Assembly (NCBI GenBank): GCA_018055925.1
Contig: JAGPGQ010000002.1
Coordinates: 1 to 58,203 of the forward strand
Reading direction: 5' to 3'
DNA length: 58,203 nt
Source: Micropruina sp.
GTDB taxonomy: Bacteria; Actinomycetota; Actinomycetes; Propionibacteriales; Propionibacteriaceae
In this document: in pieces, positions 1 to 58,203 of the stretch
Layout: each line of letters opens with the position of its first letter
Position numbering within the stretch: the stretch's first letter is position 1
Notes under the pieces: model-generated
Seen by the model: the letters and a program-made list of their open reading frames with translations, nothing else
What the model was told of the DNA's origin: nothing
Database searches by the model: none
Program-made: the position numbers and the translations under genes

Positions 1-935
1 CTCGGCCAGTGCACCAGGTAGAGCGCGTACGACGCGTTGCCCAGGCCGGCCAGCCAAGGGTGCCCGAGCAGCCGGCCGACGCCCCAGCGTCCGGGATCGT
101 CGCCGACCAGGACGATCGCCGCCGCCGCGGACAGCGGCGCCAGCGCCACCCAGCCCGGGAAGGCGTCCCGGACGTTCACCAGCACGCCCACCAGCAGGAT
201 GCCGGCCAGGCCCGCCCAGCCGACCACCAGCCGGGTCCGGGAACCGGGGGTGCCCAGGCCCGGGCCCCGGGCGGCGACCAGGGCGAGCAGCGAGCCGAAC
301 GCGAACTCCCACAGCCGGGCGCGGGTGTCGAAGTAGGCGAACTGCTGGTCGGTGGCGGTGATCCACACCGACCAGGCCAGCGAGGCGACGAAGACCGCGC
401 CGAAGGCCACCGCGAGCAGGGTGCGGGCGTGCAGCCGCGGCCAGGTCCGCAGGATGAGCGCGACCGCCGCGAAGATCAGCGGCCAGCCGAGGAACACGCT
501 GCCCTGGATCGACAGCGACCAGTAGTGCTGCAGCGGGATCGGCGCCCCGCCGTAGTAGTTGACGTCGTTGGCGGCCAACCACCAGTTCTGCACGTAGAGG
601 GCGCTCGCGATCGCCTGCTGCTGGATGTCCGGCCAGACCGTGATCGGCATCAGGAAGTGCGCCGAGACCACCACGGCGATGATGGTCAGGGTGGCCAGCG
701 GGACGATCCGGCCGAACGTGCGGCCCCAGTAGGCGAACAGCTCCAGCGGACGCCCGTCGTCCAGCTTGCGGGCGAACGACGCGGTCAGGAAGAACGCCGA
801 CAGGGTCAGGAAGATGTCCACCCCACCGGAGACCCGGTCGAGCCACACGTGGTACACGACGACCAGCAGGACGGCGACGAAGCGCAGGCCCTGAATGTCC
901 TGGCGCAGCGGTCTGCGCTGGGCGACGGTCGACAT
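1..935 (-). CDS. Acyltransferase 3 (OafA/YrhL-like) membrane protein, C-terminus outside window
   Basis: The reading frame starts at the ATG at 935 and is still open at the left edge, giving 311 codons. It begins with a short basic N-terminus and then RFVAVLLVVVYHVW, the first membrane helix of acyltransferase-3 proteins with the conserved His (residue 29). Several hydrophobic helices follow, and near the edge there is NASYALYLVHWP, which matches the YxLYLxHWP signature of OafA/YrhL proteins. Members acylate surface sugars using an acyl donor from the cytoplasm. The YxLYLxHWP motif at about residue 305 is typical of the longer members that carry a C-terminal SGNH esterase domain, but that part is outside the window. 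It is divergent from the phosphonate operon, so a role in acetylating the same glycan is plausible but inferred. Confidence 0.87.
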   Translation of the reverse strand, partial: MSTVAQRRPLRQDIQGLRFVAVLLVVVYHVWLDRVSGGVDIFLTLSAFFLTASFARKLDDGRPLELFAYWGRTFGRIVPLATLTIIAVVVSAHFLMPITVWPDIQQQAIASALYVQNWWLAANDVNYYGGAPIPLQHYWSLSIQGSVFLGWPLIFAAVALILRTWPRLHARTLLAVAFGAVFVASLAWSVWITATDQQFAYFDTRARLWEFAFGSLLALVAARGPGLGTPGSRTRLVVGWAGLAGILLVGVLVNVRDAFPGWVALAPLSAAAAIVLVGDDPGRWGVGRLLGHPWLAGLGNASYALYLVHWP

Positions 936-1014
936 GGGTGCGTCAGTCTAGACCGGCAACCTGTCCGTCCCTCCGGCGGGAAACCGTGCCGTGCGGGGAC
1001 TCGGGGAGCCCTCG

Positions 1015-1020
1015 TATACT
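1015..1020 (+). promoter_or_regulatory. Candidate -10 element of the phosphonate operon
   Basis: TATACT is a near-consensus -10 hexamer in the gap between the divergent acyltransferase and pepM genes. It would start transcription near 1027 and leave a leader of about 67 nt ending in the AAGGAAG ribosome-binding site of the next gene. I see no convincing -35 element. Confidence 0.45.
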
Positions 1021-1093
1021 GCGATGCGGGCCGCACCGAGCGGCTGTGCACCCCATCGGCCCACCCATGGAAGTGCCGTCACAAGGAAGCTGA

Positions 1094-2398
1094 ATGTCGG
1101 ACAAGTCTGTCTATATCGCCATTTCCTCGGATGTCCTCCACGGTGGCCACCTGAACGTGGTCGCCGCGGGCGCCACCTACGGTGACGTCACGATCGGTCT
1201 GCTGACCGACGAGGCCATCGCCACCTACAAGCGCCCACCGCTGGTCGACTGGGAGACCCGGCGGAGGCTGCTGGCCAGCATGCGGCAGGTGCATGCCGTG
1301 GTTCCGCAGGAGACCCTCTCCTACGCCGACAACCTGCGCCGGCTCAAGCCCGACTACGTCGTCCATGGCGACGACTGGACGACCGGCGTCCAGTCGCTGG
1401 TGCGCACCGAGGTGCTGGAGATCCTGGCCGAATACGGCGGCGAGCTGATCGAGGTGCCGTACACCAAGGGCGTCTCCGGGACCGATCTGGAGTCCCAGCT
1501 CCGGACCGTGGTGAACACGCCCGAGCGCCGCCGGGGCAAACTGCGCCGGCTGTTGAAGCTGAAGCCGTGGCTGCGCGCGATGGAGACCTCCAACGGCCTG
1601 TCGGCGCTGATCGTCGAGCACGTGAAGACCGAGGAGCCCGACGCCGAGGTGGTCCACGAGTACGACGCGATGTGGGTGAGCAGCCTGTGCGACTCCACGT
1701 TCAAGGGCAAGCCGGACATCGAACTGGTCGACCTGACCAGCCGGCTGCGCACCATCCACGACATCATGGAGGTGAGCACCAAGCCGATCATCGTCGACGG
1801 CGACACCGGGGGCCGGACGGAGCACTTCGTCCACACCGTGCGCACCCTGGAGCGGATCGGGGTGTCGGCCGTCATCGTCGAGGACAAGACCGGCCTGAAG
1901 CAGAACTCGCTGTTCGGCACCGACGCGGTGCAGACCCTGGACGACCCGGACGAGTTCGCGGCCAAGATCAACGCCGGCAAACAGGCGCAGACCACGAGGG
2001 ACTTCATGATCATCGCCCGCCTGGAGAGCCTGATCGCCGGTGCCGGCGTGGACGACGCCCTCGCCCGGGCCAAGATCTACATCGAGGCCGGCGCCGACGG
2101 CATCATGGTGCACAGCCGGCACTCCGACGGCGAGGAGATCCGGGAGTTCCTGGCCCGCCTCCGGGAGTACTCCTCCGACGTCCCGGTGGTGCTGGTGCCG
2201 ACCACCTACAACCATCTCTACGAGTCCGAGCTGGCCGAGATGGGCGGCAACATCGTGATCCACGCCAACCACCTGCTGCGCAGCGCCTACCCGGCCATGT
2301 ACAACACCGCCGTGAGGATCCTCGAGAACGGGCGGAGCAAGGAAGTGGACGACGAGATCATGTCCATCAAGGAAGTGCTGAGGTTGATTCCCGAGTGA
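1094..2398 (+). CDS. pepM: Cytidylyltransferase-phosphoenolpyruvate phosphomutase fusion
   Basis: This 434-residue protein is the committing enzyme of phosphonate synthesis; it isomerises PEP to phosphonopyruvate and makes the C-P bond. Residues 1 to about 145 form a small nucleotidyltransferase domain with the HxGH motif as HGGH (16-19) and a TKGVSGT segment resembling the second cytidylyltransferase signature. Residues from about 165 to the end are PEP mutase, with VDGDTGG for Mg-PEP binding and the diagnostic EDKTGLKQNS starting at residue 263, which separates PEP mutases from isocitrate-lyase relatives. The same domain order occurs in Fom1 of fosfomycin synthesis. The start is supported by AAGGAAG five bases upstream. 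The stop overlaps the GTG of the decarboxylase gene, so translation is probably coupled. The N-terminal domain may make a CMP ester of a downstream phosphonate, by analogy with Fom1. Confidence 0.95.
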   Translation: MSDKSVYIAISSDVLHGGHLNVVAAGATYGDVTIGLLTDEAIATYKRPPLVDWETRRRLLASMRQVHAVVPQETLSYADNLRRLKPDYVVHGDDWTTGVQSLVRTEVLEILAEYGGELIEVPYTKGVSGTDLESQLRTVVNTPERRRGKLRRLLKLKPWLRAMETSNGLSALIVEHVKTEEPDAEVVHEYDAMWVSSLCDSTFKGKPDIELVDLTSRLRTIHDIMEVSTKPIIVDGDTGGRTEHFVHTVRTLERIGVSAVIVEDKTGLKQNSLFGTDAVQTLDDPDEFAAKINAGKQAQTTRDFMIIARLESLIAGAGVDDALARAKIYIEAGADGIMVHSRHSDGEEIREFLARLREYSSDVPVVLVPTTYNHLYESELAEMGGNIVIHANHLLRSAYPAMYNTAVRILENGRSKEVDDEIMSIKEVLRLIPE

Positions 2399-3531
2399 GC
2401 ATCGACACGATCGCACCCCAGGCGTTCTACGACCTGCTGGGCGAGAACGACATCGACCTGTTCGCGGGCGTCCCCGATTCGCTGCTGCAGGATTTCGCCG
2501 CCTACATCGACGACACCGCCCCCCGCGAGCGGCACGTCATCACGGCCAACGAGGGCAACGCGGTCGCGCTCGCCGGCGGGTACCACATCGCGACCGGCCG
2601 GTACGCCGCGGTGTACCTGCAGAACTCCGGCCTCGGCAACATGGTCAACCCGCTGCTGTCGCTGGCCGACGCCGAGGTGTACGGCCTGCCGATGCTGCTG
2701 ATCGTCGGTTGGCGCGGGGAGCCCGGCGTGAAGGACGAGCCGCAGCACGTCGCCCAGGGCCGGCTGACGCTGCCCCTGCTGGAGACGATGGGCATCGAGT
2801 ACGCGGTGCTCGACCCGGACGCCTGGCAGGCCCAGGTCGCGACCGCGATCGAGTCGCTGCGGGCGAACAGCCGGCCGGTCGCGCTCGTCGTCCGCAAGGG
2901 CCTGTTCGGCAGGTACGCCGCCGCTCCCAAGCGCACCGAACTGACGCTGCGGCGCGAGCAGGCGCTGGAGGCCGTGATCGAGACGATCGACCCGGCGAGC
3001 TTCATCGTGTCGACCACCGGCAAGACCTCGCGGGAGGTCTTCGAGATCCGTGAGCGGCGCGGCGAGGGCCACACCAACGACTTCCTGACGGTGGGCGGCA
3101 TGGGGCACGCGAGCTCGATCGCGATGGGCATGTGCCTGGGTACCGATCGCGACGTCTACTGCATCGACGGCGACGGGGCGTTCCTGATGCATCTGGGCGC
3201 GATCCCGGTGCTCGCCCGGCACGCCCGCGAGAATCTCCGCTACGTCCTGATCAACAACGGCGCGCACGAGTCGGTCGGCGGCCAGCCCACCGTAGCGTTC
3301 GACATCGACATCCCGGCGATCCTGCGGGCGGGCGGTTTCGCGAGCGTCGAGACGGTGCGCACCGCCGAGGAGATCGCGCCGGCGGTGCGCCGGCTCACGG
3401 CGTCCCCGCGCCGGGCCCTGGTGATCGAGGTCGCCCAGGGGTCGCGCGGCGATCTCGGCCGCCCGACCACCACGCCGGCGCAGAACAAGGACGACATGAT
3501 GCGGGAGTTCCGGGCCGGGAACGGTCGATGA
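2395..3531 (+). CDS. ppd: Phosphonopyruvate decarboxylase
   Basis: This 378-residue thiamine-diphosphate enzyme decarboxylates phosphonopyruvate to phosphonoacetaldehyde, the irreversible step that pulls the unfavourable PEP mutase reaction forward. Family landmarks are GVPDSLL near the N-terminus, ITANEGNAVALAGG with the TPP-activating Glu, and DGDGAFLMHLGAI in the C-terminal TPP/Mg region. Length is normal for the family. The start is the GTG at 2395, which overlaps the TGA of pepM as GTGA; the stop overlaps the ATG of the next gene as ATGA. The three genes therefore form one translationally coupled operon. Confidence 0.96.
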   Translation: MSIDTIAPQAFYDLLGENDIDLFAGVPDSLLQDFAAYIDDTAPRERHVITANEGNAVALAGGYHIATGRYAAVYLQNSGLGNMVNPLLSLADAEVYGLPMLLIVGWRGEPGVKDEPQHVAQGRLTLPLLETMGIEYAVLDPDAWQAQVATAIESLRANSRPVALVVRKGLFGRYAAAPKRTELTLRREQALEAVIETIDPASFIVSTTGKTSREVFEIRERRGEGHTNDFLTVGGMGHASSIAMGMCLGTDRDVYCIDGDGAFLMHLGAIPVLARHARENLRYVLINNGAHESVGGQPTVAFDIDIPAILRAGGFASVETVRTAEEIAPAVRRLTASPRRALVIEVAQGSRGDLGRPTTTPAQNKDDMMREFRAGNGR

Positions 3532-6272
3532 AGGCCCTGATCTTCAACTCCGGTCTCGGCAACCGGATGGGCGAGTTCACTCGCACCCACCACAAGTCGA
3601 TGGCCCGCCTCGGCAACGGCGAGACGATCTTCGGGCGGCAGTTGCGGATCCTCGCCGATCACGGGGTGACCGAGTTCGTGGTCACCACCGGCCCGTTCGC
3701 CGACCAGCTGGTCGAGCAGACCCGGGCGTCCCGGTTCGCCGGCCTCGACTTCACCTTCGTGCCGAACGAGGTCTACGACCGGACCAACTACATCCACTCG
3801 CTGTACCTGGCCCGCGAGCACCTCGACGACGACGTCCTGATGCTGCACGGCGACCTGGTGTTCAACGCGGCGGTGGTGGGGAAGCTGCTGGCCGACCCGC
3901 GTCCCGACCTGGGCCTGGTGAACCGGGCGCTGCCGCAGCCCGAGAAGGACTTCAAGGCCCGGGTCGCCGACGGCACCATCACCGAGGTGTCGGTGAGCAT
4001 CGCCGACGCCGACTGCCACGCCTTCCAGCCGCTGTACCGGCTGAGCCGGCGCGCGATGGCGGTCTGGCTGCGGCGCGTCGAGCGGTTCGTCGAGGCCGGC
4101 GACACCAAGGTCTATGCCGAGAACGCGCTCAACGAGGTCGCCGGCGAGGCCGGCATCCAGGCGTTCTCGTACGAGGGCGAATCGGTCAACGAGGTCGACA
4201 CGCTGGCGGACCTGGCCGCCGTGTCGGCGCAGATCCGGCTGTTCGACTTCGCCGAGCAACCCGTCCTGGCCGAGCCGGACGACTACCGGCGGATCCCCGA
4301 ACTGCTGCGTTCCGTCGGTGCGGTCCGGCCGCTGCTGGTCGGCGGGAACAGCTACGAGGCGTCCTTCGTCAAGCCGTTCCTGGCCGAGCGGGGGGTGGAC
4401 GTCGTCCGCTTCGGCGGATACTCGTCGAACCCGAAGCTCGACGAGGTGCTGGCCGGCCTGCGGCTGCTCCGCGACGAGGGCTGCGACGCGATCGTCTCCG
4501 TGGGCGGGGGCAGCGCGATCGACGTCGCCAAGTGCATCAAGATCCTCGCGGCCACCGGCTCGGACGAGTTCCCGTCCGCCGGCGCCGCGCTGACTACGAG
4601 TTTCCCCCATCTGTCGATCCCCACCACGGCCGGCACGGGCAGCGAATCCACGCACTTCGCGGTGGTGTACATCGACGGCGAGAAGCACTCGATCGCCCAC
4701 GACGCGATGCTGCCGGAGTGGGTGGTGCTCGAACCGCGGCTGCTGGCGAGCCTGCCGGAGTACCACAAGAAGGCCAGCGTGCTCGACGCGCTCGCCCAGT
4801 GCGTCGAGTCCAGTTGGGCCGCCGGGGCCACGGAGCAGAGCCGCGACTACGCCATGCGTGGTGCCGAACTCATCCTGGACACCCTGTTCTCCTACTTCTT
4901 CAAGGGCCCCTTCGACGTCGAGGCGACCCGGCGGATGCTGGTGGCGTCCAACCTCGGCGGCAAGGCGATCAACCTGACCAAGACCACGGCGCCGCACGCG
5001 ATGAGCTACAAACTCACGTCGCTGTACGGGATCGCGCACGGGCACGCCGCCGCCCTGTGCCTGGCGGGTGTCTGGCGCCACTACGTGAGGCTCGCCGACG
5101 ACCCGACCCCACAGGGCGCCCGGGTGGCGCCGGCGCTGGACCGGCTCGCGGCGGCGTTCGGTAGCCCCACCCGGCTGGGCGCGGTCGAGAAGTTCGAGAT
5201 CATCCTCGAGTTCCTGCAGGTGTCCGTGCCCCGGATGGCCGACCGGGCGGACCTCGACGAACTCGTCGGCTCCGTGAATCAGGAGCGGTTGGGCAACAGC
5301 CCGGTACCGCTGACCGCCACCGAGATCAGGCTCGTCTACGAGTACGTGTTCGGGCTGCGCCCGGCGCCCTACGCGGATGGCGAACCCGAGGCCGCACCGG
5401 CGGGAGACGCAACGCCCCGCGCCGAGCGGCGGTTCAAGGACCTGCGCGCGCTGCACGCGTACGAGCTGGAGATCCTGGTCGCCTTCGATCGATTCTGCGC
5501 CGACCACGACCTGCAGTACTACCTGAGCGAGGGCAGCATCCTCGGGGCGATCAGGCACGGCGGGGTGATCCCGTGGGACGACGACGTGGACGTCATGATG
5601 CCGCGCGCCGACTACCGCCGATTCGTGGCGCTGGCGCTGCACGGCAGATTGCCGGAGGGCCTCAACCTCGACTGTTTCGAGACCAACGAGCGGCATTGGG
5701 TGTTCGGCGCCAAGCTGCAGACCACCCGTCCGACCGAGTTCCACCTGCCCCAGGTGGCCCACCTGGCGCATTTCGACGGCCCCTACATCGACATCTTCCC
5801 GGTCGACGGCGTCGTGGCCACGTCGGGCCCGAAGTTCCGGCTGCAGGCGCTGATGCTGAAGATGCTGAGGCGCATGCTCTTCATGAGTTCGGGCAGGTCG
5901 CGCGGTTTCCGGCAGAAACCGCTGTTGCGGATCCCGCTGCATCTGCTGACCATGGCGGTGCCGACGGCCACGATCCACCGCCTGATCGCCTGGGCGCAGT
6001 CCGAGTTCAACTCGGCCCCCGACGCCGCGCATTGGGCGAACCTGTGCACCTACTACCCGATCGAGCGGGAGGTGTTCCCCCGGGACTGGTTCGGCAAGGG
6101 GGAACGGGTGAGCTTCGAGGGCGAACAGGTCCTCGTGCCCGCCGAAGCCCACCGGATGCTAAGCAGCATCTACGGCCCCGACCATATGACGATCCCCGAC
6201 AGCAAGGCATTCAGGCAGCGGTCGCACGACTTCTCCGTCACCCGCGAACCGGATGAGTCCAACGACAACTAG
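3528..6272 (+). CDS. Three-domain fusion: nucleotidyltransferase, iron-type alcohol dehydrogenase (phosphonoacetaldehyde reductase-like), LicD phosphotransferase
   Basis: This 914-residue protein joins three enzymes. Residues 1 to about 250 are a LicC/RmlA-like NTP transferase with a degenerate glycine loop (NSGLGNRM), a Lys in THHKSM, and HGDLVF as the metal-binding segment. Residues about 255-610 are an iron-containing alcohol dehydrogenase with the GGGS cofactor motif at 326-329; metal-site positions are Asp420, Gln424, His490 and His504, so one canonical His is Gln. Residues about 640-914 are LicD, with EGSILGA and the metal-binding WDDDVDV at 683-689. After PepM and Ppd the dehydrogenase most likely reduces phosphonoacetaldehyde to 2-hydroxyethylphosphonate; the NTase would form a CMP ester and LicD would transfer the phosphonate to a glycan. 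The substrates are inferred. No frameshift or stop separates the domains. Confidence 0.9.
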   Translation: MKALIFNSGLGNRMGEFTRTHHKSMARLGNGETIFGRQLRILADHGVTEFVVTTGPFADQLVEQTRASRFAGLDFTFVPNEVYDRTNYIHSLYLAREHLDDDVLMLHGDLVFNAAVVGKLLADPRPDLGLVNRALPQPEKDFKARVADGTITEVSVSIADADCHAFQPLYRLSRRAMAVWLRRVERFVEAGDTKVYAENALNEVAGEAGIQAFSYEGESVNEVDTLADLAAVSAQIRLFDFAEQPVLAEPDDYRRIPELLRSVGAVRPLLVGGNSYEASFVKPFLAERGVDVVRFGGYSSNPKLDEVLAGLRLLRDEGCDAIVSVGGGSAIDVAKCIKILAATGSDEFPSAGAALTTSFPHLSIPTTAGTGSESTHFAVVYIDGEKHSIAHDAMLPEWVVLEPRLLASLPEYHKKASVLDALAQCVESSWAAGATEQSRDYAMRGAELILDTLFSYFFKGPFDVEATRRMLVASNLGGKAINLTKTTAPHAMSYKLTSLYGIAHGHAAALCLAGVWRHYVRLADDPTPQGARVAPALDRLAAAFGSPTRLGAVEKFEIILEFLQVSVPRMADRADLDELVGSVNQERLGNSPVPLTATEIRLVYEYVFGLRPAPYADGEPEAAPAGDATPRAERRFKDLRALHAYELEILVAFDRFCADHDLQYYLSEGSILGAIRHGGVIPWDDDVDVMMPRADYRRFVALALHGRLPEGLNLDCFETNERHWVFGAKLQTTRPTEFHLPQVAHLAHFDGPYIDIFPVDGVVATSGPKFRLQALMLKMLRRMLFMSSGRSRGFRQKPLLRIPLHLLTMAVPTATIHRLIAWAQSEFNSAPDAAHWANLCTYYPIEREVFPRDWFGKGERVSFEGEQVLVPAEAHRMLSSIYGPDHMTIPDSKAFRQRSHDFSVTREPDESNDN

Positions 6273-9079
6273 CCGGTGTTCTCCGGAGGCATCTGCTCGA
6301 ATGGTGAGGCGATCGGGTAGCGCTGGCTCAGGAAGGCCCTGAGCAACCTGGCCTGCGTGGCGAAGTCGATGTCGCTGTGCAGCGTCACGTTCAGGCAGAC
6401 GAACATGGGCTTCTTCGCGAGGACCTGGTCGAGCCTGACCTGGAAGTCCGCCCGCCCGGTGTCGGCGTAGACGTAGTCCTTGGCGATGTCGTCCCACTCC
6501 ACCGCCCGATGGGTGGCGATTCCGTAGTAGTGGGCGAGCATGGAGGGAATGGAGTAGTCGCTGGGCTCCCGGAACCGGGAGGCGCGGGTGCGCTTGAACA
6601 CCTCCGGATAGCGCTGTTCCAACTCCTCCAGCAGACTCCGCTTCAACGGGTGCGGAACATGCTTGAGCTTCCGGTCGAATCCCATGCCGAACTCGTCGCG
6701 CATCAGTTTCACGGCGTTGTAGGACGCCCAGTCGGTGGGGATCGCGTCGGGGGCCGGCTCTGTCTCCGCCACGAACGAGGACGGTGAGAACCGGCTCTTG
6801 ATCAGGCCGGCCTTCGTATAGAAATCGTGGAAGGTGGCGTCCCTGCCGAGGAACACATCATCGTTGAAGTAGAGGAAGTTCTCCGCCAGCCCGGGGATCC
6901 GGTGCAGGCACGCTTCGATGGCATGAGAGTTGAACGTCGGCAGGACGGACGGATCGGGAAAGATCTCGTGATGGGGCACGACGCGGATGCGATCGTCGTC
7001 CACGAGCCATGAGGGCCGGTGCCCGTGGGTCACGATGTAGATGTTCCGGACGAAGGGGGCGTACATCATCACGGAGCGCAGTGAGTATCTCAGTTCGTCG
7101 CGATCCAGATAGCGCTCGTCATTGGCGGCGGAGGCCATGACTATCTCGGTTTGCCCGCTCCACTGGGCGCGTTGCCTGCTCCATTCGACGTCCGACGAGT
7201 CCACCCAGGTATAGACGACGTCGACATAGTCCGGTCCGGTTTTCTCCCGGATGTCCTGCGGCTCCCGCACGGTGACGGAAGCCTGTGCCGGGGTCGCGAA
7301 TTCGATCGTCCAGTCCACCTTGTCAGCACGTTTCAGTCGCGCGACGAGTCGATTCTCACGCCGCGCGAGGATGAGTATTTCGGCCCCGCCGTTTCGGTCG
7401 ATCGAATACTGCCCCATCTTGAAGGGGACGCCGACGACCACGGACTCGCTCGCCGCGAGATCATGCAGGCTGAGTGCCGCTGCGTTCCTGGCGGTGGAGT
7501 ACTTGGCCCCGGTTCCCAGCCAGAATTTGAAGCGAAGGTCATTGTCGTGGCTCAGGGACCGGAGCGCGCGATACAGAGAGTCGAGATCCTCCTGGCGAAC
7601 CGCGATGTATGCCCAATGATCGGTCGAACGCGCACGATGGTCGACACCCGCGGCGCTCAAAGAAGCATGCAGCAACTCCATCATCTGGACACGTCGTACG
7701 TGTGGCAGGGGGGACAGGCCCGACCGATCGTTCGCATGAGACGCGGCCGGCGTGACGTCCTTGCTGCGCTGCTGGGTTTTCCATCGGTAGCGGGCGGCCG
7801 TATTGCGCAGTCCCTTGGCGACTTGTAGGCCTCGGGGGAACTCGCGAAGCACGAGACGGGCGGACTTCTTCGCGACGACCCAGGGTGAATCGCGTCTGAG
7901 TGCGGCGCGCAGTGCCGGCCACGCGCGGCCCCGTTCCAACTGCGCCACCCTCGCGCGCAGGGCTCGGTTCCGTTCGATGTAGTCGCGCGTCGTGTCGCGC
8001 ACCAAGGTGGCTGCGAAGCCGAGTTTCGGACCGGTATCGGCAACTGTCTCGATCGCCGTCGCGCACGCGCTGCCGGCATGGCCAAGGTTCACGTATAAGT
8101 GGTCGAGAAAAGCCCGATAGACGCTGTCGTCCGAGAGACGTTCCCGGGATCGGTCGTGGGCCCGACCCAGTGGTGTGCCCAGGTTCCAGATGGACGCGAG
8201 GGCGGTCACGTGGGTCCGCGAGAGATCCTCCCCGGAGAGGCGGCCGAGATCCTTGCTGTGATTGTTGACCGACTCGACCAGGGCCACCGGAGTTCGCATC
8301 GCCAGAGCGTCGAAGATTGCGCCCGAGTAGTCGCTGACGACCAGGTCACTGTCGCGGATCAGTCCGATCGGATTCGTGTCCGACAGGTGCACGGGGATGC
8401 CGTGCCGATCCGCGAGACGCTTGATCTCGAAGTCGGCATGATGCGCCTTGATGGAGAGGTGATGCCCCTCGGCCCGAAGCTCTTCCAAGACGCGTTCTCG
8501 GTTCGAGAGATCCCCGTACGTGGGCATGTACAGGACTCGAAGCCCAGAAGCCCCAGGCGAATTCATGGCAAGCGTTTCATCCACCGGGACGTGCCCGTCG
8601 AAGAGTGGGTTCCCCACCGCCACGGTGGCCGAGAATGGGGCCGGCACGCTCGCCGAGTATGGGCCGTACATGAGGTTCAGATCGGCCTGAGATCGCCAGA
8701 CGCCGTACTGATACTGCTCCTTGGCGAGGCTGTACTGCTGGGCGACCACTTTCGATCGGCTGAAGAACTTCATCACCGGTATCGGCGTCTGACACACGAC
8801 CACATCGCATGTGCCGTCGATATCAGCCAGATCATGGCTGGCCACCCACACCACGCGGCAGGGCGCCATGTGCCTCTCAACGATCGAGCGGGTGACGCCG
8901 AAATCGTCCTCCCGCACTTCGACGTAGACCGACACGTCATTGCCGAGGTGCTCTCGAATCGCTCCGTAGTGGAACAGTTGGTACGGCGCAGTGAGAATGA
9001 AACCGACATGTGCCCGCCCGGTACTCGGCTTGCGATCCCCCTTGCGTGCGGATCCCACTCCCACTCCCATGACCTCCAT
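6269..9079 (-). CDS. TagF-like glycerophosphotransferase fused to a Stealth phosphotransferase
   Basis: This 936-residue protein has two catalytic halves. The N-terminal half (about 25-400) resembles CDP-glycerol glycerophosphotransferases; it carries LYMPTYGD, a conserved His in SIKAHH and the hallmark SDYSGAIFDALAMRTPVAL. The C-terminal half is a Stealth protein: a variable domain, then CR1 (DVVYTWVDSSDVEW), CR2 (RDELRYSLRSVMMYAPFVRNIYIVTHG), CR3 (LPTFNSHAIEACLHRIPGLAENFLYFNDDVFLG) and a CR4 region near SDYSIPSMLAHYYG. Stealth enzymes transfer hexose-1-phosphate units in capsule synthesis, so the protein could alternate glycerol- (or ribitol-) phosphate and sugar-phosphate additions. The start at 9079 has GAGG nine bases upstream; an ATG at 9070 is possible. 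The stop shares the palindrome CTAG with the stop of the convergent phosphonate operon. The LicD gene lies 64 bases upstream on the same strand. Confidence 0.9.
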   Translation of the reverse strand: MEVMGVGVGSARKGDRKPSTGRAHVGFILTAPYQLFHYGAIREHLGNDVSVYVEVREDDFGVTRSIVERHMAPCRVVWVASHDLADIDGTCDVVVCQTPIPVMKFFSRSKVVAQQYSLAKEQYQYGVWRSQADLNLMYGPYSASVPAPFSATVAVGNPLFDGHVPVDETLAMNSPGASGLRVLYMPTYGDLSNRERVLEELRAEGHHLSIKAHHADFEIKRLADRHGIPVHLSDTNPIGLIRDSDLVVSDYSGAIFDALAMRTPVALVESVNNHSKDLGRLSGEDLSRTHVTALASIWNLGTPLGRAHDRSRERLSDDSVYRAFLDHLYVNLGHAGSACATAIETVADTGPKLGFAATLVRDTTRDYIERNRALRARVAQLERGRAWPALRAALRRDSPWVVAKKSARLVLREFPRGLQVAKGLRNTAARYRWKTQQRSKDVTPAASHANDRSGLSPLPHVRRVQMMELLHASLSAAGVDHRARSTDHWAYIAVRQEDLDSLYRALRSLSHDNDLRFKFWLGTGAKYSTARNAAALSLHDLAASESVVVGVPFKMGQYSIDRNGGAEILILARRENRLVARLKRADKVDWTIEFATPAQASVTVREPQDIREKTGPDYVDVVYTWVDSSDVEWSRQRAQWSGQTEIVMASAANDERYLDRDELRYSLRSVMMYAPFVRNIYIVTHGHRPSWLVDDDRIRVVPHHEIFPDPSVLPTFNSHAIEACLHRIPGLAENFLYFNDDVFLGRDATFHDFYTKAGLIKSRFSPSSFVAETEPAPDAIPTDWASYNAVKLMRDEFGMGFDRKLKHVPHPLKRSLLEELEQRYPEVFKRTRASRFREPSDYSIPSMLAHYYGIATHRAVEWDDIAKDYVYADTGRADFQVRLDQVLAKKPMFVCLNVTLHSDIDFATQARLLRAFLSQRYPIASPFEQMPPENTG

Positions 9080-9143
9080 CGCCGAGTACCTCGTGCCTGC
9101 TCAGCCTACGCGGGAGGGCAACGGTGGCTATCCCGTTCCCGAG

Positions 9144-10013
9144 TCACCGGCTCCTGTCCGTGGCCGGAATCCGAGTGAACTCGTGCCGGATCTGACGATC
9201 GGCCGGCGGAGGTACCTGGCGATAGTCGCCGTACGTCGTGGTCAGCACCCGGTCGAAACCCACGGGCACGGGCATCGCATGGCCTTCGAAGCTCAGGGAT
9301 ACCGGGTGCGCGAAGCAACTGCTGGGCATCACCTGGTTCCCGAGCGGGTGATAGGTCGCCAGACTCGCCAGGTATGGACGCTCGCCGCTCCCATGAAGGG
9401 TGTGTGCCCACTGCAGTTGGTGGTGCAGCAGTCCCGTGGGCAGTATTCGTCCGACCGCCCGCATCAGCCGTCGTTGCCAGTTGTCGGCCGGTTTGGTCCG
9501 GAGTTTGTGCACCAACAGCCCTCGAAGTACCCGGATGTAGGTCGACTGGAGTCGCAGGGTGAGGCCGCCGGGCCTCGGCGCGTACTCCAGGGGGAAGATG
9601 TCGACCAGCGGTCCGTTGTCCGGTGTGAGGTGGGCGATGTGCGTCTGCCGGAATCTCTGCTCGCCCTCGACGAGCCGGACCTTGATCACCGGCGACCAGT
9701 AGTCCGCCACAGTGCTGGCGTGCTGCACCGTGTACTTCGGAGCCAGCAGGGGCGGAGCAAGTCGCAGGAATTGCTCATACTCCGACCGCCGCATGAACAG
9801 GTCGATGTCGTCGTCCCACGGGATGAAGCCCTGGTGTCGTACGGCGCCGAGAAGCGTCCCCTCACCCAGGAAGAACTCGATCCCCAGCTCTTCGCAGGCC
9901 CGCTGCACGTCGAGCAGAATGCCCAGCTCGACCAACTGCAACTCCCGAAGGTCGGAGATCTCGGCGGTTGGCCCGGGATCTGCCGACGGCTCCGACGTGG
10001 CGGATTCGACCAT
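9144..10013 (-). CDS. LicD family phosphotransferase
   Basis: This 289-residue protein is a stand-alone LicD domain. Near residue 50 it has FFLGEGTLLGAVRHQGFIPW and then DDDIDLFM, the metal-binding Asp cluster of the family, followed by the DIFPLEY segment. LicD proteins move phosphocholine or related phospho-substituents from a CDP or CMP donor to sugars of teichoic acid or capsule. AAGGGAG nine bases before the ATG supports the start. It shares an operon with the TagF-Stealth fusion and is a paralogue of the LicD domain at the end of the phosphonate fusion protein, so the cluster has two LicD activities. Its donor cannot be read from the sequence. Confidence 0.93.
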   Translation of the reverse strand: MVESATSEPSADPGPTAEISDLRELQLVELGILLDVQRACEELGIEFFLGEGTLLGAVRHQGFIPWDDDIDLFMRRSEYEQFLRLAPPLLAPKYTVQHASTVADYWSPVIKVRLVEGEQRFRQTHIAHLTPDNGPLVDIFPLEYAPRPGGLTLRLQSTYIRVLRGLLVHKLRTKPADNWQRRLMRAVGRILPTGLLHHQLQWAHTLHGSGERPYLASLATYHPLGNQVMPSSCFAHPVSLSFEGHAMPVPVGFDRVLTTTYGDYRQVPPPADRQIRHEFTRIPATDRSR

Positions 10014-10080
10014 GCGGTGACGCTCCCTTCATCTCCCCATGTCTACCATCGTGGTGTTGACCCACAGACGGAGAGCCACG

Positions 10081-10995
10081 ATGAGTCTGCGACAACGAAT
10101 GTCAGATCGGCTGCTAGCTCCTTGGCGACGCAGCGCCGAACTGCACCGCCAGGAGGTTGCGGAGCTGCGACGGATCGCGCACCGAACCGAGGAGACCCTC
10201 GCCGTGCTGCGCCGCATGGACCGGTTCCTGGCCGACATCCGCCGGATAGGAGAAGGCGTCCAACTGGCCCTCACGCAGGAGACCCTCCTGGAGGTGGAGC
10301 GGTTCCACGATGACTGTGTCCTGGATATCGAGTCCACGTTGCGCACGATCTCCGAACGCCGGATGAGCTTCGCCCGGTTCGGCGACGGCGAGTTCAGGGC
10401 CATGCTGAATCCGGACTACAACCTCCTGTTCCAGGAGAATTCGGCCGCCATGCAGGCGGACCTGCGCAATGTGCTGACCCTGAACGGGTACGACCCGGCC
10501 CACCTCATGCTGGGTTTCCCGATGCTCTACCGGACGCCGCATTGGCAGAAGGTGTGGTCGGACGTGTGGCCCCGACTGTCGACCGTACTCAACCGAGACA
10601 TCCGGTACGGCTGCGCGCATGCCAGTCGCCCGATCGCCTTTCGCCGGCTCGGTCCGGTCGCCGTCCGGCTCTGGCGCGACATCTGGGACGGCCGCGAGGT
10701 CTGCGTCATCACCGGGGAGGGGTCGAGGTTCACGATGCACCCGCACCTGTTCGACTCCGTGGGGTCGGTGGACTACCTCTACTCCACCCCCACGAACGCC
10801 TACCTCGACGTCGAGCGACTCGTCGAAGCCGCCGCCGGAAGCGAGCACGAGCTGTTCCTGGTCTCGCTCGGGCCGGCCGGAACGATCCTGGCCGCGGAAC
10901 TTTCCCGGCACGGCCGGTGGGCGATCGACATCGGCCATCTCTCCGCGTCCTACGAACAGGTATTCGAGGGCTCGGTCTCGCCGGAGCACCGATAG
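10081..10995 (+). CDS. GT-D fold glycosyltransferase (DUF1792-like)
   Basis: The protein has 304 residues. An N-terminal helical segment rich in Arg and Glu (residues 10-70) precedes a domain with SFARFGDGEF, ending in SLGPAGTILAAELSRHGRWAIDIGHL. The FGDGE and LGP-GxxxAxxL-xxG-xxxDxGH motifs are those of DUF1792/GT-D glucosyltransferases, which add sugars to glycoprotein or surface glycans. I prefer the ATG at 10081, which follows a purine-rich CGGAGAG; an in-frame ATG at 10039 has no ribosome-binding site and lies close to the divergent licD start. The acceptor is unknown; its position inside the locus suggests assembly of the same polymer. Confidence 0.82.
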   Translation: MSLRQRMSDRLLAPWRRSAELHRQEVAELRRIAHRTEETLAVLRRMDRFLADIRRIGEGVQLALTQETLLEVERFHDDCVLDIESTLRTISERRMSFARFGDGEFRAMLNPDYNLLFQENSAAMQADLRNVLTLNGYDPAHLMLGFPMLYRTPHWQKVWSDVWPRLSTVLNRDIRYGCAHASRPIAFRRLGPVAVRLWRDIWDGREVCVITGEGSRFTMHPHLFDSVGSVDYLYSTPTNAYLDVERLVEAAAGSEHELFLVSLGPAGTILAAELSRHGRWAIDIGHLSASYEQVFEGSVSPEHR

Positions 10996-11037
10996 TCCGG
11001 ACCGGAGGGGACAGGAATGGCGGGTGCCCTCAGGCGA

Positions 11038-12213
11038 TCACGACCGCTGCTGCCAGACCCGGATCCAGTCGACGGTCAGGGTTGCCGGCATATCGGCGGG
11101 AATTACACGCCCGAGTTCCCAATCCGAGGCCAGCAGGCTGAGGACGACGAACTGCTGACCCTGTGAGATGCCTTCCTTCGTCCGGAAGGTCTCCACTCCG
11201 TCGACTCGGAAGACGTATTCGTCCGGGGTCCATTCGACCGAGATGACATGGTACGCGTCCCACCAATCCCGGGTCTTCACGGCGGGCAGTGACTTCACGT
11301 AGCCGCCCAGCGAGGAGAGCTTTCCGTTCTTCCGGTAGTGCACTTTGTGCTGGATGCCGTACTTCGGCCCGAAGGTCTCGATGAAGTCGATCTCCACGCC
11401 CGCGTCATCGGACCCCTGCAGCCAAGCGGAACCGTGAACCCCGGACTGCACCGGAAACTTCGCCCGGACGGCCGCTATGCCGTACTTGAAGCTGTACTTG
11501 CCCTCGGTGCTCACCATGGCGGCGTCCCAGACTCCATTGGGGCACGCGTCGGCAACGGGCACGCCCTGCTGCCGAGCGGTGTTCCGTGCGACCTCGCGGG
11601 TGCGGGCCTTGCTGGATCTGCGCACGCTGCCGAACCAGGATCCGTCCTTGACCCGGGTCATCGACGGATACGGTGCGGAACACATCCGGGCACCGAAGTA
11701 GGCGCCGGTCTGACGTGGGCTCCAGTGCTTGCTGTCGAGCGAGCTCCCGTCAAAGTCCTCGTCGAAGTCGAGCGTCCACTGTCCGGCGCGGCTCGACTCC
11801 ACCGTGGCGACCGCGGGCAGTGTGCGGCCGGCCTTGGTGGCCTCCCGGGCCACCGCCCGGTGACTGCCCGCCGCGAACGGAGCGCGAAACTCGACTCGTC
11901 CGCGCTCATCCTGGTTTCCGGAGGCGATGACCTTCCAGCCGTTGTCGGTGCTGCGTTCAAGGTCGACCGGACGACCTGCCATCGCCTCGCCGAAGGTTGC
12001 GACGGCCACACCCGATCCGCCGTAGTTCACGGGATTGAGGGCGAGCGTCGAATCCGCGTCGAGGGCTGGAGCACCCGGGGACCCACCAGTAGTTCCGGTT
12101 GTCGATGGTGTGGTCTGCGGCGCGGTTCCGGGCTGGGTGCATCCTGCGAGGAGAGCCAGCACCGCGACGGTTGCCACAACCGCGAACCGTCCAGCGTGCC
12201 GCCCAGCCTGCAC
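11038..12213 (-). CDS. Secreted GH16 family glycoside hydrolase lipoprotein
   Basis: This 391-residue protein has a signal peptide ending in LALLAGC (lipobox Cys25), a Thr/Ser/Pro-rich linker, an Ig-like domain (about 45-125), and a GH16 catalytic domain with the active-site pattern ExDxxE as E274-I-D276-F-I-E279. GH16 enzymes cut or transglycosylate beta-1,3/1,4 glycans, so a surface-anchored copy next to a glycan locus could trim, release or crosslink the polymer. The start is the GTG at 12213; it follows GGAGAAGG and overlaps the TAG of a decayed upstream paralogue (TAGTG), a relic of translational coupling. Frames open further upstream run through that remnant and do not encode a plausible N-terminus. 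Confidence 0.9.
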   Translation of the reverse strand: MQAGRHAGRFAVVATVAVLALLAGCTQPGTAPQTTPSTTGTTGGSPGAPALDADSTLALNPVNYGGSGVAVATFGEAMAGRPVDLERSTDNGWKVIASGNQDERGRVEFRAPFAAGSHRAVAREATKAGRTLPAVATVESSRAGQWTLDFDEDFDGSSLDSKHWSPRQTGAYFGARMCSAPYPSMTRVKDGSWFGSVRRSSKARTREVARNTARQQGVPVADACPNGVWDAAMVSTEGKYSFKYGIAAVRAKFPVQSGVHGSAWLQGSDDAGVEIDFIETFGPKYGIQHKVHYRKNGKLSSLGGYVKSLPAVKTRDWWDAYHVISVEWTPDEYVFRVDGVETFRTKEGISQGQQFVVLSLLASDWELGRVIPADMPATLTVDWIRVWQQRS

Positions 12214-12678
12214 TATGCCTTCTCCCACGCCTGTGCCCAGTCCACGAGCATCGAGCTCGGCAACGTGGTCTTCTTGACTCCCTTCGCGCCCTGACCCGGC
12301 TTGGTCAGCAGCGGCAGCTCCCAGTCGGAACTGAGGAGGCTGAGCACGAGGTAGTACTTCCGCAGGGCCGTCTTCTTCGTGATTATCCTTGACGGCCTTC
12401 AGTTCGCGCCACGCGGTGCCATGCTGTCGCTGCAGAGAGAGCGGGCAGCCCGTGTAGAGGCAGGGCTTGGCGAAAGTGGCGACGACGACAACGGTGTTGC
12501 CGTACAGGGCGGGTTTACGGTCAGGGTCGACTTGGGGTCGACGGGAAGGGACTCGGAGAGGGCTTCCGTGCTCGTTGCCCCGGCTGTTCGCGGCGCGAGA
12601 TTCATGAGCACCCCCAATGAGACCGCCAGGGTTTGCGATGACGGCTGCAGCCAACGTCCTCAAGGAACGGTGCATCAT
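12213..12678 (-). pseudogene. Remnant of a second secreted GH16 protein, internally deleted and frameshifted
   Basis: The remnant begins at ATGATG (12678) after GGAGAA with a signal-like MMHRSLRTLAAAVIANPGGL. Continuity then needs a change of frame (NLAPRTAGATS, then VDPKSTLTVNP), another for ALYGNTVVVVATFAKP, and a third for KYYLVLSLLSSDWELPLL through to a TAG at 12213-12215. STLTVNP-ALYGNTVVVVATF aligns with STLALNP-VNYGGSGVAVATF of the intact neighbour's Ig-like domain, and YLVLSLLSSDWEL with its FVVLSLLASDWEL near the C-terminus. The whole GH16 catalytic core between them is missing. It is therefore a tandem paralogue that has lost its catalytic domain and acquired at least three frame changes. 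The exact junctions are uncertain. Confidence 0.8.
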
Positions 12679-12859
12679 TTCTCCAAGATCGACTAGCGAA
12701 TGCGGGCTCCGCGATGAGGGGGTTGTCGGCAGGGGGTTCGAGGATTCTACACATCGGGCGCATTCCGCCGCGGACCAGCAGGTTCGTGGTCGGCGGATGC
12801 ATGTCCAGCGACAAGGCCGACAGAGCCGGCGCACGCTCGCGTGCCCGAGGTCCTGCGGA

Positions 12860-12865
12860 TAGGGT
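12860..12865 (+). promoter_or_regulatory. Candidate -10 element upstream of the Stealth gene
   Basis: TAGGGT is followed after exactly seven bases by a GTG (12873) that opens a 34-codon frame ending at 12977, just inside the Stealth gene. It could drive a leaderless short ORF or simply give the Stealth gene a leader of about 97 nt. A hairpin with arms CCCCAGAC (12885-12892) and GTCTGGGG (12899-12906) lies in this leader. Confidence 0.35.
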
Positions 12866-12969
12866 CGGCTACGTGATGAGACATCCCCAGACCATCGTGT
12901 CTGGGGGAATCCCTGGACCAACTGCGGGCGGTGGGTCCGCCCGGCCGGCCGGACCCCGGAGCCCCCTCG

Positions 12970-14547
12970 GTGGCTAAGACTTCCCCGCGCACCCTGCGGG
13001 CACGGTTCGCCGCCTACCGGGAGGCCGCCGAGACGAGGCTGGCCAACGCCTTGCCGAGCGCCTACGACCGTCCCGGCCGGGCCGGCGCCCGCGTCCGCTG
13101 GCGGGAGGTGGCGGACTGGCTACCGGCCCACGCGAGGGACGACAACTTCCGCCGGGTCACGCAGGCATTGGACGCCGCTGGGGTGACCTGGTGGGTGGTG
13201 TCCGGGTTGCACCCCACTGGGCACGTCATCGGCGTCGACTTGACAGACCGGCGGCGGGCGCTGCGGGCGATCGCGGCGGACGAGGCCACGGCGGAGTGTT
13301 ACGTGCGCGATCCGGAGCACCCGGCGATCTGGATACGTGCCCCGCGGATGCCGGCCATTGACCGGCTGGCCAAGGCGCGGCTGCTCCAGGTCGGTGTGCC
13401 GACCCGCTGCCGCGGGCTGGTCTACGGCCTCAACCACGGCTGTGAAGTCGAGTTCTGGTCGTCGGCTGACGGCCGCTTCACCGCCCCGAGGGAGAATCGG
13501 GCGGCCAGCCGGCTCTCGGCCGCTGAGATGGAACTCGTCGAGGTCTGCGTGGCCGGGCGAACGGCGAGCACGCCGATCGTGTTCAACCGGCGCATGGTTG
13601 ACGACGTCACGTTCGACATCGATGTCGTCTATACGTGGGTGGACGGAGCCGATCCCGCGTGGCGGAGCGCACGCAACCGTGCGCTGGCCGAGCAGGCGGG
13701 TGCTGAGTACCACCCCAGCGCCACCGATGAGGCGCGATTTCGGTCTCGGGATGAGCTGCGCTACTCGCTGCGCTCGATCGCCATGTACGCACCCTGGGTG
13801 CGCCGGATCTTCCTGGTCACCGACGGGCAGATGCCCGGCTGGCTGCGTCCGGACCACCCGAAGCTCGAAGTGGTGCCGCACACGGCGATCTACGACGGGA
13901 TGGAAGACCTGCCCACCTTCAACAGCAACTCAATCATCTCCCGGCTGCATCACATCCCGGGGTTGGGCGAGCATTACCTGTACTTCAACGACGACGTCTT
14001 CCTCGGTGCTCCCGTGCAGCCGGCGGACTTCTTCACCCCCAGCGGGCTGGCGAAGGTGTTCCCGTCCGGCAACCGCCGCCCGTTCGGCCACCCTCACCCC
14101 GACGAGCCGACCCATCTGAATCTCACTCACAACATCCGGATGCTGCTGGAGCGGGAGTTCGGGATCACGGTGTCGCGGGCCATTTGGCATACCCCGCACG
14201 CGCAACTGCGCAGCGTCCACGAGGAGTTGGAGCGCAGGTTCGCCGACGAGTACGCGCGGACGCGGCGCCATCGGTTCCGGCACCACACCGACATCGTCGC
14301 CGATCAGTTGCACCACTACTACGCGCAGATCACGGGACGTGCCATGCCCGGCCGGATCCGGTACGCATACGTCGCGTTGGAGGATGCCGCCCAACAGGAG
14401 GAACTCGAGCAACTCGCCCGGACCCGGGATCGGCAGACGTTCTGCCTCAACGACGCCCCCCGCGAGGACGCGACACCCATCCCGGACGATCAGGTGCGTC
14501 GATGGCTCTCCCGGTACTTCCCGATTCCCAGCGAGTTCGAACGGTAG
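12970..14547 (+). CDS. Stealth family capsular polysaccharide phosphotransferase
   Basis: This 525-residue protein has a variable N-terminal domain (about 40-200) and the four Stealth regions: CR1 DIDVVYTWVDGADPAW at about residue 216, CR2 RDELRYSLRSIAMYAPWVRRIFLVTDG, CR3 LPTFNSNSIISRLHHIPGLGEHYLYFNDDVF, and a CR4-like DQLHHYYAQITGRA segment. The C-terminus ends in WLSRYFPIPSEFE, a tail shared with the other Stealth proteins here. Family members transfer sugar-1-phosphate to build phosphodiester-linked capsules. I chose the GTG at 12970 because GGAG lies eight bases upstream; an in-frame GTG at 12931 has no site. Confidence 0.93.
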   Translation: MAKTSPRTLRARFAAYREAAETRLANALPSAYDRPGRAGARVRWREVADWLPAHARDDNFRRVTQALDAAGVTWWVVSGLHPTGHVIGVDLTDRRRALRAIAADEATAECYVRDPEHPAIWIRAPRMPAIDRLAKARLLQVGVPTRCRGLVYGLNHGCEVEFWSSADGRFTAPRENRAASRLSAAEMELVEVCVAGRTASTPIVFNRRMVDDVTFDIDVVYTWVDGADPAWRSARNRALAEQAGAEYHPSATDEARFRSRDELRYSLRSIAMYAPWVRRIFLVTDGQMPGWLRPDHPKLEVVPHTAIYDGMEDLPTFNSNSIISRLHHIPGLGEHYLYFNDDVFLGAPVQPADFFTPSGLAKVFPSGNRRPFGHPHPDEPTHLNLTHNIRMLLEREFGITVSRAIWHTPHAQLRSVHEELERRFADEYARTRRHRFRHHTDIVADQLHHYYAQITGRAMPGRIRYAYVALEDAAQQEELEQLARTRDRQTFCLNDAPREDATPIPDDQVRRWLSRYFPIPSEFER

Positions 14548-14759
14548 AGCGGAAGTCGATGAGGAGTCGCGCCGGGCTCGTGTGGGTGCGCATGGCTGGC
14601 AGCGATCGGCAAGGCCGGTGGTCGTGTCGACCGCGGCCGATCAAACCTGCGCCTTGGACGGCAGACCGTCGCCGTTGGCGAACCTCCTGAGGTGACCACT
14701 AGGCTGGGCACCGCCGGCTACCGTCGCCGCTTCTGTTCGGATACACGAGAGGGTCATCA

Positions 14760-16991
14760 GTGCCGCTTGTTTCCGTTGTGGTCCCCGTGCACAACGCTGA
14801 GCGGCACCTCGGAGAGTGCCTCGACAGCATTCGACGCCAGACCCTCACCGACATCGAGATCATTCTGGTCGACGACGGCTCGACGGACTCCTCGCCCGGC
14901 ATCCTCGCCGAGTTCGCGGCGTCCGATCCGCGAGCGATCGTCCTTCGGGGCCCGGCGCAAGGCAGCGCCGGCGCCGCCCGGAATCTGGGCCTCGATTCCG
15001 CCACCGGTGACTACCTGTCGTTCCTCGACGCCGACGACTGCTTCGCGCCCACGCTCCTGGCGGAACTTCATCGCAAGGCCGTGGCCGATGACGCCGACAT
15101 CGCGCTCTCGAAGTTCCAGCTGTATCACGAGGGCAGCGGGGACTATTCGCCGGCCGACTGGTCACTGCGGCTGGAGTTCCTTCCCCGGCGCCGTCCGTTC
15201 GCGCCGCAGGAGATTCCGGACCAACTCTTCTTCTCGGTGAATCCGGCGGCCTGGAACAAGTTGTTCCGAACGTCGTTCGTCCGGGCCAAGGGCCTGCGCT
15301 TCCAGCCGCTTCGACGAACTAACGACGCCTGCTTCACCTTCCTCGCCTTGGCGCGTGCGGAGCGGATCACCTACATCGACCGCGCGTTGGTCAGCTATCG
15401 CACGGACAACAGCGCCAGCCTCCAGGGCACTGTGGATCGCTCCCCATTGGAATTCGTCGACGCTCTCGAGGGGCTGCGAGAGGGATTGCGGGAGGCCGGT
15501 CTCTTCGACACCTTCGAGCGCGGCTTTGTCAACCAGGCGTTGGCGATGTGTATCACCAATCTCAAACGGCCGAAAACCCCGGAGGCGTTTCTGGAGATCT
15601 ACCACGCCTTGCGCGAGGACGTCCTCCAACGGCTCGGGATCCTGGGTCGCCCACGTGGGTACTTCCTGCGTCGGGACCTCTCGCGGAACTTGGCGCAGAT
15701 CCTCGAACTCAGCCCGGAAGCCCTCCTCTTCCATCGGCTGAGAGACACCACCGAGGTTGCGGAGAAGGCCAAGGCGGACGCCCGCCGGGCGGCCCGCGAG
15801 ATCGACATGCGCGCGGCTGCGGCACCATGGTTCGAGCGACCCGCGGCGAATCCGGAGCCGGCGGCGGCCGCCGGAGCGGAACGGCCGCCGGAACCGGTGG
15901 ATGGCGTGACGTCCCTCCCCGACGTCTCCGTCATCGTCCCGGTCCACAACACGGAGATTTTCCTGCAGCAATGCCTCGACAGTGTCCTGGCCCAGCCGGG
16001 GGTCGCGCTCGAGTTGATCTGTGTCGACGACGGATCGACCGACGGCTCCGGACGTCTAGTGGACGACTACGCCGCCCGCGACGAGCGGATCCACGTGATC
16101 CACCAGGCCAACGCCGGGCTGTCCGCGGCCCGCAACGCCGGCATCGAGGCGGCGACCGGGCGCTACCTCTGCTTCCTGGACAGCGACGACTATTGGCGCA
16201 TCGACGCGTTGGCTGATCTCGTCCGGCGGGCCGACACCCAGGATCTCGACGTGTTGATGTTCGATGCGGTCTCGCTGCGGGAAGAGGGCGTCGACGACAA
16301 GCTCTGGGACGACTATCGCGACTACTACGTCCGGCAGTCACGCGACGGGGTGCGAACCGGGGTCGAACTGTTGGCAGCGATGAAAGCGGACCGAGAGTAC
16401 CGGGCCAGTGCATGCCTCTATCTCGTCCGCAGGCAACTGGTGACCGACGCTGGGCTGCGGTTCTACCCGGGTATCGCGTATGAGGACAACCTGTTCTCAT
16501 TCGGGCTGATGCTGCAGGCCGAAAGGGCCTCGCACACCCAGACGGCGCTCTACGCACGCCGTGTCCGTCCCGGCTCGATCGTGACCACGGGCACCCGCGC
16601 GGCCGCGGCTCGCGGGTACTTCGTCACGTGCGTGGAGATGCTCCGGGTGATCAACGGCCGGCGCTTCGATGACCCAGTGGTCTCAGCCGCGCTCGGCGAC
16701 CTGATCGCGGGAGCCTTCCGGGCAGCGCGGAACAATCTGGTCACACTGCCGGAGGACCTGGCCGAGCGGCTGCGGGAGGTGGATCCGGCACCGGACGCGC
16801 AGGCGATTCAGCGGTTGCTGATGCGGTCCTGGCGGGAAGAGCGGGCGAGCCGGATCCTGGCGAAGCGGTTGAAGCGAGCCACGGGCAAGCCACCGCGCTG
16901 GCGTCGTCATCCGCTCGTAGTGCGGGTCAGGCCGCTGGTGGTGCGGATCAAACGGCTTGGCAAGCGCATTCTGGGGCAGGTAGGCGGATAG
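14760..16991 (+). CDS. Bifunctional-looking glycosyltransferase with two GT2 domains
   Basis: This 743-residue protein contains two GT-A family 2 domains. The first opens with VSVVVPVHNAERHLGECLDS and VDDGSTDSS and has FLDADD as its DxD-like metal site. After a linker of about 150 residues the second opens with VSVIVPVHNTEIFLQQCLDS and carries CVDDGSTDGS and FLDSDD. Dual GT2 proteins often polymerise alternating sugars or extend poly-phosphate-sugar chains. The GTG start at 14760 follows GAGAGGGT. A basic C-terminal tail (RWRRHPLVVRVRPLVVRIKR) could contact the membrane. It ends eight bases before the pyruvyltransferase gene, so the two are probably cotranscribed. Donor and acceptor are not evident. 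Confidence 0.93.
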   Translation: MPLVSVVVPVHNAERHLGECLDSIRRQTLTDIEIILVDDGSTDSSPGILAEFAASDPRAIVLRGPAQGSAGAARNLGLDSATGDYLSFLDADDCFAPTLLAELHRKAVADDADIALSKFQLYHEGSGDYSPADWSLRLEFLPRRRPFAPQEIPDQLFFSVNPAAWNKLFRTSFVRAKGLRFQPLRRTNDACFTFLALARAERITYIDRALVSYRTDNSASLQGTVDRSPLEFVDALEGLREGLREAGLFDTFERGFVNQALAMCITNLKRPKTPEAFLEIYHALREDVLQRLGILGRPRGYFLRRDLSRNLAQILELSPEALLFHRLRDTTEVAEKAKADARRAAREIDMRAAAAPWFERPAANPEPAAAAGAERPPEPVDGVTSLPDVSVIVPVHNTEIFLQQCLDSVLAQPGVALELICVDDGSTDGSGRLVDDYAARDERIHVIHQANAGLSAARNAGIEAATGRYLCFLDSDDYWRIDALADLVRRADTQDLDVLMFDAVSLREEGVDDKLWDDYRDYYVRQSRDGVRTGVELLAAMKADREYRASACLYLVRRQLVTDAGLRFYPGIAYEDNLFSFGLMLQAERASHTQTALYARRVRPGSIVTTGTRAAAARGYFVTCVEMLRVINGRRFDDPVVSAALGDLIAGAFRAARNNLVTLPEDLAERLREVDPAPDAQAIQRLLMRSWREERASRILAKRLKRATGKPPRWRRHPLVVRVRPLVVRIKRLGKRILGQVGG

Positions 16992-16999
16992 GGAGCATC

Positions 17000-18238
17000 A
17001 TGGGAACCACGCCGAGGATCGGGGTCATGGGTTGCCTGCCCAGGATGCCCGATGCCTTCCCGATCGACATGCGCGAAAACGCCGGCAACATGATCCACGG
17101 CAACGCGCCGTTCGAGATGTTCCCCGATGTGGTCTTCTATCGCGATCCGATGTTCACCCGGGATGGTGTCAACTTCCACGACTACGTGAACCGGGAATGC
17201 TCCCACGTCCTGATCACGCTGGCCAACACCATCCGTCTGGGAAATCCGGACGGCACTCGGTATGCACGGTTCCAGTCCTTTCTCGAACGGTGCCAGGTGC
17301 CGATCGTGATCTTCGGACTGGGCGTGCAGTCTCCGACCAGGGAACTCCCGGCGGATGCGCTGCCCACGGAGGCGATCGAGTTGATGAAGTACCTCGGCGA
17401 CCATACGGAGAAGGTCGGTGTCCGAGGCGAGTTCACGGCGGCCGTGTTCGAGCACTATGCGGGCGTGACCAATACGTTTGTCACCGGCTGCCCGTCGTTC
17501 TTCTCCCGTCCGTCCGGTTTCGACGACCTGGCCGCCGCACTCGCCGAGAACCGCACAGGCCGCGCCTCCTTCAACGGCACCAAGTACGGAGACCCGGACG
17601 AGGAGCGGATGCTCATTCGGGCCATCCAGGCGGACGCACATTGGGTGGAATCGGCCAATCCTGCGGCGGCTCGCTATCATCGCGATCTCCAGCGCGGTTC
17701 GTCCCGGCCAAGGCCCCCGGGCTTCTTGAAGCAGGCGATCCGTCGACGCGACCTGTCGCGCGAGCAGGTCGAGGCCTACTTCGCGGCGCGGTTCCGGATC
17801 TTCCGGACGCCGGATGCCTGGTATCAGTTCAACCGCGAACAGGTGGGCTTCACCTACGGAACCAGGTTCCACTCCAACATGGCGTCCTTGCTCGCCGGCG
17901 TGCCGGCGCTCTGGGTGACCCATGACAGCCGCACCGAGGAATTCACCGACTACCTGCGCGTGCCGGCCCTCCCGAAGGAGGAGGCAACCGAGTTGAGTCC
18001 GGCCGAGTTGAGGCTGCGGGCCGACTATGCGCCCATGTACGCGGCGTTGCCGGAACTTTTCGCCAGGTTCAACCAGTACCTGAGCACACACAGCCTGCCT
18101 GCGATTCCTCCGCCCGCAGCCGCCACACAGATCCCGGAAACAGCCAGCTTGTCTGAGGCTCAGGAGTCAGGGTCGAGCCCATCGATTGTGGGTCGCGTCA
18201 AGCGGGTCGCGCGCCGGATACTCTCTGCGGGCGGATGA
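17000..18238 (+). CDS. Polysaccharide pyruvyl transferase family protein
   Basis: This 412-residue protein matches the polysaccharide pyruvyltransferase family, which adds ketal-linked pyruvate from PEP to exopolysaccharide sugars (CsaB and WcaK relatives). Recognisable segments are NAGNMIHGNAPFEMF at the N-terminus, PIVIFGLGVQS in the centre, KVGVRGEFTAAV, and the C-terminal signature YGTRFHSNMASLLAGVPAL with the conserved His. The last 60 residues are low-complexity and then basic (GRVKRVARRIL). The start follows AGGGAGC. It is the last gene of a plus-strand operon after the dual GT2 gene and faces a convergent glycosyltransferase. Some members of this superfamily are glycosyltransferases, so the pyruvyl donor is not certain. 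Confidence 0.87.
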   Translation: MGTTPRIGVMGCLPRMPDAFPIDMRENAGNMIHGNAPFEMFPDVVFYRDPMFTRDGVNFHDYVNRECSHVLITLANTIRLGNPDGTRYARFQSFLERCQVPIVIFGLGVQSPTRELPADALPTEAIELMKYLGDHTEKVGVRGEFTAAVFEHYAGVTNTFVTGCPSFFSRPSGFDDLAAALAENRTGRASFNGTKYGDPDEERMLIRAIQADAHWVESANPAAARYHRDLQRGSSRPRPPGFLKQAIRRRDLSREQVEAYFAARFRIFRTPDAWYQFNREQVGFTYGTRFHSNMASLLAGVPALWVTHDSRTEEFTDYLRVPALPKEEATELSPAELRLRADYAPMYAALPELFARFNQYLSTHSLPAIPPPAAATQIPETASLSEAQESGSSPSIVGRVKRVARRILSAGG

Positions 18239-18356
18239 ACCCGACTCGATCCACCGCTCGGGCGGGGACGCGAGGGGATCCCTCGATCCCACCGGGTCGG
18301 GCTACCCGGAGGGTCAGGCCCATCTTGGAGAATAGGCTAACCAGCCCAGCGACCGC

Positions 18357-21300
18357 CTAGACTTGGTCAAGCCCATCGCCGTGCCTAGTTGACCACAACG
18401 CGGTGGCATCGGTCAGTAGTCTTTTCGCCCGAGTCGTAAACGAATGACTCATCGCTACTTCACGGCCGATTTTGGCCATAGCCTCATCGTCGGGGAACGA
18501 GGAACGCAGGCCCTCCTCCGACGTTAGCCATCGCAATTCTTCAGGCGTGCGGTAGACTTGGACTGCTCCCTTAAATAGCAGCTCAATGCCTTCCACAGAA
18601 TCACTAACCACCCTTGCCCCGGAACAAACTGCGTCAAAGAGCCTGTTCGCAATGAACCCCTCGCGGGCCATATCGGGATGATGATCGGACAACACCACGC
18701 GCGCCGCCTGATACAGCGCACAAAGCTGATCGTTAGGAAAGTATGGACCCTCGATATTCTCCGTCGGGATATAGCGTTCCCAGAGTTCACCCCAGACCCG
18801 GAGGTCTAAACCCACACCGAGTGCGTCCATGACGACTTTGCGTGGCCCATTCGGGCGCGTCTGACCGACGAAGACCGCCGCACCGTCGGCGCAACTGAGA
18901 GAATCAGGCCGCGGACGCCGGACGGTTGAGAATGAAAGCGTGTCCGTTGCTTGTAGTAACGGTTGGATGTCTCGGGAAAAATGCCCACTTGCCCACTTTG
19001 CCCACTTGAACGACGCCGCGTAGATGAGGTCATAGCCCACTAGTTCATCCACCGTGATCTTGCTCGGATGGCTGAGTATCCACAGAATGTTTATCTTACC
19101 CGGGTGCGGCCTCACGGGGAACTGCCCACGTATCGCCAGATTTACGTCGTCGAGCGCTGTCAGCGGGCCGGTCTGCGCGCTGCGCCTGTAGGTTACGACC
19201 TCTTGACCAAGAGTCTCTAGGCCAAGGGCGAGATCCTCGATGAAGTGAGTGTCCCCCCAACGCAAACCGACTGAGCCGCCAGGTGCAGGGTTCTTGATAC
19301 TCCATCTCAATCTCGGGATCAACTCTCCGTCCGCCGACCGCACCGCTTTGGGTGGTCTCACTACAATAGGTCGCGGCGCCGGAAACATCCCGCCATCGGT
19401 ACCCACGTGCGCTATTTGCAGGCCCAGTGCGCGGTACGCGTCGGAACTCGGCTCTGGTAACATTCCCCGCCATCGACGTAGGAATAGGCGGCGGTTCTCC
19501 TCTATGCGATCACCTCGACCGACGGTCTTGCTCTCATGGTGTTCTACGATTGAGTCCGGAGCAACTGCGAACCGTCCCCCGAATGAGTCGACAGCCCGCA
19601 GGCATAGATCAATATCCTCCGATCCATTGACGAATATCGGATCGAAGCCGCGAAGTTCGACCACCTCAGAGGCGCGCATCAATAGCGCAGCGGCGGTGGC
19701 TGCACGTAGCGGAATGTGTCGCATGGCTCTTCCATCTTCGAATGGATGGCCAGCCAGTGGCGTCTGCGGAAAAGAATCTGCCGCGAGAAACTCGATTCCC
19801 GCTGATTGAATCGTTTCATCAGGATACAGCAGAAGCGGCTGGACGCCACGGATCCACGGATCGTCCAAGCGCCTTAGCAAGGGAGCGAGCCAGCCCGGAC
19901 GCGCGGCCGTATCGTTGTTAAGGAACAGAACATACTCGCCGGTGCTCGCGATGACTCCAAAATTACTACCGATGGCAAAGTTGTAATTGAGTGGCAAGCG
20001 AATAACACGAGTATGAGGGAAGAGCGCAGCCGCGGTGTCGAGGACCTGCGAGACCTCCCGCGTGGATCCGTTGTCGATGACGAGCACTTCTATATCATGC
20101 TCCTTGGAGTTCTCTACAACTGCAGACACTGCCCGGAGGGTCATCGCATATTCCTGGTAGCAGGGCATAATGATGGATACGCGACCCCGTACTCTCTCTC
20201 CCAGAGAGGTTCGAGCGTGATTCCAGTCGAGCAGATGTTTCGCATAGACCACCCACTGCCAATGTGAGGACTCTGGGCCCGGTCGCAAGCCGGTGGGCCC
20301 CAGGGATTTAGGACGAGCAACACCTAGATAGGGCACGGCGGACACTACTGCCTCGCCAGCCAGGCGAATCAGGAGATCATGCTCGTCCCAGGCGCGAAGC
20401 GAAGGGTCGAAGCCTCCGATGGCACGGACAGTGTCGGCACGCGCCAAGAACGCGTTAGCGTCGATGTAGGAGGAAGTTTGCAGTTGACGAACGCCGACTT
20501 CTCCGGTTTCGAAAGAACTCTGCTTCGTGGACTCGTCGAAGTGCCGGCTCACTGCGTGAACCACGTCGGCGCCATTGTCCTGAATCGCCGCGATCATGGT
20601 GCTGAGGTAGGTATCGCGCCAGCGGGCACTCGGGTCAAGCATCGCGATGTACTGGCCTGAGGCGAGATCTAGGGCGCGTTGGTGCGCTTCCCCACTTCCC
20701 GCCCCTCTTACGTTGATGATGCGAACTCTTGGTTCTGCCTCGACGAGTTGATCGAGTACTGAGAGAGTGGGTTCCGTGTTGCCGCACGCAATCAGGAGCA
20801 ACTCCCAGGCAGTATGGGTCTGTTGCTGCACGCACTCGAGTGCTTGACAGAGAACATCTGGTTCATCCGTCACCTTCATGAAGATCGATACCAACGCCTG
20901 CTCGGTCACATCGCAGCGCCTTAGTGATCGGCCTTGTTTGTATGACTTCCGCGCCGGTCTGCCTCCCGATTCCACGATCTGTTTCCGTAGATCGCGGGCT
21001 ACTGTGATCGAATGTTCTCGGGCCACCTTCCACGTCACACCGAGAGCCCGTAGCGAGCCGATGACGGGAAGGACAGTGGCATCGGAGAGATTGTCCAGGA
21101 AGGTCGCCACCGCATCTACATCATCGCGATCTCCCTTGGAAAGGAGATCTCGGGGCTCAAAGAGCGGACTCCAATCCGTACGGAGTGACTCCCTAGAGCC
21201 GTAGTACTCCAGCATGGCCGCCGTACCAGCAATGCCGGCCTGCGCCCACGAGAGTCGGATATCCCGGCGAACGCGATTGAGTGAGATCAGCGGACTCGGC

Positions 21301-21539
21301 GACCAGTAGCGAAAGGACCGATTCTGAACGTAGTGAGATGCGGCCATCGCCGCGGACTCGAAGTCAATACCCGTCTGGGCCTGATAGAACCCGACGTCGA
21401 ATATTGGTGATTGGGCAAGGGCCTTGACAGTATCATTGATCTCGGCCTCGCCGGCGACAGTCCCATGGCCCCAGCGTCGGCGACGCCAGTCGATGGATCG
21501 AAGACGGCGGATTGCCGAGCCTATCGCTTTTCGCATCAT
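18357..21539 (-). CDS. Large multidomain glycosyltransferase (two GT2 domains plus CgeB-like GT4 domain)
   Basis: This 1060-residue protein carries several transferase domains. After about 210 helical residues, the first GT2-like domain (about 220-410) starts VSIFMKVTDEPDVLCQALECV, with its motifs degraded to MLDPSARW. A second, canonical GT2 domain of the rhamnosyltransferase type (about 450-690) has VSIIMPCYQE, VIDNGSTRE, FLNNDT and GSEDIDLCLR. The C-terminal third contains WILSHPSKITVDEL, AVFVGQTRPNGPRKVVMDAL and REGFIANRLFDAVCSGARVVSD, the CgeB/GT4-like pattern. Such proteins extend rhamnan or other surface polysaccharides. Codon use is visibly less GC-biased than in the flanking genes. 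The start is ATGATG at 21539 or 21536; I see no strong ribosome-binding site. Confidence 0.85.
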   Translation of the reverse strand: MMRKAIGSAIRRLRSIDWRRRRWGHGTVAGEAEINDTVKALAQSPIFDVGFYQAQTGIDFESAAMAASHYVQNRSFRYWSPSPLISLNRVRRDIRLSWAQAGIAGTAAMLEYYGSRESLRTDWSPLFEPRDLLSKGDRDDVDAVATFLDNLSDATVLPVIGSLRALGVTWKVAREHSITVARDLRKQIVESGGRPARKSYKQGRSLRRCDVTEQALVSIFMKVTDEPDVLCQALECVQQQTHTAWELLLIACGNTEPTLSVLDQLVEAEPRVRIINVRGAGSGEAHQRALDLASGQYIAMLDPSARWRDTYLSTMIAAIQDNGADVVHAVSRHFDESTKQSSFETGEVGVRQLQTSSYIDANAFLARADTVRAIGGFDPSLRAWDEHDLLIRLAGEAVVSAVPYLGVARPKSLGPTGLRPGPESSHWQWVVYAKHLLDWNHARTSLGERVRGRVSIIMPCYQEYAMTLRAVSAVVENSKEHDIEVLVIDNGSTREVSQVLDTAAALFPHTRVIRLPLNYNFAIGSNFGVIASTGEYVLFLNNDTAARPGWLAPLLRRLDDPWIRGVQPLLLYPDETIQSAGIEFLAADSFPQTPLAGHPFEDGRAMRHIPLRAATAAALLMRASEVVELRGFDPIFVNGSEDIDLCLRAVDSFGGRFAVAPDSIVEHHESKTVGRGDRIEENRRLFLRRWRGMLPEPSSDAYRALGLQIAHVGTDGGMFPAPRPIVVRPPKAVRSADGELIPRLRWSIKNPAPGGSVGLRWGDTHFIEDLALGLETLGQEVVTYRRSAQTGPLTALDDVNLAIRGQFPVRPHPGKINILWILSHPSKITVDELVGYDLIYAASFKWAKWASGHFSRDIQPLLQATDTLSFSTVRRPRPDSLSCADGAAVFVGQTRPNGPRKVVMDALGVGLDLRVWGELWERYIPTENIEGPYFPNDQLCALYQAARVVLSDHHPDMAREGFIANRLFDAVCSGARVVSDSVEGIELLFKGAVQVYRTPEELRWLTSEEGLRSSFPDDEAMAKIGREVAMSHSFTTRAKRLLTDATALWSTRHGDGLDQV

Positions 21540-21670
21540 AGATTTACACTCTCAAATTCTTCATGAGCGCATCCGGACCTCTCCCTGTAGTGCCAGGAGT
21601 GGGGTGTTGGGAGGGGTTGGCCATGTCTCACTGTTGGGTCCGACTCCTCGTCGGGTGTCATGACAATCAC

Positions 21671-22897
21671 TCATCGATTCTCGTTGTCGGCGCTCCACAG
21701 CCTTCTGAAGTGCGCCACCGGGCTCGACAGCCTACGACTCAGTCGGTACGACCTGCTGTTCGTAATTGCAGCCAACTTCCGCTTGAGTCCCTGCACTTGG
21801 CCCTCGAGTGCTTCGACTTGAGCCTTTGATCGGGCAAGCCTCTTTGTCGCATTCTCCTTCTGCCTATACATTTTGTCCCGGTCCTCATAGGCGCGCGTGA
21901 GGGCTGCGCTCCGCTCCGCTTCCAGCGCGAGAATGGACGCCATAGCCCTGGCCGCGCGGTCCCATTCGAACTGCCCATAGGGGTCTGGAGCCGGATCGCT
22001 CAACACTGCACGCAGTTCCGGGGGTGCCACCGCCCCGTTTGACGCATCGATTGCTTTGAGATTGGAAATGAGCCAGTCATCTCTGGTCAGCCCCACAGGT
22101 GAGGGCTCAGCGGTGCCAAGCGTTCCAGGTGAAGGGTGACGAAAAAGGTAGGACTCCTCCAGGCGGCCGGCAAGCAGGAGTCTGTAGTCACGCATACCAT
22201 GGTGTCGAGGGCTCGGCCGGAGTTTGGGATTGCTTGCATAGGAACGGCCAGCATTTTCCACTTTGGTTCCGAATTGACGCCATGATCGCCACGGAAAATG
22301 CAGTACCTCAATGTCGTTCTGGGGTGCGGGGCGTCCAGCGCTCGGCATATTTACGAAGTGATTTCCCTGCGATACCGAGACATCAGCAAAGCCGACATGC
22401 ACGGCGTTGTCCGTGGGATGAGCGTGTAGTCCAGCGGTTCGAAAGAGTGTGTCAGCGGGGCGATGGTCTCTCCAGATGAGTCTGTCGAGCCCGCTGCCAA
22501 AACGTGCAGCATGACCTGTCATATTGATAACCGGTACAGTGAAGGAGCCGACTTCCTTAGGTGTTCGTTCCAATGCCTGGCGCAGGGTGATTGTGCGATC
22601 TATCGGCAGAAAGAACTCGTCCGCGTCGACATTAATGACCCAATCGGCGTGATGGACGGAGTATGCGCGTGACGCCATCGCCGACACGAGTGCTCCTTGC
22701 TTCTTGTCATGGACAACGTAGTCATGGAGTTCGAGTCTGCCGCTGGATTGATAGCGTGCGAGGATGTCTCGCGTCCCGTCAAGCGAGCCGTTGTCCGTCG
22801 CGATAATGAGGTCGACCCCCTGTGCCAGGTGATGCTCGACTACCGCGGCGACAATGTCTGCCTCATCCCGCACGAGCAACGTCATGACGAGTTTCAT
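21671..22897 (-). CDS. Glycosyltransferase family 2 (GT92/DUF23-like) with coiled-coil tail
   Basis: This 408-residue protein begins MKLVMTLLVRDEADIVAAVVEHHL and continues IIATDNGSLDGT and DWVINVDADEF, the nucleotide-binding and DxD motifs of the Glyco_tranf_2_4 type. Residues about 320-385 form a heptad-like charged helix (EAERSAALTRAYEDRDKMYRQ), and the end, TNSRSYRLSRRLSSPVAHFRRLW, is a tail common on surface-glycan transferases. The ATG at 22897 aligns with the conserved domain start; frames upstream of it run into the preceding small ORF. It lies 10 bases after that ORF and is probably cotranscribed with the methyltransferase. Confidence 0.85.
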   Translation of the reverse strand: MKLVMTLLVRDEADIVAAVVEHHLAQGVDLIIATDNGSLDGTRDILARYQSSGRLELHDYVVHDKKQGALVSAMASRAYSVHHADWVINVDADEFFLPIDRTITLRQALERTPKEVGSFTVPVINMTGHAARFGSGLDRLIWRDHRPADTLFRTAGLHAHPTDNAVHVGFADVSVSQGNHFVNMPSAGRPAPQNDIEVLHFPWRSWRQFGTKVENAGRSYASNPKLRPSPRHHGMRDYRLLLAGRLEESYLFRHPSPGTLGTAEPSPVGLTRDDWLISNLKAIDASNGAVAPPELRAVLSDPAPDPYGQFEWDRAARAMASILALEAERSAALTRAYEDRDKMYRQKENATKRLARSKAQVEALEGQVQGLKRKLAAITNSRSYRLSRRLSSPVAHFRRLWSADNENR

Positions 22898-22907
22898 GCC
22901 TCGAACC

Positions 22908-23159
22908 CTATCGGTTCCTGCGTGGCTGCGGCGCATTGTCCGCGATTGAGGCGGTGGTACCATGAGAGGCATCCTGGATGGCTGCGCCGGTGCGATTGCG
23001 TATGCGGCCAAGGGGCCCGTGCCTCGCCCACATCCCGCGGTACACGAAGCAGGAGCGCGACATCTGTCGGTGGATCAAGCACCTGGCGGCACAACTCATC
23101 CGTCGTGGCTTGGCTCGGAGTCCTTCCCGGAGAATCTTCAGTGTGGATTTGTCGGACAT
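22908..23159 (-). CDS. Small basic hypothetical protein, translationally coupled
   Basis: This is an 83-residue, Arg/Lys-rich protein (MSDKSTLKILREGLRAKPRR...) that I do not recognise. Its ATG overlaps the stop of the methyltransferase gene as TGATG, and it stops 10 bases before the next glycosyltransferase start. This spacing fits an operon gene better than spacer DNA. It has no membrane segment or signal peptide. It could be a genuine small protein, the truncated N-terminus of a longer enzyme, or chance. Its codon bias is not strongly gene-like. Confidence 0.4.
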   Translation of the reverse strand: MSDKSTLKILREGLRAKPRRMSCAARCLIHRQMSRSCFVYRGMWARHGPLGRIRNRTGAAIQDASHGTTASIADNAPQPRRNR

Positions 23160-23821
23160 CAGAAACTGGGCTGGCCGCACATCTCATCGTACGGTCTGCT
23201 AACAGGACCACGTTCGAAGACGACGATGCTGTCGTAAAAGTGCATGGACTTGGTTGTCCGTGTAAAATCCGAAACTTCCAGTTCCGGGTTGCGCGAGTGC
23301 CATGCGTTGAGTGAGTCTGTCAGCGACTTGGCGTACTCCATGAATGATTGTGGGGCTCGATACCCGCCGCCGTAGTTAGGCCAATAGCTCGTGTGCAAAT
23401 CCTCTATCAGGAAGACGCCGTCCGCCGACATGCGTGGATAGACCTCTTCGAATGTCGCCACTTGTTGGCCCATTCTGTGCCCACCATCCTCAATCACGAT
23501 ATCGATCGAACCGATCTCGTCGACCACGGAACGAAGAAAGTCGCGGTCTTCTTGATCTCCGATAAAAATGGTGTCTTTCGGATTGCCGACTGCGGCGCAT
23601 CGGGGGTCGATGTCGACACCGTGGATTCGCGCCGATGGGCCAAAATAGTCGCGCCACATCTGCATTGAGCCCCCGTGTTGCACGCCAAATTCCAATATGC
23701 TCACTGGCTGGCCGCGAAATCTCTGAAAATGGCGATGATATATATCAAAGTAGTGGATCCACTTATGGATACGCCGACCGTGATTCTCGCGGAAATACTC
23801 TTCCAGTGGATTGTTATTCAT
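23159..23821 (-). CDS. SAM-dependent methyltransferase, MycE/TylE-like sugar O-methyltransferase
   Basis: This 220-residue class I methyltransferase has ILEFGVQHGGSMQMWRDYF as motif I, HGVDIDPR as the acidic loop, IVIEDGGH with catalytic/metal-type Asp and His, and LIEDLHTSYWPNYGGG. The ED-HTSYW-GG segment closely resembles macrolide sugar O-methyltransferases (MycE, TylE) and related CmcI-like proteins, which act on sugar hydroxyls with a divalent metal. In a surface-glycan locus the likely role is O-methylation of a polymer sugar, perhaps as a chain-end cap. The substrate is inferred. It is the first gene of a three-gene minus-strand operon, preceded by about 400 bases without a recognised gene. 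Confidence 0.85.
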   Translation of the reverse strand: MNNNPLEEYFRENHGRRIHKWIHYFDIYHRHFQRFRGQPVSILEFGVQHGGSMQMWRDYFGPSARIHGVDIDPRCAAVGNPKDTIFIGDQEDRDFLRSVVDEIGSIDIVIEDGGHRMGQQVATFEEVYPRMSADGVFLIEDLHTSYWPNYGGGYRAPQSFMEYAKSLTDSLNAWHSRNPELEVSDFTRTTKSMHFYDSIVVFERGPVSRPYDEMCGQPSF

Positions 23822-24226
23822 AACTCCCCTCGGGATGATCGGACTGGTCGGCAGGGGCTCCCAGCCTTGGGTGAGTCCGTCTCGCTGGAGTCTACAAGAC
23901 GAATCGGGAGATGCAGAGCATGGCCAGGATGAAGGGAGACCGGCGACCTGGTGGAGGTCGGGGCGGACACGTTGCGGAGGTCACTGAGCGTCTCAACAGG
24001 TGGCTCTGAGGCTCACTTAGTTGTTCCCGGTGGCCTGCCGGCTGAGTCGGCTACGGTGCGGGGCGGGTCCTCGGTCGCTGATGCTGGACCTATTCGGGAG
24101 TGTTGGCTCCCCTCCGCAAGGTAGATCGGGAGGCATCGGTCGCTCGGGCACCTCGGCCGGTCAGTCTCTTCGTGAAGCCCCGCTGGGCATCTCGATCATC
24201 AAGGACCTGTGCGGACAGGACACAGA
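23822..24226. other. Intergenic stretch of 405 bases, no recognised gene
   Basis: This stretch lies between the methyltransferase start and the stop of the upstream Stealth gene on the same strand. Only short frames are open, for example a frame ending SIIKDLCGQDTD on the plus strand near 24230, and none has a recognisable domain or a ribosome-binding site. It should hold the promoter of the methyltransferase operon and may contain decayed coding DNA, but I see no clear terminal repeats or transposase motif. Confidence 0.4.
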
Positions 24227-25846
24227 CTAAAGTGGCCCGGGAGGTCGGTGCAGCTCCTTCTCCCAGACGCTGGGGAGCGGAAAGTACCCTTCGAAGAAGC
24301 GTCTGAGTGCAGCTTGGGCTTGCGGCGTGCTCCCCCCAGAGTCATTGATGCAAAGGCATGTGTAGACGCGCCGTCGGAGCCAGAACTCCATGGCATTCTC
24401 GGACAAATCGCCAGCTAGATCAACATAGGCGTGCGGTATAGCGTCGGGCACGGCGTATCCGCGGGCGATTGCGTAGTACTGGCTGAGCGAACTGGGGAGC
24501 GCGTGATCAGAACGACTGCGGAACCGGGATCGCATGACGGTATCGAATACTTCTGGATATTCGCGCTCGAACTCCTCCAGCACGGTGCGACGTTGTGCCT
24601 GTGGGGTGTGTCGCAGTTTATTCGTGATGGTCTGTCCGAAGATGGACTCAATGAAGTCCCGATTGTTCTTTGCGGCCGCGGTCACGCCTTGGTCCTCGTC
24701 GGCGTGTTCCCGCGGATCGATGAGGGCCGGTGACGGGAACACCTTGAGTAGGCCATTGCCGTGGAAGAATGCTTCCGGTCGGACCGGGGCACCGAACAAC
24801 ATGTCGTCGTTGAAGTACAAGTAGTGATCGGCTAGGCCAGGAATGTGGTGCAGTTGCGACTCGATCGCATGAGAGTTGAATGCGGGAAGCGCTGAAACAT
24901 CGGCGAAAATGTCACGGTGATCGATGACCTGTAGACGCTCGTCCGGCAAGAGCCAAGCCGGCACCTGAGCGTCAGTCACTATCCATACGCGTCGCACCCA
25001 GTTCGCAAATTGTTGGACCGAACGTAGTGAGTATCGTAGTTCGTCACGGCTCTCGAAGCGGGCGGAAATAGCTGAGTCGGAGCTGTGCGATATGGGTGAC
25101 AGTCCGTTCCCGAGAAATTCCTGCTTGCGGGATTTCCACGTCGGGTCGTCGCCGTCGACCCAGGTGTAGACGATGTCTACTGGCTCTGTGACGGTGAGCA
25201 GATGTGGCCGCGTAGCGGGTAGGCGATGATCATTCTCCTGAGCCTCGGCCCAGGTTCGGGGGCTAACGTAGTTCAGGACGCCGTTCGGCTGACGAGTGGT
25301 CAGCGCACCTTTGGGCAGGGGGCCGGCCATGCCCGGCAGTCCATCGCCATCCTCATCCCACAGGTCGAGCAGGACTCCCTGGTTGTGCCGACTAAGTAGT
25401 CGCCCTTCTTTGGTTATCAGATGCCGGCTGACTACCAAACCGGTGGCTACAGGCGGTACCGGGAGCGGCCAGGCTGCTGGAAACGCCGCGGCGGTGACGC
25501 CGTACAGATGTGGCGATAGCCAGCAGGATGCCGTCGCTGGGTGAGCGGCTATCGCCTTCCGTGCTGCGCCGGCGTCGTTGTGGCGAATCGCAATCGTCGG
25601 ACGTAGCGGTACATCGTCGGGCAGGATCAGATGTTCGATGCCTGCGGTGCTCAACGCTCCGGAGACGGCCTTGGTGAGTTCTGCCAGGTAGGCCCAATGA
25701 TCATGCGTCGCGACAACCTGGCGATAGCGGCCGAGGGCCCGCTGGGTACTGCGGTGAGCGATGTTCCCCGAACGTCGCTGGAGTCTCCAGATCCGCAATC
25801 GGGTTCGGCGGGCGAAGTTGCGGACGCGTTGCGCGGGATGGCTCAT
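24227..25846 (-). CDS. Stealth family phosphotransferase
   Basis: This 539-residue protein has a basic N-terminus, a variable domain of about 200 residues, and then the Stealth core: CR1 VDIVYTWVDGDDPTW, CR2 RDELRYSLRSVQQFANWVRRVWIVTDA, CR3 LPAFNSHAIESQLHHIPGLADHYLYFNDDMLFG and a CR4-like SSLSQYYAIARGYA. The tail FFEGYFPLPSVWEKEL matches the other copies. The predicted reaction is transfer of a hexose-1-phosphate to a growing capsule chain. The ATG at 25846 overlaps the stop of the preceding Stealth gene (ATGA), so the two are coupled and may act on the same chain. Base composition is lower in GC than the housekeeping genes to the right. Confidence 0.92.
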   Translation of the reverse strand: MSHPAQRVRNFARRTRLRIWRLQRRSGNIAHRSTQRALGRYRQVVATHDHWAYLAELTKAVSGALSTAGIEHLILPDDVPLRPTIAIRHNDAGAARKAIAAHPATASCWLSPHLYGVTAAAFPAAWPLPVPPVATGLVVSRHLITKEGRLLSRHNQGVLLDLWDEDGDGLPGMAGPLPKGALTTRQPNGVLNYVSPRTWAEAQENDHRLPATRPHLLTVTEPVDIVYTWVDGDDPTWKSRKQEFLGNGLSPISHSSDSAISARFESRDELRYSLRSVQQFANWVRRVWIVTDAQVPAWLLPDERLQVIDHRDIFADVSALPAFNSHAIESQLHHIPGLADHYLYFNDDMLFGAPVRPEAFFHGNGLLKVFPSPALIDPREHADEDQGVTAAAKNNRDFIESIFGQTITNKLRHTPQAQRRTVLEEFEREYPEVFDTVMRSRFRSRSDHALPSSLSQYYAIARGYAVPDAIPHAYVDLAGDLSENAMEFWLRRRVYTCLCINDSGGSTPQAQAALRRFFEGYFPLPSVWEKELHRPPGPL

Positions 25847-27327
25847 GGCAACTCGAACGGGCTGGGCAACGGGAAATATTCTTCCAGAAATGTGGTCACT
25901 TGATCGTTGGGAACCCGATCCATGCTGACGTCGTTTACGCAGAACGCCTTGAACGGGCGCCCATCCCGTAGTTCGGCGAAGTACTCGGCGGCAAAGGGCG
26001 ATGCAATGTCGATATAGCGGAAGGATAGGGATCCGGGCGTGGCGAGCCCCAAAGCGTACGCATGGTAGTGGCCGAGCTCGGAAGCGACTGAAATGTCCGT
26101 AGGGCTGCGGAAGCGTTGCTTGGCGACCTGATCGAACACATCGGGTCGCCGGTGTTCAAGATCCTGCAGGCTTGAGCGCCGGTGCGCGTGAGGCACATGT
26201 TGCATCCGGTGTGTGGTGGTGCGTTTCCAGAGATCCTCTATGAGGGTGCGGTTGTTGCGCGCTGCCAGCATCGCCCCATTGCGTGGATTCTTGTCCGGTT
26301 CGCGATCGATGGCTACGTTGGAGATCATGAATTTGGCGATGCCGTTGCCATGGAAGAAATCCTGGGGCTCCACCGGGCGGCCGAAGAAAACATCGTCGTT
26401 CAGATAGAGAAAGTGCTCAGCAAGCCCGTTGATATGATGGAGTTGCGATTCGATGGCGTGCGAATTGAACGTCGGCAAGGCAGACGTGTCACTGAAGATC
26501 TCGTCGTGCGGCACCACTGTCACTCGGGGGTGGGCAATGTCGAGCCACGTCGGCACTTGCCCAGAGGTCACAATCCAGATGTGTCGCACCCAGTTGGCGT
26601 ACATGGCGAGTGAACGGAGCGAGTATCGGAGTTCCCCGCGGTCCGTCGTGCGCGATGGGCTGAGAGCGTCTGTGGCCAGTTTGGCGTCCGGACGGACGCG
26701 GGCGCGTTCATTGAGCCAGGCCGGATCGGAGTCATCGACCCAGGTATAGACAACATCGACCTGATCGGTGAGTCGCAGCAGGTGACGCTCGTGTGGTGGG
26801 CGGATCGGCAGCTGATCGGCGCCTTGCCCCTGAGGGGGGATGAAGCGCAGGATGACGGGCATCTCGGGTCCGAGCAAGATCGTGCCGTTGGGGGCAGCGA
26901 GGATCCGGAAGATGGGGCAGGCTTTCCGGTTGAAGGCGGCCGGATCGGCCATCGACAGCGGCTGCCAGCCGTGGATTCCTCGGGTGATGTGCCAGTTCCT
27001 CGCCCGTGCATCGCGATGCAGGGCGCGAAAGGCTGCCTCGCGTTGGTCCTCCGGAATCACGATTGTCATCTCAGACGCCAACTCAAGCGGCTCGGCATCC
27101 ACGCCGGCCGCGACGAGTGCCTGATGCAGAGCGGAGGTGAGGTCGTTGAGTTCGGCCCAGGCGTCCAGGGTCTCGACCACCTCAGGGTGCATGGCCGACG
27201 CGGCGCGCGCGCTCAGGATTCGGCTTGTGGAGCGTATGACACGTCGCGATCCGGGTGGGAGCGCCCGGCCCAGGGCTTGGACCCATTGGCGGAGGTTCAT
27301 AGGCGGCGCGGTTTGAAGATGCGTCAT
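25843..27327 (-). CDS. Stealth family phosphotransferase
   Basis: This 494-residue Stealth protein has a variable N-terminal domain with LTSALHQALVAAGVDAEPL, CR1 VDVVYTWVDDSDPAW, CR2 RGELRYSLRSLAMYANWVRHIWIVTSG, CR3 LPTFNSHAIESQLHHINGLAEHFLYLNDDVFFG and a CR4-like segment near ASELGHYHAYALGLA. It ends with FLEEYFPLPSPFELP. The start at 27327 is a choice: an in-frame ATG at 27300 is equally free of a ribosome-binding site. A TAGAGT -10-like hexamer lies 10 bases before 27327, so a very short leader is possible. It is the first gene of the coupled Stealth pair and the last gene of the glycan locus before menB, which is divergent. Confidence 0.91.
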   Translation of the reverse strand: MTHLQTAPPMNLRQWVQALGRALPPGSRRVIRSTSRILSARAASAMHPEVVETLDAWAELNDLTSALHQALVAAGVDAEPLELASEMTIVIPEDQREAAFRALHRDARARNWHITRGIHGWQPLSMADPAAFNRKACPIFRILAAPNGTILLGPEMPVILRFIPPQGQGADQLPIRPPHERHLLRLTDQVDVVYTWVDDSDPAWLNERARVRPDAKLATDALSPSRTTDRGELRYSLRSLAMYANWVRHIWIVTSGQVPTWLDIAHPRVTVVPHDEIFSDTSALPTFNSHAIESQLHHINGLAEHFLYLNDDVFFGRPVEPQDFFHGNGIAKFMISNVAIDREPDKNPRNGAMLAARNNRTLIEDLWKRTTTHRMQHVPHAHRRSSLQDLEHRRPDVFDQVAKQRFRSPTDISVASELGHYHAYALGLATPGSLSFRYIDIASPFAAEYFAELRDGRPFKAFCVNDVSMDRVPNDQVTTFLEEYFPLPSPFELP

Positions 27328-27469
27328 CGTGAAGGTCACTCTAGGGAATGCCAAGTCTGGCACATACTCGACAGGCCCCAGTCGCACGTGGGTGTCGGGG
27401 GGGTCGCAACCCCGCGATCCGTGCGGCACTGCGGGGGAAGGCGGCCGCTCTACATCGATGCGCCGGCGA

Positions 27470-27475
27470 TAGGGT
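27470..27475 (+). promoter_or_regulatory. Candidate -10 element, leaderless menB
   Basis: TAGGGT is separated from the menB ATG by eight bases (TCTGATCC), with no purine-rich ribosome-binding site between. This places the transcription start on or next to the start codon. Confidence 0.4.
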
Positions 27476-27483
27476 TCTGATCC

Positions 27484-28392
27484 ATGAGCAACCCCTGGCG
27501 GCCCGAGTCCTGGGAGCCCGTTCCCGGCTTCGACTTCACCGACATCACGTACCACCGGGCGAAGCGGGTGCCCGCGGTGCGGATCGCGTTCGACCGTCCC
27601 GAGGTGCGCAACGCGTTCCGTCCGCACACCGTCGACGAGTTGTACGCCGCACTCGATGACGCGCGCCAGTCGTCCGACGTGGGGTGCGTCCTGCTCACGG
27701 GCAACGGACCCTCACCCAAGGACGGTGGTTGGGCGTTCTGCTCCGGCGGCGATCAACGGATCCGCGGACGCTCCGGGTACCAGTACGCGGGCGGCGAGAC
27801 CGCCGACACCGTGGACGCCCGGCGGGCCGCGGCCGAGGGGGGCCGGCTGCACATCCTCGAGGTGCAGCGACTGATCCGGTTCATGCCCAAGGTCGTGATC
27901 GCCCTGGTGAACGGGTGGGCCGCCGGCGGTGGGCACTCGTTGCACGTGGTCTGCGACCTCACCCTCGCCTCCGCCGAACACGCCAGGTTCAAGCAGACCG
28001 ATGCAGATGTCGGCTCGTTCGACGCCGGCTTCGGTTCCGCCTACCTGGCCCGCCAGGTGGGCCAGAAGGTCGCGCGCGAGATCTTCTTCCTCGGCCAGAC
28101 CTACGACGCCCAGCGGGCCTACGAGATGGGCACCGTGAACAAGGTCGTCCCGCACGTCGAACTGGAGGACGTCGGCCTGGAATGGGCCGCGCTGGTGTGC
28201 GGCAAGTCGCCCACGGCGCAGCGCATGCTGAAGTTCGCGTTCAACGCCATCGACGACGGACTGATCGGGCAGCAGGTGTTCGCCGGCGAGACCACCCGGC
28301 TGGCCTATATGACCGACGAGGCCGTCGAGGGGCGCGACTCGTTCCTGGAGAAGCGGTCGCCGGACTGGTCGCGATTCCCCTACTACTACTGA
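27484..28392 (+). CDS. menB: 1,4-dihydroxy-2-naphthoyl-CoA synthase
   Basis: This 302-residue crotonase-fold enzyme closes the second ring in menaquinone synthesis, converting o-succinylbenzoyl-CoA to DHNA-CoA. The N-terminal FTDITYHRA, RPEVRNAFRPHTVDEL, the oxyanion-hole segment FCSGGDQRIRG, the MenB-specific GYQYAGG and QTDADVGSFDAGFGSAYLARQVGQK, and the C-terminal FLEKRSPDWSRFPYYY are all characteristic. Length fits the actinobacterial enzyme. No other men gene is in the window. It sits at the border of the glycan locus and is divergent from it. Confidence 0.97.
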   Translation: MSNPWRPESWEPVPGFDFTDITYHRAKRVPAVRIAFDRPEVRNAFRPHTVDELYAALDDARQSSDVGCVLLTGNGPSPKDGGWAFCSGGDQRIRGRSGYQYAGGETADTVDARRAAAEGGRLHILEVQRLIRFMPKVVIALVNGWAAGGGHSLHVVCDLTLASAEHARFKQTDADVGSFDAGFGSAYLARQVGQKVAREIFFLGQTYDAQRAYEMGTVNKVVPHVELEDVGLEWAALVCGKSPTAQRMLKFAFNAIDDGLIGQQVFAGETTRLAYMTDEAVEGRDSFLEKRSPDWSRFPYYY

Positions 28393-28416
28393 GCCGTCGA
28401 GGCGTCTGCGCGGGGC

Positions 28417-28445
28417 TTGGCTGGAGCTGTTGTTCTAGTTAATAT
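28417..28445 (+). promoter_or_regulatory. Promoter of the GntR regulator gene
   Basis: TTGGCT (28417-28422) and TAATAT (28440-28445) are separated by exactly 17 bases. The start codon at 28452 lies only six bases after the -10 hexamer, so the transcript should be leaderless. Confidence 0.65.
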
Positions 28446-28450
28446 AGAAC
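28432..28450. promoter_or_regulatory. Palindromic operator overlapping the GntR promoter
   Basis: GTTCTA and TAGAAC form a perfect 6-bp inverted repeat with a 7-base centre that spans the -10 element. GntR proteins of the YtrA class usually bind such sites and repress their own operon, so autorepression is the simple reading. Confidence 0.6.
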
Positions 28451-28451
28451 T

Positions 28452-28799
28452 ATGCTGTTCGAGGTCGATCCGGGTGCGGCCGTCCCGCTGTACGAGCAGG
28501 TGGCCTCGTCCGTCCGCCGGCAACTGGCGGACGGACGGATCGCGATCGGCTCGAGGCTGCCGCCGGCTCGCCAGGTGGCCGAGTCGCTGCAGATCAACCT
28601 GCACACGGTGCTGCGGGCCTATCAGCAGCTGCGGGACGAGGGCCTGATCGAGTTGCGCCGGGGTCGCGGCGCCGTGGTGACGGCGTCCGAACCCGCGGCG
28701 CGGCTGGGCAACCTGGTCGCGGAGTTGCGGGCCGAAGCCCGGCGACTCGGTCTCACCGACGAACAACTGGTTCGACTCGTCGAAGGAGGAAGCTCATGA
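28452..28799 (+). CDS. GntR family regulator, YtrA subfamily
   Basis: This short 115-residue regulator has an N-terminal winged helix (VPLYEQVASSVRRQLADGRIAIGSRLPPARQVAESLQINLHTVLRAYQQLRDEGLIELRRGRGAVV) and only about 40 helical residues after it. That is the size of YtrA-type GntR proteins, which lack a large ligand domain. These usually control an adjacent membrane protein or ABC-transporter operon. The next gene, a membrane protein, starts within its stop codon (ATGA). Confidence 0.93.
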   Translation: MLFEVDPGAAVPLYEQVASSVRRQLADGRIAIGSRLPPARQVAESLQINLHTVLRAYQQLRDEGLIELRRGRGAVVTASEPAARLGNLVAELRAEARRLGLTDEQLVRLVEGGSS

Positions 28800-29764
28800 A
28801 CACCCCGCGCTGGACGAAGAGCGCGACGGCGTCCGCCGTGGTGGCGGCGCTTGCGATCGGCACCGGCTATGCCCTGGTCGCCTCGCTCGCCGACCGGTTG
28901 CCGGCCCAGGTGGCGGTGCACTGGGGGCCGGCCGGCCCCGATCGGTGGCTGGAGCCGCCGGCCGCCCTGAGCCAGATGATGGCGCTGAGCGGCGCACTGG
29001 TTGCGGTGATGCTGATCGCATCGGTGCTGGTGGTTCCGGCGCTGCGCCATCCGCTGGCGTCCCTGGCCGGCGCCATGGGGGTGTTCCTGCCGCTGTTCAC
29101 GAGCGTCCTGACCGCGGCGCAGGGGTGGCTGAGCGCCGAAGAGGTCGGCTCGGGGCCGGTGCTCGCGGCGGTGCTGGTCGGCTCGCTGCTGGTCGCCGCC
29201 CTGGTGGGGGTGGCCATCTACCGCTGGGGTTCGCCGCCGCGTCCGGAGGCGCCGGTCGTGCCCGCGCCGGTACCGTCCGGCGCCCCTCGGGTGGAGCTTG
29301 CGCGTGGCAGCCGGGCGGTCTTCGTCGAGCGCATCGGGCTGTCTCCGGCACTGATCGCGGTGCTGGTGCTCGCCGTGCTGGTTCCGCTGCTGATCGCCGG
29401 CCTCGTGGACTGGTGGATGGCCGTGATCCCGCTGCTGCTGATGGTGCTCGTGGCGCTCTTCTCGACCGCGACCGTCACCATCGACGAGCGGTCGCTGCTG
29501 ATCCGGTCCGGCCTGCGGGTGACGCTGCTGCGCGAATCGATGGACCGGATCACGAGTGCCGACGTCCGCGAGGTCAGGCCCATGGCTCAGTACGGCGGCT
29601 GGGGTTGGCGGATCGGCTTCGACGGGTCGCGCGGCTTCGTGACCAAGGCCGGGGACGCCCTGGTGGTGCATCGCCACGGTGAGTCCGACCTGGTGGTGAC
29701 CCTGGACCGGCCGGACGAGGCCGCCGGCTTGGTGAATGCGCTGAAGGACCGCGCCGGACGTTGA
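28796..29764 (+). CDS. DUF1648-type integral membrane protein
   Basis: This 322-residue protein starts after GGAGGAAG and overlaps the regulator stop. The first 70 residues match DUF1648, with LPAQVAVHWGPAGPDRWLEPP between two membrane helices. There are two further helices around residues 80-140 and a pair at about 180-225. The C-terminal 90 residues are soluble (STATVTIDERSLLIRSGLRVTLL...), resembling a bacterial PH-like domain. DUF1648 proteins include SdpI-like immunity proteins, but many have no known role. The operon with a YtrA-type regulator suggests a response to cell-envelope stress or an antibiotic, which is inference. Confidence 0.8.
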   Translation: MNTPRWTKSATASAVVAALAIGTGYALVASLADRLPAQVAVHWGPAGPDRWLEPPAALSQMMALSGALVAVMLIASVLVVPALRHPLASLAGAMGVFLPLFTSVLTAAQGWLSAEEVGSGPVLAAVLVGSLLVAALVGVAIYRWGSPPRPEAPVVPAPVPSGAPRVELARGSRAVFVERIGLSPALIAVLVLAVLVPLLIAGLVDWWMAVIPLLLMVLVALFSTATVTIDERSLLIRSGLRVTLLRESMDRITSADVREVRPMAQYGGWGWRIGFDGSRGFVTKAGDALVVHRHGESDLVVTLDRPDEAAGLVNALKDRAGR

Positions 29765-29815
29765 GCCGACGCCCCCCGTCCCGGGCTTGCCGGTGCGACG
29801 AGGGCCGCCGTCTCC

Positions 29816-29842
29816 GTCATCCCGGGCTTGCCCCGGGATCTC
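29816..29842. repeat. REP-like palindrome
   Basis: ATCCCGGG (29819-29826) and CCCGGGAT (29832-29839) form a perfect stem with a 5-base loop inside the phrase GTCATCCCGGG-CTTGC. The same GTCATCCCGG core recurs near 32309-32417, 33605-33724 and 41977-42003, which marks a dispersed intergenic repeat family. Confidence 0.6.
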
Positions 29843-29984
29843 TCTGTTCGGGAGGTGGAGCGACCACCCGACCTACCCCGCCACGTGCAGGTGGCACGAG
29901 CAGCACCACCGTCTCCGGTCCCGATCTTCATCGACTTCTTTCACCAAACCGCCGCCTGAGCCGCGGCGGCCGGGGCGGCCCGCG

Positions 29985-30638
29985 TCACTCGGCGTCCAGG
30001 CCGATCAGTCGACGGACCGGGCCGGCCCCCTCGACCCGCAGCTCCGGTCCCCGCACCAAGGTGTCCGGGGTCAGCACGAAACCCTGCGACAGCGCGCAGG
30101 TGCCGTCCCCGCGGCGCCTCCGGGTCACCCCGTTCTCCCGGTAGCCCACCTTGCGGCTGACGGCGCCCGAGGCCGGATTGTCGACGAAGGCGGCCGAGGT
30201 GATCTCGGTGAAACCGAGATGATCGAACAACAGGGCACACATGGTCCGCCGCATCGACGTTCCGATGCCCCGGCCGTGCCGCGACAGCGCGAGCCACGAG
30301 CCCGTCTCGCCGGTGCGAGTCACCAGGAAGTCCCGGGTGTGCACCCCCTGCACGCCGACCAGCACGCCCTCATGCCGGACCGCCAACTCAAGGCTCCACG
30401 CGTCCGGGACGAAGTCGGCGCGCAGCCGCCAGTGATACCGCAGGAACTCCCGTTGGAACTCGCCCGGCGGCCGTAGCGTCCACGGCACCGGGAACGGCAT
30501 CGTGCCGGGCTCATGCACCCCCTCGGCGGCCAACTCGGCCAGCGCCACCAGGGTGTCGTCGTCGATCCCGGTGAGCGTCAACGGTCCGGCCGAGGCCCGG
30601 AGCCCGAGAACCGGGAAGTACGTCGCGACGCCTCCCAC
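29985..30638 (-). CDS. GNAT family N-acetyltransferase
   Basis: This 217-residue protein has the GNAT acetyl-CoA pyrophosphate-binding signature as SRHGRGIGTSMRRTMCALLFDHLGF, followed by ITSAAFVDNPASGAVSRKVGYRENG, as in RimJ/RimL-like enzymes. Its substrate is unknown. I chose the GTG at 30638, two bases after the stop of the upstream YqhA gene; there is no good ribosome-binding site, so translation may be coupled. Longer upstream frames overlap the YqhA gene in another phase. Confidence 0.84.
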   Translation of the reverse strand: MGGVATYFPVLGLRASAGPLTLTGIDDDTLVALAELAAEGVHEPGTMPFPVPWTLRPPGEFQREFLRYHWRLRADFVPDAWSLELAVRHEGVLVGVQGVHTRDFLVTRTGETGSWLALSRHGRGIGTSMRRTMCALLFDHLGFTEITSAAFVDNPASGAVSRKVGYRENGVTRRRRGDGTCALSQGFVLTPDTLVRGPELRVEGAGPVRRLIGLDAE

Positions 30639-30640
30639 GG

Positions 30641-31135
30641 TCAGTGCTTCGCGCGCATGAACAACGACAGCGCCGCCGTCACGGCGGCGATCCCGCCGCC
30701 CAGGTAGAGCAGGTTCAGCGCGGTATCGCCGTGCAACGCGCGTCCCAGGAAGAACACGGCCAGGACGACCACGACCACGCCGATCAGCTGACCCTTCAGG
30801 TCGTCGAGCGAGTGGAAGACCAGCCACTCCGGCAGCCCCGGCAGCTGATCGATGAACAACTCGTACAGCCCGATCGCGATGATGAACAGCACCACGGCCA
30901 GCAGGAACACGTCCGCGATCTCGACGAACGCGATCACGTATTCCTTGGTGTCGGTCTGCCCGCCGAACGCGTCGGCGATCGTCAGGCCGACCTCGAGGGC
31001 GCCGACGACGGTCAGCGTCACCGCGCCCAGCATCATGCCCAGCGCCGGCACCAGCACGATGAACCGGGTCAGGCCGATCGCGCGACTCCGGCCGCCGCGT
31101 CGAGCCGGTGGCGGCGTGGAACTGTTCTCGGACAA
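30641..31135 (-). CDS. YqhA family (UPF0114) membrane protein
   Basis: This 164-residue protein has three to four membrane helices and the YqhA hallmarks: LTRFIVLVPALGMMLGAVTL, VEIADVFLLAVVLFIIAIGLYELFI, and LPEWLVFHSLDDLKGQLIGVVVVVLAVFFL. Function is unknown; some relatives are proposed small-molecule or ion transport proteins. The start is a TTG at 31135, chosen because GGGAGG lies five bases upstream and no ATG or GTG fits. It shares an operon with the downstream GNAT gene and is divergent from the PPOX-like gene. Confidence 0.85.
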   Translation of the reverse strand: MSENSSTPPPARRGGRSRAIGLTRFIVLVPALGMMLGAVTLTVVGALEVGLTIADAFGGQTDTKEYVIAFVEIADVFLLAVVLFIIAIGLYELFIDQLPGLPEWLVFHSLDDLKGQLIGVVVVVLAVFFLGRALHGDTALNLLYLGGGIAAVTAALSLFMRAKH

Positions 31136-31196
31136 GGCAACCTCCCGGGGACTGGGACGCTCCGAACGGTAGTGGCTGGGCCGCCCAGAATGAACC

Positions 31197-31754
31197 ATGG
31201 CCCAGCGGTATCCAGAGATCACCACCCGGATCCGGCGATTCATCGAGGCGCAGCAGATGTTCTTCGTGGCCACGGCCGCCCGCACGGGGCGCGTCAACGT
31301 GTCGCCCAAGGGCCTCGACACCCTGCGGATCCTGACCCCCAACCGGGTCGCCTGGCTCAACCTGACCGGCTCGGGCAACGAGACCGCCGCGCACATTCTC
31401 GACGTTCCGCGGATGACGATCATGTTCTGCGCGTTCCAGGGCAACCCGTGGATCGTCCGGCTGTTCGGGACGGCCGCCATGGTGCAGCCCGGCGAGGACG
31501 GCTGGGACGCCCTGGCCGCGCTGTTCCCGCCGCAGCGCGGATCCCGACAGGTGTTCACCCTCGACATCGACCTGGTGCTCACCTCCTGCGGCTTCGGAGT
31601 GCCGCTGTACAGCTACGACGGACAGCGGGACGTGCTGGACAGCTGGGCGGCGAAGAAGGGCGAGGACGGACTGCTGGCCTACCAGCGGCTGAAGAACACC
31701 GAATCGATCGACGGACTGCCCACCGGACTCGTGCAGGAGGGTCATCATGTCTGA
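31197..31754 (+). CDS. Pyridoxamine 5'-phosphate oxidase-like FMN-binding protein
   Basis: This 185-residue protein has the split-barrel flavin fold of PPOX-like proteins. IEAQQMFFVATAARTGRVNVSPKGLDTLRIL is the typical opening, followed by NETAAHILDVPRMTIMFCAF and GNPWIVRLFGTAAMV. Members reduce or bind diverse substrates using FMN or F420; the substrate is not evident. The last eight bases overlap the start of the YbaK-like gene, which implies cotranslation. Confidence 0.87.
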   Translation: MAQRYPEITTRIRRFIEAQQMFFVATAARTGRVNVSPKGLDTLRILTPNRVAWLNLTGSGNETAAHILDVPRMTIMFCAFQGNPWIVRLFGTAAMVQPGEDGWDALAALFPPQRGSRQVFTLDIDLVLTSCGFGVPLYSYDGQRDVLDSWAAKKGEDGLLAYQRLKNTESIDGLPTGLVQEGHHV

Positions 31755-32286
31755 CGTCTTCGGAACCCTGGACGCGGTGCCGGCGGCGGTCCGCCCGGAC
31801 CTGCTGGCCGAACCCGTGGTGGCCGCGATCGGACGCATCCCTGAGGCGCTGGTCGCCGAGATCGATCCGGCCTATGCCGACACCGAGAACCTGTGCGACC
31901 GCTACGGGGTGCCGATGGAGGCCTCGGCCAATGCCGTCATCGTGCGGGGTACCCGGGCCGGGGTCGACTCGCACGCCTGCTGCATGACGCTGGCACACCG
32001 TCGCCTCGACGTGAACAACGTGGTGCGGCGCCGGTTGAACGCCCGCAAGGCGTCCTTCGCCCCGATGGACTACGCGGTCGAGGCGACCGGCATGGAGTAT
32101 GGCGGGATCAATCCGATCGGGCTGCCCGAGGGCTGGCCGGTCTGGGTCGACGGGGCGGTCGCCGACCGCGACTGGGTGTGCATCGGCTCCGGGGTGCGGC
32201 ACTCGAAGCTGTTCATCCCGGTCTCCGGGCTGCTCGCCCTCCCGGGCGCCGAACGGGTGGACGACCTGGCCCGCGACGTGGGCTGA
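31747..32286 (+). CDS. YbaK/EbsC-type aminoacyl-tRNA deacylase
   Basis: This 179-residue protein belongs to the YbaK/ProX editing-domain family, which hydrolyses mischarged tRNAs in trans. Typical segments are ANAVIVRGTR, CMTLAHRRLDVNNVVRRRLNARKASFAPMDYAVEATGMEYGGINPIGLP and WVCIGSGVRHSKLFIPVSGLL. GGAGG before the ATG supports the start. It is paired with the PPOX-like gene by an 8-base overlap. Which tRNA it edits cannot be judged. Confidence 0.88.
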   Translation: MSDVFGTLDAVPAAVRPDLLAEPVVAAIGRIPEALVAEIDPAYADTENLCDRYGVPMEASANAVIVRGTRAGVDSHACCMTLAHRRLDVNNVVRRRLNARKASFAPMDYAVEATGMEYGGINPIGLPEGWPVWVDGAVADRDWVCIGSGVRHSKLFIPVSGLLALPGAERVDDLARDVG

Positions 32287-32308
32287 CGGTGGTCGGCGGC
32301 TCTGCGTA

Positions 32309-32417
32309 GTCATCCCGGGTCTGCGTCACGCCGGGTCTGCGTCATTCCGACTCCGCGTCATCCCGGCTCCGCGTCATCCCGGCGAACGCCGGGATCCCGG
32401 ATCAAGTCCGGGATGAC
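32309..32417. repeat. Tandem 16-bp repeats ending in a REP-like palindrome
   Basis: Four consecutive 16-bp units (32309, 32325, 32341, 32357) are variants of GTCATCCCGGGTCTGC. A fifth begins at 32373 and leads into a palindromic element with GTCATCCCGGCGAACGCCGG and GATCCCGGATCAAGTCCGGG that ends in GATGAC at 32417. The array separates convergent genes and may fold into terminator-like hairpins. Confidence 0.75.
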
Positions 32418-32506
32418 GTTGTTGTTGCCTTTCGCGCATGACGACCCGTTGCTTTCCCGGACGACGGTGTGCTTTTCGCGGATGACGAGGTGTGCTTGCC
32501 CGCTGA

Positions 32507-33550
32507 CTAGGGTGTTGCGTCCCGGATCAGGGCGGCGAAGGCGTCCACGTCCTGGGCCGTGGTGTCGAACGAGCACATCCAGCGCACCTCGCGCACCGAG
32601 GCGTCCCAGTCGTAGAAGAAGAAGTGTTCGCGGACGGCGTCCGCGACCCCCTCGGGCAACCGGACGAAGACGCCGTTGGCCTGGGTCGGCTGGGAGAACT
32701 CGACGCCCGGAACGTCCTCGACGGCCGCGCGCAGCCGGGCGGCCATCGCGTTGGCGTGGGCGGCGTTGCGCAGCCACAGGTCGCCCTCGAACAACGCGAG
32801 CAGCTGGGCCGATACGAACCGCATCTTGCTCGCCAGCTGCATGTTCGTCTTGCGCAGGAAGGTGAGTCCCCGGCAGGCGTCGGGGTTGAGCGACACGACC
32901 GCCTCGGCGCCCAGGGCGCCGTTCTTGGTGGCACCCAGGCTGAGCACGTCGACCCCCACCTCGGTGGTGAACGCCGCGAACGGCACCCCCAGCGCGGCGG
33001 CCGCGTTGGGCAGCCGCGCGCCGTCGAGATGAACCAGCATGCCGAGCGCATGGGCCCGGTCGGCGAGGGCCGCGATCTCGTCGGGGGTGTAGAGGGTGCC
33101 CAGTTCGGTCGACTGGGTGATCGACATCGCCAACGGCTGCGCCCGGTGCTCGTCGCCGAATCCCCACGCCTCGGTGTCCAGCAACTCGGGGGTGAGCTTC
33201 CCGTCCGGTGTCGGGACGGGGTACAGCTTCAGCCCGGCGACCTTCTCGGGGGCGCCACCCTCGTCGACGTTGATGTGCGCGGACTTGGCACACACCACCG
33301 CACCCCAACGGGGCAGCACCGACCCCAGCGCGGTCACGTTCGCTCCGGTGCCGTTGAACACCGGGAACGCCTCCGCCCGGCCGCCGAAGTGGCCCTTGAC
33401 GACCTCCTGCAACCGGGCGGTGTACACGTCGTTGCCGTAGGACGACTGGTGTCCGTCGTTCGCGTTCGCGATCGCGGCCAACACCTCCGGGTGGACGCCG
33501 GAGTAGTTGTCGCTGGCGAATCCGCGTTGCTGGGTGTCGTGAAGTTGCAC
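32507..33550 (-). CDS. ltaE: Low-specificity threonine aldolase (beta-eliminating lyase family)
   Basis: This 347-residue PLP enzyme of the aspartate-aminotransferase fold splits threonine/allo-threonine to glycine and acetaldehyde. Landmarks are GFASDNYSGVHPEVLAAI, YGNDVYTARLQE, LGMLVHLDGARLPNAAAALG, and the PLP-binding Lys in LSLGATKNGAL. The GTG at 33550 is chosen because AAGGA lies upstream and the protein then begins at the family's normal N-terminus; the frame stays open to 33700, but that part encodes only the translation of intergenic repeats. It is followed by repeats and precedes an SDR/DUF6421 pair on the same strand. Confidence 0.92.
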   Translation of the reverse strand: MQLHDTQQRGFASDNYSGVHPEVLAAIANANDGHQSSYGNDVYTARLQEVVKGHFGGRAEAFPVFNGTGANVTALGSVLPRWGAVVCAKSAHINVDEGGAPEKVAGLKLYPVPTPDGKLTPELLDTEAWGFGDEHRAQPLAMSITQSTELGTLYTPDEIAALADRAHALGMLVHLDGARLPNAAAALGVPFAAFTTEVGVDVLSLGATKNGALGAEAVVSLNPDACRGLTFLRKTNMQLASKMRFVSAQLLALFEGDLWLRNAAHANAMAARLRAAVEDVPGVEFSQPTQANGVFVRLPEGVADAVREHFFFYDWDASVREVRWMCSFDTTAQDVDAFAALIRDATP

Positions 33551-33604
33551 GTGAACAATCCTTGCTGGGTTGGCCGGGCTTGTCGAAACCGGTTCGCGGG
33601 TGTG

Positions 33605-33724
33605 GGGATCCCGGCGTGCGCCGGGATGACGGTGGGGCAGGCGGGCGTGACGGTGGGGCAGGCGGGCGCCGGGATGGCGGTGGGGTGGGCATCTCGTCAT
33701 CCCGGACTCGATCCGGGATCCCGG
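33605..33724. repeat. REP-like palindromes with a 21-bp direct repeat
   Basis: The region holds GATCCCGGCG-TGC-GCCGGGATGAC (33608-33630), then two copies of the 21-bp unit starting GACGGTGGGGCAGG (33628 and 33649) plus a diverged third, then GTCATCCCGGACTCGATCCGGGAT near 33697-33720. It lies just upstream of ltaE and produces false coding potential in several frames. Confidence 0.7.
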
Positions 33725-33754
33725 GCGAGTGGGGTGTGATCCCGGCGCAGAAAC

Positions 33755-34336
33755 TCAATCGAGCGGATCGAACAGCTCCGCCAGCCGGCGTCCGAGCTCG
33801 CTCACATGCGTCTGCCGGCTGAAGTCCTTGCCGGGGTTCTGTTCGACGTCCGCATCGGAGTACAGCGCCATCACCCGCTCGACGTGCACTCGTCCCGGCG
33901 TCCCCTTCAGCGCGTGACCCACGGCCTGCAGCCAGGTCTCCGCGGCCGCCTTGGCGGCCAGGTAGTTGGCGTTGCCGGCGGTCGGATTCGCCACTCCGGT
34001 CTGCGAGACGATCGCGAACCGCCCGGCCGGTGAGCCGGCGATCGCCTCCAGGAAGGCCCGGGTGGTGTTGCGCAGCGTGCCGACGATCATGGTCTGCAAC
34101 CAGTCCCAGTCCTCGTCGCTCTGCCCGGCCAGGCCGCCGCCCCCGCGCCAGCCGCCGACCAGGTGGATCACCCCGTCGACCGGTCCGAGCCGCGCGGCCA
34201 GCGCCCGCACGGCGTCGAAGTCGCGCAGGTCGCACTCGTCCGGCCCGATCCCGATCACCTCGTGGCCGCGCTCCCGCAGCGCCGCCGCGGTCGCCTCGCC
34301 GGCCGCGCTCCCGGTGCCGGCGATCACCACCCGCAT
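33755..34336 (-). CDS. Short-chain dehydrogenase/reductase
   Basis: This compact 193-residue SDR begins MRVVIAGTGSAAGEATAAALRERGHEVIGI, a Rossmann motif in which the usual TGxxxGxG is GTGSAAG, and has NYLAAKAAAETWL as the YxxxK active-site motif and a Ser in IVSQTG. It is shorter than classical SDRs (about 250 residues). Its ATG overlaps the stop of the DUF6421 gene, so the two are coupled. The substrate is unknown. Confidence 0.88.
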   Translation of the reverse strand: MRVVIAGTGSAAGEATAAALRERGHEVIGIGPDECDLRDFDAVRALAARLGPVDGVIHLVGGWRGGGGLAGQSDEDWDWLQTMIVGTLRNTTRAFLEAIAGSPAGRFAIVSQTGVANPTAGNANYLAAKAAAETWLQAVGHALKGTPGRVHVERVMALYSDADVEQNPGKDFSRQTHVSELGRRLAELFDPLD

Positions 34337-35712
34337 CAGGCGGCCGCCCCGGTGATGCCCGAGGTGGACGCGATGACGTCGCGCATCTTCTTCTCGAACG
34401 CCTCGTAGAACATGCTGAGCGGGAACTCGTCGTCCATCACCAGGTCGGTCAGTTCGCGCGGCAGCCCCTTCAGCGGCAGGTCACCGGCCTTCCAGGCCGA
34501 GGCCGGATGCGGCTCGACCGTGCCCGAGACCAGCTCGTAGGCGGCCAGCCAGTGGGCGACCTTGGGCCGGTCGATCGAGCGCCAGTAGAGCTGCTCGATG
34601 GCCGCGCCCAACTCGTTCACGCAGTCGGGCACCGCGTCCCAGTCGAAGGCCAGCTGGGTGTCGGTCCAGTGCAGCACCCGGTGCTGGTGCAGCCAGGCGA
34701 ACAGCAGCTGGCCGCCCAGGCCGTCGTAGTTGCGCACCCGGTTGCCGGTGATGGCGAACCGGAAGATCCGGTCGAAGATGATGCAGTACTGCACCAGCCG
34801 GGCGTGATGGGCCAACTCCCGGTCCTCCTCGGTCGGCTCGGCCATGGCGGCCATCCGGCGGTCGATCGCCACCGACTCCCGGAACGCGGTCAGGTCACAG
34901 CGCAGCTCTTCCAGCGAGTACAGGAAGAACGGCATCCGCTGCTTGATCATGAACGGGTCGAACGGCAGGTCACCGCGCATGTGCGTCCGGTCGTGGATCA
35001 GGTCCCACATGACATAGGTCTCTTCGGTCAGCGTCTGATCGTCGAGCAGTTCGGCGGCCTCGGCGGGCAGGTCGAGCTTGGTCACCTCGACCGCTGCCCG
35101 GACCACCCGGCGGAACCGGGCCGCCTCCCGGTCGGCGAAGATCGCCCCCCAGGTGAACGTCGGGATCTGCCGCATCGCGACGGTCTCGGGGAACAGCACC
35201 GCCGAGTTGGTGTCGTAGCCGGCGGTGAAGTCCAGGAACCGGATCGGCACGAACAGCTTGTTGCTGTAGTCGGACGCCTCCAGCTCGGCCACGAAGTCGG
35301 GCCAGATCACCTGCACCAGCACCGCCTCGACGAGCCGGCTGCGGGATCCGTTCTGGGTGTACATCGGGAACACCACCAGGTGGGTGAGCCCGTCGACGCG
35401 GTGCTGCTGCGGCTGGAACTGCACCAGCGAGTCGTAGAAGTCGGGCACCCCGAAGCCCTCGTCCGCCCAGCGGCGGAAGTCGTCCTGGACCGCCTGCAGA
35501 TAGGCCGCGTCGTGCGGGAACCGGGGGGCCAGCTCGGCGATGCCCTCGACCAGCTCGGCGACCAGGCCGTTCGCCCGGTCGTGCTCGGTCGGATCGTCGA
35601 TCGCCCCGTTCGACGCCTGCAGCGGCTGCAGCGTGGTCGCGGCCGCTTTGACGCGCAGCCAGGCGGGGTGCGTGGTGAGCTCGGGAACAGTGATCTCGGC
35701 GACGGTGGTCAT
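34336..35712 (-). CDS. DUF6421 family protein
   Basis: This 458-residue soluble protein contains the conserved-looking stretches EETYVMWDLIHDRTHMRGDLPFDPFMIKQRMPFFLYSLEELRCDL and FDRIFRFAITGNRVRNYDGLGGQLLFAWLHQHRVLHWTDTQLAF. I recognise it as the actinobacterial DUF6421 family, commonly found beside an SDR gene; its function is not known. The abundant His and Asp (HDRTHMRGD) could bind a metal, which is inference. The start at 35712 has no ribosome-binding site; a GAGAAT hexamer lies five bases upstream. The stop overlaps the SDR start (ATGA). Confidence 0.8.
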   Translation of the reverse strand: MTTVAEITVPELTTHPAWLRVKAAATTLQPLQASNGAIDDPTEHDRANGLVAELVEGIAELAPRFPHDAAYLQAVQDDFRRWADEGFGVPDFYDSLVQFQPQQHRVDGLTHLVVFPMYTQNGSRSRLVEAVLVQVIWPDFVAELEASDYSNKLFVPIRFLDFTAGYDTNSAVLFPETVAMRQIPTFTWGAIFADREAARFRRVVRAAVEVTKLDLPAEAAELLDDQTLTEETYVMWDLIHDRTHMRGDLPFDPFMIKQRMPFFLYSLEELRCDLTAFRESVAIDRRMAAMAEPTEEDRELAHHARLVQYCIIFDRIFRFAITGNRVRNYDGLGGQLLFAWLHQHRVLHWTDTQLAFDWDAVPDCVNELGAAIEQLYWRSIDRPKVAHWLAAYELVSGTVEPHPASAWKAGDLPLKGLPRELTDLVMDDEFPLSMFYEAFEKKMRDVIASTSGITGAAA

Positions 35713-35889
35713 GCCGCATTCTCACATCATGGACGATGAAAGCGCCAGTATTCGTCCCAGGCGCGGTGATTCTGACGGCAAGTGGCCACCCAACCGCCTA
35801 TTGGACGAGAGATTATCCGGTGGCGGCGTCGGACTCAGGATGGCCCCGGAGGGCGCCGTCCCGCCCCGACTCGCCTCGTCCTCGGGCCG

Positions 35890-35919
35890 GTTGGCACTCG
35901 GGGGGTCTTGTGTGCCAAC
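35890..35919. promoter_or_regulatory. Inverted repeat in a divergent intergenic region
   Basis: GTTGGCAC (35890-35897) and GTGCCAAC (35912-35919) are perfect 8-base arms with a G-rich 14-base spacer. The site lies between the divergent DUF6421 gene and the gene starting at 35973, so an operator or hairpin is possible. I cannot assign a regulator. Confidence 0.35.
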
Positions 35920-35972
35920 ACGGGTGTGATTCACCATGGCCACCTCAGCTCGGTGCCGGGTGAGGAGGCGAC

Positions 35973-36506
35973 ATGCTGCAACGCGATGACGTGTCCGTCG
36001 AGGTGTCGCCCCTGCAGGCGCAGGGGACGCTCAGCGGCTTCCTGGTGTCCGGACGCTGGCCCGACAACACCGTCGAATGGGCACGGTTCCTGCTGCTGGC
36101 GGTCAGGATGGCGAGCGTTCCCGGACTGCTCCCGGCCAGCACCGTCTTCCGGGTGCGGGAGGAGCGTCCCGAGACGTCCCTTCCCGGGGCCGTCGGCCTG
36201 GTGCTCGCCGAGGGTCCGGTGATGGGCGACAACGCCGTCCTGCCCGGACAGTTCGCCGAGCATCAGCCGCCCGGGCTGATCGTGCTGCACCCGCCGCACG
36301 AGATCCGTCCGTCGTTGCCCGAGCAGGACGACGTCGCGGCCGGGTGCGTCCTGTTGCCGGGCATTCCGCACCTGGGATTGGAGCATCGCGCGGCCTGGGT
36401 GGAGGCCGATCGGCAGGGCAACATCGCCCGGATGGTCAGCCGGGCCGGCATCGACCCCAGTCAGGACGCGGACACCGCCGTCCTGGCCCTTTTCCTGGCC
36501 GCTTGA
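35973..36506 (+). CDS. Conserved-looking hypothetical protein
   Basis: This 177-residue soluble protein starts after a strong GAGGAGG four bases before the ATG. I do not recognise a family. It is rich in Val, Leu and Pro, with no membrane segment, signal peptide or Cys cluster; segments such as GTLSGFLVSGRWPDNTVEWARFLLLAVRMASVPGLL read like a real folded protein. It stands alone between DUF6421 (divergent) and a ROK regulator (46 bases downstream, same strand). No function is proposed. Confidence 0.7.
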   Translation: MLQRDDVSVEVSPLQAQGTLSGFLVSGRWPDNTVEWARFLLLAVRMASVPGLLPASTVFRVREERPETSLPGAVGLVLAEGPVMGDNAVLPGQFAEHQPPGLIVLHPPHEIRPSLPEQDDVAAGCVLLPGIPHLGLEHRAAWVEADRQGNIARMVSRAGIDPSQDADTAVLALFLAA

Positions 36507-36539
36507 GGTTTTCGGAGGCGCGGGGCTTGGCAGGTGGCG

Positions 36540-36545
36540 TAACAT
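36540..36545 (+). promoter_or_regulatory. Candidate -10 element, leaderless ROK regulator
   Basis: TAACAT ends seven bases before the GTG start at 36553, with no ribosome-binding site in between. Confidence 0.45.
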
Positions 36546-36552
36546 CCCTGCC

Positions 36553-37749
36553 GTGCATGAGGTGCCCCGCTCCGGGCCCGGCTCGCCGCGTTCACTGCGA
36601 AAGGCGAACCGGCGGCGCGTGTTGAGCGCGCTGGGGGCCGAAGGCGCCCTCTCGCAGGCCGAGCTCGCCCGGGCCACCGGTCTGGCCGCGTCCACGGTGT
36701 CGGCGCTGGTGCACGAGCTGCTCGAGTCCGGCGAACTCCGCCAGGAGCGCCGGCGGGGCACCCGGGGGGCGCGGGTGCTGCGGTTGGCCACCCCGCCCGG
36801 GGTCGTGGTCGGTCTCGATCACGGGCGCCTGCACCTCGCGGTCGCGGTGGCCGGCCTCGATGGCGAGATCCTCGCCGACGAACGCCGGCGGATCGCCGAG
36901 GGCATGTCGGCCGCCGACTCGCTGGTCGAACTGCAGGACCTGGTCACCGGGGTGCTGGCCGGCGTCGGCAAGACATCCGCCGACGTGCACGGCGCCGCGC
37001 TGGGGCTGCCGGCGCCGGTCGACATCCGCACCGGCCAACTCGGTTCGGAGTCGATCCTGCCGCGCTGGGCCGGCCTCGACCCGGCCGCGCTGTGCACCGA
37101 CATCCTCGGCTTCCCGGTCACGGTGCACAACGACTCCAACCTGGGTGCGCTCGGTGAGGCGCGGCGTGGCGCCGGACGCGGCGCCAGCCACTTCGCCTAC
37201 ATCTGGGTCTCCGAGGGCATGGGCGCCGGCCTGATCATCAACGACGAGTTGTACGCCGGCATGGGCGGCATCGCCGGTGAGCTCGGGCACACGCTCCAGC
37301 GCGCCGAGTCGGGCGACCTGTGCCGCTGCGGCAACCGGGGCTGTCTCGAGACGATCGTGTCCACACCCGCGGTGATCCGCTTGTTGCAGCCGCTGGTCGG
37401 GCCGATCGGCGACTTCGGCGAGGTGGTGCGCCGGATCGAGGACGGTGATCCGCTGTGCCGCCGGGTGCTCGCCCAGACCGGACGGCACATCGGGGTCGCG
37501 GTGGCCAATCTGGTCAATATGTTCGACCCGCAGCGGGTGATCATCGGGGGCGAGCTCAGCACCGCCGGTGAGGTGCTGCTGGAGCCGATCAGCCACATGG
37601 TGCGCCAGTACGCGATTCCGAGCGCGGCCGCCCGGGTCGAGATCGTCCGCTCCGAGCTGGGCAAGCGGGCCGAGGTGATCGGGGCGGCGATGGTTGCCCT
37701 CGATGCCCACCGTGTTCGAGAGTCGAACGCTCTGCCGACAGACTCGTAA
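36553..37749 (+). CDS. ROK family transcriptional regulator
   Basis: This 398-residue protein has an N-terminal winged helix (RRVLSALGAEGALSQAELARATGLAASTVSALVHELLESGEL) and a sugar-kinase-like ROK domain with VVGLDHGRLHLAVAVAGLDG, HNDSNLGALGEARRGAG and the zinc-binding signature GELGHTL...CRCGNRGCLET. Members (NagC, Mlc, XylR type) sense sugars and repress uptake genes. The start is a GTG without a ribosome-binding site. It lies directly upstream of, and on the same strand as, the sugar porter and glucokinase genes, so it is the natural candidate for their regulator. Confidence 0.93.
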   Translation: MHEVPRSGPGSPRSLRKANRRRVLSALGAEGALSQAELARATGLAASTVSALVHELLESGELRQERRRGTRGARVLRLATPPGVVVGLDHGRLHLAVAVAGLDGEILADERRRIAEGMSAADSLVELQDLVTGVLAGVGKTSADVHGAALGLPAPVDIRTGQLGSESILPRWAGLDPAALCTDILGFPVTVHNDSNLGALGEARRGAGRGASHFAYIWVSEGMGAGLIINDELYAGMGGIAGELGHTLQRAESGDLCRCGNRGCLETIVSTPAVIRLLQPLVGPIGDFGEVVRRIEDGDPLCRRVLAQTGRHIGVAVANLVNMFDPQRVIIGGELSTAGEVLLEPISHMVRQYAIPSAAARVEIVRSELGKRAEVIGAAMVALDAHRVRESNALPTDS

Positions 37750-37764
37750 CCTTCCGTTCATCTC

Positions 37765-37792
37765 TTGACGTCCTGAGTGGTCTAAGGATACT
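37765..37792 (+). promoter_or_regulatory. Promoter of the sugar porter-ppgK operon
   Basis: TTGACG (37765-37770) and GATACT (37787-37792) are spaced by 16 bases, a good vegetative-type promoter. The leader to the ATG at 37888 is about 90 nt and could contain the ROK regulator's operator, which I cannot define by eye. Confidence 0.6.
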
Positions 37793-37887
37793 CTCCCTGC
37801 ACGCCGTCAACGTCGGTCGACGAAGCCATCGTGACGGCGGCATTCCCAACAAAGGACAAGCACTCCCCAAGACAAGGTGGTGTTGTA

Positions 37888-39309
37888 ATGGTCGAACCAG
37901 GACGCGCCGCCCACACAGACGTGGGCCCGATTCCTCCAGTATCCCGAGTCATCATGATCGCTTCCGCAGCGGCGATGGGTGGCTTCCTCTTCGGCTTCGA
38001 TACGGCCGTCATCAACGGTGCCGTCGGCGCCATCGGTGAATGGGCTCAGGTCGGCGCCGCGCAGCTCGGCTTCTCGGTGGCGAGCGCGCTGATCGGCTGC
38101 GCCTTCGGCGCCTGGTTCGCCGGCGCGCTCGCGGCGAAGTTCGGCCGGATCGCGGTGATGAAGATCGCCGCGCTGCTGTTCTTCGCGAGCTCGCTGGGCT
38201 GCGGCTTCGTCTGGGACATCTGGTCCCTGACGGCCTTCCGGCTGATCGGCGGCCTGGCCGTCGGCGCCGCCAGCGTGATCGCCCCGGCCTACATCGCGGA
38301 GGTCTCCCCGGCCAGCATCCGCGGCCGGCTGGGTTCCCTCCAGCAGCTCGCCATCGTCACCGGCATCTTCGTCGCGCTGCTGTGTGACTACGCGCTCGCC
38401 GCCGCGGCCGGCGGTGCCGCGAACCCGCTGTGGTTCGGCCTGGAGGCCTGGCGCTGGATGTTCATGTCGGAGTGCGTGCCCGCCCTGATCTACGGCGCGC
38501 TGGCATTCAAGATCCCGGAGTCCCCCCGATACCTGGTTTCCAAGGGTCGGCTCGAGGAGGCCGCACAGATCCTCGAACATTACGTCGGCGGATCTCCATC
38601 GGAGAAGATCGCACAGATCCAGGAGACCTCGCACACCGAGGTCAAGCAGTCGTTCAGCGTCCTGCGCGGTCCCAATCTCGGGCTGCTGCCGATCGTCTGG
38701 GTCGGGTTGCTGCTGGCCTGCTTCCAGCAGTTCGTCGGCATCAACGTGATCTTCTACTACTCCTCCGTACTCTGGCGCGCGGTTGGCTTCGGTGAATCCG
38801 AGTCGCTTCTGATCACGGTGATCACCTCGGTGACCAACATCGTCGTCACGGTCGTCGCGATCATGCTGATCGACAAGCTGGGCCGCAAGATGCTGCTGCT
38901 GATCGGCTCCGGCGGCATGGCGGCCACGCTGGGCACCATGGCGTACATCTTCGGGACGGCCCCGCTCGACCCGGCGACCGGCCAGCCGAACCTGGTCGGA
39001 GCCGCGGGCACGGTCGCGATCATCGCGGCGAACCTCTACGTGGTGTTCTTCGGCGTCAGCTGGGGTCCGGTGATGTGGGTGATGCTCGGCGAGATGTTCA
39101 ACAACAAGATTCGCGCCTACGCGCTGGCCGTCGCCGGAGCAGCGAACTGGGCCGCCAACTTCGTGGTGTCGCAGACCTTCCCGATGCTCTCCGAAGCGGG
39201 ACTGGGCCTGGCCTACGGTATCTACACCACGATGGCGCTCGTATCATTCGTATTCGTCGTACGCCTGGTCAGAGAAACCCGTGGACGGGAATTGGAGGAT
39301 ATGGAATGA
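37888..39309 (+). CDS. MFS sugar porter (glucose permease-like)
   Basis: This 473-residue major-facilitator protein has 12 helices and the sugar-porter signatures: MGGFLFGFDTAVINGA in helix 1, the cytoplasmic R-G-R type loop after helix 6 (PESPRYLVSKGR), FQQFVGINVIFYYSSVLW in helix 7, LGRKMLLLIGSGGM, and the C-terminal [14 protein letters not shown] chose ATG 37888 because AAGGTGG precedes it; an in-frame GTG at 37831 would add residues without a ribosome-binding site. The stop overlaps the ppgK start (ATGA), so import and phosphorylation are coupled. Glucose is the probable substrate given the neighbour. Confidence 0.92.
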   Translation: MVEPGRAAHTDVGPIPPVSRVIMIASAAAMGGFLFGFDTAVINGAVGAIGEWAQVGAAQLGFSVASALIGCAFGAWFAGALAAKFGRIAVMKIAALLFFASSLGCGFVWDIWSLTAFRLIGGLAVGAASVIAPAYIAEVSPASIRGRLGSLQQLAIVTGIFVALLCDYALAAAAGGAANPLWFGLEAWRWMFMSECVPALIYGALAFKIPESPRYLVSKGRLEEAAQILEHYVGGSPSEKIAQIQETSHTEVKQSFSVLRGPNLGLLPIVWVGLLLACFQQFVGINVIFYYSSVLWRAVGFGESESLLITVITSVTNIVVTVVAIMLIDKLGRKMLLLIGSGGMAATLGTMAYIFGTAPLDPATGQPNLVGAAGTVAIIAANLYVVFFGVSWGPVMWVMLGEMFNNKIRAYALAVAGAANWAANFVVSQTFPMLSEAGLGLAYGIYTTMALVSFVFVVRLVRETRGRELEDME

Positions 39310-40046
39310 GCACCACCGGATTCGGCATCGACATCGGCGGCACCGGCATCAAGGGGGCCCTGGTCGACCTCGACGTGGGCGCCCTGGCGGGTGAGCGGGT
39401 GCGCATTCCGACGCCGCAGCCGGCGACCGTGCCCGCGGTGCTCGACACCGTCATCGCCGTCGTCGAGCAGGCCGGCTGGGTGGGCCCGGTGGGCTGCACC
39501 TTCCCGGGGATCATCCGGCACGGTGTGGTCGGCTCGGCCGCCAACGTCGACGACAGCTGGATCGGGACCGATCTGGCCGCCGAACTGAGCACGCGGCTCG
39601 GCCACCGGGCCACGGTGCTCAACGACGCGGACGCCGCCGGCATCGCCGAGATGCGGTTCGGCGCCGGGCGGGACAAGAAGGGCGTAGTGCTGATCGCCAC
39701 GCTCGGCACCGGCATCGGCACCGCACTGTTCGTGGACGGCACGCTGGTCCCGAACACCGAGTTCGGCCACGTGGAGCTCGACGGCTACGACGCCGAGAAG
39801 CGGGCCGCGGCCTCGATCAAGGAGAACGAGGGCCTGTCCTACAAGGTGTGGTCCAAGCGGCTGCAGCGCTACTTCAGCCACCTGGAGCTGCTGCTGTCGC
39901 CCGACCTGATCATCGTCGGCGGCGGCATCAGCAAGAAGTCGGAGAAGTTCCTTCCGCGGCTCGAGCTGCAGGCGCCGATCGTCCCGGCCCAGCTGCTGAA
40001 CCAGTCCGGCATCGTCGGTGCCGCGGCGGTCAGCGCCGAGTCGTAG
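39306..40046 (+). CDS. ppgK: Polyphosphate glucokinase
   Basis: This 246-residue ROK-fold kinase phosphorylates glucose from inorganic polyphosphate (often also ATP). [21 protein letters not shown] is the phosphate-binding motif, [25 protein letters not shown] and [14 protein letters not shown] are typical of actinobacterial PPGK, and [20 protein letters not shown] occurs near the end. The CxCGxxGC zinc motif of ROK regulators is absent, as expected for PPGK. It is cotranslated with the sugar porter and followed by a strong terminator. Confidence 0.96.
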
Positions 40047-40065
40047 GCGAAGCGCATCCGGACGA

Positions 40066-40100
40066 GGGCCGGGCGGCGAGGTCTCCTCGCCGCCCGGCCC
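40066..40100. terminator. Strong intrinsic terminator hairpin between ppgK and galM
   Basis: GGGCCGGGCGGCGAGG (40066-40081) and its exact complement (40085-40100) form a perfect 16-bp GC stem with a 3-base TCT loop. The T-tract is minimal. It sits between convergent genes and probably serves both strands. Confidence 0.85.
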
Positions 40101-40110
40101 TTCGCATGGT

Positions 40111-41085
40111 TCAGGCGCGGCTGTGGAACTGCCACACGGTGGTGGCCCGATAGGTCGCGCCGGGCCGCAGGACGGACTCCGGAAAGCCCGGACGGTTGGG
40201 CGCGTCCGGCAGGTTCTGGCACTCGACCGCGACGCCGGCGCGGGGACCGTACGTCCCGCTCAGCCCGGGCACGCCGGACATCGCGTCCCCGGTGAACAGC
40301 TGCACGCCCGGCTGATCGCTGAACACCACGATCGACAGATCCGGCGCCGACAGCGTGGCGTGCCGGACCAGCGACCCATCCGCGTCATCGACGACGAAGC
40401 AGGTGTCCAGGGGACCCACGTCCGCGAGCCGGCGCGGACGCCGCAGGTCGCGGGAACCGGCCGGCACCAGTCGTCCGGTCGGGATCAGGTCGTCGTCCAG
40501 TTCGACCACGCGGGCGGACGGCACCTCGACCTCGACGTCGTCGCAGGACCCGGAGCCCTCGCCGGCCGGATTCCAGTAGCCGTGACTGGTCAGGTTCACC
40601 GGCGTCGGGGCCGTGGTGGTGGCGCTGAGGTCGAGCCGCAGGGCGCCGTCGCCCAGCGAGTACCGCGCCCGCACGGCGAGCTCGCCGGGGAAGCCCTGAT
40701 CGCCGTCCGGGCTGGTCAGGCCGAACTCGGCCGCGGTGTCGTCCACCCGGAGCAGCTCCCAGATCCGGCGCGAGAACCCGTCCGGGCCGCCGTGCAGGGT
40801 GTGGCCGCCCTCATTGGCGAGCAGTGAGTGCCGCACCCCGTCGACGGTGAACCGGGCCTGGGAGATCCGGTTGGCGTAGCGGCCGACCAGCACCCCGAGG
40901 TAGTACTTCGACGTGGCGTAGTCCTCGGCCCGCGGATGGCCGAGCAGCACGTCGCGGCCGTCGACGATCACCCGGTGCAGCGCCGCGCCGATGCTCACCA
41001 GCTCCACGGTGAGGCGCGCGTCCCGGAGCCGGATGCGGTGCACCGGCCGGCCGGCGACGGCGCCGAAGGGGAACGTCCGGTTCAT
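40111..41085 (-). CDS. galM: Aldose 1-epimerase (mutarotase)
   Basis: This 324-residue enzyme interconverts alpha and beta anomers of glucose or galactose. GalM hallmarks are [45 protein letters not shown] with the substrate His, [14 protein letters not shown] with the catalytic-base His region, and a late Glu in [20 protein letters not shown] overlaps the stop of the upstream CPBP-like gene, so the two are cotranscribed. It is convergent with the sugar porter-ppgK operon, which suits glucose use. Confidence 0.94.
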
Positions 41086-41092
41086 GGTGCTC

Positions 41093-41923
41093 CTAGGTGA
41101 CGAAGATGGTCGGCCAGGACGGATTGTGCCCGTGGATCAGCACCAGGAACACCACCAGGTCGAACAGCAGGTGCACCGTGATGACGTAGGCGAGGTTCTT
41201 GGTGAGCTGGAAGATCGCCCCCTGGACCAGCGCGAACGGAATCGTCAGCAGTGGCCCCCACGACTGGTAGCCGAGTTCCCACAGGAACGAGACGAAGATC
41301 ATCGCCTGCCAGATGTTCGCCTGCCACAACGGGAAATGCCGCCGGTACAGCGCGAAGACGGTGCAGATGAAGAACAGCTCGTCCCAGATCCCGACCGCGT
41401 TCACCCCGATGAACAGCCGGACGATCTCGCCCGGGGAGTGCACCGCCGGCCAATTCAGGTAGACGCCGGTGCTGATGAAGTACCAGGGCAGCACCAGATA
41501 GCCGACGACGATCACGATGATCAGGTAGCTCCACTGGGCGCGGTTCCAGCGCCAGCCGCCCCACGGGAACCCGATCGGTTCCCGCCGGAACACCCAGCGG
41601 TGCAGGGCGTACGGCACCAGCAGTGCCCCGCCCAGCACCAGGGTGAACCGCAGCATGCCCACATCGGACAGGTCGGCGGCCAGGTCGGACAGGCTCAGGA
41701 TCAGGACGCCGGACGCGACCGCGGTCAGGTCGGGCAGCAGGCCCGCCGACCACCGGCGGGCGTCGCACAGCCAGGCGGCGGCCAGGCCGGCGACGATCAG
41801 CGCGTAGCCGGCCGGGAGCTGATGGAACACCAGCAACAGCACCGCGGAACCGCCCAGCAGCGCCGGTGGGACGGACGCCCACGCCGACCCGGTGTCCCGG
41901 GCGTCGTCGTCGGTCGGCGGCAT
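41093..41923 (-). CDS. CPBP-like multi-pass membrane protein
   Basis: This 276-residue protein has about eight membrane helices. The central VGIWDELFFICTVFALYRRHFP resembles CPBP/Abi intramembrane protease motif 1 (EExxxR) but reads WDExxF, and HLLFDLVVF resembles the third motif with its His. Motif 2 is not clear. It may be a CPBP paralogue with altered catalytic residues. The start is ATG 41923; frames continuing upstream have no start with a site. It is the first gene of an operon with galM, which is not a usual partner. Confidence 0.75.
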   Translation of the reverse strand: MPPTDDDARDTGSAWASVPPALLGGSAVLLLVFHQLPAGYALIVAGLAAAWLCDARRWSAGLLPDLTAVASGVLILSLSDLAADLSDVGMLRFTLVLGGALLVPYALHRWVFRREPIGFPWGGWRWNRAQWSYLIIVIVVGYLVLPWYFISTGVYLNWPAVHSPGEIVRLFIGVNAVGIWDELFFICTVFALYRRHFPLWQANIWQAMIFVSFLWELGYQSWGPLLTIPFALVQGAIFQLTKNLAYVITVHLLFDLVVFLVLIHGHNPSWPTIFVT

Positions 41924-42244
41924 GGGACGAGTCTGCCAAGAATGCGGGCGCCCGCGGTGCGGTCGCCGGGCAACGGGGATCCCGGGGTTCGCCGGGATGA
42001 CCGGAACCAGACCGGATGACGCTCGGTGTAGGAGGCGCTCGACAGGGTCAGCGACGCGACCTTGGGGCCCTTGGTGGGACTCAGCGCGGCGTCCACCAGG
42101 ATGGTCGGGCGGGGCTCGGCGTCGTCGCAGTCGTCCTCGCAGTCGGGCGGCGTGAGGTTGCACCGGTCGGTGATGGCGAACTGGCCCGCGGCGTGGTGCG
42201 GAGCACTCTACGAGATCGGGTGGACGGCTGCGAGACTGGGCGGC
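41924..42244. other. Intergenic region of 321 bases with a REP-like palindrome
   Basis: GGATCCCGG and CCGGGATGACC around 41977-42003 form another member of the REP-like family. From about 42010 to 42225 the minus strand has an open, start-less frame with an acidic Cys-containing segment (PDCEDDCDDAEPRPTIL) that may be the relic of a gene, but I cannot name it. The divergent promoters of the CPBP-like and ligD genes must lie here. Confidence 0.5.
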
Positions 42245-44602
42245 ATGAGTCAGCCGGCCCAGCACATCGAGGTGGACGGGCGCCTGGTCAAGGTGACCAA
42301 CCTCGACAAGGTGCTCTACCCGGCGACCGGCACCACCAAGGGTGACGTGATCGCCTACTACCAGGCGATCGCGCCGGTGTTCGTGCCGCACGCCATGGCC
42401 CGTCCGGCGACCCGGAAGCGCTGGCCGAACGGCGTGGGCACGCCCGGGCATCCGCAGATCGTGTTCTTCCACAAGAACCTCGAACCCAAGTCGACGCCGC
42501 CCTGGGCGCACACGTTCACGATCGCGCACAGCGAGGGCGACAACACTTATCCGCTGATCGACGACGCCGCGACGCTGGTGTGGCTCGCCCAGCTGGCCGC
42601 CCTCGAACTGCACGTGCCGCAGTGGCGGGTCGCCGACGGCGAGGTGCAGCGGCCCGACCGGCTGGTGCTCGACCTCGATCCGGGCACCGGCGCCAGCATC
42701 GAGCAGTGCGTCGAGGTGGCCCACCTGCTGCGCGAGGTGCTCGACGGGGTCGGCTTCGCGTCGGTGCCGGTGACCAGCGGCAGCAAGGGCATCCATCTGT
42801 ACGCGGCGCTGACCGGCGACCTGACCTCCGACGAGGTGTCCGACTGGGCCCGCGAGCTGGCCCGCTCGCTCGAGGCGCTGCGCCCCGACCTGGTGGTCAG
42901 CGACATGAAGAAGACGCTGCGCGAAGGCAAGGTGCTGCTCGACTGGAGCCAGAACAACGCCGCCAAGACCACCATCGCGCCCTACTCGCTGCGCGGTCGT
43001 GACCATCCGACGGTGGCCGCGCCGCGCACCTGGGACGAGCTCGACTCGGGGCTGCGACAGCTCGAGTTCGACGAGGTGCTGGCCCGCGTCGGCAGCACCG
43101 GCGATCCGCTGCGGGCGCTGTACGGGAACGCGCCGGACGATCCGCGCGAGGAATCCGGCGGCGCGGACCGGCTGGCCACCTACCGCTCCATGCGGGACGC
43201 CGGGCGCACCCCGGAGCCGGTGCCGGCCGAGCCGCCGGGGCCCCGGCCGGAGGGCAAGACGTTCGTCATCCAGGAGCACCACGCCCGCCGGCTGCACTAC
43301 GACTTCCGGCTGGAGCACGACGGGGTGCTGGTGTCCTGGGCGGTGCCCAAGGGTCCGCCCACCGATCAGGCGGTCAACCATCTGGCCGTCCAGACCGAGG
43401 ACCATCCGCTGGAGTACGGCAGCTTCGAGGGGGACATCCCACGGGGCGAGTACGGCGGCGGCAACGTCCGGATCTGGGACGCCGGCACCTACGAGCTGGA
43501 GAAGTGGCGCGACGGCAAGGAGGTGATCGCCACGCTGACCGGACGCCCCGACGGCGGCCTTGGCGGGGTGCCGCGACGATTCGCCCTGCTGCACACCCGG
43601 CTCGGCGGTGAGGACAAGAACTGGCTGATCCACCTGATGGCGCCGGCCGATCCGGAGCGGGCCGCCGAGCTGCCGGCGATCGCCCCGATGCTGGCCACGC
43701 TGGGTACGGCGGCCGACGTCCGGGGTGAGGGCTGGGTGTTCGAGGTGAAGTGGGACGGCTATCGCGCCGTGGCGTCCGTGCACTCCGGCGGCGTGACGTT
43801 CACCAGCCGGCGCGGCCTGGACCTCACCCGCGAGTTCCCCGAACTGGGCGAACTGGGCACCCTGCTGGCCGGTCGCGAGGCGGTGCTGGACGGCGAGGTC
43901 GTCCTGCTGGACGAGGCCGGCCGCTCCAGCTTCGAGCGCCTGCAGAACCGGTCGCAGCATCGCGGAGAGGCGCACTACCTGGCCTTCGACCTGCTGCACC
44001 TCGACGGACGCTCGTTGCTCCGCCGGCCGTACACCGAACGACGCCGGCTCCTGGCCGAGTTGATCGGGGAGGGCACCACCCGGATCCAGCTGAGCACCCA
44101 GCTCGGCACCGACGCCGACGAGGCGCTCGCGATCAGTGCCGAGCTCGGCCTGGAGGGCGTGCTCGCCAAGCGCGCCGACAGCGTCTACCAGCCGGGCCGG
44201 CGGGCGCACACCTGGGTGAAGCTGAAGCACATCCTCACCCAGGAGGTGGTGGTCATCGGCTGGCTTCCCGGCGAGAACGCCCGGGCCCGCACCCTCGGCG
44301 CCCTGCTGATGGCCGTGCCGCGGGACGGCCGGCTGACCTACGTCGGCCGGGTCGGCTCCGGCTTCACCGACAAGGACCTGGCCGACACCCGGCTGGTGCT
44401 CTCCGAGATCGAGACCCCGGCGACGCCGGTGGACGACGTGCCCCCGGTCGAGCGCCGGGACGCGCACTGGGTCGAGCCGGTCCTGGTCGGCGAAGTCAGC
44501 TACGGGGTCTGGACCCAGGCCGGACGGCTGCGGATGCCGGTCTGGCGCGGATGGCGTCCGGACAAGACGCCGGACGACATCACGCTCCCGGACGACGAGT
44601 GA
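42245..44602 (+). CDS. ligD: ATP-dependent DNA ligase D (polymerase-phosphoesterase-ligase)
   Basis: This 785-residue protein is the multifunctional enzyme of bacterial non-homologous end joining. The domain order is the mycobacterial one: primase-polymerase (about 1-300; VTNLDKVLYPATGTTKGDVIAYY, DLDPG, SGSKGIHLYA), 3'-phosphoesterase (about 330-480; FVIQEHHARRLHYDFRLEHDGVLVSWAVPKG), and ligase (about 500-785; FEVKWDGYRA with the adenylated Lys, RRGLDLT, LDGEVV, EGVLAKR, WVKLK). The start at 42245 has no ribosome-binding site; GAGACT seven bases upstream suggests a leaderless message. No Ku gene is in the window. It is convergent with the DinB-like gene. Confidence 0.97.
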   Translation: MSQPAQHIEVDGRLVKVTNLDKVLYPATGTTKGDVIAYYQAIAPVFVPHAMARPATRKRWPNGVGTPGHPQIVFFHKNLEPKSTPPWAHTFTIAHSEGDNTYPLIDDAATLVWLAQLAALELHVPQWRVADGEVQRPDRLVLDLDPGTGASIEQCVEVAHLLREVLDGVGFASVPVTSGSKGIHLYAALTGDLTSDEVSDWARELARSLEALRPDLVVSDMKKTLREGKVLLDWSQNNAAKTTIAPYSLRGRDHPTVAAPRTWDELDSGLRQLEFDEVLARVGSTGDPLRALYGNAPDDPREESGGADRLATYRSMRDAGRTPEPVPAEPPGPRPEGKTFVIQEHHARRLHYDFRLEHDGVLVSWAVPKGPPTDQAVNHLAVQTEDHPLEYGSFEGDIPRGEYGGGNVRIWDAGTYELEKWRDGKEVIATLTGRPDGGLGGVPRRFALLHTRLGGEDKNWLIHLMAPADPERAAELPAIAPMLATLGTAADVRGEGWVFEVKWDGYRAVASVHSGGVTFTSRRGLDLTREFPELGELGTLLAGREAVLDGEVVLLDEAGRSSFERLQNRSQHRGEAHYLAFDLLHLDGRSLLRRPYTERRRLLAELIGEGTTRIQLSTQLGTDADEALAISAELGLEGVLAKRADSVYQPGRRAHTWVKLKHILTQEVVVIGWLPGENARARTLGALLMAVPRDGRLTYVGRVGSGFTDKDLADTRLVLSEIETPATPVDDVPPVERRDAHWVEPVLVGEVSYGVWTQAGRLRMPVWRGWRPDKTPDDITLPDDE

Positions 44603-44611
44603 GCGGGGTGC

Positions 44612-45196
44612 TCAGCCCCAGTCGCCGTCGCCCCACTCGCCCCAGGGCTCGCCGTCGGCCAGCGCGTTGAGTTCGTAGGAGCCCTTGCCGTCGATGCTCT
44701 CCCGGATGATGTCGGCATGGCCGGCGTGCCGGGCAACCTCGGTCGCGATGTGCACCAGCACCCAGCGCACCTCCCAATGGGTCAGTTCCGGCGGATACCA
44801 CGGGGCGGGCGGCACCGGCACCGGCGCGTCGAGCGGGATCAGCCCGGACTCGATCCGGTCGAACACGGCGCCCAGGACGGCCACCCGGCGATCGAAAACC
44901 TCCAACAGCTGCTCACCGGTGAGGCCGTCGACCGGGTCGGCGTCGCCGTGGGTGAGTCCCCGGCTGTAGTCGGACGGGCCGCCGACGGCCGCCTCGATGC
45001 CGACGCCGTACTGCTCGCCGACCACACCCACGTGGTCGACCAGGGTGGCCAGGGTGAAGTCGCTCACCGTCGAGCGCCGGTGCCATTGCTCGTCGCTCAG
45101 GCCATGGGTGGTGCTGCGCACCTGGGCGAACTGGTTGCGCGCGAAGCTGCCGATCACGGCGGCCTCGCCGTGCGCGTTCGGGGTGAGGAAGGCCAT
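44612..45196 (-). CDS. DinB-like (DUF664 type) protein
   Basis: This 194-residue four-helix protein belongs to the DinB superfamily, many of which are thiol-dependent S-transferases. Its C-terminal LTHWEVRWVLVHIATEVARHAGHADIIRESIDG matches the DUF664 signature, with the metal-binding His residues in HxxxExxRHxGH; an additional His is in LVDHVG. The start at 45196 is fixed by AAGGAG six bases upstream, not the ATG at 45232. It is divergent from a WYL regulator across a perfect palindrome, so that regulator probably controls it. Some actinobacterial members use mycothiol; the substrate here is unknown. Confidence 0.87.
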   Translation of the reverse strand: MAFLTPNAHGEAAVIGSFARNQFAQVRSTTHGLSDEQWHRRSTVSDFTLATLVDHVGVVGEQYGVGIEAAVGGPSDYSRGLTHGDADPVDGLTGEQLLEVFDRRVAVLGAVFDRIESGLIPLDAPVPVPPAPWYPPELTHWEVRWVLVHIATEVARHAGHADIIRESIDGKGSYELNALADGEPWGEWGDGDWG

Positions 45197-45253
45197 CTGC
45201 GTCTCCTTGGGTGAGGTTTCTTTCGCTGACATCCCCAGTCTTTGGCTTGAATA

Positions 45254-45268
45254 GGACAGTATCTGTCC
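45254..45268. promoter_or_regulatory. Palindromic operator between the DinB-like and WYL genes
   Basis: GGACAG-TAT-CTGTCC is a perfect inverted repeat located 58 bases from the DinB-like start and 24 bases before the WYL regulator start. YafY-type regulators commonly bind such short dyads to control a divergent partner and themselves. Confidence 0.7.
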
Positions 45269-45291
45269 GCTCGGGCGTGGGATCCTGGGGC

Positions 45292-46245
45292 ATGTCCACC
45301 GACACCACCGAACGCGCCCTGCGGGTGCTCGGCCTGCTCCAGGCCCGTCCCGGGTGGACGGCCGCGGAGCTCGCCCGGGACCTCGGCGTGACCACCCGGA
45401 CGGTTCGCCGCGATGTCGACCGGCTGCGCCAGCTCGGCTACGCCCTGGAGGCGGACCGGGGATCCGCCGGCGGATACCGGCTGGCCCGTGGGCGGGCGGT
45501 GCCACCGCTGCTGTTCACCGCGGACGAGGCGGTCGCCGTCGCCGTCGGCCTGCAGCGCGCCGCCGCCCTCGCCACGGGCCCGGACGCCGAATCCGCCCTC
45601 GGCGCACTGGTCAAGCTGGACGCCGCCCTGCCGGGCCCGCTGCGGGAGCGGCTGCGCGACCTGCGGAGCGTGGTCAGCCACACCGGCCGGGCCGCCGCGG
45701 CCGTGCCGCCCGACGTGCTCACCCGGATCGCCGCCGCCATCCGGGCCCGGACCCGGCTCCGCTTCGGCTATCCGCCCACGCGGTCCGCCGACGTGCTGGA
45801 ACGGCGCCGGGTGGAGCCCTACCGCCTGGTGGCCGCCGAACGCCGCTGGTACCTCTCCGCCTTCGACCTCGACCGGGACGACTGGCGGCTGTTCCGGCTC
45901 GACCGGATGAGCGACGTGACCGCCTCCACCCTCGGCTTCCGGCCGCGGCCGGATCCGCCCGATCCGGTGCAGCGGCTGGGTCACCTGCCCGCCGACTCCT
46001 ATGCGGTCTCGGTCGTCGTCCACATCGAGGCGCCACTGGAACGGATGGCGGAATGGTTCGGCCCGTACCGGTCCCGGCTGTCGGCCGTCGACGAGCGCAC
46101 CACCGAGCTGCGCACCGCCGCGGAGAAGGCCGAACACGTGCCGACCTGGCTGGTCGACCTGCCGGCGCCCTACCGGGTGATCGGCGACGACGCCGTCCGG
46201 GCGGCCTGCGCCGCCGCCGCGGAACGCCTGCGGGCCGCGCTGTGA
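45292..46245 (+). CDS. YafY/PafBC-type transcriptional regulator with WYL domain
   Basis: This 317-residue regulator has an N-terminal HTH_11 helix-turn-helix (ERALRVLGLLQARPGWTAAELARDLGVTTRTVRRDVDRLRQLGYAL), a middle WCX-linker region, a WYL domain (VEPYRLVAAERRWYLSAFDLDRDDWRLFRLDRMSDV), and a C-terminal WCX extension. WYL proteins sense ligands or nucleic acid, often in the DNA-damage response. It is divergent from the DinB-like gene with a palindromic operator between, so it is likely its regulator. The start at 45292 agrees with the HTH position. Confidence 0.93.
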   Translation: MSTDTTERALRVLGLLQARPGWTAAELARDLGVTTRTVRRDVDRLRQLGYALEADRGSAGGYRLARGRAVPPLLFTADEAVAVAVGLQRAAALATGPDAESALGALVKLDAALPGPLRERLRDLRSVVSHTGRAAAAVPPDVLTRIAAAIRARTRLRFGYPPTRSADVLERRRVEPYRLVAAERRWYLSAFDLDRDDWRLFRLDRMSDVTASTLGFRPRPDPPDPVQRLGHLPADSYAVSVVVHIEAPLERMAEWFGPYRSRLSAVDERTTELRTAAEKAEHVPTWLVDLPAPYRVIGDDAVRAACAAAAERLRAAL

Positions 46246-46292
46246 CCCGATCGTGACCGGGGGCCTGGATGTGCCCTCCTATGGTGGATCGC

Positions 46293-46760
46293 ATGCCTTT
46301 GGTCACCTTGCTGTGCGGGCCCGCCGGAGCGGGCAAGACCACCTACGCCCTCGAACTGGAACGGGGCGGCGCCGTCCGGCTGTCGATGGACGAGGCCGTC
46401 TGGGCGGACGGCTGGCGGCAGCAGGAACCGCCTCCGGAGCGGCTGGACGAGCTCTACGCCGGCCTGCAGGGGGAGTTCGCCCGGGCGGTCGCCGACGGCT
46501 CGGACGTGGTGGTCGACCTGTCGATGGGCGCACGGGACGTCCGCGACCACTGGCGGCGGATGTGCGTCGACGCCGGCGTGGCCTGCGAACTGGTGGTGCT
46601 GACCGCGCCGTTCGAGGTGTTGTGGGAGCGGGTCAAGCGGCGCAACGACCAGGAGCGGGCGAACGCCGTCCGGCTCACCGAGTCGAGGCTGCGGCTCTAC
46701 GTGGACGGCTTCGACTGGCCGGCCGCCGACGAGTTCGCCCGGGTGATCACCACGGGCTGA
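46293..46760 (+). CDS. P-loop ATPase/small-molecule kinase (AAA_33 type)
   Basis: This 155-residue protein opens with VTLLCGPAGAGKTTYAL, a Walker A motif at residue 9, followed by RLSMDEAVW and DVVVDLSMG as a Walker B-like strand, and VLWERVKRRND with lid arginines. Such short kinases resemble chloramphenicol or gluconate-kinase-like phosphotransferases; the substrate is unknown. ATGs at 46269 and 46281 are alternatives; I chose 46293 because TATGGT lies seven bases upstream, the leaderless spacing seen elsewhere, and because P-loops usually lie close to the N-terminus. Confidence 0.83.
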   Translation: MPLVTLLCGPAGAGKTTYALELERGGAVRLSMDEAVWADGWRQQEPPPERLDELYAGLQGEFARAVADGSDVVVDLSMGARDVRDHWRRMCVDAGVACELVVLTAPFEVLWERVKRRNDQERANAVRLTESRLRLYVDGFDWPAADEFARVITTG

Positions 46761-46773
46761 CCCGCGCCCGCAC

Positions 46774-47205
46774 TCAGCCCTGTTGCGCCGCCCAGCCCTC
46801 CGGCACGGCCACGTTGAACATCCATTCGATGCCGTACTGGTCCTTGACCAGGCCGTAGATGTCACCCCACGGCTGCTTCTCGAGCGGGACCCCGACGCTG
46901 CCGTCGGCGCCCAGGGCGTCGAACCAGCCCTTCATGGTCTCCAGGTCATCACCGAAGAAGGCGCAGTAGACCCGGGTGCCGCCCCAGGTCTGCTCCGCGC
47001 CCGGCATCGCGTCGGAGGCCATCACGGTGAGGCCGCGACTCACCTCGAGCTGGCCGTGCATCAGGCCCTCGGCGGGCATGCCCTCCATGCCGAACTCACC
47101 GAAGCCGAACAGCTGCAGCTCGCCGCCGAAGATGCCGTGGTAGTACGTCATCGCCTCGCGGCCGTTGCCCGGGAAGTTCAGGTACGGACTCAAAGAAATG
47201 GCCAT
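46774..47205 (-). CDS. VOC family protein (PhnB-like)
   Basis: This 143-residue protein has the glyoxalase/bleomycin-resistance fold of PhnB-like proteins, beginning MAISLSPYLNFPGNGREAMTYYHGIFGGELQLFGFGEF and ending WGDIYGLVKDQYGIEWMFNV. AGGAG seven bases before the ATG supports the start. PhnB-like proteins are not themselves phosphonate enzymes despite the name; I see no link with the phosphonate operon 40 kb away. The function is unknown. Confidence 0.9.
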   Translation of the reverse strand: MAISLSPYLNFPGNGREAMTYYHGIFGGELQLFGFGEFGMEGMPAEGLMHGQLEVSRGLTVMASDAMPGAEQTWGGTRVYCAFFGDDLETMKGWFDALGADGSVGVPLEKQPWGDIYGLVKDQYGIEWMFNVAVPEGWAAQQG

Positions 47206-47373
47206 GGTGTGCTCCTATCCGTTGGTTCCGGCGTCCCTGCCCTCACGGGAACAACCTAGGCATTGCTCATCGGAAACGGTAGGGCCCGGTTGATGCCCCG
47301 TGCCCCTGGCGGGCCGGATTTCGATGTCGCATTCCTGCTAGGTTCCGGCGCCGCCGGCGACCATGATGGACGC

Positions 47374-48840
47374 ATGATGCCGAACCGGGAGGTCTGCCTG
47401 CGGGCCGTCACGAGTCGTGACGCTCGCTTCGACGGCGAGTTCTTCACCGCCGTGCGCACTACCGGCATCTACTGCCGGCCGAGCTGCCCGGCGATCACCC
47501 CGCGCGCCGAGAACACCACGTTCTATCCGAGTGCCGCGGCCGCCCAGGACGCCGGTTTCCGGGCCTGCCGGCGCTGCCGTCCCGACACCGTTCCGGGATC
47601 GGCTGCGTGGGACGCCCGCGCCGACACCGTCGCCCGGGCGATGCGGCTGATCGGCGACGGCCTGGTCGACCGCGAGGGCGTTGCGGGCCTGGCCGGACGG
47701 CTGGGCTACTCGGTGCGGCAGCTCCAGCGATCCCTGGCCGGCGAACTCGGGGCGTCGCCGCTCGCGCTGGCCCGCGCCCAGCGGGCGCACACCGCCCGGG
47801 TGCTGCTCGAGACCACCACCATGCGTCACGGCGAGATCGCCTTCGCCGCCGGATTCGGCTCGGTGCGCTCGTTCAACGACGCGATCCGGGCCGCCTTCGA
47901 CCTCACCCCCGGCGAGTTGCGCGCCCGGTTGCGGCGCGGAGCGCCGCCCGGGGCCCGGCTGGGCGCGGTGCGGCTGCGGCTGCCGTTCCGCCGTCCGTTC
48001 GACCCCGGCAACCTGTTCGGGCACCTGAGCGCCACGGCCGTGCCCGGGGTGGAGGAGTGGCGCGACGGCGCCTACCGGCGCACCCTGGCCCTGCCGCACG
48101 GCGCCGGCATCGTGGCGCTCGCGCCCCGCCCCGGCCACATCGACGCCACCCTCTGGCTGGCCGATCCTCGCGATCTCACCCCGGCCATCGGACGCTGCCG
48201 CCGGCTGCTCGACCTGGACGCCGACCCGGTCGCCGTCGGCCAGGTGCTCGGAGCCGATCCGGTGCTGCGTCCCCTGGTCGAGGCCGTGCCCGGCCGGCGG
48301 GTGCCACGCAGCGCCGACGGGGACGAGTTCGCCGTGCGCGCGGTGCTCGGCCAACAGGTCTCGACCGCCGCGGCGCGCACCCAGACCGGACGTCTGGTGC
48401 GGCGGCTGGGCGAACCGGTGACCGATCCGGCCGGCGGCCTGACCCACCTGTTCCCGCCCTCGGCGGCGTTCGCGGGGCTCGCCCCGGAGGACATACCGGG
48501 ACCCCGGAGCCGGGCCCGTACCCTGATCGAGCTCGCGGATGCGCTGGCCGCCGGACGACTCGATCTCGGTCCCGGCGCCGACCGCGCCGAGGCCAGGGCC
48601 CGCCTGGGCGCGCTGCGCGGGATCGGCCCGTGGACCGTCGAACTCGTCGCCATGCGGGCCCTCGGCGACCCGGACGCCTTCCCGTCCGGCGATCTCGGCG
48701 TCGTCCGGGCGGCGGAGCGGCTCGGCCTCGAACTGTCCGCCGGCGGGGCCGAGCGCTGGCGTCCCTGGCGCAGCTACGCCACCCAGTACCTGTGGGCGGT
48801 CCTCGACCACCCGATCAACCGAATCCCGGAGGCATCATGA
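47374..48840 (+). CDS. Ada-AlkA fusion: methyl-accepting AraC-type regulator with 3-methyladenine DNA glycosylase
   Basis: This 488-residue protein has an Ada N-terminal zinc domain with Cys34, Cys38, Cys65 and Cys68 (IYCRPSCP and ACRRCRP), which accepts methyl groups from phosphotriesters and turns on the regulon. An AraC-type HTH follows (VAGLAGRLGYSVRQLQRSLAGELGASPLALARAQR...). The rest, from about residue 190, is AlkA, with its helix-hairpin-helix LRGIGPWTVELVAMR and the Asp in DAFPSGDLG. It therefore couples the alkylation sensor to base excision. The start may be the ATG at 47374 or the adjacent one at 47377. The stop overlaps the ogt start (ATGA). Confidence 0.93.
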   Translation: MMPNREVCLRAVTSRDARFDGEFFTAVRTTGIYCRPSCPAITPRAENTTFYPSAAAAQDAGFRACRRCRPDTVPGSAAWDARADTVARAMRLIGDGLVDREGVAGLAGRLGYSVRQLQRSLAGELGASPLALARAQRAHTARVLLETTTMRHGEIAFAAGFGSVRSFNDAIRAAFDLTPGELRARLRRGAPPGARLGAVRLRLPFRRPFDPGNLFGHLSATAVPGVEEWRDGAYRRTLALPHGAGIVALAPRPGHIDATLWLADPRDLTPAIGRCRRLLDLDADPVAVGQVLGADPVLRPLVEAVPGRRVPRSADGDEFAVRAVLGQQVSTAAARTQTGRLVRRLGEPVTDPAGGLTHLFPPSAAFAGLAPEDIPGPRSRARTLIELADALAAGRLDLGPGADRAEARARLGALRGIGPWTVELVAMRALGDPDAFPSGDLGVVRAAERLGLELSAGGAERWRPWRSYATQYLWAVLDHPINRIPEAS

Positions 48841-49304
48841 ACATCTCCACCCTCGACACCCCGGTCGGGCCGGTCTGGGTCGCCGTGGATGAGGCCGGCG
48901 CGGTCACCGCGGTGCAGTTCGGCACGCCGGACGTCCCGGTGCCGCCGTCGCCCGCATCCGAGGCGGCGGCCGGGCAGGTGCGCGAGTACTTCGCCGGGGA
49001 ACGCACGGAGTTCGACCTGCCGCTGGCCGCCGTCGGCACGCAGTTCCAGCGGCGCGTCTGGGCGGCGCTGCGCGAGATCCCCTTCGGCGTCACCTGGAGC
49101 TACGGCCAGTTGGCGCTCCACATCGGGCAGCCGACCGCCTCGCGGGCGGTCGGCCTGGCCAATGGACGCAACCCGATCGCGATCGTCGTGCCCTGTCATC
49201 GCGTGATCGGTGCCTCCGGGACGCTCACCGGCTACGCCGGCGGGATCGAACGCAAGCGCTGGCTGCTCGATCACGAGAGCGGGGCGCAGCCCACCCTGGC
49301 CTGA
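48837..49304 (+). CDS. ogt: Methylated-DNA-[protein]-cysteine S-methyltransferase
   Basis: This 155-residue protein repairs O6-methylguanine by irreversible transfer to its Cys. It has the invariant active-site VPCHRVIG and the preceding TWSYGQLA, with ASRAVGLANGRNP for DNA binding. Length is typical for Ogt without an Ada domain. ATGA overlap with the Ada-AlkA gene makes a complete two-gene adaptive response unit: Ada sensor/AlkA glycosylase plus the methyltransferase that the Ada fusion lacks. Confidence 0.97.
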   Translation: MNISTLDTPVGPVWVAVDEAGAVTAVQFGTPDVPVPPSPASEAAAGQVREYFAGERTEFDLPLAAVGTQFQRRVWAALREIPFGVTWSYGQLALHIGQPTASRAVGLANGRNPIAIVVPCHRVIGASGTLTGYAGGIERKRWLLDHESGAQPTLA

Positions 49305-49310
49305 GGCCGC

Positions 49311-49925
49311 TCAGACCGTCCGGGCCAGCAGCGAGGCGCACTCGCGCCGCAGTCGCTCGGGTGCCTCGGTGTCGCCCCTGAGGAATCGGATCAACTCGTT
49401 CTGGAACAGCCCGTCCACCAGGGCATACGCGAGTCCCGCGTCGAAGCGCGGCGGGCTTTCCATGAGTTCGCCGTAGCGGGACACGATCGACCAGACCATC
49501 TGCTCCAGCAGGTCGTCGATGCGGACGATGGTGTCGCCGAAACCGCGGCCGAACATCGACTGGTTGCGCAGGTCGTACCAGAGGCGGTGCAGGGGAGCCT
49601 CATCGCGCAGCGTGGTCGCCATCGTGTCGGCGACTCGGCCGAGCAGTTCCTCGCCCGACCGGGCGGTCGCCACGATCACGTCGTAGCGCCGGGCGCAGGT
49701 GGACTTGTAGTCCCACACCGACTCGGCGATCAGATCGTCCTTGTCGTCGAAGTAGTAGTGCAGGGCGCCATGCGAAAGTGTGGAGTGGTGGGCGATCTCG
49801 CGCAGTCCGGTGTTGGCGAAACCGCGTTCCGCCAGGGTCTCCAGCGCGGAGTGGGCAAGCATCCGGCGGCGCTCAAGGAATCTGTCCGCACGTGCCCGGG
49901 TGGCTCGCTCGGTTGTGGTCGTCAT
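49311..49925 (-). CDS. TetR family regulator
   Basis: This 204-residue regulator has the N-terminal HTH MLAHSALETLAERGFANTGLREIAHHSTLSHGALHYYFDDKDDLIAESVW, diagnostic of TetR/AcrR proteins, and a C-terminal all-helical ligand domain. GAGGAG seven bases before the ATG fixes the start. It is convergent with ogt. There is no divergent structural gene next to it; the adjacent upstream region contains the 6C RNA, so the target is unclear. Confidence 0.92.
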   Translation of the reverse strand: MTTTTERATRARADRFLERRRMLAHSALETLAERGFANTGLREIAHHSTLSHGALHYYFDDKDDLIAESVWDYKSTCARRYDVIVATARSGEELLGRVADTMATTLRDEAPLHRLWYDLRNQSMFGRGFGDTIVRIDDLLEQMVWSIVSRYGELMESPPRFDAGLAYALVDGLFQNELIRFLRGDTEAPERLRRECASLLARTV

Positions 49926-50049
49926 CGGCGTTCTCCTCGTAACCCCCCGCAGCGGACTGTACTCCCTCGGGCGCCGCTGCGGGAGGGAATCGGAAGATTC
50001 ACGAAAATGAAACTTGACGAGTGTCCAAAAAGCTGATGGAGTATTACCA

Positions 50050-50222
50050 GCACAACTCATCTGCCTCCAACAGATGAGCGTGCAGCCCGGGATTCTTGGA
50101 ACCCCCCAAAGTCCGAGACTCGGGCGCGGTAGCTGTTCCGGTTGTGGCCCCCCCGCGCCGGCGCAGTGATAGCAGTGCCGTTCGGGAGCGAAGGGCGGAT
50201 GCCACAGGCATCCGCCCTTTCA
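50050..50222 (+). ncRNA. 6C-type small RNA of Actinobacteria
   Basis: The segment shows two features of the 6C motif: C-rich loops of six Cs at 50102-50107 and seven Cs at 50148-50154, each flanked by pairing sequence (for example CCCG at 50086-50089 with CGGG at 50120-50123), followed by an intrinsic terminator. In front is a third hairpin with arms CTCATCTG (50056-50063) and CAGATGAG (50071-50078), whose loop CCTCCAA contains an anti-Shine-Dalgarno CCTCC. TTGACG at 50014-50019 with TGGAGT 17 bases later is a possible promoter. 6C RNAs are regulators with C-rich loops that can pair with G-rich ribosome-binding sites. The ends are estimated. Confidence 0.72.
50191..50222 (+). terminator. Intrinsic terminator of the 6C RNA
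   Basis: AAGGGCGGATGCC (50191-50203), loop ACA and the exact complement (50207-50219) give a 13-bp stem, followed by TTTC on the plus strand and preceded by no gene other than the 6C RNA. Confidence 0.75.
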
Positions 50223-50266
50223 TCGTTCCTAGTCAAGCCGAGGTTCTGGACGGAACCACTCCGCGT

Positions 50267-50307
50267 GGCCCAACCGCTCGCCGAACTGTCCGGCGACCGG
50301 TTGGGCC
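50267..50307. repeat. Long imperfect hairpin in intergenic DNA
   Basis: GGCCCAACCGCTCGCCG (50267-50283) and CGGCGACCGGTTGGGCC (50291-50307) pair at 16 of 17 positions around a 7-base loop AACTGTC. No T-tract follows on either strand. It may be the terminator of the monooxygenase gene at 50408 or an independent RNA structure. Confidence 0.5.
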
Positions 50308-50407
50308 GGCGGTCGACGCCCGACGGCGCCGGTCCACTATGTGCCCCGGACTAGGAAACCGCCGTTTCTTTTCACTCACTAATGTAGCCGGGCAAAGAAT
50401 TGGAGGC

Positions 50408-50731
50408 TCAGGGCATCGCCAGTTCGCCGAGTTCGTTCCAGCCCTGTTGGTCGAGCTCGTACGAAATGATCTTCGGCCGTGCGGACACGTACTGCCCCAG
50501 CGTGCTCATGGCCTTCGCGAAGTGGTCGGAGTTCACGTGCCGGCCGCCCGCGTCGCCGTCGGCGAACGCCTCGATCAACACGTATTCGTTCGGGTCGGCC
50601 ACACTGCGGGACCAGTCGAACCACAGGCAACCCGGCTCGTCGCGGGTCGCCTCGCTGAATTCCCGGGTCAGTTCGATGAAATCGTCGGCGTAGTCGGGCT
50701 TCACGGGCCACTTGACGGTGATGGTGATCAT
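50408..50731 (-). CDS. Antibiotic biosynthesis monooxygenase-type (ABM/YgiN-like) protein
   Basis: This 107-residue protein has the ferredoxin-like ABM fold. VKWPVKPDYADDFIELTREFSEATRDEPGCLWFDWSRSVADPNEYVLIEAFADGDAGGRHVNSDHF contains the conserved E-G-C-x-x-F, D-P-N-E-Y-V-L-I-E and H-x-x-S-x-H-F elements. Members oxidise quinols or bind heme-like ligands; the substrate is unknown. A CACACT hexamer six bases upstream of the ATG suggests a leaderless message. It is divergent from the aldo/keto reductase gene. Confidence 0.9.
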   Translation of the reverse strand: MITITVKWPVKPDYADDFIELTREFSEATRDEPGCLWFDWSRSVADPNEYVLIEAFADGDAGGRHVNSDHFAKAMSTLGQYVSARPKIISYELDQQGWNELGELAMP

Positions 50732-50786
50732 CGAGCCAGTGTGCCCGCCGTCGTGGAACCCCGCTCCCGGCGATGAGGCGTCCGGG

Positions 50787-50792
50787 TAGGTT
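50787..50792 (+). promoter_or_regulatory. Candidate -10 element, leaderless aldo/keto reductase
   Basis: TAGGTT is followed by exactly seven bases and then the ATG at 50800, with no ribosome-binding site. Confidence 0.45.
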
Positions 50793-50799
50793 CGGGGCC

Positions 50800-51761
<962 letters not shown>

Positions 51762-51762
<1 letters not shown>

Positions 51763-52400
51763 TGGGCGCACGGTCCGAACCGGCGCTGCTCAGCCTGCAC
51801 GGCGTTCGGGTGCTCGGCGGGCCCGGCACCGACGCGGTCGCGCGCCGGTACGGACTGCCCGTGGACGAGGTCCGCGAGCACCTGCTGGACGCGCAGGCCT
51901 ACGGCTGGGTGACCCGGCACGACTTCTTCGGCGAGACCTGGGGGATGACCGAGCGCGGCCGCGCCGAGAACGAACGGCAGCTGGCCGCCGAACTGGACGC
52001 GCTCGGCGTCCGCGACGTGGTGATCGACGCGCACCGCCGGTTCATCGCGCTCAACGGCCCGCACGGGGTGGCCTGCACCAACTGGCAACTGCATCCGGTG
52101 CCGTGGGACCGGACCGCCGCCAACGACCACACCGACCCGGCCTGGGACATCGCCGTGCTGGTCGAACTGGAACGCATCGACGACCTGCTGCAGGAGGTGG
52201 ACGCGCTGCTCGCCGGCGTCCTCGACCGGTTCGACGGCTACGGACGACGCCACCGCGACGCGCTCGAACGGGTGCGACGCGGCGCCCACGAATGGCTGGA
52301 CGGCCCCGACCGGGCCTCGTGCCAGCTCGTCTGGATGCAGCTGCACGAGGACCTGCTGGCCACCCTGGGCATCCCGCGCGGCGCCGACGAGCCGTCCTGA
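51762..52400 (+). CDS. Winged-helix-type hypothetical regulator
   Basis: This 212-residue protein is coupled to the aldo/keto reductase gene (TGATG). The N-terminal third resembles a winged helix ([69 protein letters not shown]), with the GxxxLTxxG-like WGMTERGR wing. The rest is helical with Trp-rich segments ([14 protein letters not shown]), perhaps ligand-binding. I do not recognise a named family beyond MarR/PadR-like folds; function as a regulator is inference. Confidence 0.7.
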
Positions 52401-52454
52401 CAGCGGTTGCGGGACGGTGTTTGGCTCGGGCCGCGCGGCTCACTAGGGTAAGAG

Positions 52455-52532
52455 GCCGACACGGGGTGCCGGACCGGCCGGCTGAGATCACACCCGTCGA
52501 ACCTGCTCTCGTTAGTACGAGCGAAGGGATGG
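52455..52532 (+). promoter_or_regulatory. TPP riboswitch (THI element)
   Basis: The conserved aptamer elements occur in order: ACGGGGTGCCG, GGCTGAGATCACACCCG, TCGAACCTG, then a short variable helix and CGAAGGGATGG. The terminal AAGGGA also acts as the ribosome-binding site of thiM, so TPP binding probably blocks initiation of translation, as is usual in Actinobacteria. Confidence 0.95.
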
Positions 52533-52537
52533 TCACC

Positions 52538-53380
52538 ATGCCGCACCCACGTACCTCCGCCCTGGCCACCGACGCCGGCGGCGTCGCCGCGCAGTGCGCC
52601 GACCTGCTGGACGAGTTGCGCAACGCCACGCCCTTGGTGCAATGCCTGACCAACCATGTGGTCAGTGGCTTCACCGCCAACGTCCTGCTCGCCGTGGGCG
52701 CCGCGCCCGCGATGGTGGACATTCCCGGCGAGGCCGGCGTGTTCGCGCCGGTGGCCGGCGCCGTCCTGGTGAACCTGGGCACGATCAACGCCGCCCAGCC
52801 CGAGGCGATGCGCGAGGCGGTCGCCGCCGCCCGGGCCGCCGGCACCCCCTGGGTGCTCGACCCGGTCGCCATCGGCGCGCTCCCGGTCCGCACCGCCCTG
52901 GCCGCCGAGCTGGTGGAGCAGCGGCCGGCGATCGTCCGCGGCAACGCGTCCGAGATCGTGGCACTGGCCGGCGCCGGGGCCGGCGGACGAGGGGTCGACT
53001 CCGCGATCGGCGTCGACCAGGCCGCCGGGGACGCGGCCGCGCTCGCGACCCGCATCGGGGGAGCGGTCGCCGTCTCGGGCCCGATCGACCTGATCGCCGA
53101 CGGCACGATCCGGGTGCGGGTGGCCAACGGCGACCCGATGCTCACCCGGGTGACCGGCGCCGGCTGCTCGCTGGGCGCGGTGATGGCCGCCTTCGCCGCG
53201 CTCGGGGCCGCCCCCGCGCTCGCCGCGACCGCGGCCTCGGTGACCTTCGCGCTGGCCGCCGAGCGCGCCGTGGGACGCGCCGGCGGACCGGGCAGCTTCG
53301 CCGCCGCCCTGCTGGACGAACTCGCCCGGATCGAACCGGGCGACATCGCCGCCGGCGCCCGCCTCGAGGTCGGCCGGTGA
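52538..53380 (+). CDS. thiM: Hydroxyethylthiazole kinase
   Basis: This 280-residue kinase phosphorylates the thiazole alcohol in thiamin salvage. [30 protein letters not shown] is the substrate pocket (N-x-V motif), [18 protein letters not shown] and [14 protein letters not shown] follow, and [15 protein letters not shown] is the anion hole with the catalytic Cys. The start at 52538 is best spaced from the riboswitch-embedded ribosome-binding site; an in-frame ATG at 52529 lies inside it. The gene is the first of a coupled thiamin operon under TPP control. Confidence 0.96.
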
Positions 53381-54048
53381 GCCTCGACCCGGCCGGACTC
53401 GCCCTCTACCTGGTCACCGACACCGACCTGTGCCGCGCGGCCGGGCACACCGTCCCCAGCGTGGTCTCCGCGGCCGTCCGGGCCGGGGTCCGGGCCGTCC
53501 AGGTGCGCGCCAAGGACGCCTCCGGGGCCGCCTTCCTCGGCGAGGTGCTCGAGGTCGCCGACGCGATCGCCGGCGTCCCCGGCGGCGAACGGGTCGACCT
53601 GTACGTGAACGACCGGGTCGACGTCGCCCTCGCCGCCCGCGCGGCGGGCGCCCGGGTGGCCGGCGTACACCTCGGGCAGAGCGACCTGCCCGCCGCGGCC
53701 GCCCGGAGGATCCTCTGGCCGGGAGCCCTGATCGGGGTCAGCGTCGTGGACGACGACAGCCTGCGCGCGGTCGAGGCGGCCGACTACCTCGGCATCGGGC
53801 CGCTGCGCGACACCGCCACCAAGCCGGACGCCGAGCGGGCGCTCGGCCGCACCGGCGTGGCCGCCCTGGCCCGTGCCGCCACCGTCCCCGCCGTGGCGAT
53901 CGGCGGGATCTCCGCCGCCGACCTGCCGAGACTGCGGGCCGACGGCCTGGCCGGGGCCGCGGTCGTCTCGGCCATCTGTGCCGCCGCCGACCCCGAACGG
54001 GCCGCCCGCGACCTGCTGCGCGCCTGGAACGAAAGGACCCACCCCTGA
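53377..54048 (+). CDS. thiE: Thiamine-phosphate synthase
   Basis: This 223-residue TIM-barrel enzyme couples HMP-PP and thiazole phosphate. [12 protein letters not shown] opens it, and [45 protein letters not shown] and [17 protein letters not shown] match the family's substrate loops (HLGQxD and the GPLxxTxTK phosphate loop). The GTG at 53377 overlaps the thiM stop (GTGA), and the stop overlaps the ATG of the next gene, so the operon is translationally coupled. Confidence 0.96.
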
Positions 54049-55505
54049 TGCGCCCCGTCCCCAACGTCTTGTCCATCGCCGGCACCGATCCCACCGGCGG
54101 CGCCGGGATCCAGGCCGACCTGAAGTCGATCGCCGCCAACGGCGGCTACGGCATGAGCGCGATCACCGCGCTGGTCGCGCAGAACACCCGGGGCGTGCGC
54201 GAGGTGCACTACCCGCCGGCGGCCTTCCTGCGCGCCCAGCTCGACGCGGTCTCGGACGACGTCGCCGTCGACGCCGTCAAGCTCGGCATGCTCGGCACCG
54301 CCGAGATCATCCGGACCGTGGACGAGTGGCTGCGCCGCGTGCAGCCTCCGGTGGTGGTGCTCGACCCGGTGATGATCGCCACCAGCGGCGACCGGCTGCT
54401 GGACGCCGCGGCCGAGGCCGCGCTGTTCGAGCTGTGCGCCGACGCCGACGTGCTCACCCCCAACGTGCCCGAACTCGCGGTGCTGGCCGGCGCCGAACCG
54501 GCCGAGGACTGGGTGGGGGTGCTCGCCCAGGCCGCGACCGTCGCCCGGGCCACCGGTGCCCTGGTGGTCGCCAAGGGCGGCCATCTCGACGATGGCCAGG
54601 TGTTCGACGCCCTGGTCGGGCGCGACGGCCCGCTGATCCAGCTGGCACATCCGCGGATCGCGACCACCAACACCCACGGCACCGGCTGCTCGCTGTCGTC
54701 CGCCCTCGCCACCCGCTACGCGGTCACCGGCGACTGGTCGCGCGCGCTGACCGAGGCCACCGACTGGCTCGCCGCCGCCCTCGCGGACGCCGAGCTGCTC
54801 GACGTCGGCGCCGGGCACGGACCGGTGCACCACCTCGGACCGGTGTGGAGCCGGGCGGGTGGCGTCACCGCGGGCCGGGTCACCGACTGGTGGTGGCAAC
54901 AGTCCGCCGACCTGCGCGAGCAGATCGACGAGCTGCCGTTCGTCCGGCAACTCGGGGACGGGACGCTGCCCCGGGACGCGTTCACCTGGTACCTGGCGCA
55001 GGACGCGCGCTACCTGCACCGCTACGCCGGGGCGCTCGCGGTCGCCGCACGACTCGCCCCGGACACCGACGAGCGGGACTTCTGGCACGAGTGCTCGACC
55101 TCGGCGATCGCCACCGAGCTGCAGTTGCACGAGTCCTGGGTGGCCGCCGACGTGGTCGAGGCCACCGTGCCGTCGCCGGTGACCACCGCCTACCTGGACC
55201 ACTTCGCCGCCGCCGAGGAGAGCGGCGACTACGCCGTGCTCACCGCGGCGCTGCTGCCCTGCTTCTGGATCTACGCCGACGTCGGCGAGACCCTGGCCGC
55301 GCTCAACCGTCCGGACCACCCGTACACGGACTGGCTGGCCACCTACGCCGACGAGACGTTCGCCGAGTCGAACCGGCGGGCCATCGAGATCACCGAGAGC
55401 GCCGTCAACCGGGCGGACGGGGAGAGCCGCCGGGCCGCCGGGGCCGCGTTCCGGGAGGCGTGCCGGCACGAACTGGAGTTCTTCGCCGCACCGCTGCGCC
55501 GATAA
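54048..55505 (+). CDS. thiD: ThiD-TenA fusion: HMP/HMP-P kinase with thiaminase II-like domain
   Basis: This 485-residue protein starts with ThiD (about 1-260), which phosphorylates hydroxymethylpyrimidine to HMP-PP: VLSIAGTDPTGGAGIQADLKSIAANGGYGMSAITALVAQNT, VLDPVMIATSGDRLL, LTPNVPELAVLAG and THGTGCSLSSALA with the catalytic Cys. Residues about 275-485 are TenA, which salvages base-degraded thiamin pyrimidines: DELPFVRQLGDGTLPRDAFTWYLAQDARYL and LLPCFWIYADVG with the nucleophile Cys. The fusion links salvage with activation. TGATG overlap with thiE makes it the last gene of the thiamin operon. Confidence 0.95.
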   Translation: MRPVPNVLSIAGTDPTGGAGIQADLKSIAANGGYGMSAITALVAQNTRGVREVHYPPAAFLRAQLDAVSDDVAVDAVKLGMLGTAEIIRTVDEWLRRVQPPVVVLDPVMIATSGDRLLDAAAEAALFELCADADVLTPNVPELAVLAGAEPAEDWVGVLAQAATVARATGALVVAKGGHLDDGQVFDALVGRDGPLIQLAHPRIATTNTHGTGCSLSSALATRYAVTGDWSRALTEATDWLAAALADAELLDVGAGHGPVHHLGPVWSRAGGVTAGRVTDWWWQQSADLREQIDELPFVRQLGDGTLPRDAFTWYLAQDARYLHRYAGALAVAARLAPDTDERDFWHECSTSAIATELQLHESWVAADVVEATVPSPVTTAYLDHFAAAEESGDYAVLTAALLPCFWIYADVGETLAALNRPDHPYTDWLATYADETFAESNRRAIEITESAVNRADGESRRAAGAAFREACRHELEFFAAPLRR

Positions 55506-55534
55506 ATGGACAACCGCCCACGGCCGCGGAGGCA

Positions 55535-55553
55535 TTAGGTTAGGCTCCCCTTA
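55535..55553 (+). promoter_or_regulatory. DtxR/IdeR-type iron box
   Basis: TTAGGTTAGGCTCCCCTTA matches 16 of 19 positions of the IdeR/DtxR consensus TTAGGTTAGGCTAACCTAA. It overlaps a -10-like TAGGCT, a position suited to iron-dependent repression of the next gene. Confidence 0.85.
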
Positions 55554-55593
55554 CCGAATGAGCCGCCGTCGTGCGCCGATCCGAGGGGGTCTC

Positions 55594-56454
55594 GTGGAAC
55601 CTGTCCACACGACAGTCCAGGACGACCGTGCTCCGACGATGCGAGCCCGCTCGCTTTCGCTGGCGCGCAGGCTGCTCTCCGGGGCCGGCCGGATGTCGCT
55701 GGTCGCCTACGACATCGCCCCCATGGTGGAGGCCGCCGCGCTGAGTCACGGGGTGACCGCGCGCGGCGAGCTGGTGGTGGCGTGCCGGGCCGACGACGAG
55801 GTGCCGGCCACCACCTGGACCGGCGGCCCGCTGCGCGTCCGGGTCGACGTGACCAAGGAGGCGCCCGAGTGGGCCGTCCGGATCACCGCCTGCGCGGTGC
55901 ACCTGCTGGGCGAACTCGAATGGCTTCCGGTCGAGACGCTGGACGACTACCTGTTCGGTGCCGGCCTCGACCCCGCGGTGACCGAGATCGCCGGTGCGGT
56001 GGGCGGCCGGCTGGGTGTGATCCGGACCGACCGAGTGCTGGTGCACGACAGCGCCGGCGTGCTCGCCCTGGCCCTCGGCGAGGTGATCGGCTCGCACCCG
56101 GCGGGCGGCCTGCCGACGGGTCCCCGGAGCTTCCCCGACGCCGATCAGGAGTGGGCCGCCCGTGACCTGGTCGGACGCCTGTCGCCCGACCAGCTGGCCG
56201 GCCTGGTGCAGGCGGCCACCGGCGGCTGGGACCGCGGAGTGACCCTGTCGAGTCGTGCGGAGACCACCTGCAGCCACGCCGAGGGGCAGGTGTTCTGCGT
56301 CGACGTCGACCGCACCGGCCTGACCCTGATGGCGGTCGACGTCGGCCGGACCGGCATCCACTTCTTCGCGTTCGACACACCCGCGGACACCCTCGACGCG
56401 TTGGCCGACCGGCTCGGCCGACTGGTCGCCGTGGGCCTGCGGTCAGCCCACTGA
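55594..56454 (+). CDS. Iron-box-controlled protein, DUF2470-like C-terminus
   Basis: This 286-residue soluble protein begins at a GTG that follows GAGGGG; an in-frame ATG at 55558 lies only four bases after the iron box and has no ribosome-binding site. Residues about 50-120 (GELVVACRADDEVPATTWTGGPLRVRVDVTKEAPEWAVRITACAVHLLGELEWL) read like the FMN-binding split-barrel half of HugZ-like proteins without the His ligand being evident, and the end (TLSSRAETTCSHAEGQVFCVDVDRTGLTLMAVDVGRTGIHFFAFDTP) resembles DUF2470. DUF2470 domains often go with heme or iron use, consistent with the iron box. The assignment is by pattern only. Confidence 0.68.
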   Translation: MEPVHTTVQDDRAPTMRARSLSLARRLLSGAGRMSLVAYDIAPMVEAAALSHGVTARGELVVACRADDEVPATTWTGGPLRVRVDVTKEAPEWAVRITACAVHLLGELEWLPVETLDDYLFGAGLDPAVTEIAGAVGGRLGVIRTDRVLVHDSAGVLALALGEVIGSHPAGGLPTGPRSFPDADQEWAARDLVGRLSPDQLAGLVQAATGGWDRGVTLSSRAETTCSHAEGQVFCVDVDRTGLTLMAVDVGRTGIHFFAFDTPADTLDALADRLGRLVAVGLRSAH

Positions 56455-56506
56455 GCTGAGCCTCGAGTCACCGGACGATCGGCGCCGGCAGGGCCGGAAC
56501 GCACTC

Positions 56507-56539
56507 GACGCGTTGACCGATGAACTCGGTCAACGCGTC
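56507..56539. terminator. Hairpin terminator between convergent genes
   Basis: GACGCGTTGACCGA (56507-56520) and its exact complement (56526-56539) form a 14-bp stem around a 5-base loop TGAAC. No T-tract follows. It lies between the iron-box gene and the convergent DUF1540 gene. Confidence 0.75.
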
Positions 56540-56583
56540 GCAGCGGTCCGCGTCGGCGCGCTTTGGTCAGCGCACCCGGAGTG

Positions 56584-56859
56584 TCAGCGCACGGAGTAGC
56601 TGAGGCAGTCGGCGGTGTCGCCGACGGTGATCTCGCCCGCGGTGCAGAGCAGATCGGCGTTGTGGACGCATTCGAGGCGCTTGCAGGCACCCACCTGGCC
56701 GTTGGCCGAGGAGAGGCCCGCGCGGGCGTCCAGTTCGATGAAGGTGGTGCAGGTGGCTGCCCCCGCGCCGCCGACGGTGATGGCGAAGGCGGAGCAGCCG
56801 CCGTTGTTGAAGGCGCAGCTGGTGGTTGCGCAGGACGTGACGAGCGAGGTGGTGCTCAT
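56584..56859 (-). CDS. Double DUF1540 cysteine-rich protein
   Basis: This 91-residue protein contains two DUF1540 repeats: VTSCATTSCAFNNGGCSAFAITVGGAGAATCTTF and VGACKRLECVHNADLLCTAGEITVGDTADCLSYS. Each has four Cys in the spacing C-x4-C-x5/6-C-x11-C or similar, suggesting a small metal-binding or redox fold. GGGAGG eight bases before the ATG supports the start. A probable iron box lies about 75 bases upstream on the same strand. DUF1540 function is unknown; iron control would point to metal homeostasis, which is inference. Confidence 0.9.
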   Translation of the reverse strand: MSTTSLVTSCATTSCAFNNGGCSAFAITVGGAGAATCTTFIELDARAGLSSANGQVGACKRLECVHNADLLCTAGEITVGDTADCLSYSVR

Positions 56860-56931
56860 GATCGGGACCTCCCGGGTGCGGAACGAACTTCTATTTCCCT
56901 CACGGTAGTCACCGAAATGGGCCCTACAAGC

Positions 56932-56950
56932 ATTCTTAGCCTTACCTAAG
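56932..56950 (-). promoter_or_regulatory. Probable DtxR/IdeR iron box upstream of the DUF1540 gene
   Basis: Read on the minus strand, TTAGGTAAGGCTAAGAATG matches the first two thirds of the IdeR consensus well (TTAGGTnAGGCTAA) but diverges at its end, about 13 of 19 positions. Location before a promoter region and proximity to another iron box add weight. Confidence 0.55.
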
Positions 56951-57132
56951 TGCTTGCCAATTATCGAAAGAGCCGCCTTTCCGAATTACTGCTCTCGGTC
57001 GGTATAGCGCACGTGACAAGGGGGTATGCGTGGGAGATCGGGTCGTCCTGGGCGCGCGGAGCGCTCCGGAGAGGCTCGCAGCGGGTGTATCGAAAATCCG
57101 TGCTTATTGTTTCACGTAATTAGCCGGCAGCG

Positions 57133-57462
57133 TCAGATGTTCTTCAGCTCGTAGCCGTTGGCCGCGCAGCCGTCGCGGAGCATCTTCTTGGCCTCCGGGC
57201 TGACCGTGTTCGGGTCGGACAGGAAGGCGATCGCCGCGTCCAACCAGCCCTTGGTCTCGCCGGTCACGTTGCCCGAGTCGCTGAGCTGCTGCAGCCCGCT
57301 GAGCGTCACCTTGCTCACGGCGGAGCCGGAGCCGGCGACGGTGTCGATCGCCGGGCAGCCGACCTTGTAGGCGTCCTGGGTGGACAGCCCGACCTCGGCA
57401 CAACCGGACAGGGAGAGGGCCGCGGTGGCAACGGCGGCGGCGATCACGGTGACGCGAGACAT
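57133..57462 (-). CDS. Small secreted lipoprotein
   Basis: This 109-residue protein has a signal peptide MSRVTVIAAAVATAALSLSGC with a lipobox (LSGC; Cys21). The mature part is small and helical, with two further Cys (GCPAIDTVAGS and DGCAANGYELKNI) that could form a disulfide. I do not recognise a family. The ATG at 57462 is chosen because a TACACT -10 lies six bases upstream, giving a leaderless message, and because the frame upstream adds a segment that would ruin the signal peptide. It stands alone between the DUF1540 and TauE genes. Confidence 0.8.
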   Translation of the reverse strand: MSRVTVIAAAVATAALSLSGCAEVGLSTQDAYKVGCPAIDTVAGSGSAVSKVTLSGLQQLSDSGNVTGETKGWLDAAIAFLSDPNTVSPEAKKMLRDGCAANGYELKNI

Positions 57463-57468
57463 GGCGCC

Positions 57469-57474
57469 AGTGTA
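57469..57474 (-). promoter_or_regulatory. Candidate -10 element, leaderless lipoprotein gene
   Basis: TACACT on the minus strand ends six bases before the ATG at 57462, with no ribosome-binding site in between. Confidence 0.45.
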
Positions 57475-57620
57475 GGTGTAGGTTCTCGGGCGATCTGTCG
57501 TCGGCGACATGCTTCTGACTAGCCCGGCGACAAGATGGGGTGGATCACCCATTCTCATTATCTTGTCGGTTTCTCCGGAACTGCGGCGGCTTGCGGTGTT
57601 CCCGCGAACGATGGGTTCGG

Positions 57621-58203
57621 TTAGCCGTGTTGCCAGACCTTCCGTGCGGAGAGCACGAGCAGGAGCGCGAGGGCGGGCACTAGTATCGCGGTGGGCACGA
57701 CTCCGAGCAGTGCTCCGCCCGCGACGACGCCGACGACGGACCCCATGGCCATCGCGACCAGGAACGTCTTGTTCTGCCCCAGGACGGTGAAAGAGTGGTC
57801 TTGGCTGTAGCGAGCGAATGCCACGAGCATCGTGGGCAACGAAATGGCCAGCGAGAGGCTGCCTGCGACTTTGATGTCGAGGCCGTATAGCAGGACGATC
57901 GTGGGGATCAGCAGTTCACCACCGGCACGCCCATGATTGCGGCGACGACTCCGATAGCGACCCCGGCGAGGACGCCGGCGATGGCTTGCCCGGCGCCGGT
58001 CAGGCCTGCGGAGGGTACGTGTCCCAGGTGGCTGGCTAGGAGGACGGCGGCGATGAGCATCAGGAGGATGGATAGGACGCGGTAAAGGGTTCGGGTGGCC
58101 ATGCGGGTCGCCCAGGTTGCGCCGAGGTATGCGCCGATGAGGCTGCCTGCCAGCAGGTTGACGATGATTGGCCAGTAGGGGGTGATCTGATCGAGCGGGA
58201 TGC
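57621..58203 (-). pseudogene. TauE/SafE (sulfite exporter) family permease, frameshifted and cut by the window edge
   Basis: The minus strand reads, from the right edge, IPLDQITPYWPIIVNLLAGSLIGAYLGATWATRM and then ILLMLIAAVLLAS, the membrane helices of TauE/SafE-like permeases, and reaches VVAAIMGV in the first frame. The expected continuation AGGELLIPTIVLLYGLDIKVAGSLSLAISLPTMLVAFARY is in the next frame, from about 57935 down to the TAA at 57621. Insertion of one base within GGCGTGCCGGTGG (restoring GTG-GCC-GGT-GGT) repairs it, so a single G seems to be missing. Both halves keep full family similarity, so the shift is recent or a sequencing error. TauE proteins export sulfonates or sulfite-type anions. 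Confidence 0.82.

Follow-up and report, generated by a model that had tools for sequence, protein, structure and literature searches.

The window, a stretch of 58,203 nucleotides from Micropruina sp. (contig JAGPGQ010000002.1), contains four Stealth genes, here called S1-S4, which span 21.1 kb in all; across the whole assembly of 3.95 Mb, Stealth CR2 matches nothing else. CR1, CR2, CR3 and CR4 each score above the Pfam cut-off in every one of them, which bears out the initial annotation of four Stealth proteins within 21 kb. S1 (6269..9079, minus strand, 936 aa) is a large fusion with a TagF-like N-terminal part followed by a putative pseudo-NTase module and a Stealth catalytic core (6269..7231, minus strand); the core keeps NDD and the CR3 Arg, and CR4 reads CLNV in place of CLND. 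S1 had been described as a TagF fusion. The Stealth part of that description holds; the TagF-like part matches Glyphos_transf (PF04464) with E 0.041 and 13.3 bits, below the cut-off of 22.1. S2 (12970..14547, plus strand, 525 aa) starts with GTG in an open reading frame that opens at 12931. S3 (24227..25846, minus strand, 539 aa) lies in tandem with S4 (25843..27327, minus strand, 494 aa, ATG at 27327), and their coding regions overlap by 4 bases. A true LicD domain with its Asp motif (5496..6176, plus strand) stands last in a fusion of NTP_transf_3, Fe-ADH and LicD adjoining S1, and a second true LicD gene (9144..10013, minus strand) is found directly upstream of S1. LicD genes are found beside Stealth genes in other lineages as well.

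The four cores are 39-44% identical to each other and match the core of CpsY of Mycobacterium tuberculosis (PDB 8J2N; PMC10668966) with phmmer E values of 1e-55 to 2e-68. The comparison set was obtained from 172 ORFs matching the core profile by dropping the 6 window copies and 11 ORFs without a matched CR1 (10 dead paralogues and 1 fragment), which left 155. The catalytic residues N322, D324 and R419 of CpsY have their counterparts, N-D-D and R, in S1-S4 and in all 155 aligned proteins. Judged by these residues and by CR1-CR4, S1-S4 are Stealth phosphotransferases, predicted to transfer a sugar 1-phosphate.

Directly before CR1 the four proteins carry one homologous domain. The initial annotation proposed such a shared, divergent N-terminal module, and a profile built from 151 Stealth pre-CR1 regions, with the window rows left out to avoid circular scores, matches all four: S2 with 114.4 bits (13099..13611, plus strand), S3 with 50.5 (25187..25699, minus strand), S4 with 24.0 (26764..27162, minus strand) and S1, the weakest, with 15.5 (7232..7717, minus strand). 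The best shuffled sequences reached 10.0, 10.2, 7.3 and 7.9 bits, respectively (980-998 scored shuffles each; 987 for S1). Pairwise comparison by plain BLASTP of the same regions gave a convincing match for S3-S4 only (E 4.7e-6), so that it is the profile which links all four. Of the roughly 200 residues given earlier, the folded part covers ~110-170; in S2 a tail of 40-60 residues with low model confidence lies ahead of it. The recurring motif described for the four regions is present in a loose form, with SL for AL in S1, GI for GV in S3, IGVD in S2 and IVIP in S4. Residues R, D-R, GC-x-[VI]-E-F-W and A-P-R-x-N of the module are conserved and make up a patch; S4, the shortest and most divergent copy, lacks the GC-EFW and APRxN segments. 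The module has no named family: no Pfam match was found in S1-S4 or in 78 modules scanned, there was no NCBIfam match, PDB sequences gave nothing significant (best E 0.18), and no paper on this pre-CR1 domain was found in the open-licence literature. Recurrent weak partial matches to ~440-residue ORFs and to aspartokinase/ACT domains, a possible alternative family, were discounted, as none of these appears among the fold matches listed.

The fold was predicted with AlphaFold2 for two of the modules. The S2 model (pLDDT 92.3, pTM 0.89) is confident throughout the module, and the S4 module modelled alone reached pLDDT 84.8 and pTM 0.78. The best match of the S2 module (model residues 44-214) is the catalytic-domain NTase fold of FKRP, a member of the FKRP/LicD family (PF04991; 6KAL; PMC6965139), with VIA Z 10.8, rmsd 3.3 and 19% identity over 136 residues of 6kal_B, and Foldseek finds the same relation with E 2.4e-4 and prob 1.00. 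For the S4 module alone, 50 of the 50 VIA matches listed are NTase-fold proteins, among them polymerases beta/lambda/mu, FKRP, Cid1 and ILF2/ILF3, with Z 6.5-7.2; a Z of ~7 is within the range which the tool calls "possibly accidental". Foldseek with the same module gave no match with E <0.001, and a complex I chain headed its list. The rank 1 VIA match of S4 is ILF2/ILF3 (9GTZ, Z 7.2), which belongs to a eukaryotic RNA-binding context, and we claim no kinship with it. The two models place the module in the NTase fold, more firmly for S2 than for S4. Unrelated folds in these regions would speak against a shared module; because the S2 and S4 folds agree, this objection does not apply to the two modules modelled. 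The core of S2 resembles GNPTAB, the GlcNAc-1-phosphotransferase (9BGF, 7SJ2; Z ~37), and the GNPTAB matches listed align from S2 model residue 196-213 on, which is core and not module.

A link between module and LicD is not visible in the sequences themselves. PF04991 matches none of S1-S4 and none of the 78 modules scanned, a LicD profile scores ~1 bit or less on the modules, and the reverse comparison gives <2 bits. Profile-profile comparison with 19 LicD rows gives 19.67 in the register of the LicD motifs, a modest score (probability ~1%) which 0 of 200 column shuffles reach (maximum 18.97); among 17 neighbour families, one unrelated family outscored the module against LicD with 21.89 over 14 columns.

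The module is widespread together with the core and not peculiar to this locus. Of the 90 CR2 matches from 394 genomes of the class, 84 have the module upstream, a count resting on 91 of ~140 module-profile rows, the left-out rows being weak (E 1.5e-4 to 0.01). The module also lies next to CR1 in 8/8 GT4-Stealth fusions scanned. Two full-strength Stealths of the class are entirely without it. The search for the module in isolation yielded one fragment in one genome (profile positions 2-96, no core), and a match inside a 9562-residue frame was taken as false.

Ten Streptomyces loci contain triads of Stealth genes in the order active-dead-active. The dead member keeps the module (120-135 bits), but its CR1, NDD, CR3 Arg and CLND are gone. 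The module is more conserved than the core in 45/45 pairs of dead paralogues and in 0/90 pairs of active orthologues, defined by a core identity >60%. The dN/dS ratio in the dead paralogues is 0.23 for the module and 0.36 for the core, and is lower for the module in 44/45 pairs; these pairs are not independent, since all ten dead paralogues come from one genus. Since the module persists on dead main enzymes, it probably holds substrates or partners and does not serve the chemistry; the dead members of the triads argue for a role independent of catalysis.

These observations bear on the possibility that the module is a structural cap, which only folds with the core and stabilises or tethers it and itself binds neither a ligand nor a partner. 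Such a cap would fit the tight association with CR1, the packing predicted with confidence in one model (pTM 0.89) and the survival of CpsY activity after removal of the region, as described in the kinetic part of the CpsY study (PMC10668966). However, on a dead core the module is better conserved than the core itself, the conserved patch exceeds what a cap needs, and two full-strength Stealths manage without a module, so that we regard the cap as rather unlikely.

The initial annotation suggested that the module sets the donor or the acceptor, since the cores are similar while the modules vary. That modules diverge faster than cores is true, and it is a general property: compared with background pairs of the same core identity, the six window pairs rank at the 49th, 30th, 4th, 54th, 24th and 36th percentile, i.e. 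the divergence of the modules in the window is no greater than core identity predicts. Trees of module and core were compared at different levels of support. At support >=95 there are 8 module splits, of which 5 are shared and 0 conflict with the core tree, which leaves no well supported sign of a locus-specific recombination of modules. At weaker support conflicting splits appear (14/30 at 80, 3/15 at 90), and we read these as the noise of a short, fast-changing alignment. Together with the distribution, the trees show, within their resolving power, that in most of the Actinomycetota Stealths examined the module constantly accompanies the core, co-inherited and not visibly swapped.

CpsY offers a direct view of the donor question, since a close orthologue carries the same module at residues 49-205 (72 bits); the solved structure covers residues 201-520 only, and the passages of the study considered here give no fold for 1-200. 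According to the published kinetics as given in the part of that study on the truncated enzyme (PMC10668966), CpsY without residues 1-200 has an unchanged Km for UDP-GlcNAc (25.4 vs 26.3 uM) and a higher kcat, and its glucan Km drops from 830 to 464 uM; the glucan is a surrogate acceptor, and CpsY aggregates at full length. Glu305 of CpsY contacts the donor GlcNAc; its position, within the core, is occupied by Glu in 148/155 proteins, by Ile in 5 (the S2 clade) and by Gly in 2. S1, S3 and S4 have Glu at this position; S2 (codon 13936..13938, plus strand, by alignment) and its four nearest relatives have Ile. Variation here does not define the family and would mark a different donor site. Choice of the donor by the module is unsupported because truncated CpsY keeps its Km for UDP-GlcNAc and the donor residue varies in the core. 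A contribution to acceptor handling is possible, considering the lower glucan Km reported in that part of the study. An exchangeable specificity module which determines for each Stealth what donor and/or acceptor it uses could draw on the faster divergence of the modules and on this acceptor effect, but against it stand the unchanged donor Km, the expected divergence, the congruent trees, the location of the donor-site change in the core and the retention of the module on dead cores, and we find it quite improbable.

The signatures of an active NTase are missing from the module. In 0/154 proteins is hG[GS] found after strand 1, and in 0/154 is [DE]x[DE] found on strand 2; the loop has 7-10 residues, and an acid-x-acid pair occurs in the loop before strand 2, off the strand, in 4/155. 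The LicD stretch G-[ST]-L-L-G ... D-D-D-x-D is matched, with the pattern used, by 0/155. In the LicD comparison set, Asp-x-Asp is kept in 18/19 rows and the Asp part of the active-site pattern is matched by 17/19. Nothing in the module corresponds to hG[GS] or to the D362/D364 pair of FKRP. A role as third catalytic acid was considered for the conserved Glu in GC-x-[VI]-E-F-W; a forced long alignment places another strand there, and we do not claim such a role. Alignment and the two models show what we take to be a degenerate, non-catalytic NTase domain. That the module might still work as a LicD-like transferase of polyol phosphate or choline phosphate, which would give each protein two activities, as the FKRP-like fold and the adjoining true LicD genes could suggest, is ruled out in all likelihood by the two missing signatures and by S4, which is without even GC-EFW and APRxN.

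The reading which we consider probable is that the pre-CR1 regions of the four Stealths represent one ancestral NTase-fold domain, with FKRP as the closest solved structure, from which the catalytic signatures would have been lost. Considering the loss of motifs and the published CpsY truncation, the module would neither catalyze nor choose the nucleotide-sugar donor. Its likeliest job may be to hold the growing phosphorylated glycan and/or to dock Stealth subunits and partner enzymes. ILF2 and ILF3 are catalytically dead NTase-fold dimerisation domains and thus a precedent for such a role. Another precedent would be FKRP itself, in which an active NTase is served by a dead glycosyltransferase-like stem that binds the acceptor phosphate (PMC6965139); the Stealth proteins are the mirror image, with an active GT-A-like core and a dead NTase. 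It is conceivable, though we hold it only tentatively, that a fossil LicD-type domain, and in Streptomyces also a dead paralogue, acts as subunit interface or acceptor site and that it was acquired by fusion from a neighbouring LicD gene. The TagF-like capsule polymerases (PMC5974469) and CpsA/CpsC/CpsD (PMC11666461) are also multidomain transferases building phosphate-containing capsules, and CpsC is a LicD enzyme used beside TagF-like enzymes (PMC11666461); the passages of those papers considered here describe no fusion of an NTase-like domain with a Stealth core.

Human GNPTAB and CpsY, the capsule enzyme of tuberculosis, are both Stealth proteins, and neither Pfam nor NCBIfam names a domain in the first 200 residues of CpsY-type enzymes. 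Identity as a degenerate NTase of the LicD/FKRP type suggests a role which can be tested, the docking of acceptor or subunits. The module would drop off the list of likely determinants of donor specificity, and the core, at the position of CpsY Glu305, is indicated instead. The active-dead-active triads would provide a simple genetic system for the function of the module.

Four Stealth genes are found in the window: S1 (6269-9079, minus strand), S2 (12970-14547, plus), S3 (24227-25846, minus) and S4 (25843-27327, minus). Each protein matches the conserved regions CR1, CR2, CR3 and CR4 above the Pfam cut-offs, and no further CR2 match was found in the assembly. The catalytic cores (CR1-CR4) are 39-44% identical to each other and match the solved CpsY, the Mycobacterium tuberculosis Stealth enzyme, with phmmer E values of 1e-55 to 2e-68. 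The N-D-D active site and the CR3 arginine are kept in all four; the family CLND is CLNV in S1, and the S2 residue corresponding to CpsY Glu305 is Ile. A complete phosphonate set adjoins the Stealth genes (1094-6272, plus), with a cytidylyltransferase-PEP mutase fusion (TIGR02320, 379 bits), a phosphonopyruvate decarboxylase (TIGR03297, 435 bits) and a 913-residue NTP_transf_3/Fe-ADH/LicD fusion. Because the first of these resembles the Fom1 type, described in PMC6697681 as making CMP-hydroxyethylphosphonate, the polymer of the locus may be phosphonate-bearing. The glycan genes at 10039-18238 (a GT-D fold glycosyltransferase, a GH16 hydrolase, a double GT2 and a pyruvyl transferase) are consistent with a single phosphoglycan locus.

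The region preceding CR1, here called the module, was studied in 155 CR1-bearing Stealth proteins from 80 named loci and from loci of 394 genomes of the class. A profile built from 151 Stealths, window rows excluded, gives S2 114.4, S3 50.5, S4 24.0 and S1 15.5 bits, against maxima of 10.0, 10.2, 7.3 and 7.9 bits for about 1000 shuffles per sequence. The four modules are homologous, and the recurring pattern pointed out in the initial annotation is found in the consensus, N-L-x2-V-x2-A-L-x2-A-G-[VI]-x-[YW]-F followed by V-A-V-x3-D-R-x2-[VA]-L; G-C-x-[VI]-E-F-W and A-P-R-x-N, further downstream, were absent from its list. Neither Pfam nor NCBIfam has a named domain for the module.

The AlphaFold2 model of S2 (101 rows, pLDDT 92.3, pTM 0.89) covers the module. 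According to VIA-align the nearest structures to the S2 core are the GlcNAc-1-phosphotransferase GNPTAB and CpsY (Z 32-38), and the nearest to its module (model 44-214) is the catalytic nucleotidyltransferase (NTase) domain of FKRP, a LicD-family enzyme (6KAL; Z 10.8, rmsd 3.3 over 136 residues, 19% identity; Foldseek E 2.4e-4, probability 1.00). The S4 module is the shortest and most divergent of the four; modelled alone (99 rows, pLDDT 84.8, pTM 0.78) it has a helix and strand order resembling that of S2. The two modelled modules of the four thus agree in fold and are not unrelated. All 50 VIA matches listed for S4 are NTase-fold, including DNA polymerases beta, lambda and mu, FKRP, Cid1 and ILF2/ILF3, yet Z is just 6.5-7.2; Foldseek on this module alone gave nothing with E <0.001 and ranked a complex I chain first. 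As an independent test at the sequence level, the module profile was compared with 19 LicD rows, using 200 column shuffles as control. The alignment spans 46 columns and keeps the register of the active-site stretch of LicD, leaving a gap of 12 residues opposite the LicD Arg-His-to-Asp stretch; its score is 19.67 against at most 18.97 for the shuffles. The best of 17 other neighbour families scored 16.74 against the module; one of them scored 21.89 (14 columns) against LicD. Plain HMM searches gave no link between module and LicD. Taken together, support for the predicted NTase fold is good in S2 and fair in S4. The case for a particular closeness to LicD depends on two things, the top rank of FKRP among solved structures and a profile-profile score that is modest.

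FKRP is described as having three conserved acidic residues, D362, D364 and D416, and an hG[GS] motif (PMC6965139). The module loop between strands 1 and 2 has 7-10 residues, and hG[GS] was found there in 0 of 154 proteins, as was acid-x-acid on strand 2 (0 of 154); Asp-x-Asp is kept in 18 of the 19 LicD rows. Four of 155 proteins have acid-x-acid inside the loop. The catalytic motifs are lost, and their lack points to a degenerate, presumably non-catalytic, NTase domain.

The initial annotation held that the cores are similar while the modules vary. The modules do diverge, to an extent that is not unusual: module identity drops as core identity drops among all pairs of the 155, and, compared with background pairs of equal core identity, the six pairs within the window rank at the 49th, 30th, 4th, 54th, 24th and 36th percentiles. 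In trees of 53 representatives, five of the eight module splits with support of at least 95 are common to the core tree and none conflicts with it; conflicts are 3 of 15 at support 90 and 14 of 30 at 80. Both trees place S2 with Brevibacterium, Brachybacterium and one further genome; the core tree joins S3 and S4 as sisters (support 88), the module tree puts them close together, and S1 is a long branch of unsure placement. The module is co-inherited with the core.

In separate searches of these 394 genomes with the module profile and with CR2, 84 of 90 CR2 rows had the module directly upstream. The six others are four weaker CR2 matches (genomes G113, 114 bits; G031, 47; G102, 36; G277, 24) and two full-strength Stealths, G053:C131 (locus L146, 380 bits) and G085:C81 (L145, 358 bits), whose cores from the same class make natural comparison cases. 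Beyond the class, the module is present in two Stealths from one family (36 and 32 bits) and absent from two Stealths of a second family. The search for the module in isolation gave no complete copy in the 394 genomes and one fragment, a half-module in G384 (L144, ORF 631-1881, minus; 66 bits over profile 2-96). Its frame of 417 residues has no Stealth core, and it is either a remnant or an isolated module. In 8 of 8 long Stealths scanned a GT4-type glycosyltransferase is N-terminal to the module, which still adjoins CR1. The GT4 glycosyltransferase-pseudo-NTase-Stealth fusions, of 939 to 1426 residues (L179-L183, L186, L187, L192), are candidate single-chain polymerases.

The strongest clue to the function of the module is a set of dead Streptomyces paralogues, ten rows initially left out of the Stealth set. 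Ten loci (L023, L038, L042, L045, L046, L051, L061, L064, L079, L083) code for a Stealth-like protein of 542-550 residues with the module intact (120-135 bits) and the core ruined: CR1 is DAVLLW or DAVLQW, N-D-D has become R-P-G, and the CR3 arginine and CLND are lost. In all ten it stands in tandem between two intact Stealths, an active-dead-active triad, and the same type is found in two further genomes. All 45 pairs of dead paralogues are more alike in the module than in the core (mean identity 83% vs 72%), which is true of 0 of 90 pairs of active orthologues from the same genomes (80% vs 89%); median dN/dS of the dead paralogues is 0.23 for the module and 0.36 for the core, with the module lower in 44 of the 45 pairs, which come from a single genus and are non-independent. 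The module is constrained in these proteins, still under selection where Stealth chemistry appears impossible.

It had been suggested that the module sets the donor or the acceptor. In a 537-residue protein whose core matches CpsY (615 bits across 319 residues), the module occupies positions 49-205, so residues 1-200 of CpsY are very probably this module. The fragment CpsY 201-520 is reported to retain full activity, with a UDP-GlcNAc Km of 26.3 uM (full-length 25.4 uM), a kcat of 11.2 per min (4.3 per min) and a glucan Km of 464 uM (830 uM) (PMC10668966). Since removal of residues 1-200 leaves activity and UDP-GlcNAc Km, donor choice is, on these reported kinetics and at least in CpsY, outside the module; an effect on the acceptor is possible. 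The core is the better place to look for donor differences, because the donor-contacting Glu305 position varies there (Glu in 148 of 155 Stealths, Ile in S2 and four close relatives, Gly in two).

LicD and Stealth genes are at most about 11 kb apart in four of the five listed genomes with both (G000, G422, G443 and G497, the window among them) and on separate contigs in the fifth, G002, from which we infer that the module originated in a LicD gene nearby. Although both Stealth enzymes and NTase domains are known already, a literature search of open-licence papers found no description of their combination or of the degenerate state. The module would be a fossil NTase domain that now binds or docks the acceptor glycan, a further Stealth subunit, or both of these. 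A mirror precedent is FKRP as described in PMC6965139: there a dead GT-like stem contributes to the oligomer and binds an acceptor phosphate for an active NTase, whereas in proteins of the S1-S4 type a dead NTase would stand beside an active GT-A-like Stealth core, in a docking or acceptor role.
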